This document shows, piece after piece, positions 1 to 64,000 of a stretch of 64,000 bases of DNA. The stretch's first letter is position 1. Each line of letters starts with the position of its first letter. The position numbers and the translations under genes were made by a program. The stretch is from NCBI RefSeq assembly GCF_041381155.1, contig NC_091144.1, forward strand, positions 20,655,544 through 20,719,543, written 5' to 3'. The stretch is from Argopecten irradians. Lineage: Eukaryota > Mollusca > Bivalvia > Pectinida > Pectinidae. The notes under the pieces are model-generated. The model saw nothing but the letters and a program-made list of their open reading frames with translations, made no database searches and was not told the DNA's origin.

Positions 1-600
1 TTGTTGACCGATTGGTCCCAAAATGCATTATGCACAACTAGGTCCCTAGGCGAACCTACATATAAAATTTGAGAAAGATCCCTTCTGTGCTTTCTGAGAA
101 ATAGCGATTACTAACTTTAAATATCGAAATCCAAGATTGCTGCCTGGCGGCCATCTTGTAGACCAATCGGTCACAAAACGCAATATGCACTACAAGGGCC
201 CAAGAGGAACATACATATGAAATTTGAGACAGATCCCTTCAGCACTTAGTGAGAAATATTGATAATAAACTTTAACTATCAAAATCTAAGATACCTGCCT
301 GGCAACCATCTTGTCAACGGATTGGTCACAAAAAGCAATATGCATTACAAGGGCCCTAGGGGAACCTACATATGAAATTTAAGAAAGATCCCTTCAGTAC
401 TTTCTGAGAAATAGCGATAACAAACTTTAGCTATCAAAATCAAAGATGGCTGTCTGATGGCCATCTTGTGGACAGATCCGTCACAAAATGCCATATGCAC
501 AACTAGGGCCCTAGGGGAACCTACATGTGAATTTTGAGACAGATCCCTTCAGTATTTAGTGAGAAATAGTGATAACAAGAATTGTTAATGGACGGACGGA
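1..600. repeat. Degenerate tandem satellite, ~155-bp unit
   Basis: About four diverged copies of a unit of roughly 155 bp follow each other. Each contains a version of GATTGGTCACAAAA, then an ACTAGGGCCCTAGGGGAAC-like stretch, then TTTGAGAAAGATCCCTTCAG and a CCATCTTG motif. The array ends in GGACGGACGGAGGATGGACG near 590-610. The monomer length resembles bivalve satellites of about 160 bp that also occur inside Helitron-like elements, but I cannot confirm the family by eye. No coding potential is visible. It lies downstream of the last visible NAGK exon, presumably in a NAGK intron. Confidence 0.75.
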
Positions 601-785
601 GGATGGACGACGGATCACTGACAAAAAAAACATTTTATGACTTCTCAACTCATATCCTGAAAAGAAAATCTTTTGAAACGGTAAATATAACTAAAAAGCC
701 CAGAGACTAAAGTTATCGTGTATTAATTACACATACAGGTATATTGTCTCTCGTTCTTATTTTCACCGCAATAAATTACTTCTTG

Positions 786-1336
786 AATAGTTTACTTGCT
801 TACCTCCCTTCAACTCCTTAAAAGATATTCCCATCTTCTATAACTTCATTTACAGGTAACAAGGTTAAATAAAATAGAATTTAATATCTTTCCTCCCATG
901 CTTGACCAGTTAGCTTGGTTACCTCCCGTTTGTCCCTTAAAAGGTGACTCATTCTTGACCAGTGTATTGCTTACCTCCCCTATGTCCTATCAATAACTAG
1001 TTTACTTACCCTCCGCTTTGTCCCCTAAAATATGTCCTATCAATGACTAGTTTACTTACTTACCTCCCCTTGGTCCCCTAAAAGATGTCCTATCAATGAC
1101 TAGTTTACTTACTTACCTCCCCTTGGTCCCCTAAAAGATGTCCTATCAATGACTAGTTTACTTACTTACCTCCCCTTGGTCCCCTAAAAGATGTCCTATG
1201 AATGACTAGTTTACTTACTTACCTCCCCTTGGTCCCCTAAAAGATGTCCCATCAATGACTAGTTTACTTGCTTACCTCCCACTTCGTCCCCTAAAAGATG
1301 TCCTATCAATGACTACTGACTAGTTTACTTACTTAC
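786..1336 (-). repeat. 53-bp minisatellite copied from NAGK exon 5 end and its splice donor
   Basis: About nine copies, clean from about 1040 to 1310 and increasingly degenerate towards 786, directly abut NAGK exon 5 on its intron side. Read on the minus strand, each clean unit contains TTAGGGGACCAAGGGGAG followed by GTAAGTAAG. This is a copy of the true exon 5 end (TTAGGGGACGAAGGGGGAG) and its 5' splice site. Each unit also has a CTTTTAG acceptor-like string before the GGGGAC, so it resembles a 14-base exon flanked by splice signals. Use of a downstream donor would place TAA in frame just after the normal exon end. Confidence is high for the repeat and its origin, lower for any function. Confidence 0.88.
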
Positions 1337-4300
1337 CTCCCCCTTCGTCCCCTAACAGGTGACCCCATCCTCCACACCTGTATGTACTGCCGTCGGGGTT
1401 AACGAGCTGACAATTAGATCCTGTACCTGCTATCAGCACAATTCCACCTGTATCAAAATCAAATTATAATTCAACTGACAAATCAACTTGTTATATATGG
1501 AAGATATAGAAGTAGAAGACAAAATATGTACATAAAATATTATGCATTATTTTAGATGTAATAATTCCTGACAATATGACACAACTAAATAATAGATTTC
1601 TCATATCATTGATCTTTTAATAGAATTTTAGAGATACAACTCATAAAGGGACCACAGTGGCCAAGGTAAAGATGTCTGTAATTCTAGTATTATAAGCCCT
1701 CAATCCAATCCTAGGAGATGGTGACACAGTGGTTTAAGTGACATTTTATCACCAGTGCTTCACTATTCTAATCTGGCCCTCCACCCTTTCACCATGACAA
1801 TTTTGTGGTAACAATATCTGACATTTGACTACTACCCCTCCACCTTTTGATTGTACTGACAAAGCAATTTGTATGCCTGATAATCTCTATAATTAGCCAT
1901 TTGTCAATTAGTTTTTGTTACAGGGCAAAGGTTTTTCTCAAAGTACTCTTGCTAGTTCTTACCCATGCATCCTTAACCAAAAATGGGTATGTATAAAATC
2001 AACTGATGACCGAGATTGCCTTAACTAATGTTTATATTCTCATATACAATGCATAACCAGGTACTTATGTGTCTACAGACGGACAACCTGATGTCAGTAT
2101 ATCCCTCTTAACTTTGTTGTCGGGGTATAACTATAAATCACCGTAAAACATCATTTTCCCTTCCTCTAAATTAAAGTTTCAAAGTGACTTCACGGGACAC
2201 TTCTGATCTATATCATATTGACACTTCTGATCTATATCATATTGAAATGAAGGGAAGTAACTCTGGTAGATCAGAATACCACAGAACAGAACAGGACATC
2301 AGACATAGGTAACACACTATGATACGGCACAGAAACATGACTTAAGCCCTACTAGAACGAATATACGTACCCAGCCTACTATACCTTTCGGCCGGGTACG
2401 AATTGGTCCCTATATGTTGTATAGTGGAGCACTGCCTCCGAAAATCACTTGATAACAGTTACTTTTTTAAGGTTTCCAATTATTTTATGCGTAAACATGC
2501 ATTTACATATTATTTGTCCAAAACAAACATAACTACTGTTCTTAATATCTACCATACCGCTCACAAAAGTCAAATTCACAATTTGTGGACTTGCTGTATA
2601 AATACCCTTCATAAAGACCTACATATGTATTATGTAAAAAAAAATGCCTTGATGAGAATTTGATATTTTATGTGGTTCATTGTTATTGCCTAGTTGGTTG
2701 GTGATATCAATCAAGTACGATAAAATGCCAACAAACCTTTTATAATGGTTTGCATAATCATTAATTTGCTCCATTAGCAGTAATAGGCACAATTGTAGCT
2801 CTAACGACGACAACATTTTCTGTCTAAAAGTCTTTTGAGCTACAATATTGCAGCTAAAGCTCCACCAATCTCCAGTGAAGTTATGATTAGCTCCCTACCT
2901 GTAGAACAAATATACATACCCAGCCTACTGTGCTTTCAAGCCAGGTAAGAGATGGTCCCCATGTGTGCTGGTGGAGCACTGCCACAGTGAATCACTTAGG
3001 TAAAATTGTCTATGCTTTTTATAGGTTTCCAATTATTTCATGCTTATAGATGTATATTTATATCATTTTCCTATAGAACCAACATAACGATCACTGATAA
3101 TCTCTATCTTACTGCCCACAGGATGTTAATTTTACAATCTAGGCATGGCACTGTAAAACTATTTTCAGACAGATCTTACCACTCAAGGATGTCAATTGCA
3201 CAATCTGTGGCATTGCTGTACATTTTCCTTTGAAAAGACCATCATATCAATATGTAACACAAATAATATCTGACTGTGATTTTAAAATCTTGTCTATGTT
3301 TCCATATAGGTAATTGCCCTCCATCGTGCTGTTAAATAATTGTCTACTTTCATTGTCCCGTATTACGGTACTGTTCGTATCATATTATATAATCATATTT
3401 GTTTTGTGTGTCTTGATAAAAGGGCAGATAGCCTCAAAATTTTGAAAATTTTTTTTGTCCACATGGTTGGAATTACTTCTTAGTCCCATATTTATCATTT
3501 GAAGTAATTCCTATCCTACAGACTTACGTTTGATGGGATCCTGTGTCATCTGGAAAATCCTGTTGATATTACTTCTTTGACCCATGTAGGTAAGAGATAT
3601 AAAACTGGCTCAACAACATGTATACAAATGTGTAAATAATCATTTCTGAATATTTAACTTTGCTTCACTAGCAGTAATAGGCACCCATTGTAGCTCTAAA
3701 GACAGCACCATTATCTGTCTTTAAAGCTATAATATTACAGCAAACCTACCTGTTGCTGTGGCTGTTGCAATAGCACCATTGGTATCACTAGACACTGCCA
3801 CATTCTCACTCACTTCACTGTGCTTTGATTTCATGCCATTGATAATTTGCTGTTGAGCTTCTTTCTGATCTGCTCCACTCATAGACAGACCCTGAACAAG
3901 CATTAGTATGATAATTTTATGTAGCTATATAGTTAGATTTTAGCCAAAATCACTTTTCTTTTTTGGCACCATCTCACATCAGGATGAAAGATGTTTCACT
4001 TATAGTCAAATAAATTGTATATGTCTACACTTTCATATTCTGTAAGAAAACATTGAACACATGACTTCTCAGTAAACATACTATACATCTGTCACATTAA
4101 CAAGATTCAACTTATTTCTGGTTTCATATTTTAACTGCAAAATATTGCTTGAGCTGACAACAAAGAAGAAAGATACAGCAAGAGAGTTGTGCCAAGTATT
4201 TACTGTCACAATTATGAGAATCATATCATAACAAAAAGACTTAGCGACATATTATATGGAACATCCAATTCATCTAATAAAATGTATATATGGCAAAGTT

Positions 4301-6000
4301 AAAATGGACGTGACCACATACCAAAGATATTCTGTATTTGTTGAGTTAGTACATACCAAAGCCTTGATGGGTTGTTTTTCATCTAAACCAGCTATTGTCT
4401 TTGCTTCCTGAACCATGTCTTTAACTCTCTTCAGACATTCTTCCAGTCCTACCAGCTAATAAAAAAAGAAAAAGAGTTTTAACACTGACTAATAATTTAA
4501 ACTATAGATAACTTTGTAATAAATGTAAATCTTCACTTACTGTTATCTCTAAAATGGTACAACTAAATCCTACTTAATCATATTTTAATAGATTTTATTG
4601 AATAGGTTTTTATTGAATAGGTTAACCAATAATATGAATACATGGTTGGAGGTAACTTCCTGATGAAGAAAGATATATTATCATTACCCCTATTCCTATC
4701 CATTCTTTTAAAATCAACACTTTTTTGATAGTATGCATTTCCAAAATAATAGTGACATGATCATGATTCTTTATCAATACATGATAGCACATGTATGTCT
4801 TTTTAGCGATATTAACTCTTTTCGACACAACAGATTAAACTCTGACATTTCAACTTAAATTATTTAAATTTATAGTTTATAAGACATTTTCACTCCTATA
4901 GATTATTTTATGTATACAATAGCCATACTAAGTACACATACCCATTGGTTAGTAGATGGTCCTTCTGTTCTGGCCACCACTTCACCATCTGACCGGAACA
5001 AAACCATCTTCGAATGTGTAGCACCTCTATGTAACAGTAATTTAAAGCATGCATATATTTCAGAAATAGACCAAAATTATTGAAATAAAATTCTTTACTT
5101 AAGTACGCTGTACTTAAGTAGGAAATTTTTCTCAAGCTCTGACTATTTACAGATGGAAGATTTCTGGCTGATGGTTGTTGTCAGTAACTGGAGTGAAGGC
5201 AGGGTATGAATATTTGCTCTAAGCACCTCCTAACACTATATATGTACATGTATCTTATCAGTATATACTCCAAAATTGTTAATTGGTTTAATTAACATGA
5301 AGAAGAACAGAGAAAATACACATATAATTGCTGTCAAATGCCCACACCAGAAATCAAACCCGGGCCTCCTGTGTGAAAAACTACCTACTGAGCTAATGAA
5401 GCATGCTCCATCAACTGATTGACAGAGACCGTACTTAACACTTATAATGGACAAACCACACCAACCCGTTCCTTTTATAAACATGAGGCGACTTTTTAAT
5501 TAATTTATGTCCTTGTATCTATTATTCTATTCCATGTAATCATGCACGCGGAATAAGGACTCATACACTATGCACATGTACACATGTAGTATTGGAATCA
5601 TACATGTACAATACTGTACATTAATTGGTTTTTGTACCTAGTACAACTGTTATAATGCTTCATTATCAGTACATTGTACATTAATTTCAATTATGAATTG
5701 ATGTTTGAAGCTGAAAATTGCCTTCATCTTTAGCAGCGGAAAAACAAGGAAATAAAAGATACACATGTATATCAGTGACATGTCAAAACCAACAATCGAT
5801 CCCCTTATGGTTACGCCCCTCAGGTTCCTTAGGCTGTTAGGTTCAGCCATTACTGTAACTGATTCATTTTAGGAAGTGTCAAAAATTGCAAACTTTTAAC
5901 AACCAAAGTCAGTGATTTTAACTTCATGAATCGTTACTAATGTATTCAATTCTTACCCCTCGATTCCGCCAAAATAATCAAATTTGCTGTCACCCGACAT
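1337..6000 (-). CDS. NAGK: N-acetylglucosamine kinase, N-terminal half (partial at left edge)
   Basis: NAGK phosphorylates GlcNAc with ATP to GlcNAc-6-phosphate in the cytosol, salvaging amino sugars. Five phase-consistent coding exons are seen: 6000-5957, 5026-4942, 4455-4357, 3891-3750 and 1447-1337, giving about 160 residues of a family of about 345. The ATG at 6000 opens [16 protein letters not shown], whose GGIEGG is the first phosphate-binding loop of the ASKHA fold. EGPSTNQW, then GLSMSGADQ, then [10 protein letters not shown] follow; the last carries the aspartate matching the catalytic base of human [13 protein letters not shown] is the second phosphate loop, and [13 protein letters not shown] ends the visible part. 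All donors are GT and phases join without gaps. The remaining exons must lie left of base 1. The recognition rests on co-linear similarity to vertebrate NAGK recalled from memory. The exon 5 donor is followed by a tandem array of its own copies. Confidence 0.93.
1448..3749 (-). other. NAGK intron 4, holding an internal duplication
   Basis: This intron shows no coding exon. It contains a 24-bp tandem duplication at about 2195-2244 (ACTTCTGATCTATATCATATT twice, listed in part) and a larger ancient duplication. The block at about 2354-2850 (CCCAGCCTACT, then TGGTCCC, GTGGAGCACTGCC, GGTTTCCAATTATTT, and later AGCAGTAATAGGCAC and TTGTAGCTCTAA) recurs in the same order at about 2905-3745. The second copy runs up to the exon 4 donor. 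The copies are clearly diverged with many indels, so the event is old. Short open frames here are not supported as genes. Confidence 0.6.
5330..5445 (-). mobile_element. tRNA-derived SINE head in NAGK intron 1
   Basis: On the minus strand the sequence TTAGCTCAGTAGGTAG (box A-like) is followed about 30 bases later by GGGTTTGATTTCTGG (box B-like), the spacing of an internal RNA polymerase III promoter. There is no cloverleaf good enough for a functional tRNA and no anticodon arm I trust, so this is read as a SINE or tRNA-related relic. The ends were not defined. A longer element may run to about 5230-5485. Confidence 0.5.
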
Positions 6001-6424
6001 TTTAGCCGCTTTCTGATATGTTTTACAGTATCCCTCCCAGTTACAAAGTTATGTTAACGCACTCCTCCTCCGGTTTTTTTTTTTATTATACAGACATAAG
6101 GGGGGTAACTCTATTGTACGTCCTCATTTTCATTACAATCAGGACAAGATAGTCGATAACTTTTATCAAAAATTTCCATATCGTACTGCTTTCATTTTCT
6201 CTTAAAATCAATTATTAGGGAAAAATGTAGCTTTAGATTATATTTTTATATATACAAAAAGGCCACACGTAGGAACAAATCGGTAGAAAATATGTTTTAA
6301 AAAAATTGACTATTTGTTCCGACAACGAGATTTTCGCGGTGTTCTACGAGACCATAACTTTACCTAGCAACAATCCAACAAAGATGGTTGACAGTTTAGT
6401 TTAGGAACCGAACTTTTAAAAACA
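6001..6424. promoter_or_regulatory. Divergent NAGK / CFAP43 promoter region
   Basis: The start codons of NAGK (minus, at 6000) and CFAP43 (plus, at 6425) are 424 bp apart and point away from each other, so both 5' UTRs and core promoters must share this interval or use upstream non-coding exons. No convincing TATA box is seen for either gene. A T-rich run lies at about 6076-6085. A candidate RFX site near the CFAP43 start is listed separately. Confidence 0.7.
6359..6371 (+). promoter_or_regulatory. Candidate X-box (RFX site) upstream of CFAP43
   Basis: TTTACC-T-AGCAAC matches the X-box half-site pattern GTNRCC N(0-3) RGYAAC with one mismatch (first G to T). It lies about 55 bp before the CFAP43 ATG. 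RFX and FOXJ1 factors drive ciliary genes in animals, and X-boxes typically sit close to the start of such genes, so the position fits. A single degenerate site can arise by chance, and no expression evidence is available here. Confidence 0.4.
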
Positions 6425-9199
6425 ATGGATGCTATTGGGACGTTGGAATTATCGTAAGTAGAGCTTTCACTTTCCTGAGATAAATTTGATTCCCTCGAAT
6501 CGCTGTCATTGTTTGAAAATGAAGAAAATATGGTTTTATTCAATAGATTAACTGACAGCGGCAAAAAGCAGGTGGTTGCAATATTGCCAGTCGATTGTTT
6601 ACAATAATCAGTCCATGCTTCCAGCTAAGAATAAGCAAGTTCATAATGCTGCTGGATAATTAATGATGTTCCCAAAGATAATGAATAACAATGATATACG
6701 AATTGTAATAAAGCCAATGCAGAAACATATAATTCTGGCCAATTGCATGCCCAAGTTTCAGCACCTTTAAATGTAGATTCCAAATTCAATTTCTTTTTGA
6801 ACAGGTGGGCCCAAGGCTATTCTGGGGCACGTGCGGCCTATGTTGACAAGGATGTCCTGTGTTACTTGTGTGGAAGCAACGTGAAGTTTGTTGCTGAAGA
6901 TGGAGCAGAGACGGTATTCAACTTCAAAGGAAATGGAGTTGGACCATTTGCAGTTCATCCAAATGCTAAATGCTTTGCTGTTGCTGAAAAATGCCTTAAT
7001 CCAAAAATATACATCTATGTTTATCCTACATTCCGCCAACTTGGAGTAATTGAAGGTACACTTGTACACTAAAGATTTTTTTCCGTTCGAAATTACAATT
7101 ATGATATAGTAGAATGTGTTCCTTGACACTTTTGTATCCATTACTGCATAACTACGTAGTTACATGTAGAAATTGATATAAATCAAAGACGTTAATGTTT
7201 TATCCGGGATACCTTTATAACGAATAACAATTTATCTTTACATTTGTTACATTTTTTTTAATTTCATTTACATTTTGTACAGGTGGTACCAAACTGGAAT
7301 ATAACAACATCGCCTTTTCTACCAGCGAATATCTGGCTACTGTTTCTGGTATCCCAGATTTCGAGTTGACATTCTGGTAAGCACATTTTCTTTTCAATGA
7401 TGAGTGGTAATGGTATTCTGATATCTATTGCAGTATCTTTCTAAAATTTTAAGATGCTCTGATATCTACTTTAATAGTTTTTAAAATATGCAAGCCTGAC
7501 TGTAATGAATTCTTAAATAGTCTGTCCCATACCAACATTTTCTACTTTTTAAAATATTTGGGGTTATTTTGAGTATAAAAAAATAATCTCTTAATGTTAT
7601 CTCTTATGTAATGAAGCAATTTTGACACTTTTGTTTTATTTGCTTGGTTCTATTCCTACATAGGAAATATACCACTGGGGCTAAGTTGACATCTGTGCAA
7701 GTAACCAACTCCCCAGTAAAATGTATCCAGTTCAACCCTGGAAACTGGCGCCAGATTTGCATTGGATCCGAGAAAGAACTTGCAGTTTGGCAAATGGAAC
7801 AAAGCAATGATGCTTACATGCTACAAGCTCAGTAGGTTTCTTTTGATTAAAAACTTCTTGATCATTTTTTAGGAATTGGAGATAATGCTGATGTATTATA
7901 AATGCATACAAAATAAACTTTGGTATCAAACATGAAGCATCATACATCAAATTTGGATAATAGTCGTTGTGTTTATAACTATCAAAAAGAGTTGTTTTGT
8001 CCTTCATGGTCATAAAACTGAATAGAATTATTATTTGTGTGATTTATATGTATGATATTTTTCAGGATTCAATAATTATAGATATTATGAATATCATACA
8101 AGTATATTAATTGCAAAGATACCATGATATTATATGGGTTTTTTTAAGTTATAGTGAAAAAAAACTTTTTTAATAAAAATTCAAGGTCCAGAAAATACAA
8201 TTTAACTTACAACATTTCAATTATCATTACTGCTTTTGAGAAGCCTATTTAGAGTCCATCATTTTGATCATTAAATCACTAATTTACAGGAAAGTAAAGT
8301 TGCCACATGAAGATGCCTCCTGGCTGGAGGAGGAAAAGGAAAAGGATCACAGTCAATCACGTGCGTCGACACGTATGAGTCGATACACAGTGGAAGTGCC
8401 TAAGGCAGCCATTGCTGGTTTGGTGGGTGATATGGATGACCGCCTGGAGGATATCCAGGATAAATCACCGCGTGTGGTGCCCTCGTCTGCTGCCTGGACA
8501 ACATCTGGTGATATCTATGTTGGATGTAAAGGAGGACATCTTTTAAGGGTTTGTTTTTTTTATATCTTATCATGGTTAATCTCAAGACGACATTTTGTAA
8601 CCAGGGTTGTTCATTCTCCTGACTACAGTCAAAGTGCATGGTCTATAAAGTAAAAAGAATTGATAAGGAATTGTCTTAGTTTTAAAGTTAGTGATAAAGT
8701 TCTGTCATGGTGTGACCAAAATTTGGAGTAGATAGTTACCAAAATTTGGAGTGAAAACCCTGGTATTTATTTTAGAAAAAAAATGTACTTCAATTGACTG
8801 AATCTAAATCCATAAATGTTTTTTAATGTTTCAACAAATTATTCTGTGTATAACATTGATACTGTTATGTCTTTGTGTACAAAACAAAGCCAAGGCCACT
8901 CAGCTTAAAAAAATACCCTTGCATATGATTTTGTTAATGTTATGTTATTGATTTAACACTTTTAGGTTGATGGGGAGACATTCAAAGCCCGAGTAGTCTA
9001 TCATCCCCCTCCTCGGGCCGAGACACCTATCTCTCGGGCCACCAGTGCTGCCAGTGCCAGTAGAGGTCCCTCTATGGCTGACTTTGGTCAGACAAGTAAG
9101 TGATCATTTAATATTAAAATTATGGCAATTGTGATGTAAGATAACTTTGAATTGCCATTTACATTTTAATTTATGTTCAACACTTTTGGTTTTTGTTTG

Positions 9200-9234
<35 letters not shown>

Positions 9235-12200
9235 CCCCACTTTACCTGAAAGGGATCTTTTTGGTCATTGACATATTTGGGAAAACTAATTTGGAGTATT
9301 TTGAAGCTTTGTATTTGATTTTAAGTTAAGTTTTTATGTAGATAGTAGAAATCTCTATGTTTTGCCTAAAAGTTATTGAAAATTTAGATTATCAACTTAT
9401 TGAGATAAAGCAAAGACTCCTATTGACTAGTAGTTTAATGCTTATGAAAATTTTTAGTTGCAGTGATACTGTATTTTCCCCCTTTTTCTCAATCTCTTTT
9501 TCAAGTAGAGCATTCTACAAATTAACTGATTTATGTTTTAGTAAAAGTATAACCTAAATCAAATATGATAACAAATTCTGAAAAAAAAGTGTTACATATA
9601 CATATATTTTATATGTGATTAATTGTTGCACTATTAGGAGTGAAGAAAAGTGTTCGAATGGGCACCAATGGTAAGGTTTGAAGCATAGTGGCTTGTTGTG
9701 TCTAGTTTTGACTTTTTCAGAAGTAGTACCATCATGTTATTATCATTTATCATGTTGTACATTCATTTGTGATTGGTAGAACTGAAAAATAAATATTGAC
9801 CGGTGTGAAATGGATAAATTAGGCAGGATATTTGTGATGAATACGAATGATAGGCCTAGTTAAGAAATAGAATGTGCAAAATCAGGAAGAATTATCATAA
9901 AAATTAAAAATAGATAATGAGCCGAATTACAAAAGACAAATAAACTTAAAAAAGTAAATGACAAGTAATAATTTAGACTTATCACTTTATGAAGAACTAA
10001 GTTTTACTATTGCCTAGTTTTTACCACATTGCCAGTAAAACATTTAATTAGAAAATAAGAAATCTCTTTGTACATGTACTTGTACTTTTTACATTTAAAA
10101 CTTTGATATCAATCACCTCATTTCGTCATTTTTCATGTGGACAATGTTGATGTGTCCAATTTGATTTATTTTCTAAAATAAGTGTATTTTGTAAAAAAAA
10201 AAAAAAATATTATTGTGAATACAACATCAACAAGAATTAAGAATTGAAATGAGCATAGGTATATTGTTGGGTGTCCTGATTGCAATTAGACACAATTTTC
10301 ACGATGCTTGCCTTTTATACTTGAATAAGGAAAATATACTGGTAGCTGGTATGCTTGGTTTTATGTGTAACAGAAAGTGTGTTTGGGGTTTATGGAACTG
10401 AGAACTATTTTTGATTTGGGTTTGTGGAACTAGAACTATACTTGACCAACATCTCATTGTATTGAGGACTATTTTGTGTGTGTTGTTTATTAGTATGAAA
10501 TCAAACTTTTATATATAATTGTTAAGAAAAAAATATAAACAAAGTAAGAAAAGAAATGGAACAGAAAACCAAGACTTAAAATTTAGTGATAAATGTTAAA
10601 AGACTTCCCTTTAATTACTCTGATTTGCTTGTAATCTATCACATCAATGTTTAATACAACATATGTGTGTATTAATGAAAAGATAAGTTATATGTAATTG
10701 TTTTGACTACCTCTATATATTTTGTTTTGAAATGGTTTCAAACAATGGAATTTTGTGTAAAATTATTTTCATGGATTTTCTGATTTTGAATAAGCGAGCT
10801 ACTTATTTGGTTTGCAAAGTCTGTGTGACTTAAGTATTTTTTTCAGGATAAAAATTGGAGTTTAAATACAATTGTAACTATACACTTGTACTCTTGTCTT
10901 TTTCTTTTAAAATCAGCAGTGTAGTTTACAAAGAAGCATATGTCTTGCAGTCAGTGGCCATAATACAGTATAAACATTTCACTTTATATTCTTATTGACC
11001 TTATATATTATAAGGGGTTGTTTTTCATTCAGTCCTATGTCATTTTCATACCAACTGAAAACCCTTTTAGTCTGATTTTGAGATTATTTGATTATTTTCC
11101 TTTTCCTATTTAAAAATATTTATAATGAAATCTGTTTTACTTTAAGATAATGTTTTGGGGCATCAACTGAAAAGTTCATTGAATATAATACTTGGCTTTT
11201 ATGGCAAAGGAAACTTATTGAAAATTACAATAAAATATGATTTCAGAATATAATTTTAAATTATATTAACTGTAGTATATATAACCCACTGACTGTTAAA
11301 ATTGAATTTGCTAGACTTTTTGTGATATGCTTTGGAGAGTTTTGAAAAAATCTATTACATGTATTAAGTAAGTTTAAATATGTTTTCAAATAAGAGCATA
11401 TATATGCAGTCATCAAGTTTTATCTCAATTTTTTTAATGGAGGGAGTGATATCGCATGGAAGCTTGACACATTTTGCCACAATTTATGATTCAAAAATTA
11501 TGTAACTTTTTATTATTGTCTTGAACTCAGATACAGAATTTTCTCAATGAAATTTAAGAACATTATGTTTTGTGCTGGGTCTATTTCCAGAATGATGCCA
11601 GAATTTAATCTCAAAATCATGTTTAATATCCAGATCTCTTTTAATTAAAATTTAGAAAAAAATAACGATTATTCTGAAGATTTTATAGGATATTTATCTA
11701 GTGTACAATATACCAGTAAATTTTTCATGAAATACTTTGTTATTTAACAGTGACGGACGATATGAATGCGATGATGCTTGAAGGCAGTATGAACTGTTTA
11801 GGACTTCATCAGAAGGGACTGTACGCTGCAGGAGAGGTAAGATAGATAAGGAGAAATGGTGAATATTATCTCATAAATCACTCTACAAACACTGTGTACA
11901 ACTTTTGTTTATATGGCTTCAATATTATGTATGTTGCACACCCATAAGGTCATACTTAAAAACTCATTTATAATAGATGTTGAAAAGATGTTTAAATGTC
12001 ACAGAAAATATCTGGGTTGAGTAGACTCTATTTCCTTCATAAAAGACAGTGCAGCTTGATATTTTTTATCTAAAACAATATGTAAGCTTGAATATGTTTT
12101 ACATATCTGTATAAAAGTAAAGATTTATGATTGACTTATTAAATTTACATATTTGTTATTTTTCTGTACAGGATGGCGTTTTGAGACTCATCAACCTTAA

Positions 12201-15200
12201 GTCTGATGAGTTCCAAGTGATTGAGCAGAGTCGAGTAGGCTACCCAATCTCTTCTCTGGCCTTCTCACAGAGTTACCGCCACATCGCACTGGGCTCAACA
12301 AAGGTACTAAACACAATTCTTTTACTTAACGGACTAAAAAAAATCAGTATCTTTTTATCAGATGATTGAAAAATAATATGGACTCCTTAAATACCAGAGA
12401 AAGAAAAATGAGGATTACCTTTCAAACAAAAAAAATACATATTAAGTATTGACGGGGAACACTTTAAAAGCATTTTTTAGGCAAAAGTTTAGTGATAGTT
12501 ATTCCTTTTTAAATTAAAAAAAAAATCAAATCTCAGAGGATATTTAGAAGAAGTTTACTTTTTTGTATAACAATTGATATATACAAGTTGTTTGTTTTTT
12601 TATGTTTTTTTGTTTTTTGTTTTTTTTTTAATTCATATTTTGAAAACAGTAATGCTGTAAATTTTCTTTAAGGTAACTTTGATATGGGTTGATGTAGACC
12701 TGCTAATAAGAGGAAAGTTATTACCAACTGGTGTTGATTTACTGTAACTTGTTTCCAGGGATCTTTGTTCCTGTATGAGGCCGGAGCGCCCGAGTCCATG
12801 AGGGAGCTGAAGAATATCCATTATGGAAATTACATGGGCATGAGTTGTTTGTCTGGCAGTGAATACATTGCTGTGAGTAGTATACATAATAGAGTTCATA
12901 CCAGTTGTGCGAGCTAATGGCTTATATAGAGGTCTCTACACTAGTAGTATTTATAAAAACATAATCTTTTAACTTCTAACAGCTTAAAATAACTTGGAAA
13001 TTTTGTATTAAGTCGATGCTATGAATTATTTTTCTAAAATACTATGTCCTTGTATCTTTTTATTTAAATTTTAATTCTGCTGTCTTATCATAAAAAAATA
13101 TAAACATTTATATGACAAATTATGATTATATATTCCATTATCAAGAGAGAGAAAATGAAATACACTGTAGTTCATTTATGTTTGCAAAATTCTTTGATGT
13201 TTGAAATCAACAACATACACTTGTGATAAGAAGAACGGAATTGTTTTTGATTTGTTTTCTTCTGATATGATACATAATCTCTGCACTTCCATGCAATATT
13301 CCAGGATCCTACAGGGCCTAAAAAGATTCATGTAAATCTAGAATGATATTTGCATTTTTCATGGTCTCCGAATTACAGGAGCCAGTAAAGTTGACCTATG
13401 TCCTTATGTGTTTTTATTTTGTTCCAGTCTGTGCGTGAGGATGGTGAGGTCCAGTTGTGGTCCATAGATAAAGGCTTCCTCCAGTCGTCTGTCTCAATAG
13501 GATTTCAGGTACAGACTATACATATTTCACTTATCAAAGATTAACTATGATCCGATTTCAACTACAGACTAAAATAAATCTTAAACATGTTTAACCTTTT
13601 TTAAAAGACTTGTTAATAGATAATCTGTTTTTAAAAATCATGGAAGAATGACAAAATCATAGTTTAGATTAAATTCATTAAAAGTTTTTTTAAATTTCCT
13701 TGGCAGATTCATATTTTCAAAACATCATTGTTCACTTAAATATTGTCTGTAGACAATGAAGTTAAATATAAATGTTTTTAATGTTTCTCTAGGCACAATG
13801 CATCGCCTGTAGTCCCATGGTGAAAGTCGCTGCTGTTGGAGCAGGGAATGGATTCCTCTATATCCTTGACTTCACAAACATCGAACAACCTCGTATTGTC
13901 TCCTCTGTGCGATTATTCGAAATGCCAATTACCCATCTGGTGTAAGTATATGTACAGTGCATAATGCTTTTTATGATAAGATGTCTGCAAAACTTGTTTT
14001 TTGACTAAACTGCTTTTAACAAAGCTCTTATGATAATTTATTCAATGATCGAATTATCAGTCTGCATGTGATCTTATCTTTTTTTTGGATGATAATTATT
14101 ATTAGCTATGCATTTAAAACATTATCATAATTTTCACACAGATTTGAGAACATTGGTCGTTATTTACTGGCTGGTTCAGATGATGGAAATGTCTTCGTCA
14201 TTGATGGCAGACCTTCCAAGAATTTTTCTCCAATCGGGTTTACTTGTAAGTCATAATAAGCCATTATTCCTAATGAGTCTCTTAATTTAAGTCATTTTTT
14301 TCATCTGTGCTAATGGATTTTCAAAATACAATTGTATCCTTAAGGAGCTATAGTATATTTTACAAGGAAAATCCTTTTATCATTAAGAATGTATTTATAT
14401 GATGAATTAGTTTGAGTTAATTGTAGTAGAAAAAGCACAGCATAAGTTCTCAGCAAATTTACTTATTATGGATAATTATTTGAAAATTGTACCTGTATTG
14501 TAATTTATGAATTGTTATTTTTTATAACAGCCATCGTCGGAGAAATCCAGTCAATCTCCACCATTACAGAAAAGGATGTACTCAAGGTGGCTGTCACAGC
14601 CAACAACTCAGGAAACAAGCGCAATGGAGCCACCAATATGATTGCCTTTGAACTGTCGGATGAAGTAGTGGGAGGTCAGTATCATTCTAACATTACAGAT
14701 GAAAATATCTGATATGATCAATTTTTAAAACACTAATTTAGCTTAAAATAAAAATATTTTAAATGTTTTTTATTTGAAATGCATTTTAAATTGAAGGGCC
14801 TTAAATTTAAATTTTTTGAATCTGAATGACTTTTTGAACATTTCAATAGAAAAGTCCAGTTTTAAGGCGTCTGACACGGCGTCATTGTCCACTGAAGGTA
14901 TGTATCAACGTCAGATGTAATAGCATCTCTAAAACAAGGTGGACGAGTTTTAACTAATTAGTTTGGTGATTGTAAAAAGGTGGAAGTATTTTAAATCATT
15001 TCAATTCTAAATATGATGATTTGGTGATGTGCTTGTAAAAAATGTTTTTATTTTCATGCATAGTTTTCATATCATTATTTATACAAATGTTGAAGGACTC
15101 ATAATTGGTTCATCTGCTTTTTCATGTCATAAGTTTTTAATTGCTCATTCTATCATGGATAACAAGAAATAAACAATTTTGTGACATCACTAATTGCTTA

Positions 15201-18200
15201 GAATTTAATTAAATTTTCTATCTTGAATTGATTAAGGCATTAATTATGCTGATTATCTTCTTCTTACAGTTAATTCAATTAAATAAAACACTTCACAGTT
15301 TATAAAGAATACAACGTAAAACGATTATTAAATCATTTTGGTAATTTGTATTGGATGAAAAATTAGATAATATTACTAAAAATAACCACAAAACTTAAGG
15401 TTACATGGGAGTGAATTATACAATTAAGTTTTGTTTTTTTTGTGTTTAATAATCACAATTTTTGCTTTGAACATGATTTTTTTTTCTATTTATTCCATAA
15501 GTTGGCTAACTCAATCTAACAAACTGAAAGAGTCATTTTTAATAATTATTTTGATTTGATATTTGTTTTCGATAAAAAAAAGGAAAGCAATAAAAAAAAA
15601 CAAAAAAAAACACAGAAAATTCACATATTCATGTTTAAAAAAAAAAATGCAAAATATCAAATTTATTTTTGAAGACAAACATGAAAGTCCTAATTAAGAA
15701 ACTATTACTGTATAGGTACAAAAAAAGTTAATAAGAGAAATAATGTGAATTTGAAACTTGATAGAGGAATTATGTAATAAAATGAATTATATATGGGTGA
15801 ATAAAGAAAAAAAATGGGAAAATAGTGAAATCTTATTCAGTATGTTTCTGTTGCTGCTTGTAGACTTGAAGAAGAATGTCAACAGTTTGAAATATGACTT
15901 TAAAGACAGTTCCATCAAAAAACTTACAATGAATTTCTCCACACCAAGCTATGGAGTGGCTATTGGTGAAAACCAGATTGTGTATACCATGGCACAGAAT
16001 TCCCGCAAAATCCACCAGATCAGTCTCCCGTCGGAAACTCCTGATGTAAGTTACTGTACTGTATCATCTTGTCTCTCAACCCTCAAAACTTTTTTTCCAT
16101 TTTGACCAGTTATTTGGTTACAAACACTTACAAAACTAATATATGGGTCTTATTGTTTTAAACATGATTAGATTGAGTTTTAACATAAATGACCCATTGT
16201 TTGAAAACGGAAATACATGAGGGAAAAAAATCCTTGGAAAACTGCCAGGATTCAATTTCAAGAAAAGCAAAGAAAGTCAACTTTTAAAGAACTGCTAATT
16301 CAATTTTTCATAAATATTTATATATGTTAAGAGCTGAACAGTGTTATTTATAGATAATTTTGCAATAAAAATGTAAAATTCCAACCATTCTATTTTCCCT
16401 GCTAGGGTAAGCCTGTCACTGTATTTCCCGAGGCTGAGTTTCAGGGACACCAGCTGCCAGGGGGTAAATTACAGTTATCTCCCCATGGTAAATGGTTGGC
16501 CACCTGTGGCTCTGATGGCTCAGTGATGATCAGGGGAACGTCCACCATGGTAAGCATATTCTTCTCGTATCAAAACGTGTTATTTTTTTAAAAATTTCAT
16601 CAGGATTAGTGTTTAATGTCAGACAAAAAATTTTGCAATGAATCTTTAAAAAGATGAAAAATCTTATATGAGGCTTTTCTTGAATCTTTGTTCATTCACT
16701 TGGTTAGCATGTTCTTTCCATGTCCAATCTTTTCAACAATGTTATTGATATATATTTTTATCAGTTTCTATTAGTACATTGTATTTTGGAAAACGTTTTG
16801 TCTTACAGAGAACAAATGAAAAAAGAGAACAATCCTTATAATTATGAGGTTTTCATTTAATCTTTCACGTGACATATTTTTTATTAAGTACCTAGTGTAT
16901 TAATTCAGCAAGCCAAAGTTGATCTATCTATTGTCTGTTTATTTCAGGACCGATTTATCTCCATCACTCCACATGACTTCCATAACCGTGGAGTGGGTGT
17001 GATTGCGTTTTCCGAGGATGGTCAGAATATTTTCACCACTGGCTACGATGGAATTCTCACTTGTTACTGTTGGAAGTGAGTATACAGTCTAATACCCTAT
17101 TCAAAGTACAACTTATGGTATCTGAGTTCAAATTGTTATGAACATAAAAAGAGATCAAATTGGCATATACAAAAATGTGTTAATCATTAGTACAAACTCT
17201 TTTTTAGGTAGCTTCCCTGTTTGTAAGACATTTTAATTGTACCTGCTGCCTTCATTGGATGATCGTAAAACCACAACTTAATCAGGGATTGTATCTAATC
17301 TATTCTTTCTATCGGACTTTCTTCTTCCTACCATCTCCCTTGACATACCTCACTTTTGGCCTTCTGTTGAGCGCTCGCCCCTGTGAGGTAGGCTCTGGGT
17401 TCTGTCCCCTGGCCGAGTCACACCAAAGTCAATAAAGTGGTAGCATCTGATGCTGCTTACAGTGGTCAGCATACAGGAATTGGGACAACTGGTTTGCCTG
17501 TTGTCAGTATGTAACCAAGTGGGGTGTGTTCTGTCTCTGAAGGCATGCTACAGTGATATAGCTCTATCAAAAGGGCACAAGTTCCACTAATACAAGGAAT
17601 CACAACATGAATATACCACAATCTCAGAACATACACACATTTCACATATGCAACACACCGATTGACCCTAGCTGTTCCAACCAACTTTTAGGTAGCTATT
17701 CAGTATTTGCATATTACAGAGTTAACTGCCCTTGAAGGTAGGTATTGATTGTGACGTCATGTGTTTGCGAGCGTTACATCATAGTTTTCGGCGAAATGAC
17801 GTGAATTGTGCTCACAAAATAATGACGTAACAATCGATACCTAACCGCAAGGGACCAAACTCTGTAATATGCAAAGACAGAATAGAGTATCAGATGTATT
17901 TATATTGTCTTTATTTTTTCCTTCCAGTTTTACCTCAACTGGAATAGGCAAGGCTAAATCTGCTATGGAGGCATCTCGTGCCCGTAAAACTAAGATGATG
18001 ACAATCCAGAAAGATGAGGAAGAGGCTCTCGGAAACATGACTGACTGGATGCCATCTGCTGGATCACGACCCGCCCGCTTCTACTTTGGCAGAAAAAGAG
18101 GATAAGGTATGTGAATCTTTGAAGAGAGACTGGAATCTCTTTTCCTTCAAGGAAAAAAAGAGGATAAGGTATGTAGATCTCTGAAAAGATTGGAATGATT

Positions 18201-21200
18201 TTGCCTTTAGATTAGTTTTCGTTTTTAACATGATTACTAAAACAAATAAAGGTTTAATAGAAAAAGAGTAATTTTCTTTTGATATAAGCAAAAGGAAAAC
18301 ACTGAAGAAAAAGAAGTAGAAAATTTACGAAGTTTTAAATTAACAGCACATTATAATAATTATTATGAGGTACAGTGTATTATGTTTGGGTCCTCACCAT
18401 CCATGTACATATGTATAATGTATACCTTTGCTGTAGACATGTATCTGTAAAAAATAATTGAAAAGAATTATATGTCCTTCAATGTTTGTGGTTTTTTAAA
18501 ATCATTTACAATAGTGAATAGCAAAACAAAGTGATTGAAAAAAAACAATTTACATTTTTAGAAATCAAATTTTATAACAAAAAAATTAATAACATTTTAA
18601 ATTTTGTATTTGTGTTTTTCCAGGTGGCACAAGCTATGCAGGCAGCGAGGGAATCTGATGAAATTTACACCACGCCTACTCCAGTCCCACCATCTGATGC
18701 CACATGGCTCCATGTTCAGTCGATAGAGGTACAGCAAATCCTGCTTTAGTTACCTTCTCTGTATAAAGAGCGCCTGCTTATAAGACTGACTACCTGCTTA
18801 ATAGCAACACAGGCCGTTTTTCTATATTTTATAGATGGTCTTTATAAAGCAGGTTTAACTGTAAATAGTACTTTAACAAAATTTATTTTTTTAATTTCAT
18901 TTTTTTTTTTTTTTTTTTTTTAATGTGAACGTAAAATGTTTCTTTTTTGGCTCTTTAATAGAATCTGAAGAAAGAGGATAACCAGTTTGCAGATGTAAAG
19001 AAAGAACTCAGAGGACAGATACGTGAGATGAGACGAACGGTAAAAACTGTTTCTCTAATTTTTTGCAAAATAAATAGAATGAGAAGTTCTAGAATTTCAT
19101 GTTGAAAGACTTGAGCAGTTGAGAAAAATTAATGTTATTGAAATAAGTTTAAACGATATAAACTTCAGGATCAAACATAACCTTGATCGTTTGTAAAAGA
19201 AAGACCTTGACATTAGGTTAAAAAGTAATGAATGACTGTATTTGTTTGAAATAATTCAAAATTACTTATTAATTACTTTTTTCTGTAAATTATCTGTACT
19301 TTTGTCCCTTTTTTAGATTCAAGGAATGTTGAAACAGAATGAAGCACTTCCCGACATCGAGAAACTTGGTCGCCACGAATTTGACCTTGACATTGAGGAA
19401 CAAAACAGACTGCAACAGGAGGCAGATGGGGAAGTCCAAAGGGTAAAATATACATTCTTATCACCATTGTTTTTTGTGCCTTAAAAACAACTAGATTTGG
19501 AAATATTAAAATATTTATGAGGCAATTTGTTGTTGAAATCATATCACTGGTTCACTATCGATTTCCTAAGCAATGTAGATTGTCTCCCCTAATCTCATAT
19601 ATTTAACATAATTGATCATTTTTCAGGTGGAAGAAGAGATTGAATTTGACAACTTAGCAAAGATTTATCTTCGTGAGATGATTAAGAAGGAATGTTGGGA
19701 TGAAATGAAGGTCAAAGGTCGCTCTATCCAGGTATGAAATGAACAATTACCTAATAATTATTATAACCACTTATATTATAATTATTTTAAGATGTTCACT
19801 TTAATTACAAAAAGAAAAACTATAAAGGAATATTGCTTTAACATTATTTGCAAATATTAAAAATTAAGAACCATGCATGTATCAAAACAAAGGGATACCT
19901 GATTTTTATGTTTTAGGCTTTCCGCTCCACTCTGGAAGTGAGTAACTTCCCGATGAGAGAGCGCCCTCTAGAGGTGGAGAGACTTCTTCAGACCATTACA
20001 ACCCGTCGACAGATTGAAGTGGCTGAGTTAGCAGTAAGTTCCTTCTTAAAGACCTGTCTGGCAACATTGCAAACTTTTGTATTGATACATTTTAGATCAA
20101 AATCCCATTCAGTAATTTTTATTGTACTAATAATACCATGGGATTTTTATTTTATTTTGACTTACCTTTTATGTTCTAGTGAAAAAATGATACAGGTAAA
20201 GGTTTACTATTGAATTGAATATTTTTTTTCTCATGACTGTACCATCTACATGTATTTCACTAACTCATGAAATGATAATCTTGCAATTAGAATTTCATGA
20301 CATATTTAGTAAATCTTCCCATTTGAAATTCTTATTCTGATCAATGTGATCTTCAGCATAAACAATTTCAGTTTGTTCAATAACATATCAAGAGTTTCCC
20401 TGGTTCAATATTTCAAAGTACATTTGTACCTATATACTTGTATATACATACATCATGTATTTGATATTTTCAGGCAAGAAAATCTGAGATAGAGATGCCT
20501 CAGAGACCGACAGGCACAACAACAGCAGTAAGTAGGATTCTCTGTAAACAGATAAATCAATTTGAAAAAAAAAAAAAAAATTAAAAAAAAACATGTACCA
20601 TTAGCAAAACTATAGCAACAAATCTAAATAAATTATTAACATGAAATTAGTTATAAACGATAGATATTTTAAGCGTTTCTATGGGATTTTGTTTTGAAAT
20701 GAGCAGATATTTTCTATCTATACAAATTGGATTTTTTTTTTACTTATTACATTTAATCTCTAAAAACAAAATTCATCAAGATGTACATTTTGTAGTAAGA
20801 ACATCATATATATATGCAAATTGTGTTTATAATTTAGGTATGTAATATGTGAAGTATTTAGGATGCGAAAAAAGAAATAAGTGAAATATTGAGCATATAC
20901 ATGTATTTTACATATATATTCTAAAAAAAACCTTTAAATGGCTTTTGTTTCCGAAGTCATATATGTAGTTGAATGTTTAACCAAACAGGAAAAATCCAAA
21001 AGTTGGGATAAGGTAAATGTGTGTAATCAATTGGATTTGATAGTGATTCTATCAAGTTATACTTCATAATACACCGTGTGTCAAATCTTATATCACGAAA
21101 AAAAATCATTGAAAGCTTAGTGCTTTGCTTCGTACTAATCGCCCCATAGATGTATCAAGTCAGTCCCTTATACAGAGTTATCTGTTCTTGTTTACAGGAA

Positions 21201-24200
21201 CTCTTATATAATTATCTTGATTAAGAATCAAAATATTTCTCACTAATCTCCAATGTTATGAGCACATCGTGTATAAGTAAATGATACAGACTTAGTGAAA
21301 ATAATAAGGGGAAGTAACTCTGCATATTCCTATTTGTTCTCTATGTATTGATGTATCACACGCATTACTTATATCTAAGGCTTACATTGATTTTCCTATA
21401 TTAATATATATCAAATATTCAATTCTATATTTGTGTTTGGACGATGGAGACCATTGTGATTCCCGAATACCATTTAATTTTTACGATCTATATATTCTTC
21501 TTGTGTAGCTTTTACTTAGTATGATACATCAGCAAATGTATGGTAATGTAAGTAACTGCAAACATGGCATCATGGTGTTTTGAGGCCATTTCAAAACCAA
21601 ATAAGTTACTTATTTGGTCTTTGAAAATGGTCATTTCAAAAGTATTGTTAAATTTCTATCAAAATTCAGTCAGTTCATTTAGTTGGGACTCTACCCAAAC
21701 CAGCATTTGACTTATTGAATTTTGAAAAATTTTGCATATTTTATCATTATGATGCCATTACTATAACAAGCATGTCCATTGTTAATTTACATGTTCAATT
21801 CTTTGTTAAACTGTATTTTATGTCTTCACAGGAATTTTTTTTTATGATTAAAAACAAATGTTCATATTGTCAACTTATGGCTTATTCTTTTAAATGATAT
21901 TTGTGAATTTTTGAAAACAATTTAACAAATTCAAATAAATCAATACTTTTATGAAAATACTTTACCGTACTCTGAACAAAAGAAGAAACAGACTGCTTTA
22001 GACTTTAGAGGAATAAGCCATAAATATAACTTTAATTTCTTAGTTTAAAAATTGATGATTTTTATTTCTAGTTGTTACTTTCATTTCAACTGTTCACTGA
22101 AAAATGTTCAATTATTTATGTTTACAGAATTTTAGAGAGAAAAAAATCACATTTAAAATAACAGTTCACATTTCTTCTCCACCAATAACATCACTCTACT
22201 ATCTAGATTTCAATAAATAGTCACATTCAGACAATCAGCTTTTTTTACTCTCTTTTTCATCAATTATCTTTTTGATTATGCTGTGTATTCACAATTGTTC
22301 ATAAGGTTTTTATCTTTCGTTCACATTTTTTTTTCTATGTTTTAATAAGAAATAACATAATAGAACTATAAATCTTAAGGCCAACGTGTAAAAAATTACT
22401 ATTCTATTATTTATACTTATCTGTTTATATTAGCAATTGTTCGTTATAATTTGATCATAGATAATAGTATTAAAACATTAAATACATAATTTTCTCGATG
22501 ACATCGGCAATAAAATTGCTACATAGGGTAAGGATTACCAGGGCATCTTATCTTAACAGATCAAAGTGCCTAAAATAATTTAAAAAAATGCTTCCATGTC
22601 AACAACAAATCTACAGTTACAAATATTCTATAAGCTTTATACAAAACTAGTGTAAGTGCTGTTTGCGTCCACAAAGAAATACAAGTAAATATTAATGTCC
22701 AGGAGAAAATCTTAGTAAATTTGAATCAATTTGATTATAGTAAAAGCAGGCACTTACTTGGAGAAAGATGTGCCACTCATTTACATGTTTAATTTTTAAA
22801 CATGGGTGGCTTGTTGGGTAAGGTTATGGCCATATGTCCAATGTTATCATGTTTGTTTGGCTGGTGTAATTAGTTTTTTGATGTTTACACAGGAGGATGA
22901 CACAGGAGACAATGAGGATCTTGATGATGATGGCAAGGAGAAGCCCTCTACTACCGGCAGTCTGGGTAAGTCAAGGGGCGGATCTTACATTAGAGAGGCG
23001 GGGCATATGGTAGATAGGCGGGCCTGTAGAAGAGAGGCGGGGCCTGTGATAGAGAGATGGGGCCTGTTATAGAGAGGCGGGGCCTGTGATAAAGAGGCGG
23101 GGCCTATGATAAAAGCGGAGTCTAAGTTGGTAGACCAAACTCTCACGACTTACTAGCTTATTTGTTGTAAAGTGGAATTCTAGTGTGATTGTTGTAACTT
23201 TGTGAATGTTAATTGTCAATGTTGTTTGCAATTAACTTCCTTCACATAGTAATACTTTTTTGTCACAAACACCATTCCGAAAAATTCCCTTCAAACATCG
23301 GATTAACATGTGCTGTAAATTTCCTTGATGTCTGAAATGGTTATATTCTAGTTTGATTGTGTGTGTTGTTTAATATGATATAGATGTAGATAAATGTTGT
23401 GATGTTGGTTTTTTAGTAAAACACTTTTGTGGTGCTTTAATATTGTTGTGCCATTTAACTTGCTTTGGTTATGTTTGCTCCATTCCTATAGAATCTCAGT
23501 AATCATTACAGCACCTGTCCCTGACACGGTTTTACATTGTTGTGTTTATGTGCGTTGTTTTTATATCAATATTTCAGGAAATACCCTTGGTAAGTAATTT
23601 AACATACAATCGCTAAAGATATAAATAGAAAATATTTAACCAAAGTAGACAAAAATCTTATATCAGATAACAACACTTGACAGTTTATAGGATAATCAAC
23701 AATTGCATCAACTTTCCCTTCCTAAGAAATTCTTTTTGACTTGAATTAGCTAATTCATCCATGGAGACACAGTTGAACTTTTTTAGATATAAGACTGTAA
23801 CTGTTTATTATGACATATCGAACATGAATAAGATTAGAGAATAGTTTTAATCATTTCAATGGGTGTTTTCATCTATACACATATGCCTTTCTACCTAAAG
23901 GAAATATTTGAGGTGAAGATATTTCCAAATGAATATTATGAGGAAGTTGAGGTCTAATTGTAATGCATGGTCCCAAGGTCATGTTTTTTTTTTCAAAACA
24001 CCAATAATAAGTATCATAAGATTCCCTCCCCCCCCCAACCTCATAAATATTATATTGGAAAGCTCTCGCCCTTTATATATGCCAATTATCAGCATAACCA
24101 CGCAAAATAAACAAATTAAGACCAGCATGTATACATTTTCTATGTTCAGTTCATGTTTTTATTTTATTTTTACTTATTTGATTTCTTTTCTTTGATGAGT

Positions 24201-27200
24201 GTCATATCTGTTCGTTCTTTGAACTATGACAATAAAAGATAGTCCATGTTCTTTCTCTATGGTCATCTTCAGATGATTTTTCCACTGTTTATCATCAACA
24301 AATTTGTTTTGAGTGTTTGATGCATGAATATTTACGGTCGAAATTCACAAGTTATATACCTACTATTCATGCTTGTGCAATATCATATGGTGCATGACTT
24401 GTTCTATCTGCAGTCCTATCGGATATATGATTTACATAAATACCTGCATGTTTGTCATACTTATTATGTTCATCTTTCTATCTTCTATTTCTCTCTGCAT
24501 GACAGTTACTTTATTCTCTTTTCATCATTGAATTTTCATCAAGCTGTCTCCATACGTCCGTGTGAAATGTGAAATTAATCCTTCTCTGAAAGCATACACT
24601 TTTCTAAAAGTTGACATTTTCATTCTTCTATTGTGGTTTAAAATAATCATTCTAAAATCAGATGATTTTTCTACATATTTTCTTAAGACAATTGTATTTT
24701 CTGCTATTTTATGGTATTAATTCGACCCAAAGGTGATAACACATTTTGAGCAACTATCATATATAAATTGTTATTTATGTTTATCTTCATTTCAGCACAA
24801 AAAATATCTGATAGGTTGAATATAAATATCGCTTGAAGATTTAGTGAATGTAAATTGAAATAAAAGAAATGTTAATAATAAAACTTTAAAATTAATCTTG
24901 GCTTAATTTATGTATAATGAGCTTGTCCTTTTATTGAATTTTCTGTTCATATAATAACTAATAACGTCATCTAATATTTTTTTTACCAAAGAAAACAAAT
25001 CTCTTCTATAACATATCGATTATATACACAATATACATTAATATGTTAATGTAGTGTACAGAGATGCTACTGTATTATATTTCTGTTAATGTAATAACAA
25101 AACCAAATACCGGTTAATGATAAAGCATGTTAATGTCATAATGAAATATAACATCTTATGGACATATAATTATGTAATCTCACCATCATAAAATATTTAT
25201 TATATATATGTAATATTATGCAAGTGTAATATATTTATAATGATTCACAATCAACATTTTTATAGGAATTTCAAATATTTAAAACGAAATCTTCTTAATC
25301 TTGGAATTTTATAGCATTCAAAAAAGTTTGAAGGCTTTATTTCAAATGGCTTCTTTTATACCACAAACAATAACGAATGAAAGTCTTTGTCTTCCACAAG
25401 ATGTTTACTGTATTAACTTATATTTCCAATTCTTTGTTTTAAGACAATGGTCAGGGGCAACCAATAAGTTTGGGTAACTTTTTGTCTGTATGATTGACAG
25501 ACTGTTTTTTATATTCTTATAAATAAAATCTGTAGAATTCACATATTTAACCTCATTTTACACTCTTATGGTTACGGTCTTAGAACAGATTTAGCCTTTC
25601 CTTCAAATCTCTTGTGGTGAACGGTGTCTTATAAGACTTTACACAGAATCAGTTATTATTTCCATGATTACAGTTCTACACTTCTGAGTAAAATTATCAG
25701 TCAGCAACAGAAGTCTTAGGGTGGTTGGATTAAGTACATGTATATTATATCTTTTAACTATGCAGAGTTATCCGCTCTTATGATAGAGTATAAAATGGAT
25801 CATTGTATTATTTCTTTGTAAGAATAACATCATGAGGATGAAATAATGTTTTTCTCACAGTTTTAATAGATACCTCCTTACAGCAATAGACTATATAGTC
25901 TGTACATGTATTTCAAAAAGGGAAGAAGAAAAAAGAAAGAAAAATAGTTATACAATTTCCTTTGTAATTCATTAAGCTGTTTTTTCTGCTATTTATGCAG
26001 ATTTGAACTGGCTTTCATAAGTAACAGTTCAAAATATTTTATTGCAGTGATGATGATATCATATTTATTCCTGATAAATGAGTTTTACGAAAACTGTTAT
26101 TATTTTTTCGATTGTTGATATTATAGTTGGATAAGTTCTTTTTCATTATAATGTAAAAATGATCTAATACATTAATGTTTTTCACCAATTCTGCTTCTCA
26201 ATTCCTTTATTTTTATTTTTTATTTACCCCTTTGAAAAAACCAAATTTCTCAGTTTGCTGGTGCCAGAAAATGTATATACCGTAGTACTTGGTCCTTGGG
26301 TATGGTGTCTTTTCTTTCAGATTTTTTATACAAAAACTGGTGTTACAAAACGACAGAAGTGACATTGACTTCATCTGGATTTCTATAACACATGCTTTTT
26401 TATATTTTATATTTTTCTTCTTTTTCATTAGAATTAATACTATTCAAATTTATTTGAAAATTTTATCAGGTGAAAAATTAAAATAAAAAAACTAATTTCT
26501 GTCATCCTTTTTTTAACACTTTTTATTTCAGATATTAATTCTTTATCTGATATTACTTTATTAACATACACTGCTTATGTTTTGTCAGAATTGGTAACTT
26601 CATTACTTTTTGTCTTATTGTGTATTTGTCATCTTTCGTCAGTGTTCAAATGTACTTACTTATATCGTAAAAGCGCTACGGACTTTGGCCTAAACTACAG
26701 ATTGTCTCACTTGTTACTGAAACAGAAATCCTTGTGATCTATGTATTAAGGGTACTTAGAATTACCTCTAGAAATAAATATGAGATAGGCGAATAATTTT
26801 ATGCAATATTTCATATTGTTTTCTCTAAAATTGTAGATAAAAACATTGTCATACTTTCAACTTGTGGATTTCCATCTTTATCTTCACAGATTATGTAATA
26901 ACATCTTGTCTTTGTGTGCTCTTACAGTACTGAATACCTGTTTGTCTTTTTCAACAGGCGCCATGTTTGGAGGTGGTAACGAGCTGTTCTACAGCCAGTT
27001 TGACCTTCACACGAGGGAGCAGAAGACCACACAGATCATACTGCTGGAGGTGAGAGGTCATTGTAAAGTTCTTGAGAAGTTCAAATGTTATTGTTTAGGT
27101 TTTGAAGAAACTATATGTTGTCATTGGTTATTTTGAATGTCTTTTTGTGAAAGGCCATCCAGACGGAACTAGAATTCCATCCATCTCTAAGCTCTGATAC

Positions 27201-30200
27201 TAATTTTTCGAATAGGTCAAAGACGGACTTTAGTCTCCCTATAGTTATGATTTGACTCAAGTTAAGATTGTAGTCGAGGCGTTTTTTTGTTAATATGAGA
27301 GGTGTGGGATCTGACGCGTCTTTTGGTTGCAGTGATTTTTTTAAATGTATACTCTGTTATAACACATATCTTTCTGTTACAGGATGCCATTCATCGCATT
27401 AAGCTGACATTCAACAAGGAGTTTGAGGAAGTGTACCAGAGGAAAATGCAGGACATCTCTAAAATCAAGGAAAAGAACAAGAAAATTGTAAAGAACATGA
27501 GAGATTTGAATATCAACGAGGAGATTATTGAACCTGAACTGAGTGTCCTGGAAAATCCTGAGAGTATCCTAACAGTGGACGATAGCGAGGTGAGATGACG
27601 TATATGTCATGTTGGATAATTCAGTCATTGTATTTTCGGCGGCAGCGGAGAGGAGGGATGGGGAGGGAATGTGTTATCAATGAATACCTATAGGTTTTCG
27701 CAACAACTTTTTTGTACAATCTTCAATTAAACACTTCTGTAGTTTTGAACCAAATTCATTTTGTAGATCAAAGTGGAGAAATATCTGACACCGGCACAGA
27801 GGAAAAAGAAGGAGATGCAGGATAAACTAGATGAGGAAAGGAGAGCTCGTGAAAAGGGAGATAATGCTCGTGAGCGTGGTCTGGATATGATGATGGGCGG
27901 AGTTCTGGAAATCAAGAAGGAAGATGAACTTAAAAAGGTGAGTGGGAAGTGAAATTCAATTTTATGGTTTGAATGATGATGAGTATTTAATAAGTAAACA
28001 AAAATTGCAAAGTAATTAAACTGGCAGTGGATATCAGAATAAAAATTGTTTTATTGTCTTCCTTTGAAGAAGCAATAAAAACTACACTGAGTACATGTAC
28101 TTAAAATTTTCTTTACACAGCATATCCAAAGTAATTAGTACTCAGGCCTCCATTCTCAAAAAGTATTTCTGATTGGATATTTATAAAGTAAGCTGATATT
28201 TATTATGATCCATTTACAAATTTATAAAAAAAAATCGTCCATTGAATAGGACATCCCCAAGCCCCCCTTCATGTCCCTGAAGGAGGAGTCAGAGTGGACA
28301 GAAGATGAGCAGAAAGCCGCCAAGGAATACGAGCGCAAAGTGAAGGAGCTTAACGAAGAAAGGGAAAAATATCGCAAGGTACGTATTTTCAGCTTTCTAT
28401 TTCATCAAATGTCACTTTATTCGTCTAGAAGAACGTCTAGCAAACGTTATAATTAGCTCAGCTTTTATAGAATCCATTTGTAGCATACTTACTGGGAAAA
28501 TGTTTGAACAGTTTATATGCAGAAAATTGAATTTCTGGAGCTGTTCTTTGCATGCAAATCATATTTAATTTAAATAGATATTTCATCATTTATATCATCC
28601 TTACCTTGTGATTTGCTATGATTCCATCAGTTTTGTGTTTCTATTCACGAAAGTCTTTTATGTGTCCAATTTATTTTGATAGCAACTGGAAGCAGAACTT
28701 CGCAAAATGCAGGCAGTTATCCATGATAGCATGACGCTGTTTGATGAAACGCTGAACCAGCTGTTCATGAAGAAAATCAAAGTCATGATGGTTCTTTACC
28801 AGGTAACCAAGCAATTTTGATAAGTGTTTCCTCCATTCTGTATTTCTACACACTCCCTAAAGGATTGATCAAATTTCCATGCCTGTAATTCAATAAATGC
28901 TTTTATTACCAATATCATTGTTATTATTATGTTTTGGGGTTATTCAAATAACTTCAAATCCATAGGACAGTGTGAAAAAAATCAAAACTTTTTTATAAAC
29001 CAATTCGATCCAATCTGAATCACATAATAGGCGTTAAATATACTTTTTCTTGTCACATTTAAGTGGCGATTTAGTGAGTTTCCATAAAGCCAAAACTACC
29101 AAAGCTTTTTAACCATCTTATATCTTTACTAATCTAAAAAATATATATTTCATGTTTAGTGACAAGTACTATTGTTTTTATAACACCATATTATGAAAGA
29201 CCAGTTCCTTCATTAGAGGTATATTAGATACATTAGATGACTTTATATGATGTATCATAATGAGAATATGTTTACAATACTTTTCTTTTTTCATGTTTAG
29301 GAAGAGCTGAAAATCCTGCGTCTCCGATACAACCTTCTGTTGGAGGAAGAGTTGGAGACACGTGAACGTGACCTGAACCATCTCTTGGAACACAAGAAAA
29401 ACATGAAGGTAGGGATCAAAAACCTTCGTATAATCAAATTATTTGTTCTTTACAGAGTGGAAATGTAAGGATAGTAAGGGTCCTTTTTACTGCAACTGTG
29501 ATTGATTTAAAAAAACTGGTTCTAACTATTGCAATTGCAATTAAAATACTGCAAGGGCCATAACTTTACACTGATTATACACATACCATTCATTCGTTCT
29601 AAAAAACGAACATTTTTCTTGCACAAAGTGCAGTTTCATGAAAATTTGATTTCAATATTTTTGAAAATCTAGGTGATCACTGCCCAGGCTATGATGGAAT
29701 CCAAGAAGCATGTCGATGCATTCCGGGAACAGTATGACATTCTCCTTGCCGAAGACAAGGTCATGGACAGATCGTTCAAGCGTGAATTCCACGACGTCAC
29801 GGCACTGCAGCAAGATCAGCTGTACAGGCTGTTCCGAAAACGCCCCAAGTATGTCGCATATTGTACTGCATTCCATGATTTTAGATTTTAACATAAACAC
29901 GTCTGAATATTCCCAAGCCTCTATCAAATTTCGTATGCTGAAGTTGTCCTTACTGTAAACCAGCAATTCGCGTGCGATTATTTTTCGTGTATTTCACGAG
30001 CAATATGAAACCGTGAAAATCAATCGCAAGGAAAATATTCTAAGCACAGGTAAATTAGAACCATATGACATAAGTTGAGAAATTAAATTAGTGATCGTTA
30101 GACATGAGAAATTGTATTGCATTTTTAAAGCACTAATAAAATTGCACTTTCTCAATATGTCTTGTATTGACAACATTTTGATAGATAGTACAATTAATGA

Positions 30201-33200
30201 CATTGTATCGCAAAATTCTAATTACGAAAAACATGAAAGTGATTAAAGAATTGTGTTTTCATAGAGGTGTAACTGTTAGGATTAATGTTTAGATATCAAG
30301 ATTTATTCCAGTGAATAATTTATTGAAATGTAATTTTTCATCCCAGGGTACCTCGCCTGAAGGGATTCGATGCCCCGGCACCATCCTCGATGGATCCTTC
30401 CATTCCAAATCCATTCGCAGATCGTCCTTCCACGGCGAGCTACAACAATCGTGCCAAAAACCAACTGGAACATTCCATCGCTGACCTCGACAAGGACATC
30501 AACGCCCCTGAAGGCATTGAACCCCACATCTGGCAAAGACTGTGTAAATACCGCAGGGAAAAGATTGAAAATGATGTCTTGGTATGTATCTGTCGGAAAA
30601 GATTGTAGATTTTGATTCTATGTTAAGTATCTATGTTGTTACCTTTTGATGTATTTTTATCAAAATAAAACAAAATGTGTCACTATTGGCTTTATGTAAC
30701 TTGAAAGATTTGATATCTACCCATATGTAATTCACCAATTTCTATAGTTTTGCAAATATGTTTGATTTGACATAGGAAAAACAATTTTGAAGAGATTGAA
30801 TAAACATTTGAAGCATCCAAAATCATTGTTTGCTTTTAAATACAAGCACCAGTAAAAGGTTATCACTTTCATTGATACATGAACGATAATTGCAAAATTT
30901 CCATTTTTGCAGACAAAAGAAAAAGCTTTGATCCTAGCAGAAATGGAAGCCTTCCTTCGAAAGAGGCAAGACGAAGATGAACAAATAAAGAATGATATAG
31001 ACGGCATATACGACACTCTAAACAAGTAAGTTTCTCTCCGTCGTTCAGCTTCGAGCCAATTTGACAAGTACACACAAAGAATGCTAAATATTATAACAGT
31101 GTTGAAGGATTTGCATGTACTTTTGTCCACCAAAAATATGGGTATGGCAACCATCAAGGTGTCTGTCATTCTATAAATAGCCCTCTATCCCTGCACTGAG
31201 TGGTTAAGATACCTTATAGTATCATTCATGAAATTTGAATGTATTAAAGCAATCTCTCTGAAATTTGATTTTGATTTACCTGTGTTTTATTAATTTTTAA
31301 TTTAGCATTGCTTCTTTCTCTATCTAGATTGAAGGATGACCGACAGCGATTTAACCTGAATCTGGAAGTGCAGCTGATGCTGAAGCAGGGACAGGTGGAA
31401 GTGGACACGAGTACGTTTATCCACGACTACAAGGACAGTGCTCTCATCCACAGAAGTGTTGTAGAAGAGCTCAACAGCAATATTAAAGTGAGTTATCTCC
31501 CTCTAACATGACCAATCTCCCTTTTAGATTAGTATCATATCATTTATAAGAAAATTATATAATTTTCACATGAAAGCTATCGATGTAACAATATTGTGTT
31601 ACCGGAACAAATTTTGTTTGAATTGACGTAAACGTACACTTTTGTTGTTTTTCAATTTTTAGCAATTAGGAGAAAGCAAAATCGCCAGCATGGTGGAGAG
31701 TAAAGATTTTAGAAAAGGAATTATACAACTGGAATGGTAAGCTTCAACTCCCTAATATGTACCATGGTTATATCACAATGTCTCCTATATAACTTCTTAA
31801 GTTGACTATTACTTTATTTTCCAAAGTTTCGTTACTAAACCTATGATAAACCTTCTTAGGTTGACAAGAACTATAGAGGTAGTCATGTTCAAACTATTAT
31901 CACATCCCTCAATGTTTATATTAGTGATTAATGCAATCTTATCGATGATAAAAATTTGAATACAAGGTATATCATTACATTATTTTCAAAGGGAACACAA
32001 GAAAATGATTATGCAAATGGAAGATTTCCAAAACAAAATGAAAGACATCCAATTTATGAAAGTCACAAGAGAAATTCAGCTGGTGAGTATTACACTAAAC
32101 ATCCATGTTAAATAAAATTTTGGAGGATTTATTTATTCAATTTCTAAAAAAAAAATGAAAACTACAAAAATGATGTGATAACAAAATTTAGCTTGGATGG
32201 CATACGCATAGTTTTTGCTAACTGAAATTATATAAAAACGGTATTTATTTGGGGTTTTTGTTTACTTTCAAATACATTTTGAATTGCCGCCAGATTTAGT
32301 TCGTCATATTGCTAAGATCAAATAAGAAATCTTGCTTATATTTTGTTTCAGTATTTGTCAAATTCAGATTATGATGGAAGGAAACAAGAGGAGATTGGAA
32401 AACTGGAACAGACTATACTGACCCAGCTGAGGGTAAGGTTCCTGTCTTATCAAACTTTTATTGTGGGCATGACCTTGGTAGATTTTAAAATAAGTTAATT
32501 AAAGATATTCATGTTGAAAGAGAGGGAAAATATATAGATATATGGAAATCTGGATGAGAGGCCTTATATTGAAGGAACACTGTAATTTAACATGTAATAT
32601 TTATATAAAATTTTGTTTAACAATAAAATACAGATCATAATTTATGCATACATATTTTCTGTCATTTACTTTAATTGAAAAGGGCAATTTAATGAAAGTA
32701 AAAAATGTAATTGTTTTGATCGCTTGTTTGCAGCATCACGAGAGGAAGGTAGCCGCCAAAAAGCAGCAACTACGAGATCTTGGACGTTCTCACAAAATGA
32801 AAGATGATGAAAACCGCGACATGGACAACGAACTCACAGAGCTTCATGTCACGGTCAATGAGAGGCGCCATATAGACGCTGTCAATGGTTAGTGTTATTT
32901 TTGTCATATTTATAAAGTGTGCTTGTTTCCATTCTCCCGAAACTCCTAGGTAGTAACCAGGGCTCAATCGGTGTTTAGTCATATGATTAATACAATTTTT
33001 ATTTCTGTTTTTTTTTGTTGTTTTTTTTTAGCAAAACCTTTGATTAAACCTTCTCTAAATTTGACTATTTGGTCAAGAATGGAGATCTTAGGAAATTTAG
33101 GAAATTTTGTCAGGTTTACTTCAAACGGACCTATTTTTTCTTGATTTCAACATTATTGTTAAACTGTGATTAGTATAATCGCCTTTCGGAAAACTTGACC

Positions 33201-33496
33201 AGAATATTAAAGCTACGCACATGTGAAGTTTTTAAAGCATGCAAAAATACGGAAATTCTTGTTAAAAACTTACTTAGAAAACTAAACATAATTAGTTTTA
33301 TGATCAAATAATGCTTTATATTACAGCTGACAGACGATCAGATTTTGGTCGCGAAAGGCGATACCAGGAGATTGTACAGAGGAGAAAGCTAGTGGATCTG
33401 GCGAAGGCCCAGGCACAGGAAGTAGCTGTGTTACGTGCCGAGGTGGAGCGACTACGTATGCGAACATTCCCCGCCTTAGTACAGGTGGAACACTGA
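6425..33496 (+). CDS. CFAP43: Cilia- and flagella-associated protein 43 (WD40 plus coiled coil)
   Basis: CFAP43 works with CFAP44 in the tether/tether-head complex that holds the inner dynein I1/f head to the axonemal doublet; loss in mammals gives abnormal sperm flagella. About 43 coding exons join to about 5230 nt, roughly 1742 residues (human protein about 1665). The ATG at 6425 opens [17 protein letters not shown]. Residues 1 to about 760 are WD40-type: [30 protein letters not shown] near residue 440, and ILTCYCW near 757. The rest is charged coiled coil, with [12 protein letters not shown] at its core, ending [11 protein letters not shown] and TGA at 33494-33496. Every junction is GT-AG in matching phase except at exon 19, which has one base too many (see the findings). 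Identification relies on remembered family similarity, the architecture and the length. CFAP44 was considered, but its N-terminus and this length fit less well. Confidence 0.92.
9096..11750 (+). other. Long CFAP43 intron region with one small exon
   Basis: Between exons 6 and 8 lie about 2.65 kb of AT-rich sequence. The only supported content is the 33-nt exon 9638-9670, bounded by CTATTAG and GTAAGG. It starts and ends in phase 1, so it can be included or skipped without changing frame. A poly-T run of about 28 bases at 9202-9229 and several A-runs are present. I see no transposon ends or other genes. Confidence 0.6.
17214..17685 (+). mobile_element. tRNA-derived SINE with target-site duplication, CFAP43 intron 18
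   Basis: A 472-bp element is flanked on both sides by the same 12 bases, TTTTAGGTAGCT (17202-17213 and 17686-17697), a typical retrotransposition target-site duplication. A pol III-like head is visible: GTTGAGCGCTCGCC (box A-like), then GGTTCTGTCCCC (box B-like). A second, clearly related copy lies at 62162-62699, and the two align along nearly their whole length, from CCCTG through TACCTGCTGCC to the 3' region. The family is probably a common mollusc SINE, but I do not assign a name. It sits in the sense orientation of CFAP43, between exons 18 and 19. Confidence 0.88.
17706..17875. mobile_element. MITE with terminal inverted repeats, CFAP43 intron 18
   Basis: The element begins TTTGCATATTACAGAGTT and ends with the exact inverse complement AACTCTGTAATATGCAAA, 170 bp end to end. 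The inverted similarity continues inward imperfectly (GGTAGGTATTGATTGTGACG against its inverse partner). No coding capacity is present, so it is a non-autonomous DNA element. The inner arms carry TGACGTCA and TGACGTAA, which are cAMP-response-element-like strings. It lies only 8 bp beyond the right target duplication of the SINE. I did not find a clear target-site duplication. Confidence 0.8.
18091..18210 (+). repeat. 62-bp tandem duplication of the CFAP43 exon 19 end and donor
   Basis: The sequence AAAAAGAGGATAAG followed by GTATGT occurs at the exon 19 boundary (donor at 18107) and again 62 bases on (donor-like at 18169). The flanks are also alike: AATCTTTGAAGAGAGACTGG against GATCTCTGAAAAGATTGG. 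The last exon bases and the first intron bases are therefore duplicated together. Use of the second donor would not restore the reading frame. Confidence 0.8.
18732..18861. mobile_element. Possible small inverted-repeat element (MITE-like)
   Basis: The left part reads ACAGCAAATCCTGCTTTAG and the right part, inverted, ACAGTTAAACCTGCTTTAT; together they look like imperfect terminal inverted repeats about 130 bp apart. There is no coding potential. It begins just after the exon 20 donor of CFAP43. The match is short, so this is tentative. Confidence 0.4.
20528..26957 (+). other. CFAP43 linker region: large introns with tiny in-frame exons
   Basis: This 6.4-kb stretch separates exon 25 from exon 29 and encodes only an acidic linker. 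Supported or candidate exons are: 20989-21012 (EKSKSWDK, phase 0-0), 21533-21547 (QMYGN, phase 0-0, weak), 22893-22965 ([20 protein letters not shown]..., phase 0-1), 23578-23589 (phase 1-1), and 25444-25473 ([10 protein letters not shown], phase 1-1). Three of them end in the same pattern, SLG or TLG immediately before GTAA. The rest is AT-rich intron without recognisable elements, apart from the GC-rich minisatellite at 22976-23118. Confidence 0.5.
22976..23118 (+). repeat. GC-rich ~20-bp minisatellite beside CFAP43 exon 27 donor
   Basis: About six imperfect copies of GAGAGGCGGGGCCTGTGAT stand out from the AT-rich surroundings. The array begins about 10 bases after the exon 27 donor (GTAAGT at 22966). 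Unlike the other donor-linked repeats in this window, the unit does not contain the splice site itself. Confidence 0.8.
29952..30040. mobile_element. Fragment of a dispersed repeat (MITE-like), CFAP43 intron 35
   Basis: TACTGTAAACCAGCAATTCG, then GCGTGCGATTATTTTTCG, TATTTCACGAGCAATATG and AAACCGTGAAAATCAATCGC form a TTCGCG-rich motif series that I associate with short dispersed elements in bivalve genomes. The ends and target duplication are not resolved. The call rests on general memory of such repeats, not on a second copy in the window. Confidence 0.35.
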
Positions 33497-34645
33497 GTGA
33501 TCTACCACGTATGGTAGAAACATAGATTGTGATAAAACATGTTATATCGGACTTAAACTTGACAGTGAAAAACTTTGTGATACATGTGTATTGATTCGAT
33601 GGATTGTATTTGAATTATTTCAGTACCTTTAATGTTTTCAGAAGAATATTATGAAAACTGGCCCAACAGTCAAATAAAGAAGAAGCACAAATGTGTCATT
33701 TCATTATAAAAAATGGTGGACGTTTTGTGTTTGTGAGGAAATGAAATGCTTGAACGAGTTATTCTGACACTCAATATTTGATATGAATCATTGAACACAG
33801 AATTTTTCTCGCTTCTATATAAACAGTATAGCATAAAATGAGGTTGAAGTATAGTGTTATACTAATGTAAAACAAATGAGTTTTTACAGGATGTAAGCCA
33901 AAAAAGAAGTCATTTTATGGTTACAGGCCGGACTAGGGACAACAGTTAAATAAATTACATTCATCTGTTTGGATCCGGCATATAAAACAAGCTACCAGTC
34001 TGATGGACCATACAAAATGGATTTATTGATAATCATTACATTTACAATTGAAGAAAATGTCTGACAGGAAGAAAATATTTATAAATTTATTTTGGGTCAT
34101 TTCTGTTTGTATGAATTTATTATAAAGAACTATATCAGTTTTACAATTTTCTTTAACTACAAAGAATTTAATTGTCTTTAAAATTTTATATTGAAAAGAT
34201 ATTTGTATACAGTATTAACCTTTGTATATTTGTACGGAAAAATATTCTTTAGATATGTATTTGGTATACTGCTTACATTCCTACCAATACTCTGATACTG
34301 CAATGAATTGTTTTTAAATATAACTACAAACACCAATAGAATTTGATTTGAGAACAATGAACCTGTACATAGGGCACACCTCTTCTAAACAACAAACATA
34401 ATCAGTCCTTTCCACTACTGACGATATACTTAATGTAGTTCTTTATAAAAAGATCGTTGTAGTGAACAGATCGATGACCAGAAGGACACGTACATATCTC
34501 ACACATTCTGGGTGGAGTTCCTCATCCTTGAGGCGTTACTCCTATAGCAGGTTCTATTGTGCTTTCAAAACAATTCTCTGTTTTGTATGATTAGGGGCTA
34601 GTACTGAAATTATTTGAATGAAAATTTGTCTTTTTGATAAATAAA
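33497..34645 (+). other. CFAP43 3' UTR and candidate polyadenylation signals
   Basis: After the stop codon at 33496 comes AT-rich sequence without introns or open frames of note. AATAAA signals occur near 33675 and at 34640-34645, the latter just before a T-rich stretch. Which one is used cannot be told from sequence alone. Confidence 0.5.
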
Positions 34646-36480
34646 GAGATAATTTATGCAGTTTTTTCCAGTCGAGAGGATATTTGAAATAGACTATAAA
34701 CTATATGGTGATGCCACATGTGTTAAATATTTATTATGAATGCATGATTATTAAATGATATGATGTAAAAGTTATTATAAATTTGTGTTTTCTTTCTTCC
34801 GTTAATTGTTCCCCGACAAACTACTGCTATCAAAACATCAAATATTACCCCGCCGGTAATCAACTTTCTTCTAAAATGATTATTAAGTCATCTTACCCAA
34901 AGTCAAGTTAACTCGTAGACATTGTGCACCAGTTCCACCTGTCAGCGTGAGCTGGAATTGGAAAAAACCCAACATATGTTGAAACAACGTCCTAAAAGAA
35001 TGCAATGTAAAAAGTATATAAAAAGGGGAAAATCGTCATCGTCATATATTGGTATAGAATGATACTACCTTTGAAAGAGATACGAACCTCTAAAGGATGT
35101 GAGGTGTAACAACCAAATCCAAAGAAAATTTTCATGCAAATAATTAGGTCCAAAACGTGGAAGGATTTAAAGAAAAAAAATCTTAGAAGTTTTCAAACAA
35201 TTTATTTTAAATACTTTCTAAAAAGCATATTCACAGCTGATGTCCAGCTCGCTAATCATCCTATGGTGTTTCTTAGAAACAAATAATGTAAGAGCAGCTA
35301 AAATTCAAAACAATTTCCTTTGGATTGACATACGACATGTTGCTGGACCACTGATTGACGATTATCCAACCGGGTCATTATCATACACTAGTATTCGAAA
35401 GCAGCTTTATACTTGCTTCTGGATATATGAACTGCTGATTTCTAAAGCATGCCTATCTATGTCTGTAGACACAACTTACTTCTTGAAAAGCCAAACTAAT
35501 TTCCTATCTCAACTATTGTCGACTCCACCTACAGCCATAAGTAGCTAATATCCCAAGTGACTACACACAGACTCGTGTGTTCAACTCTCTTTCTTGCCTT
35601 GAACTTACTCCCAGTTCATACTGTGAAAGTTCCTCGCCTGAAATATTTACCTGCTGTCGTGCTTCGACCTTTTCTGTCCTGACATTAAAATAAGGTACTT
35701 TCCCATTCAGCCTTTTTCGTATAATTTGTCTCAATAGATGTTTCTTTTCTATTCTGGATTGTGATTCGGTCTTCTGAATGCCACTTGCTTGCTATTCGCT
35801 GTTTCTGCTGCTAGACGGACGACTCAAAAGTCGGATCGGGGTCTATCTCTTGACTAACAAGTTCAAATGAAAATATAATATATAATTATTCAAAATTAAA
35901 ATAATAAAAAATATCTAGTATCACAGTACAACTATGATTATCATTGTGTTTAATCAGTACCATTACTCCCAATATGGTCTGTAAAATCATTATCGATATT
36001 TTTACACATACCTTATAACGAACAATCCTGTTGGTTTTATTATATTTCATTAAGCTTAATGCCACAAATCAAATTAATATACTTCTCTGTAGGAAAACAT
36101 ATGTTGATGAATGTGGCGGTAGGTTTTCACTAGGTTTACAATTGTGTAGTTTAATATTATCAGGCTAAACTCGACATACACCCATTATAACACCTAAATG
36201 TATGTAGTTAAAATAAACGTCTATCTGTTAAAATGATGATAGTGAGGGCGGTAGAAAGTCTATTTGTCAGTATTTTGGCAGATGAGACAATAATGTCTTC
36301 TTCAATGTTACTTAATACTGTAAATACTGTGGAATAATACGATTTATTTTGTGTGATCTGCTTAAATATTGATAACACGGCCATCATTTGCTAATCTTGT
36401 TTGTCGTGGCAGCAATAATTGATATAAAACGCACATGTGGGTCAGTAGAGCCAGTGTCCAATATGGCTGACCACTGCATT
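34646..36480. other. Intergenic region between CFAP43 and the ZP gene
   Basis: This stretch holds no gene I can recognise on either strand. A 102-codon open frame at 35240-35548 has no recognisable motif and unremarkable composition, and was not called. No transposon ends or tandem repeats were noticed. The promoter of the ZP-domain gene should lie near its right end. Confidence 0.5.
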
Positions 36481-36650
36481 GGAACATAGATCATGGATAC
36501 AGGTATGGTACTTTATACAGTTTTCAGTTCTCATGTTGTTTAGCTAGCATATAATTTGATACATCTTAATACAACTTACCTGCTTAGCACTCAATATAAC
36601 GTTTTTATGACATATTTATATTTATCGGATTTTTATATTCATTTAAACAG

Positions 36651-36685
36651 TTTGTTGGTGAATGAGGTTCGGATACCACATAACT
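36651..36685 (+). other. Candidate 5' UTR of the ZP-domain gene
   Basis: A possible non-coding first exon ends at 36502 (GATACAG before GTATGG) and could join an acceptor TTTAAACAG ending at 36650, placing 36651-36685 as 5' UTR just before the ATG at 36686. If so, the short ATG frame at about 36493 would stop within a few codons after splicing. Without transcript data this is tentative. Confidence 0.35.
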
Positions 36686-39600
36686 ATGGATACGTTGACC
36701 CCATTCCTTTTTGTAATGACGTGTCTAATGTTTGCTCATGCACAAACGTATGATCCCACATGTAAGTATGTATATCCTTCCCTGGGTCAATAATGTTCTC
36801 ATCTAAAGTAAATCAACATTGGTCATTATAGTAAACTCTGTTAATTGCTGAATTAATTACATGTACATCTGCTATCTCTTTATTTGGCACATGTAATAGT
36901 TTTGAGAAATTCAATTTCTAAATTCAGGTTTCTTACCATAAATCATAATTTCACTTAAATTTTAGAAATTCTACATCCATAAATAAGAATAGTCAAAAGG
37001 AGCTTCTTGTTGAACTAAATTTTGTAAATGAATAACCTAAAAGTATATTGTCAGTAGGATGGTGTTCTGTGGTAATTCTCTATCAGATAACAATGTAGCT
37101 TTGCCCAATTTAATATATTGAGTATTCTGCACTTTCCGTCAGTTTAAGAATTTTTGAATTTATGCTGGGTCACTCTCTATCAGAAATATTTTCACCTAAA
37201 GTATTACTGTAAGACTAAATAGCTAGAAGTATGTTTTCATTTTAGCTCTACCACACTATAATATTCTTAGTGTTAGCATTTGATAGCATAAAGTGAGGCA
37301 GAATCAAGTGACATGTCAGAGCATGTCACTTGATTCTGTGTGACATTTTATTTTATTTTATTTTAACAGAAGAGATAAGGTAGTTTTTAGAAATATTGAG
37401 ATAGGGGAAGTCAGTTTTTAATTGTACAAAAAAACATGTGTGAATGATAGTTTATATCAATCCATGTATACGGTATTCATTATCCATATCGACCACTGCT
37501 ATCGAATGGTCTAAAGATTCACGTGACTTACCAAACGTAATTAACTGGTATGACATACTCATTCATAATTTATATCTCATTATAGTACGTCTCATCAGCT
37601 GCACGCGGAGTAATCTCGTCGTCAAGGTTACTGGAGTACAAGAAGGCGGACTTATTTTCATAAAAGGTCAAGGTGAAGACTGTAAACAAGCGACCTCTTC
37701 TGCCGAACAGTTTTATGAGTTTGATTTTGCTTCTTGTAACATTAAATGGGTAGGTTTTTGTTTTAATTCAGAAAGGTATGCACATTGATGGAGTCTGTTG
37801 TTTTGCAGTTGTCAAGCTATAACTTACGATTGATACTTTATTAATTAATATAAAATGTGAAAAGTAAAAAAAAAAATAAAAAAAATGAAATCTCTCTTAA
37901 ATAACGAAGTACTCCATATAAAATGATTAGTTAAATATCAAATTATCACACAGAAAAACAATAGTAATGTAATATTGGTTCGAGTTACATTAAACTGAAA
38001 CTGTACAGGAGAATGTTATGAGAATTTAAGGTACGATAACGTACTGAAGTGTGTCATGATTATTGTTTTATAAGTGATGTTTACCTTCTGATGGTACGAT
38101 ACCCACCAAAAACAGCCATCATTCTGTGTATTTCACTTCGAATTATTTGACTGGCAGGAGAAGACGTTCCGTGTAGTTATCCAGAGGTTGAGTGCGTTCC
38201 AGACGGGAGCGGACAAGCAAATCCCTGTCATGTGTATAGCCAACACGGACGACATCGTTGTCAGTAACTTCATTGGCGCTGGGTAAGTAAAATATAATCA
38301 ATGCGCATTTCACGTTTTTGGCATTTCATCGTTTTTTTTTGGCTACCAAGAGATGTCTCCATTGACTCATCATTTTTGGTAGATGTCGGGAATTGAGCGC
38401 CGGTGTATATCTTTTCCCAAGGAGCTCAGCTTTATCCCAACAAAAGTCTTGAACATACTGATCAACCAAATATTATTTATTTTATTGGCAGATAGAAGTT
38501 GAGGAAAAACGGCGACTGAATGTTACATATTTTTTTAAGAACCAAGTGTCGGCTGAATCAAAAGATGTGACTAAATTTGGAATCTTTTCTTTTTTCTTCT
38601 TTCCTTCATGTCACTCAGTTGTCTTTAAAGCGGGCGTTCACCTTTGTGATGAAGACTATGGGCTCTATGTCCTATCACACACTAAAGAATTTACAATAAA
38701 CTGTCTCTACCTTTGGTTAGAGTTAGCATTCGAGGAAGTAACGTCTAATTCCTTAGTTATAATGTAACCTGATGCAGTGGGCTGTAATGTGTATAAAAGA
38801 TAGTATGTTTCTACCACATTTATAAAACACGCGATGACCTTTTACAGGTCATCTCAAAATTATCGAGCTGTTAATGGGGTGTTAAAACGATAAACGTTTC
38901 ATTTGCAGTTGGTTTGCATTTGTTTTTGCAAGTTGTTCCTCAAAGGTTTTCGCAACAGGTTATTCAAAGCGACTCCTGCTATATCATTTAAATGATAGAC
39001 CGAATGGTGATAAAACAGAAATAGAGAGTAAAGGATGTTTTTTAATATTTTTATATCAATATTTGTTACATTTTTGTGATATCAGTTTGCGAATACAGCA
39101 AAATATCTTGATTATACACGCTTAACAGATAAAGGAGCTCAAAAGTTCTCCATGCTGAACTCAGCATAATATCAAATGACTGCAGTATACAACAGGGTGC
39201 TGTTATGGACCCTTTCTTATTTTATAGTCTTTGTCAATTAAAACATATCACTCTACAGGGACAAAGACGATGATACCGGACAGAACAGGACCACCAAACC
39301 GAAGGCAGCCTTAGCCTTCTACAAGGTCATCACAGGGGAAGAGGTCATGGGGTCAGAGGTCAAACTCACCGATCGGCTGATTTTGACTCTACAGTTAGAA
39401 GAACAATACACAAGTAAGTCCGGTATTACGCTAACTGTGTCAGTGGGTTTGTTTTTATTGGTAGCATTGGTTTACGTTGATCTGGTTTATAAATAACAAT
39501 TGACCTCTATAATAAATAATCCAACAATTGTTCTATAGCCTTAAAGCATTCTGAATAAGACTATTATTGGTTTCTTGTTAGTCTTGAAACATTTCGTTGA

Positions 39601-42600
39601 AGGCAGCGAGAAAGTATACAACTAGATGTCAGAATATTAATATTGTTGTCTCATTAACACGAGTTGTCTTATGACATTTGTCGTTTGTATCTTGTCTCAA
39701 TAAAACAAGTTTTCAAGTTACACGAGCTTTTGGTATTTTACTGACATCAGTTCTCATGTTTGCTGATATTGGTAAAACACTGAAACACAAAGTCTTTACC
39801 AATGCTTTATATTATTTCTAATTGGTTGCAGACGACTTGGATATGAAAGCGAGATATTGCCAGGCAGCCGATATAGTTATCATTGATGATTTGTAAGTAT
39901 CAAAGTCCGACAAAGTTATCATTGATGGTTTGTAAGTATAAAAATTCCGATATAGTTATCATTGATGGTTTGTAAGTATAAAAATTCCGATATAGTTATC
40001 GTTGATGATTTGTAAGTATCAAAGTCCGACAAAGTTATCATTGATGATTTGTAACTATCAAAGTCCGACATAGTTATCATTGATGATTTGTAAGTATCAA
40101 AGTCCGACAAAGTTATCATTGATGATTTGTAAGTATCAAAGTCCGACATAGTTATCATTGATGATTTGTATCAAAGTCCGTTATGATTGATGATTTGTAA
40201 GTATCAAAGTCCGACAAAGTTATCATTGATGATTTGTAAGTATCAAAGTCCGACATAGTTATCATTGATGATTTGTAAGTATCAAAGTCCTACATAGTTA
40301 TCATTGATGATTTGTAAGTATCAAAGTCCGACAAAGTTATCATTGATGATTTGTAATTATTAAAGTCCGACATAGTTATCATTGATGATTTGTAAGTATC
40401 AAAGTCCGACAAAGTTATCATTGATGATGTGTAACTATTAAAGTCCGACAAAGTTATCATTGATGATGTGTAACTATTAAAGTCCGACATAGTTATCATT
40501 GATGATTTGTAACTATTAAAGTCCGACATAATTATCATTGATGATTTGTAATTATTAAAGTCCGACATAGTTATCATTGATGATTTGTAAGTATCAAAGT
40601 CCGACAAAGTTATCATTGATGATTTGTAAGTATCAAAGTCCGACAAAGTTATCATTGATGATTTGTAAGTATCAAAGTCCGACAAAGTTATCATTGATGA
40701 TTTGTAAGTATCAAAGTCCGACAAAGTTATCATTGATGATTTGTAAGTATCAAAGTCCTACAAAGTTATCATTGATGATTTGTAAGTATCAAAGTCCGAC
40801 ATAGTTATCATTGATGATTTGTAAGTATCAAAGTCCGACAAAGTTATCATTGATGATTTGTAATTATTAAAGTCCGACAAAGTTATCATTGATGATTTGT
40901 AAGTATCAAAGTCCTACAAAGTTATCATTGATGATTTGTAAGTATCAAAGTCCGACATAGTTATCATTGATGATTTGTAAGTATCAAAGTCCGACATAGT
41001 TATCATTGATGATTTGTAAGTATCAAAGTCCGACATAGTTATCATTGATGATTTGTAAGTATCAAAGTCCGACATAGTTATCATTGATGATTTGTAAGTA
41101 TTCAAAGTCCGACATAGTTATCATTGATGATTTGTAAGTATCAAAGTCCGACATAGTTATCATTGATGATTTGTAAGTATCAAAGTCCGACATAGTTATC
41201 ATTGATGATTTGTAAGTATCAAAGTCCGACATAGTTATCATTGATGATTTGTAAGTATCAAAGTCCGACATAGTTATCATTGATGATTTGTAAGTATCAA
41301 AGTCCGACATAGTTATCATTGATGATTTGTAAGTATCAAAGTCCTACAAAGTTATCATTGATGATTTGTAAGTATCAAAGTCCGACATAGTTATCATTGA
41401 TGATTTGTAAGTATCAAAGTCCGACATAGTTATCATTGATGATTTGTAAGTATCAAAGTCCGACATAGTTATCATTGATGATTTGTAAGTATAAAAAGTC
41501 CGACATAGTTATCATTGATGATTTGTAAGTATCAAAGTCCGACAAAGTTATCATTGATGGTTTGTAAGTATCAAAAGTCCGACATAGTTATCATTGATGA
41601 TTTGTAAGTATCAAAGTCCGACATAGTTATCATTGATGATTTGTAAGTATCAAAGTCCGACATAGTTATCATTGATGATTTGTAAGTATCAAAGTCCGAC
41701 ATAGTTATCATTGATGATTTGTAAGTATCAAAGTCCGACAAAGTTATCATTGATGATTTGTAAGTATCAAAGTCCACATAGTTATCATTGATGATTTGTA
41801 AGTATCAAAGTCCGACATAGTTATCATTGATGATTTGTAAGTATCAAAGTCCGACATAGTTATCATTGATGATTTGTAAGTATCAAAGTCCGACATAGTT
41901 ATCATTGATGATTTGTAAGTATCAAAGTCCGACATAGTTATCATTGATGATTTGTAAGTATCAAAGTCCGACATAGTTATCATTGATGATTTGTAAGTAT
42001 CAAAGTCCGACATAGTTATCATTGATGATTTGTAAGTATCAAAGTCCGACATAGTTATCATTGATGATTTGTAAGTATCAAAGTCCGACATAGTTATCAT
42101 TGATGATTTGTAAGTATCAAAGTCCGACATAGTTATCATTGATGATTTGTAAGTATCAAAGTCCGACATAGTTATCATTGATGATTTGTAAGTATCAAAG
42201 TCCGACATAGTTATCATTGATGATTTGTAAGTATCAAAGTCCGACATAGTTATCATTGATGATTTGTAAGTATCAAAGTCCGACATAGTTATCATTGATG
42301 GTTTGTAAGTATAAAAAGTCCGACATAGTTATCATTGATGATTTGTAAGTATCAAAGTCCGACATAGTTATCATTGATGATTTGTAAGTATCAAAGTCCG
42401 ACATAGTTATCATTGATGATTTGTAAGTATCAAAGTCCGACATAGTTATCATTGATGATTTGTAAGTATCGAAGTCAGACATAGTTATCATTGATGATTT
42501 TTGTAAGTATCAAAGTCCGACATAGTTATCATTGATGATTTGTAAGTATCAAAGTCCGACATAGTTATCATTGATGATTTGTAAGTATCGAAGTCCGACA

Positions 42601-45600
42601 TAGTTATCATTGATGATTTGTAAGTATCAAAGTCCGACATAGTTATCATTGATGATTTGTAAGTATCAAAGTCCTACATAGTTATCATTGATATTTTGTA
42701 AGTATTTAAAGTCCGACAAAGTTATCATTGATGATTTGTAATTATTAAAGTCCGACAATAGTTATCATTGATGATTTGTAAGTATCAAAGTCCGACAAAG
42801 TTATCATTGATGATTTGTAAAGTATCAAAGTCCGACATAGTTATCATTGATGATTTGTATATAAATCGACAAGTTATCATTGATGATTTGTAATATCAAA
42901 GTCCGACATAGTTATCATTGATGATTTGTAATTATCAAAGTCCGACATAGTTATCATTGATGATTTGTAATATCAAAGTCCGACAAGTTATCATTGATGA
43001 TTTGTAAGTATAAAGTCCGACATAGTTATCATTGATGATTTGTAAGTTTTATTAAAGTCGACATAGTTATCATTGATGATTTGTAAGTATCAAAGTCCGA
43101 CATAGTTATCATTGATGATTTGTAAGTATCAAAGTCCGACATAGTTATCATTGATGATTTGTAAGTATCAAAGTCCGACATAGTTATCATTGATGATTTG
43201 TAAGTATCAAAGTCCGACATAGTTATCATTGATGATTTGTAAGTATCAAAGTCCGACATAGTTATCATTGATGATTTGTAAGTATCAAAGTCCGACATAG
43301 TTATCATTGATGATTTGTAAGTATCAAAGTCCGACATAGTTATCATTGATGATTGATGATTTGTAAGTATCAAAGTCCGACATAGTTATCATTGATGATT
43401 TGTAAGTATCAAAGTCCGACATAGTTATCATTGATGATTTGTAAGTATCAAAGTCCGACATAGTTATCATTGATGATTTGTAAGTATCAAAGTCCGACAA
43501 AGTTATCATTGATGGTTTGTAAGTATCAAAGTCCGACATAGTTATCATTGATGATTTGTAAGTATCAAAGTCCGACAAAGTTATCATTGATGATTTGTAA
43601 GTATCAAAGTCCGACATAGTTATCATTGATGATTTGTAAGTATCAAAGTCCGACATAGTTATCATTGATGATTTGTAAGTATCAAAGTCCGACAAAGTTA
43701 TCATTGATGATTTGTAAGTATCAAAGTCCGACATAGTTATCATTGATGATTTGTAAGTATCAAAGTCCGACATAGTTATCATTGATGATTTGTAAGTATC
43801 AAAGTCCGACATAGTTATCATTGATGATTTGTAAGTATCAAAGTCCGACATAGTTATCATTGATATTTTGTAAGTATCAATGTCCGACATAGTTATCATT
43901 GATGATTTGTAAGTATCAAAGTCCGACATAGTTATCATTGATGATTTGTAAGTATCAAAGTCCGACATAGTTATCATTGATGATTTGTAAGTATCAAAGT
44001 CCGACATAGTTATCATTGATGATTTGTAAGTATCAAAGTCCGACATAGTTATCATTGATGATTTGTAAGTATCAAAGTCCGACATAGTTATCATTGATGA
44101 TTTGTAAGTATCAAAGTCCGACATAGTTATCATTGATGATTTGTAAGTATCAAAGTCCGACAAAGTTATCATTGATGATTTGTAAGTATCAAAGTCCGAC
44201 ATAGTTATCATTGATGATTTGTAAGTATCAAAGTCCGACATAGTTATCATTGATGATTTGTAAGTATCAAAGTCCGACATAGTTATCATTGATGATTTGT
44301 AAGTATCAAAGTCCTACATAGTTATCATTGATGATTTGTAAGTATCAAAGTCCGACATAGTTATCATTGATGATTTGTAAGTATCAAAGTCCGACATAGT
44401 TATCATTGATGATTTGTAAGTATCAAAGTCCGACATAGTTATCATTGATGATTTGTAAGTATCAAAGTCCGACATAGTTATCATTGATGATTTGTAAGTA
44501 TCAAAGTCCGACATAGTTATCATTGATGATTTGTAAGTATCAAAGTCCGACATAGTTATCATTGATGATTTGTAAGTATCAAAGTCCGACATAGTTATCA
44601 TTGATGATTTGTAAGTATCAAAGTCCGACATAGTTATCATTGATGATTTGTAAGTATCAAAGTCCGACATAGTTATCATTGATGATTTGTAAGTATCAAA
44701 GTCCGACATAGTTATCATTGATGATTTGTAAGTATCAAAGTCCGACATAGTTATCATTGATGATTTGTAAGTATCAAAGTCCGACATAGTTATCATTGAT
44801 GATTTGTAAGTATCAAAGTCCGACATAGTTATCATTGATGATTTGTAAGTATCAAAGTCCGACATAGTTATCATTGATGATTTGTAAGTATCAAAGTCCG
44901 ACATAGTTATCATTGATGATTTGTAAGTATCAAAGTCCGACATAGTTATCATTGATGATTTGTAAGTATCAAAGTCCGACATAGTTATCATTGATGATTT
45001 GTAAGTATCAAAGTCCGACATAGTTATCATTGATGATTTGTAAGTATCAAAGTCAGACATAGTTATCATTGATGATTTGTAAGTATCAAAGTCCGACATA
45101 GTTATCATTGATGATTTGTAAGTATCAAAGTCCGACATAGTTATCATTGATGATTTGTAAGTATCAAAGTCCGACATAGTTATCATTGATGATTTGTAAG
45201 TATCAAAGTCCGACATAGTTATCATTGATGATTTGTAAGTATCAAAGTCCGACATAGTTATCATTGATGATTTGTAAGTATCAAAGTCCGACATAGTTAT
45301 CATTGATGATTTGTAAGTATCAAAGTCCGACATAGTTATCATTGATGATTTGTAAGTATCAAAGTCCGACATAGTTATCATTGATGATTTGTAAGTATCA
45401 AAGTCCGACATAGTTATCATTGATGATTTGTAAGTATCAAAGTCCTACATAGTTATCATTGATATTTTGTAAGTATCAAAGTCCGACATAGTTATCATTG
45501 ATGATTTGTAAGTATCAAAGTCCGACATAGTTATCATTGATGATTTGTAAGTATCAAAGTCCGACATAGTTATCATTGATGATTTGTAAGTATCAAAGTC

Positions 45601-48600
45601 GACATAGTTATCATTGATGATTTGTAAGTATCAAAGTCCGACATAGTTATCATTGATGATTTGTAAGTATCAAAGTCAGACATAGTTTATCATTGATGAT
45701 TTGTAAGTATCAAAGTCCGACATAGTTATCATTGATGATTTGTAAGTATCAAAGTCCGACATAGTTATCATTGATGATTTGTAAGTATCAAAGTCCTACA
45801 TAGTTATCATTGATGATTTGTAAGTATCAAAGTCCTACATAGTTATCATTGATGATTTGTAAGTATCAAAGTCCGACATAGTTATCATTGATGATTTGTA
45901 AGTATCAAAGTCCGACATAGTTATCATTGATGATTTGTAAGTATCAAAGTCCGACATAGTTATCATTGATGATTTGTAAGTATCAAAGTCCGACAAAGTT
46001 ATCATTGATGATTTGTAAGTATCAAAGTCCTACAAAGTTATCATTGATGATTTGTAAGTATCAAAGTCCGACATAGTTATCATTGATGATTTGTAAGTAT
46101 CAAAGTCCTACATAGTTATCATTGATGATTTGTAAGTATCAAAGTCCGACATAGTTATCATTGATGATTTGTAAGTATCAAAGTCCGACATAGTTATCAT
46201 TGATGATTTGTAAGTATCAAAGTCCGACATAGTTATCATTGATGATTTGTAAGTATCAAAGTCCGACAAAGTTATCATTGATGATTTGTAAGTATCAAAG
46301 TCCTACAAAGTTATCATTGATGATTTGTAAGTATCAAAGTCCGACATAGTTATCATTGATGATTTGTAAGTATCAAAGTCCGACATAGTTATCATTGATG
46401 ATTTGTAAGTATCAAAGTCCTACATAGTTATCATTGATGATTTGTAAGTATCAAAGTCCGACATAGTTATCATTGATGATTTGTAAGTATCAAAGTCCGA
46501 CATAGTTATCATTGATGATTTGTAAGTATCAAAGTCCGACATAGTTATCATTGATGATTTGTAAGTATCAAAGTCCGACATAGTTATCATTGATGATTTG
46601 TAAGTATCAAAGTCCGACATAGTTATCATTGATGATTTGTAAGTATCAAAGTCCGACATAGTTATCATTGATGATTTTGTAAGTATCAAAGTCCGACATA
46701 GTTATCATTGATGATTTGTAAGTATCAAAGTCCGACATAGTTATCATTGATGATTTGTAAGTATCAAAGTCCGACATAGTTATCATTGATGATTTGTAAG
46801 TATCAAAGTCCGACAAAGTTATCATTGATGATTTGTAAGTATCAAAGTCCGACATAGTTATCATTGATGATTTGTAAGTATCAAAGTCCGACATAGTTAT
46901 CATTGAGATTTTTTATCATTGACATGTTATCATTGATGTAATTGTATCAAAGTCCGACACATAGTTATCATTGATGATTTGTAAGTATCAAAGTCCGACA
47001 TAGTTATCATTGATGATTTGTAAGTATCAAAGTCCGACATAGTTATCATTGATGATTTAGTAATTTGTAAGTATCAAAGTCCGACAAAGTTATCATTGAT
47101 GATTTGTAAGTATCAAAGTCCGACATAGTTATCATTGATGATTTGTAAGTATCAAAGTCCGACATAGTTATCATTGATGATTTGTAAGTATCAAAGTCCG
47201 ACATAGTTATCATTGATGATTTGTAAGTATCAAAGTCCGACATAGTTATCATTGATGATTTGTAAGTATCAAAGTCCGACATAGTTATCATTGATGATTT
47301 GTAAGTATCAAAGTCCGACAAAGTTATCATTGATGATTTGTAAGTATCAAAGTCCGACATAGTTATCATTGATGATTTGTAAGTATCAAAGTCCGACATA
47401 GTTATCATTGATGATTTGTAAGTATCAAAGTCCGACATAGTTATCATTGATGATTTGTAAGTATCAAAGTCCTACATAGTTATCATTGATGATTTGTAAG
47501 TATCAAAGTCCTACATAGTTATCATTGATGATTTGTAAGTATCAAAGTCTCGACATAGTTATCATTGATGATTTGTAAGTATCAAAGTCCGACAAAAGTT
47601 ATCATTGATGATTTGTAAGTATCAAAGTCCGACATAGTTATCATTGATGATTTGTAAGTATCAAAGTCCGACATAGTTATCATTGATGATTTGTAAGTAT
47701 CAAAGTCCGACATAGTTATCATTGATGATTTGTAAGTATCAAAGTCCTACATAGTTATCATTGATGATTTGTAAGTATCAAAGTCCGACATAGTTATCAT
47801 TGATGATTTGTAAGTATCAAAGTCCGACATAGTTATCATTGATGATTTGTAAGTATCAAAGTCCGACATAGTTATCATTGATGATTTGTAAGTATCAAAG
47901 TCCGACATAGTTATCATTGATGATTTGTAAGTATCAAAGTCCGACATAGTTATCATTGATGATTTGTAAGTATCAAAGTCCGACATAGTTATCATTGATG
48001 ATTTGTAAGTATCAAAGTCCGACATAGTTATCATTGATGATTTGTAAGTATCAAAGTCCGACATAGTTATCATTGATGATTTGTAAGTATCAAAGTCCAG
48101 ACATTAGTTATCAATTGATGATTTGTAAGTATCAAAGTCAGACATAGTTATCATTGATGATTTGTAAGTATCAAAGTATCAAAGTCCTACATAGTTATCA
48201 TTGATGATTTGTAAGTATCAAAGTCAGACATAGTTATCATTGATGATTTGTAAGTATCAAAGTCCGACATAGTTATCATTGATGGTTTGTAAGTATCAAA
48301 TCCGACATAGTTATCATTGATAATTTGTAAGTATCAAAGTCCGACAAAGTTATCATTGATCATTTGTAACTATCAAAGTCCGACATAAGTTATCATTGAT
48401 GGTTTGTAAGTATCAAAGTCCGACAAGTTATCATTGATGATTTGTAAGTATCAAAGTCCGACAAAGTTATCATTGATGATTTGTAATATCAAAGTCCGAC
48501 ATAGTTATCATTGATGTTTGTAAGTATCAAAGTCCGACAAAGTTATCATTGATGATTTGTAAGTATCAAAAGTCCGACATAGTTATCATTGATGATTTGT

Positions 48601-51600
48601 AAGTATCAAAGTCCGACATAGTTATCATTGATGATTTGTAAGTATCAAAGTCCGACATAGTTATCATTGATGATTTGTAAGTATCAAAGTCCGACATAGT
48701 TATCATTGATGATTTGTAAGTATCAAAGTCCGACATAGTTATCATTGATGATTTGTAAGTATCAAAGTCCGACATAATTATCATTGATTTTGTAAGTATC
48801 AAAGTCCGATGTTATGATCATGACCCCTGATATTTGTAAGTATCAGTCGACATTATCATGATGGTTTGTAAGTATCAAAGTGGACACTCTGAGGTGTTGA
48901 TCAGTGGACACCTCTGAGGTTTGTTATGATCAGTGGACACCTCTGAGGTTTGTTATGATCATGGACACCTCTGAGGTTTGTTATGATCAATGGACACCTC
49001 TGAGGTTTGTTATGATCAGTGGACACCTCTGAGGTTTGTTATGATCAGTGGACACCTCTGAGGTTTGTTATGTTCAATTGATGAGGTTTGTTATGATCAA
49101 TGGACACCTCTGAGGTTTGTTATGATCAATGGACACCTCTGAGGTTTGTTATGATCAATGGACACCTCTGAGGTTTGTTATGATCAGTGGACACCTCTGA
49201 GGTTTGTTATGATCAATGGACACCTCTGAGGTTTGTTATGATCAGTGGACACCTCTGAGGTTTGTTATGATCAGTGGACACCTCTGAGGTTTGTTATGAT
49301 CAGTGGACACCTCTGAGGTTTGTTATGATCAGTGGACACCTCTGAGGTTTGTTATGATCAGTGGACACCTCTGAGGTTTGTTATGATAAGTGGACACCTC
49401 TGAGGTTTGTTATGATCAGTGGACACCTCTGAGGTTTGTTATGATCAAGTGGACACCTCTGAGGTTTGTTATGATCATGGACACCTCTGAGGTTTGTTAT
49501 GATAAGTGGACACCTCTGAGGTTTGTTATGATCAGTGGACACCTCTGAGGTTTGTTATGATCAGTGGACACCTCTGAGGTTTGTTATGATCAGTGGACAC
49601 CTCTGAGGTTTGTTATGATCAGTGGACACCTCTGAGGTTTGTTATGATCAGTGGACACCTCTGAGGTTTGTTATGATCAGTGGACACCTCTGAGGTTTGT
49701 TATGATCAGTGGACACCTCTGAGGTTTGTTATGATCATGGACACCTCTGATGTTATGATCAGTGGACACCTCTGAGGTTTGTTATGATCAGTGGACACCT
49801 CTGAGGTTTGTTATGATCAGTGGACACCTCTGAGGTTTGTTATGATCAGTGGACACCTCTGAGGTTTGTTATGATCAATGGACACCTCTGAGGTTTGTTA
49901 TGATCAATGGACACCTCTGAGGTTTGTTATGATCAGTGGACACCTCTGAGGTTTGTTATGATCAATGGACACCTCTGAGGTTTGTTATGATCATGGACAC
50001 CTCTGAGGTTTGTTATGATCAGTGGACACCTCTGAGGTTTGTTATGATCAGTGGACACCTCTGAGGTTTGTTATGATCAGTGGACACCTCTGAGGTTTGT
50101 TATGATCAGTGGACACCTCTGAGGTTTGTTATGATCATGGACACCTCTGAGGTTTGTTATGATCAGTGGACACCTCTGAGGTTTGTTATGATCAATGGAC
50201 ACCTCTGAGGTTTGTTATGATCAGTGGACACCTCTGAGGTTTGTTATGATCAGTGGACACCTCTGAGGTTTGTTATGATCAGTGGACACCTCTGAGGTTT
50301 GTTATGATCAATGGACACCTCTGAGGTTTGTTATGATCAATGGACACCTCTGAGGTTTGTTATGATCAATGGACACCTCTGAGGTTTGTTATGATCAATG
50401 GACACCTCTGAGGTTTGTTATGATCAATGGACACCTCTGAGGTTTGTTATGATCAGTGGACACCTCTGAGGTTTGTTATGATCAATGGACACCTCTGAGG
50501 TTTGTTATGATCAGTGGACACCTCTGAGGTTTGTTATGATCAATGGACACCTCTGAGGTTTGTTATGATCAGTGGACACCTCTGAGGTTTGTTATGATCA
50601 ATGGACACCTCTGAGGTTTGTTATGATCAATGGACACCTCTGAGGTTTGTTATGATCAATGGACACCTCTGAGGTTTGTTATGATCAATGGACACCTCTG
50701 AGGTTTGTTATGATCAATGGACACCTCTGAGGTTTGTTATGATCAGTGGACACCTCTGAGGTTTGTTATGATCAGTGGACACCTCTGAGGTTTATGTTAT
50801 GATCAGTGGACACCTCTGAGGTTTGTTATGATCAGTGGACACCTCTGAGGTTTGTTATGATCAATGGACACCTCTGAGGTTTGTTATGATCAATGGACAC
50901 CTCTGAGGTTTGTTATGATCAATGGACACCTCTGAGGTTTGTTATGATCAATGGACACCTCTGAGGTTTGTTATGATCAATGGACACCTCTGAGGTTTGT
51001 TATGATCAATGGACACCTCTGAGGTTTGTTATGATCAATGGACACCTCTGAGGTTTGTTATGATCAGTGGACACCTCTGAGGTTTGTTATGATCAATGGA
51101 CACCTCTGAGGTTTGTTATGATCAATGGACACCTCTGAGGTTTGTTATGATCAGTGGACACCTCTGAGGTTTGTTATGATCAGTGGACACCTCTGAGGTT
51201 TGTTATGATCAGTGGACACCTCTGAGGTTTGTTATGATCAGTGGACACCTCTGAGGTTTGTTATGATCAATGGACACCTCTGAGGTTTGTTATGATCAAT
51301 GGACACCTCTGAGGTTTGTTATGATCATGGACACCTCTGAGGTTTGTTATGATCAATGGACACCTCTGAGGTTTGTTATGATCATGGACACCTCTGAGTG
51401 TTTTTGTTATTATGATCAGTGGACACCTCTGAGGTTTGTTATGATCAGTGGACACCTCTGAGGTTTGTTATGATCAATGGACACCTCTGAGGTTTGTTAT
51501 GATCAATGGACACCTCTGAGGTTTGTTATGATCAATGGACACCTCTGAGGTTTGTTATGATCAGTGGACACCTCTGAGGTTTGTTATGATCATGGACACC

Positions 51601-54600
51601 TCTGAGGTTTGTTATGATCAGTGGACACCTCTGAGGTTTGTTATGATCAATGGACACCTCTGAGGTTTGTTATGATCAATGGACACCTCTGAGGTTTGTT
51701 ATGATCAGTGGACACCTCTGAGGTTTGTTATGATCAGTGGACACCTCTGAGGTTTGTTATGATCAGTGGACACCTCTGAGGTTTGTTATGATCAATGGAC
51801 ACCTCTGAGGTTTGTTATGATCAATGGACACTCTCCGAGAGTTTGTTATGATCAGTGGACACCTCTGAGGTTTGTTATGATCAATGGACACCTCTGAGGT
51901 TTGTTATGATCAGTGGACACCTCTGAGGTTTGTTATGATCAATGGACACCTCTGAGGTTTGTTATGATCAGTGGACACCTCTGAGGTTTGTTATGATCAA
52001 TGGACACCTCTGAGGTTTGTTATGATCAGTGGACACCTCTGAGGTTTGTTATGATCAGTGGACACCTCTGAGGTTTGTTATGATCAATGGACACCTCTGA
52101 GGTTTGTTATGATCAATGGACACCTCTGAGGTTTGTTATGATCAGTGGACACCTCTGAGGTTTGTTATGATCAATGGACACCTCTGAGGTTTGTTATGAT
52201 CAGTGGACACCTCTGAGGTTTGTTATGATCAATGGACACCTCTGAGGTTTGTTATGATCAATGGACACCTCTGAGGTTTGTTATGATCAGTGGACACCTC
52301 TGAGGTTTGTTATGATCAATGGACACCTCTGAGGTTTGTTATGATCAGTGGACACCTCTGAGGTTTGTTATGATCAGTGGACACCTCTGAGGATTTGTTA
52401 TGATCAATGGACACCTCTGAGGTTTGTTATGATCAGTGGACACCTCTGAGGTTTGTTATGATCAGTGGACACCTCTGAGGTTTATGATCAGTGGACACCT
52501 CTGAGGTTTGTTATGATCATGGACACCTCTGAGGTTTGTTATGATCAGTGGACACCTCTGAGGTTTGTTATGATCAATGGACACCTCTCTGAGGTTTGTT
52601 ATGATCAATGGACACCTCTGAGGTTTGTTATGATCAGTGGACACCTCTGAGGTTTGTTATGATCAGTGGACACCTCTGAGGTTTGTTATGATCAGTGGAC
52701 ACCTCTGAGGTTTGTTATGATCAGTGGACACCTCTGAGGTTTGTTATGATCAATGGACACCTCTGAGGTTTGTTATGATCAATGGACACCTCTGAGGTTT
52801 GTTATGATCAATGGACACCTCTGAGGTTTGTTATGATCAGTGGACACCTCTGAGGTTTGTTATGATCAATGGACACCTCTGAGGTTTGTTATGATCAATG
52901 GACACCTCTGAGGTTTGTTATGATCAGTGGACACCTCTGAGGTTTGTTATGATCAATGGACACCTCTGAGGTTTTGTTATGATCAATGGACACCTCTGAG
53001 GTTTGTTATGATCAATGGACACCTCTGAGGTTTGTTATGATCAGTGGACACCTCTGAGGTTTGTTATGATCATGGACACCTCTGAGGTTTGTTATGATCA
53101 ATGGACACCTCTGAGGTTTGTTATGATCAGTGGACACCTCTGAGGTTTGTTATGATCAGTGGACACCTCTGAGGTTTGTTATGATCAGTGGACACCTCTG
53201 AGGTTTGTTATGATCAGTGGACACCTCTGAGGTTTGTTATGATCATGGACACCTCTGAGGTTTGTTATGATCAGTGGACACCTCTGAGGTTTGTTATGAT
53301 CAGTGGACACCTCTGAGGTTTGTTATGATCAGTGGACACCTCTGAGGTTTGTTATGATCAGTGGACACCTCTGAGGTTTGTTATGATCAGTGGACACCTC
53401 TGAGGTTTGTTATGATCAGTGGACACCTCTGAGGTTTGTTATGATCAGTGGACACCTCTGAGGTTTGTTATGATCAGTGGACACACCTCTGAGGTTTGTT
53501 ATGATCAATGGACACCTCTGAGGTTTGTTATGATCAATGGACACCTCTGAGGTTTGTTATGATCAGTGGACACCTCTGAGGTTTGTTATGATCAGTGGAC
53601 ACCTCTGAGGTTTGTTATGATCAATGGACACCTCTGAGGTTTGTTATGATCAGTGGACACCTCTGAGGTTTGTTATGATCAGTGGACACCTCTGAGGTTT
53701 GTTATGATCAGTGGACACCTCTGAGGTTTGTTATGATCAGTGGACACCTCTGAGGTTTGTTATGATCAATGGACACCTCTGAGGTTTGTTATGATCAGTG
53801 GACACCTCTGAGGTTTGTTATGATCAGTGGACACCTCTGAGGTTTGTTATGATCAGTGGACACCTCTGAGGTTTGTTATGATCAGTGGACACCTCTGAGG
53901 TTTATGATCAGTGGACACCTCTAAGGTTTGTTATGATCAATGGACACCTCTGAGGTTTGTTATGATCAGTGGACACCTCTGAGGTTTGTTATGATCAGTG
54001 GACACCTCTGAGGTTTGTTATGATCAGTGGACACCTCTGAGGTTTGTTATGATCAGTGGACACCTCTGAGGTTTGTTATGATCAGTGGACACCTCTGAGG
54101 TTTGTTATGATCAGTGGACACCTCTGAGGTTTGTTATGATCAGTGGACACCTCTGAGGTTTGTTATGATCAGTGGACACCTCTGAGGTTTGTTATGATCA
54201 GTGGACACCTCTGAGGTTTGTTATGATCAGTGGACACCTCTGAGGTTTGTTATGATCAGTGGACACCTCTGAGGTTTGTTATGATCAGTGGACACCTCTG
54301 AGGTTTGTTATGATCAGTGGACACCTCTGAGGTTTGTTATGATCAGTGGACACCTCTGAGGTTTGTTATGATCAGTGGACACCTCTGAGGTTTGTTATGA
54401 TCAGTGGACACCTCTGAGGTTTGTTATGATCAATGGACACCTCTGAGGTTTGTTATGATCAGTGGACACCTCTGAGGTTTGTTATGATCAATGGACACCT
54501 CTGAGGTTTGTTATGATCAGTGGACACCTCTGAGGTTTGTTATGATCAGTGGACACCTCTGAGGTTTGTTATGATCAATGGACACCTCTGAGGTTTGTTA

Positions 54601-57600
54601 TGATCAGTGGACACCTCTGAGGTTTGTTATGATCAGTGGACACCTCTGAGGTTTGTTATGATCATGGACACCTCTGAGGTTTGTTATGATCAGTGGACAC
54701 CTCTGAGGTTTGTTATGATCAGTGGACACCTCTGAGGTTTGTTATGATCAATGGACGCCTCTGAGGTTTGTTATGATCAATGGACACCTCTGAGGTTTGT
54801 TATGATAATGGACACCTCTGAGGTTTGTTATGATCAATGGACACCTCTGAGGTTTGTTATGATCAGTGGACACCTCTGAGGTTTGTTATGATCAATGGAC
54901 ACCTCTGAGGTTTGTTATGATCAGTGGACACCTCTGAGGTTTGTTATGATCAATGGACACCTCTGAGGTTTGTTATGATCAGTGGACACCTCTGAGGTTT
55001 GTTATGATCAGTGGACACCTCTGAGGTTTGTTATGATCAGTGGACACCTCTGAGGTTTGTTATGATCAATGGACACCTCTGAGGTTTGTTATGATCAGTG
55101 GACACCTCTGAGGTTTGTTATGATCAGTGGACACCTCTGAGGTTTGTTATGATCAGTGGACACCTCTGAGGTTTGTTATGATCAGTGGACACCTCTGAGG
55201 TTTGTTATGATCAGTGGACACCTCTGAGGTTTGTTATGATCAGTGGACACCTCTGAGGTTGTTATGATCAGTGGACACCTCTGAGGTTTGTTATGATCAG
55301 TGGACACCTCTGAGGTTTGTTATGATCAGTGGACACCTCTGAGGTTTGTTATGATCAGTGGACACCTCTGAGGTTTGTTTATGATCAATGGACACCTCTG
55401 AGGTTTGTTATGATCAGTGGACACCTCTGAGGTTTGTTATGATCAGTGGACACCTCTGAGGTTTGTTATGATCAGTGGACACCTCTGAGGTTTGTTATGA
55501 TCAGTGGACACCTCTGAGGTTTGTTATGATCATGGACACCTCTGAGGTTTGTTATGATCAGTGGACACCTCTGAGGTTTGTTATGATCAGTGGACACCTC
55601 TGAGGTTTGTTATGATCATGGACACCTCTGAGGTTTGTTATGATCAGTGGACACCTCTGAGGTTTGTTATGATCAGTGGACACCTCTGAGGTTTGTTATG
55701 ATCAGTGGACACCTCTGAGGTTTGTTATGATGATCAGTGGACACCTCTGAGGTTTGTTATGATCAATGGACACCTCTGAGGTTTGTTATGATCAGTGGAC
55801 ACCTCTGAGGTTTGTTATGATCAGTGGACACCTCTGAGGTTTGTTATGATCAATGGACACCTCTGAGGTTTGTTATGATCAGTGGATACCTCTGAGGTTT
55901 GTTATGATCAGTGGACACCTCTGAGGTTTGTTATGATCAGTGGACACCTCTGAGGTTTGTTATGATCAGTGGACAACTCTGACGTTTGTTATGATCAGTG
56001 GACACCTCTGAGGTTTGTTATGATCAGTGGACAACTCTGAGGTTTGTTATGATCAGTGGACATCTCTGAGGTTTGTTATGATCAGTGGACACCTCTGAGG
56101 TTTGTTATGATCAGTGGACACCTCTGAGGTTTGTTATGATCAGTGGACACCTCTGAGGTTTGTTATGATCAGTGGACACCTCTGAGGTTTGTTATGATCA
56201 GTGGACACCTCTGAGGTTTGTTATGATCAGTGGACAACTCTTAGGTTTGTAATGATACTTTGTTGAAGACTGTTTTATTTTTAGTTAAGTTGATAAACGT
56301 TTGTCAGTCATGTTAATTCCATATGGGAATACTTTGTTTCCTTTTTGCGATATGTAAACACTTTTAACTGTGATTTTCGGTTCTGTTGTCTCTATCCTAG
56401 AATTAAATCATTAGCAAACATTTGTTTCATCATCGATGCCCGCTATATACAAATCAATGCAAAAAAGGCACGAATGCGTGTTGTTATTTCCAACATTCAG
56501 CAATGCCATCAACTTCGCTAATCAAAGTTATTCAGCCGAAATTCAATGCCATGAAACGAACTCACCAGACGCTGAAAAGCTTTGAGCACAAATTGATAGC
56601 GCTACGAAAACCTTTTGAAAAATAAACAGATTATACAAATCAACACTTAGATAATAACAGCATGCATATGTAAAATAGCTGTCATATATGGAATTATTTG
56701 TCGATTGCAGTTGCGCAGTAGAACCGGAACTATTTGGTAACTTTTGGAAAATAAAACAAGGAACACTTATCAGTGAGTTCGGTGCGTTCCGAACGACCAA
56801 CTTTGATGGAGGGTCGGTTATGATGAACTTTACCTGTATTCTTCAGCTATGCCAAGGACCATGCGTTCCGGTGAGTTCACGTACTTACTACATGTATTAT
56901 TAAGTTTGGAGGCGTCCCGAAAACAAATGAAATCTATTTACCAGTTACCGCTACAGACATCCATCTGATATCAAAGATATGCTAATTTTTCTAGAACTAT
57001 TGACATTTATTCATATACCCTGAATACAGAAATAAGAAAACAATTAATCATTAAATGCTTAAAGGGTATATTTTCATTTGTTGAAGACACCGTTGTTAAC
57101 ATGAACATTTATTGAAGGACAACCCTATATTAGCAACAGTCTGCCTTTTTAATATATATTGTGCTGCTGCCATTTGCTAATAACGGTATTTTGATCCTCT
57201 AGACCATATTAGTTATTGGTGATGCGCGAGCATTATTGAAGTATTTCTCATATAAAATTAAAAAATAAATTTCACATTTCAAATCCAGTCTAAATGTGGA
57301 GATAGTTACACGGGCTGGGGACGTAAGCGGCGTGACGCACAACTCGGCGGAGGACTTGAGCAGACGACGTACAATGAGGAGACTATTGATGTCGGTGGAG
57401 CTGTGAACGTGGTGGAAAAGTACTCAGACATAAGTAGGTACAAATGGTAATCCCTGAGTGTCTTCTGGAGAGTGATATAGCCTGTACGTGTTCAAACAAT
57501 GTAACAAATGATAGTCACGAATTCTGAAGAAACTAGTACTCATTAAAAATCGTACTATAGATTCTAGTAAATGGCTCGTTGAGACTATGGCAAACTAATC

Positions 57601-58032
57601 GAATGAAACGAGATCAACAGAACACGAAAACATACTAAAGAATATTTGTTTGTAGTCAGAATACTGCCATAGAAATAAGAAAACACAAGTATTATCGCCA
57701 ATGGTGAGCATTCAGTGGTAGGATGGAGGTCCATTCCCAAATAGACTTAAAGTTTGCTTTCAAATTATCCCCGATCGATGATTGTATCTGAATTTAATGC
57801 CGGGTGTTTCAATTTTGCATTTTCAGAAGTTTTGACGAACGAAGATTTTTGCTGGGACAAATTGGGGATAAGTCTACTAATCACATTCTTGTGCGCATGT
57901 GCCATAGGACCATCTGTCGGATGTTTTCTGCTGTACCGGAAGCTACTCATTTGCCAAAAGATGCTTCGGGATGTTACAAAATTCAGCAGGCCAGCATCAC
58001 AGAAAATGTCGGCCGCAGCTATTCTTAAGTAG
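36686..58032 (+). CDS. ZP-domain transmembrane protein (signal peptide, ZP-N, ZP-C, furin site)
   Basis: Eight exons join in perfect phase to 363 residues: 36686-36761, 37586-37749, 38158-38282, 39259-39413, 39832-39892, 56711-56870, 57289-57433, 57827-58032. Residues 1-20 are a signal peptide (MDTLTPFLFVMTCLMFAHAQ). ZP-N follows with the usual pattern (LIFIKGQGEDC, FRVVIQRLSAFQTGADKQI, VMCIANTDD). ZP-C shows ARYCQAADIVIIDDFC and GTLISEFGAFR, then a C-x3-C-x3-C run in LQLCQGPCVPSKC. GRKRRD near residue 265 is a furin-like cleavage site, the normal processing point before the C-terminal propeptide. ISLLITFLCACAIGPSVGCF is a membrane segment before a short basic tail. Such proteins polymerise into extracellular matrices after cleavage. 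It resembles invertebrate ZP proteins but I assign no orthologue. Intron 5 splits ZP-C and is about 16.8 kb of satellite. Confidence 0.9.
37300..37337. repeat. Perfect 16-bp hairpin, ZP gene intron 1
   Basis: AGAATCAAGTGACATG and its exact inverse complement are separated by only six bases (TCAGAG). The hairpin lies about 250 bp before exon 2. It is too short for a typical animal microRNA precursor. It may be the remnant of a small palindromic element. Confidence 0.8.
39868..48880 (+). repeat. 39-bp satellite built from an exon 5 / splice-donor junction, ~230 copies
   Basis: The founding unit is visible at the left edge: the last 25 bases of ZP exon 5 (CCGATATAG ... GATGATTT, 39868-39892) plus the first 14 bases of intron 5 (GTAAGTATCAAAGT). 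About 9.0 kb of head-to-tail copies follow. Nearly every copy keeps the donor GTAAGT. The consensus differs from the founder mainly by CCGACATAG or CCGACAAAG for CCGATATAG. Units are varied near both ends (39900-40900 and 46900-48880) and almost identical in the middle, as expected from unequal exchange. Variants CCTAC, CAGAC and one-base indels mark subgroups. The unit is a multiple of three and stop-free on the minus strand, so long antisense frames arise automatically. Confidence 0.97.
48881..56256 (+). repeat. 29-bp satellite with two palindromes per unit, ~250 copies
   Basis: Head-to-tail copies of a unit starting TGGACACCTCTGAGG and ending GTTATGATCAG. Variants are CAG, CAA or a one-base-shorter CA before TGG. 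Each unit carries ACCTCTGAGGT (5-bp arms around one base) and the palindrome TGATCA. The units are very uniform throughout; edge copies at 48881-48920 and 55860-56256 are slightly diverged. The 29-bp period is not a multiple of three, so only short open frames arise. No exon or promoter of the host gene resembles the unit, so its origin is unknown. It is in the same intron as, and directly continues from, the 39-bp array. Confidence 0.97.
56257..56710 (+). other. Non-satellite remainder of ZP gene intron 5
   Basis: Only about 450 bp of ordinary sequence separate the 29-bp array from exon 6. It ends in GTCGATTGCAG, the acceptor. An open frame at 56422-56625 has no recognisable features and does not fit the splice phases, so it is not called. 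Confidence 0.6.
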
Positions 58033-58212
58033 AGGTGATACCGACCGTCTGCTAAGTTTTGGATGAAAAATATAAAATAAGTTGTTACTGTGGAAAACGC
58101 AACGATGATACACCACTTTATCTCTCTACATGATATGAAATGTAAAATATAAATTAAAGATGAAAGATTCAAAACATATCTTTTCTATTTGTCATTTGAT
58201 GATTAGCAAAAC

Positions 58213-58218
58213 AATAAA
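58213..58218 (+). terminator. Candidate polyadenylation signal of the ZP gene
   Basis: AATAAA lies 180 bp after the stop codon at 58032. Another AATAAA occurs near 58426. The choice between them cannot be made from sequence. Confidence 0.4.
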
Positions 58219-58852
58219 AAATTATAAGCTTTAAAGCATTGCTTCTTGAATGACCATTGCTAGAGTATAACCGGTTATTTTCACGAGTGAAAAAATACTT
58301 TACATAGCGTGTGAGTATCTTACGAATAAAATATAAAATTGTATTTGCCATGAAATCCCGGGGATAGTCAGACAGTATGACTGCTTTCAGAGCTAGAATC
58401 TACGTTGTAAAATAATATTACACTTAAATAAAATTTCGTCCTATCGAGAAAAGTCAGCTGTATTTGTTAAAATCCGGTCAAGATTTTATATCTATTTGAA
58501 TGAAGCATGTCATTAATGGAGAAAAGTCACTCCTCCAGAATTCTCGTTCTGCTATCTATTGATAGATCATAAAGGCGACTAAGTTCAGGACACTGCATTT
58601 CTCCTTTGGTACTGTTTAAGTTAAACTTTCTTCAAAAAGCTCTAGGTTCTGTCTCCCGGCAAAGACACATAAATTTTAGTCTATAAAAACATTTCGTCAC
58701 AAACTTTTCGTTCTAAAAAGACCACCTTTCATATCTGTATATGAAGGATGCCATGCGCGTAGCTACCATTGTGTTCCGTACCCCATACATTCACATCATT
58801 TTCATATCAAAACTGAATAAGATAACGGGTATGGACAAAATCTATGAAATTA
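58219..58852. other. Intergenic sequence downstream of the ZP gene
   Basis: AT-rich sequence with no recognisable gene, transposon end or repeat before the 20/21-bp array begins at 58853. Confidence 0.5.
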
Positions 58853-59640
58853 GGTACCGACTGTATACTCAATGGTACCCACTGTATACCAATGGAACCG
58901 ACTGTATACTCAATGGAACCAATGGTACCGACTGTATACCAATGGTACCGACTGTTTACAATTGGTACCGACTGCATACCAATGGTACCGACTGTATAAT
59001 CAATGGTACCGACTGTATACCATTGGCACCGACTGTATACTCAATGGTATCGACTGTATTACCAATGGTACCGACTGTATTACCATTTGTATCGACTGTA
59101 TACTCAATGGTACCGACTGTAATCCCGATGGTATCGACTGTATTCCCAATGGTACCGACTGTATTCCCAATGGTACCGACTGTAAACTCAATGGTATCGA
59201 CTGTATTACCAATGGTACCCCAATGGTACCGACTGTATACAATGTACCAATGGTACCGACTGTATACTCAAAGGTATCGACTGTATAACCAATGGTACCG
59301 ACTGTATTCCAAATGGTACCGAATGTATATCATTGGTACCGACTGTATTCCCGATGGTACCGACTGTATTACCAATGGTACCGACTCTATACTCAAAGGT
59401 ATCGACTGTATAACCAATGGTACCGACTGTATTCCAAATGGTACCGAATGTATATCATTGGTACCGACTGTATTCCCGATGGTACCGACTGTATTACCAA
59501 TGGTAACGACTGTATTCCCATTGGTACCGACTGTATTCCCAATGGTACCGACTGTATACCATTGGTACCGACTGTATACTCAATGGTATCGACTATATAC
59601 TCAATGGTACTGACTGTATACCATTGGGTACCGACTGTAC
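58853..59640 (+). repeat. 20/21-bp minisatellite rich in palindromes, ~38 copies
   Basis: Copies read GGTACCGACTGTATACCAAT, or a 21-base form with CTCAAT at the end. Each has the palindrome GGTACC and usually GTATAC. Variants include GGTATCGACTG, TATTCC and TATAAC. A longer block is itself duplicated: the segment around 59262-59380 recurs around 59384-59505. The unit lacks stop codons in several frames, so open frames up to 290 codons appear by arithmetic and are not evidence of a gene. Confidence 0.95.
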
Positions 59641-60322
59641 ATTTAATTTTCTCTGATTGACACATTATGGACGCAGGTTGAGTTCTCGGTGGATATTGGT
59701 ATCTATGGTGTATTATTTAATTGGTTTATCATCTTAACTACCGCTGATTTATTTTTCACTAAATTTCACGGCAAGCCAAGTTACTTATTATTCTATTAAT
59801 TCCGATATCGGAATTAAAATTTACTGTATTGGAATTAAATTTCTGATATCGGGAATTCTCATTGTTTCAACCCCGACGTCTTGTGTACAAATAAGCTCTC
59901 TCATTATAGATACAGCTCTTTCTTTTTATTGTAATTAAAATTGTGTATGACATATAAATGTGACATTAAAGAATTGTAAAGTTATTTCTCTCAACTTCAA
60001 CCTTCTTAGCCTTTCATCCTAAATAGAATTGTTAATATCCTTTCTCCCGGCCGTTCGAACTGGGTATTAATTTGTCATTATCAATAGGCTATACAATATG
60101 CGATTCGTGCAATAGACTAGGTTATAAGAACATGAGGCCTACAAGCGGCCATTTTAATGAAACATAGGGCATCAAATTAATTTTTGTTGTTGTTATAAAA
60201 ATAGCAATGGTTACCACCCAAAATATTAAGTAAATCTTTAAACATTTGTAAGAATCTTGATCCCATGGCTCGAGCAATCATACTGCATAACTTGATCGTC
60301 GGAATGCATCTAGGTTAGATTA
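59641..60322. other. Intergenic region with a perfect 22-bp palindrome
   Basis: No gene is recognised. TTAATTCCGATATCGGAATTAA at 59796-59817 reads the same on both strands (quoted here as two joined 11-base arms), and a degenerate relative (TGATATCGGGAATTC) lies about 40 bases on. AATTCC/GATATC blocks like this are probably remnants of a dispersed repeat. The rest is AT-rich without features. Confidence 0.5.
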
Positions 60323-60353
60323 TGACATCATATTCATTGTGACGTCATATATA
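60323..60353 (+). promoter_or_regulatory. CRE half-pair and TATA box of the downstream intronless gene
   Basis: TGACGTCA at 60340-60347 is a perfect cAMP-response element. It is followed at once by TATATA at 60348-60353. A second near match, TGACATCA, lies at 60323-60330. The spacing would put transcription start near 60380, about 55 bases before the ATG at 60435. CREB/ATF-type control is inferred from the motif only. Confidence 0.5.
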
Positions 60354-60434
60354 CTTTATCTTGGATACTGTCAGACGGATTCACTGCACGCTTTTTATCT
60401 CTCACTAAAATCAATCATTTCACTTTGTTTCGGA

Positions 60435-60827
60435 ATGTCACTCAACGTATCTCAGAAGATTTACAGCTGTAAGGTGGCGCCACTGATCTTGCTTGACAAT
60501 ATTGACGGATTTAAGCCACGGAAATGCCCAGAGGAACTCTTCCGCGCACGGAGAGGATTCGAGCAATGTAAACTGAACTTCCTTACCACTGTGGTGGACA
60601 AATGGGACGAACAGACCTTAAGCAATGTGTCCTTTTGTCAACCAAACTATTATCCACAGAAAACTGCTACAGAAATGGACATCCCTACCAGTAAAAAAGA
60701 AGATTTAGACCACAACTCTCATGCATCTACTGGGCAGTTTGTGAAACCAAGAAAATTCAGACCACGCAAGATTCTACGGAAACTTGTCAACAAGCAGAGG
60801 AACAAAGTTCATTCAAGACCGGAGTAG
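60435..60827 (+). CDS. Uncharacterised intronless 130-residue protein
   Basis: An uninterrupted frame from ATG 60435 to TAG 60825-60827 encodes about 130 residues. It begins MSLNVSQKIYSCKVAPLILL and ends in a basic tail (KPRKFRPRKILRKLVNKQRN) that could bind nucleic acid or be a nuclear-localisation signal. The middle contains FRARRGFEQCKLNFLTTVVD and is otherwise polar. I do not recognise the family. Support for a real gene: a CRE plus TATA box at the right distance upstream, two AATAAA signals at 61000-61012 downstream, and mixed, non-repetitive protein composition. The frame is open upstream of the ATG, back to about 60339, but without another ATG. It could also be one exon of a larger gene. 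No signal peptide or membrane segment is evident from this start. Confidence 0.5.
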   Translation: MSLNVSQKIYSCKVAPLILLDNIDGFKPRKCPEELFRARRGFEQCKLNFLTTVVDKWDEQTLSNVSFCQPNYYPQKTATEMDIPTSKKEDLDHNSHASTGQFVKPRKFRPRKILRKLVNKQRNKVHSRPE

Positions 60828-60999
60828 AGCTATCTTGTGGACCAAAGGACGAAGAACTTTTGATATTAATGTTGATTCCTCTTGTGAAAAGATTAAAACT
60901 GTGAAAAGATTAAAACTAATTAGATATACAATATGTACGTGTGTATATATATACATGTATTTTTTATTTCATGGTAACTGTATGCTGATGTTGAATTAG

Positions 61000-61012
61000 A
61001 ATAAATAATAAA
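61000..61012 (+). terminator. Overlapping polyadenylation signals
   Basis: AATAAATAATAAA gives two AATAAA hexamers, at 61000-61005 and 61007-61012, about 175 bp after the stop codon of the 130-residue frame. They would end a short single-exon transcript. Confidence 0.5.
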
Positions 61013-61217
61013 ACAGTTGATATGGAAGTTGTTTGATTGCCTATGCATACTAGTATATAACATTGCAATACTGTCCAATGTGCCAATTTTATAAAGCGAA
61101 TTATTTTTGTCGTAGTTTCAAGCTCTTTTACATAATTCCTCGCTGTCATTATTATATACATAATACACCACAAAATTTTATAGTTTTTTCGGCGAATGTG
61201 TACTTACAAGTCAAGTG

Positions 61218-61400
61218 CAACGCGATGGCCGAGCGGCTATTTTTATTAAAATACAATTCCACTTGCAATTGGAAATATTTAAGTTGCGAGTTCGAAACCT
61301 ATGTGGGGCAGTTGCCTAGTACTGGTGTTTTTCTTCGGTTTCACCGCATATATGGCACGTCATTAAATGAAGGCAATTGGGACATAACACAAAATAAAAC
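61218..61400 (+). mobile_element. SINE with tRNA-Leu-like head
   Basis: GATGGCCGAGCGGCTA (box A-like, typical of tRNA-Leu) and GCGAGTTCGAAACC (box B) are present, the latter about 70 bases on, followed by GTGGGGCAGTTGCCTAGTAC and TTTTTCTTCGGTTTCACC, a tail type seen in mollusc SINEs. The stem pairing is not good enough for a functional tRNA. The 3' end is undefined. Confidence 0.55.
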
Positions 61401-62161
61401 CAGTAGCGGGAAAGAAAGTACGTATTCTTTTGAGATGCACCCTTGGCTCCCACCATAGAGCGAAATTTGATTGCAAAAAGTCCTATCATGGTATATAGTC
61501 TCTGCAGGCCTGTGATTTGCCAGTATTTTTTTCTCCTGAACTGTCTCCAGTTTTGCTATGAGATAGTCCAGGGTGGATTAACGTCAGCGGTATGCAGGGG
61601 CGTAGGAAGCGGGGGCAAACATGTCTTTTTGCCCCCCCCCCCCCCCCATTTTCGCCGACTGAAATTTTCTAAAAATACTTATTTGAAAGAAAAAAAGGTC
61701 CTCCTGCACATTTTCGTACTTCATTCTAGAAAATTTTCCGCTGCGCGGCGCATTTCCTAAAACGTTCAAGCACATAATGTCAAACCTTAAATAGTAAAAA
61801 TTCAATACACACAAACTAGACTAAAAATGTCCATCAAGGGATTGACTCTATGTACTATTTAAAAAAAGTCTCTTAAAGGAACAATTTGTTTATGTCTTAG
61901 CGAGACAATTAATTCATTTTTTATGTTACACAACAATGTGCCGATGGTGTGAAGCCGGCGTATTCAGATCGAGTAGGGTTGCATAATGTTATGACGACAC
62001 AGTTATCATTTCTAAATGCAGGTAGCTTTAAATCGAAAAATTACCTTGTTAAGAACGCTTTATATTCATTAAAATACATCGTAAAACTCATCTCAGCCAT
62101 TCTAAATCGTATTTTTTTCCCGGGGGGGGGGGGGGGGGGGGGGGGGACCCCCCGAACCTGG

Positions 62162-62699
62162 CCCTGCAGGTAGGGCGTTAGAATTGTACCTGCTGCCCCT
62201 ATTGCATGATGGTAAAAGGCGACTAAATTTAGGATCTTATCTTTTCTCTTCTTCCTAACTGACTTTAACTTTCCTAATGCCTCCCTTGGCATCGCCTCAC
62301 TTTTGGCCTTGAGTTGAGCGTTCGCCCCTGTGAGGAAGGCTCTGGGTTCTGTCCCCTGGCCGAGACACACCAAAGTCTATAAAAGTGGTAGTTTCTGCTC
62401 CTGCTTAGCGCTCAGCATACAGGGAGTGGGACGACTGGTTCGCCTGTTGTCAGTATAATGTGACCAGGTGGGGTGTGTTGCTTGGTGTCTTCGGCGGCAT
62501 GCTTCAGTGATATAGCACTATAAAAAGGGCAAAAGTTCCACTATACAAGAAGACACAACATGAATATACTGCAGTCTCCCAAAACACACACCTCGCACAA
62601 CATACACGCAGCACACCGCAAGCATGGGAGGCTGTCCTTACATGACCATAGCTGTTAATAGGACGTTAATTAATCAAACAAACAAACAAACAAACAAAC
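62162..62699 (+). mobile_element. tRNA-derived SINE, second copy, with (AAAC)n tail
   Basis: This is the same family as the copy at 17214-17685: CCCTGCAGG, TACCTGCTGCCCC, then GTTGAGCGTTCGCCCC and GGTTCTGTCCCCTGGCCGAG, through GTGGGGTGTGTTGC to TTAATCAAACAAACAAAC. The 3' end is a run of AAAC, typical of a reverse-transcribed tail. It interrupts the CTCGCG-rich block of the surrounding DNA transposon, so it inserted later than that block. An imperfect frame on the opposite strand (62041-62373) is not a gene. Confidence 0.88.
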
Positions 62700-62939
62700 C
62701 CCCGGACCCCCCTAACACCAAATTCTCGCGCCTTTGGCCGCTCGCAAATTCATCAAATGCATCGTAAAACTCATCTAAGCCATTCTAAATCGCAATTTTT
62801 TCGCGGGGGAGACCTCCGGACCCCCGTAACACCAAAATCTCGCGCTTTCGGGCGATCGCAAAATCATCAAAATACATAAAAAAACTCATCCCGGGGTCAC
62901 CCTCAGACCCTTGTAAAACACCAAAATCTCGCGCCTTCG

Positions 62940-63255
62940 CATCCTCGATACTCCAGGGTTTCCGATCACTTACGATCTCTACACCCCTGGACTATCTCAT
63001 AGTAAAACTGGAGGCAACAGAATAGAACAGGTAATTTAGTCATTTGATGTACATCAAAAGAGCCGTATAACGGTACACTGTGGTTGACTGTGTGGCTTTG
63101 ATGTTTGGCGTCGCTCTCTCTGTAGTATTCAAAGGAAATCTTTGCAAGCCTGTGATTGGTCAAATGTTTTCAGCTGAGCTGCCTTCAATTTCACTTTGAG
63201 ATAGTCCAGGGGTGTAGAGATTGTAAGTGATCGGAACCCCTGGAATATCGAGGAT
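62940..63255. mobile_element. Foldback element with ~60-bp inverted arms
   Basis: The left arm (about 62940-62999) runs from CATCCTCGATACTCCAGGG to CCCCTGGACTATCTCA. The right arm (63197-63255) is its inverse complement with a few mismatches, ending CGAGGATG. About 200 bases lie between them. A fragment of the same terminal motif, TGAGATAGTCCAGGG, occurs at 61559-61573, and a weaker one near 63603. The family is therefore repeated locally. Confidence 0.7.
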
Positions 63256-63868
63256 GGCGCCTTCGACGCTCACACGCTAATTTGGCCAATTTGCGTATTC
63301 GTTAATTTCCTTTTACCGACCCCTCTGTCTATAAATGTGTACAAGGATTAAATTTAGTGATATATGAAAAATGTACATTAAGCATGTATTATATGGTTGG
63401 GAGTTGAATTAATCTCCTCCTGTAGGTGTGGCGGGGGGGGGGGGGGGGGGGGGGTTACAGAATATTGAGGACCTTTGCCCCCCATGACGTTTCATCTTCC
63501 TACGCCACTGGTATGGTAACCCGTGGAGTATCGAGGTCATGATCGAATCCTTATGATGTTGGTATATTTTCTTCTTCTTTTGAAAAGCCTCTTGAGTTCT
63601 TTTATGAGATAATCTGGTGGTCCAGGGGTGAATTTTACGTAGCTTTCATGTATACATGTTCATATAGACATGTATGATTGAAATGCCCTACGACTTGAGC
63701 CCCGAAAATCCGATGTTAGTACTTTCAGTACTTCGATTTATCGATTAAGATCATTTGTACTTGGCGCCACGTATGATCATCGAAGCGTGGTGTTTACAGT
63801 GAGTGCTAGTAGCTATGGACGCTTTTAAAAACAGCGACCTACATTGTGTGTGATTGTGGTTCGGTAAA

Positions 63869-63910
63869 ATGGAACTACACGTGAGGTTATACGGTCGAAG
63901 GACAACCTAA
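63869..63910 (+). promoter_or_regulatory. Upstream open reading frame of the right-edge gene
   Basis: ATG at 63869 opens a 13-codon frame (MELHVRLYGRRTT) whose TAA ends at 63910, one base before the main ATG at 63912. An upstream frame ending this close would be expected to lower or regulate initiation at the main start, if both lie in the same mRNA. Confidence 0.4.
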
Positions 63911-63911
63911 A

Positions 63912-64000
63912 ATGACGACCAGACAAAGAAACATCTATGAAGGATGCATCCAGGACGATCTTCCGCCCATGGAGTCGTCCATCATCCGTGTTTTCTCGAG
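63912..64000 (+). CDS. Start of a possible DUF4062/NACHT-WD-type gene (partial at right edge)
   Basis: Twenty-nine codons are visible before the window ends: MTTRQRNIYEGCIQDDLPPM, then ESSIIRVFS. The end resembles the opening of the domain found at the N-terminus of NWD1/NWD2, TEP1 and related NACHT-WD proteins, which typically reads IRVFxSSTFxDxxxER. Only the first part of this motif (SSIIRVFS) is visible, so the assignment is a suggestion. Composition and the lack of stops fit a coding start. The ATG at 63912 follows directly after a short upstream frame. Confidence 0.4.
   Translation, partial: MTTRQRNIYEGCIQDDLPPMESSIIRVFS

Follow-up and report, generated by a model that had tools for sequence, protein, structure and literature searches.

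The window, i.e. the whole 64,000-nt stretch of Argopecten irradians DNA that was analysed, carries on its plus strand a gene of eight coding exons (36686-58029, stop codon TAG at 58030) which is predicted to encode a protein of 363 amino acids. The gene model was built by eye and checked by script: the spliced frame of 363 codons is open, the splice sites are of the GT/AG type and the phases are consistent. Exon 5 of this predicted model is 61 nt long (39832-39892) and is followed by the presumed true 5' splice site, GTAAGTAT (39893-39900, plus strand), which connects in phase 2 to the acceptor at 56711 in front of exon 6 (56711-56870); exons 4, 5 and 6 join in phase. Intron 5, which is closed by this acceptor, extends from 39893 to 56710 and has a length of 16,818 nt. 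Two tandem arrays, one with a 39-nt unit (53.4% of the intron) and one with a 29-nt unit (43.9%), together make up 97% of it. The G+C content is low (34%) and, like repeat motifs of a type known from molluscs, would suit a mollusc rather than a lancelet.

The first-pass annotation had labelled the host gene ZP, a label that found no support in Pfam or the PDB. Pfam returned no family for the spliced protein, neither as a whole nor in three parts; the search against the PDB gave no match for the whole protein, a single weak and unrelated match for one of the parts (E 1.6) and no match to a ZP protein. Pairwise scores against uromodulin and GP2 lay within those of shuffled sequences, by which they were equalled in 1332 and 833 of 5000 cases, respectively. 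A ZP-like look was recognised by eye only, in the spacing of C-terminal cysteines, a basic cleavage-like site and a membrane segment, and the host protein is possibly a diverged, ZP-like protein. The findings on the array at the exon boundary are independent of this identity.

The 39-nt array was delimited by tandem repeat detection and segmentation to 39868-48881 on the plus strand. Tandem Repeats Finder reported 229.1 copies with a period of 39 and 96% matches at 39868-48809, and wrap-around segmentation over 39868-48890 gave 232 segments, of which the last (9 nt) belongs to the 29-nt array and was dropped, leaving 231 units. Each unit consists of the last 25 nt of the coding sequence of exon 5 followed by the initial 14 nt of intron 5. 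As assembled, 191 of the 231 units are exactly 39 nt long and ungapped and 140 are identical. All later copies had been described as repeats of the same unit, but GTAAGT is missing from 18 of the 231 units, and the last two 39-type units are rearranged, contain 29-mer-like sequence and form a transition zone (48806-48881, plus strand). The mean number of differences per unit, determined in blocks of 20, was 2.3 in units 1-20 and 0.05 to 1.7 in the inner blocks, without a smooth gradient, and it amounted to 5.17 over the final 12 segments, among which the two rearranged units and the 9-nt piece are counted. The inner units are homogenised and the edges diverged, the contrast being modest on the left side. 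A search for higher-order repeats revealed no prominent lag up to 24; lags 1 and 7 had the most variant matches, with 6. Elsewhere in the window no unit-like sequence was found, since ungapped comparison with a 31-nt core of the unit left at least 9 mismatches, and a 28-nt piece of the unit had no exact match in virus and prokaryote contig collections, which exclude animals.

At the left edge of the array the founder unit (39868-39906, plus strand) is found in place: exon 5 contributes its terminal 25 nt (39868-39892), which lie within the open frame of the gene model, and intron 5 its initial 14 nt. The founder differs from the consensus solely at unit position 5, where it has T instead of C, and since GAT and GAC both encode Asp the difference is synonymous. 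The periodicity ends at 39868: of the 39 nt that precede the founder, just 11 agree with the unit and, therefore, the left edge is sharp. When the 14 splice junctions of the gene were compared without gaps over a range of 2 kb, near-identical copies were found for the exon-5 donor only, whereas the best match of the other 13 junctions was 16 to 22 of 32. The T of the exon at position 5 recurs in units 3 and 4 and in the rearranged unit 230 but is absent from all others of the 232 segments; it is thus clustered beside the founder. The comparison of exon 5 with the array, which the first-pass annotation had proposed, thereby confirmed the founder at 39868-39906, and the derivation of the satellite from an exon/intron junction is borne out by the founder in place, the sharp left edge and the amplification of this junction alone. 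As far as one sequence can show it, the array originates from the exon-5/intron-5 junction.

The array contains GTAAGT 213 times, GTAAGTAT 212 times and TTTGTAAGTATC 205 times. In mononucleotide shuffles of the same bases (n = 200) GTAAGT occurred 3.9 times on average and 11 times at most. GTAAGTAT, which forms eight contiguous pairs with the 5' end of U1, is present 212 times in ~9 kb (23.5 per kb) versus twice in positions 1-39800 of the window (0.05 per kb). An earlier figure of about 230 donors fits the 231 units but is slightly too high for the donors themselves, given GTAAGT in 213 and GTAAGTAT in 212. The strength of U1 pairing was predicted for sites in segments with TTTGT, which dropped 5 of the 232 segments and left 227 scored sites. 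A duplex energy of -7.3 kcal/mol, equal to that of the true donor, was predicted for 212 of the 227, which supports the earlier view that in most copies the donor is as good as the true one. Across the whole gene, energies of the seven donors lie between -5.6 and -11.9. Ten of the GTAAGTAT sites, including the true one, lie within 520 nt of the acceptor of exon 5 and would give exons of 61-482 nt.

Selection on the copied donors was looked for in units 2-229, with the founder and the last two rearranged units left out. Donor columns were changed at 25 of 1824 positions versus 129 of 7068 in the other columns (Fisher p = 0.23) and, counted as unique variants, at 22 of 440 versus 87 of 1705 (p = 1). 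Since donor columns change neither more nor less than the others, selection on the copied donors is not apparent in these units. Units lacking GTAAGT are enriched near the exon (7 of 19 in units 2-20 versus 11 of 211 in units 21-231, p = 0.00015), and this enrichment could reflect selection against near decoys. At the near-exon end, divergence is higher across all columns and amounts to 9/152 in donor columns versus 34/589 in the others; we tentatively take the loss of GTAAGT near the exon as edge decay. Some of the units without GTAAGT near the exon are near-identical neighbours.

The choice of donor would have consequences for the protein. Because exon 5 ends in phase 2, the bases of the donor make TT-G TAA, an in-frame stop; reading past the first donor would give a protein that ends in DIVIIDDL, its stop codon TAA being part of the unit-1 donor itself. 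Any later donor, and likewise retention of the intron, is predicted to lead to the same protein end, before exons 6-8. Both the equal predicted strength of the donors and the position of this stop can be read directly from the sequence.

The second array (48882-56256, plus strand) follows the 39-nt array without a gap and comprises ~255 copies of a 29-nt unit, in which GTAAGT is absent and GTTATG is found 249 times. The U1 energy at the GT of TTTGT was +0.7 in 248 of 249 scored sites, 7 of 256 segments having been dropped. The consensus sequences of the two arrays gave a local score of 12 versus shuffle means of 11.8 and 12.9, which is not significant. With free rotation their likeness was equalled by 52 of 300 shuffles and 121 of 300 29-mers of the window, and in the register of the junction by 52 of 5000 shuffles and 192 of 5000 window 29-mers. 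A transition unit (48806-48847) has 11 straight bases in common with the 29-nt unit, with a score of 27 for which there was no matched control; this likeness would fit common descent or recombination.

Other readings of the 39-nt unit were tried and rejected. Read on the minus strand, the unit has one open frame, which would encode a 13-residue repeat, but this frame is split into many ORFs along the array, and one open frame in six is unremarkable for a 39-nt unit. A functional RNA was sought as well: Rfam had no match to the window at the gathering threshold, and the fold of a single unit was equalled by 52 of 200 shuffles (z -0.59), which is no better than chance. Three tandem 39-nt units reached z -1.98 (6 of 200 as good), which we take as chance pairing between repeats, and three 29-nt units z -1.06.

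The first-pass annotation knew of no described satellite class of this kind. Minisatellites at exon/intron boundaries have, however, been published from lancelets, from human IFI6 and from human paralogs. The "mirages" of lancelets are described as tandem duplications of exon/intron boundaries (PMC3087553; PMC3902484). They were found in Adh3 and in the globin genes BflGb6 and BflGb9 (PMC3087553); troponin C is a further case, and repeats in PGBD5 were likened to them (PMC3902484). According to these reports, units are 10-160 bp long (10-72 bp in Adh3, 150-160 bp in the globins, 60 and 108 bp in PGBD5), both kinds of boundary may be involved, splice signals persist in many units though not in all and the edges of a cluster escape homogenisation (PMC3087553; PMC3902484). 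The length of mirages is unstable, at Adh3 even in the soma (PMC3087553). Judged from RT-PCR and Adh3 data they seem not to interfere with splicing (PMC3087553; PMC3902484), while cryptic splice use was considered possible by their authors (PMC3087553). Like a mirage, the scallop array has units that span the boundary with the genic copy at its edge (39868-39906), a unit length of 39 nt within the reported 10-160 bp, a splice signal kept in many but not all units (GTAAGT in 213 of 231), and homogenised inner units with diverged edges (2.3 and 5.17 versus 0.05-1.7 differences per unit). Unlike a mirage, it has 231 copies, compared to 6 and 3 in the two haplotypes of BflGb6 and three in one PGBD5 repeat (PMC3087553; PMC3902484), counts for Adh3 and troponin C not being part of the comparison. 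At the level of sequence, then, the array shares the structural features of a mirage that were compared.

The human gene IFI6 (6-16, G1P3) was reportedly found by Turri et al. in 1995 to contain a minisatellite. The IFI6 repeat lies at the boundary of exon 2 and has a unit of 12 bp in ~26 copies. Two downstream repeat units of IFI6 are described as donors in use, which gives three mRNA species (PMC4526556); unlike in IFI6, later donors in the scallop gene would give a stop. Human variable tandem repeats at exon-intron boundaries are also described to be able to generate alternative splicing patterns (PMC2812944). Those that change gene structure are found in recent paralogs and have on average 30-bp units, four repeats and 160 bp in all, and the altered splicing is backed by transcripts (PMC2812944). 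The scallop array is likewise a minisatellite at an exon-intron boundary but has 231 copies versus a mean of four. A published single tandem duplication across an intron/exon boundary, with splice signals in it, is described to have made a new intron, whereas here a new exon is not evident. No boundary repeats are described in the available text of PMC4732748 or in that of PMC12783039, which deals with minisatellites in introns of earthworm metallothionein. Among the literature matches listed, a coverage that leaves out most subscription papers, there was no report of boundary repeats with hundreds of copied donors per intron. The array is, therefore, an exon/intron-boundary minisatellite of an already published kind; what stands out is its scale, with 231 versus about 3 to 6 copies in the counts compared.

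In sum, we favour, with a probability of about 0.72, that the array is a junction-duplication minisatellite like the mirages of lancelets, with far more copies, of which the first donor is used and the others are mostly ignored. A tandem duplication of the exon-5/intron-5 junction would have given rise to a minisatellite, which may then have expanded into the intron through slippage or unequal exchange. Together with the acceptor before 39832 the first donor would define the 61-nt exon, the remaining copies would mostly be passed over and the array would be tolerated; a wrong choice of donor would give the identical short protein without exons 6-8, or nonsense-mediated decay. Under exon definition the 61-nt exon is the preferred one. 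With ten GTAAGTAT sites within 520 nt of the acceptor, however, leakage would still be possible under exon definition alone. That the first donor is used and the other copies are ignored or rarely used is most likely. Observations that speak against the copies being ignored are those on human IFI6, on the human boundary repeats and on the possible cryptic splice use named by the mirage authors.

The alternative that survives best, although we consider it unlikely, is a leaky or regulated choice of donor: some transcripts would use later units and yield a short form without the membrane segment, or undergo decay, and copy number would tune the output. The ten equal donors within 520 nt of the acceptor and the stop that is the same whichever later donor is used are both in line with it, as are the alternative donors in the repeat units of human IFI6 (PMC4526556) and the boundary repeats that alter splicing in human paralogs (PMC2812944). 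On the other hand, the donor columns show no constraint and lancelet mirages are reported to yield no aberrant mRNAs (PMC3902484). A quantitative form of donor choice, with more than 200 equal donors in competition for a single acceptor and the number of copies determining how frequently the first one is used, is quite improbable. Because every other donor choice ends at the same stop, the array would then act as a heritable, fast-mutating dial on the output of full-length protein.

Could the hundreds of sites instead hold U1 snRNP on the nascent RNA and so keep the long intron from being cleaved and polyadenylated too early (telescripting)? The eight contiguous pairs of GTAAGTAT with U1 and its density of 23.5 per kb versus 0.05 per kb in positions 1-39800 of the window would suit such a platform, but the intron is long only through the array itself, the donor columns are unconstrained and the adjoining 29-nt array, which is similar in size, does without GTAAGT. 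Moreover, AATAAA is absent from the 39-nt array and ATTAAA is found there eight times, neither motif occurs in the 29-nt array and each occurs once in the remainder of the intron, so there is little in intron 5 for U1 to protect. We regard a function of this kind as very improbable. Slightly less credible still is the reverse order of events, i.e. the insertion of an older satellite whose first unit was recruited as the end of exon 5. A single base separates the exon end from the consensus, and homogenisation could mask the direction, but the exonic bases belong to the reading frame and continue into exon 6 in phase, nothing outside the array in the window matches the 31-nt core with fewer than the 9 mismatches given above, and the ends of the unit have no meaning for splicing, as expected of a random duplication breakpoint. 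Least probable is that copies were inflated or invented by the assembly: long arrays are error-prone and a lancelet mirage was misassembled in a draft genome (PMC3087553), but the many distinct variants, the indel units, the diverged edges and the two different adjoining arrays are unlike a simple duplication error.

The locus offers a natural test of 5' splice-site choice, with 212 sites of identical predicted U1 pairing facing one acceptor, where right and wrong donors would be separated mainly by their position relative to the upstream acceptor. The array extends boundary minisatellites from a few copies, in the counts compared, to hundreds, and it indicates that a single junction duplication can build over half of a 17-kb intron.

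The 29-nt array that follows the 39-nt array in intron 5 of the host gene (48882-56256) is built from two chief unit types, which are distinguished by position 28 of the unit: among the 223 full units, 150 carry a G and 73 an A at this site. G-type and A-type units are intermixed over most of the array, and the G type predominates at its right end. Past the stop codon of the host gene, a further tandem array with a 21-nt unit (GGTACCGACTGTATACTCAAT) was found at 58853-59639, comprising ~38 copies with 76% matches.

The gene upstream of the host gene (27299-32889) is CFAP43: five of eight ORFs matched the Cfap43 coiled-coil model PF25828 in a Pfam search (E-values from 3.1e-23 to 2.4e-08). ORFs from 6695 onward resemble earlier exons of CFAP43; the ORF at 6695-7069 had no Pfam match. 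By eye, a GTAAGT at 22966 looks like an intron start of this gene, and a 20-nt tandem array (22991-23111), whose units do not contain the donor, begins ~25 nt further on.

The left end of the window is occupied by a 155-nt repeat (1-578, ~3.7 copies), and a 53-nt tandem array of ~7 copies is located at 982-1355. No exon linked to the 53-nt array was seen. On its minus strand this array contains GGTAAGT six times and is, besides the 39-nt array, another tandem unit with a donor-like motif.
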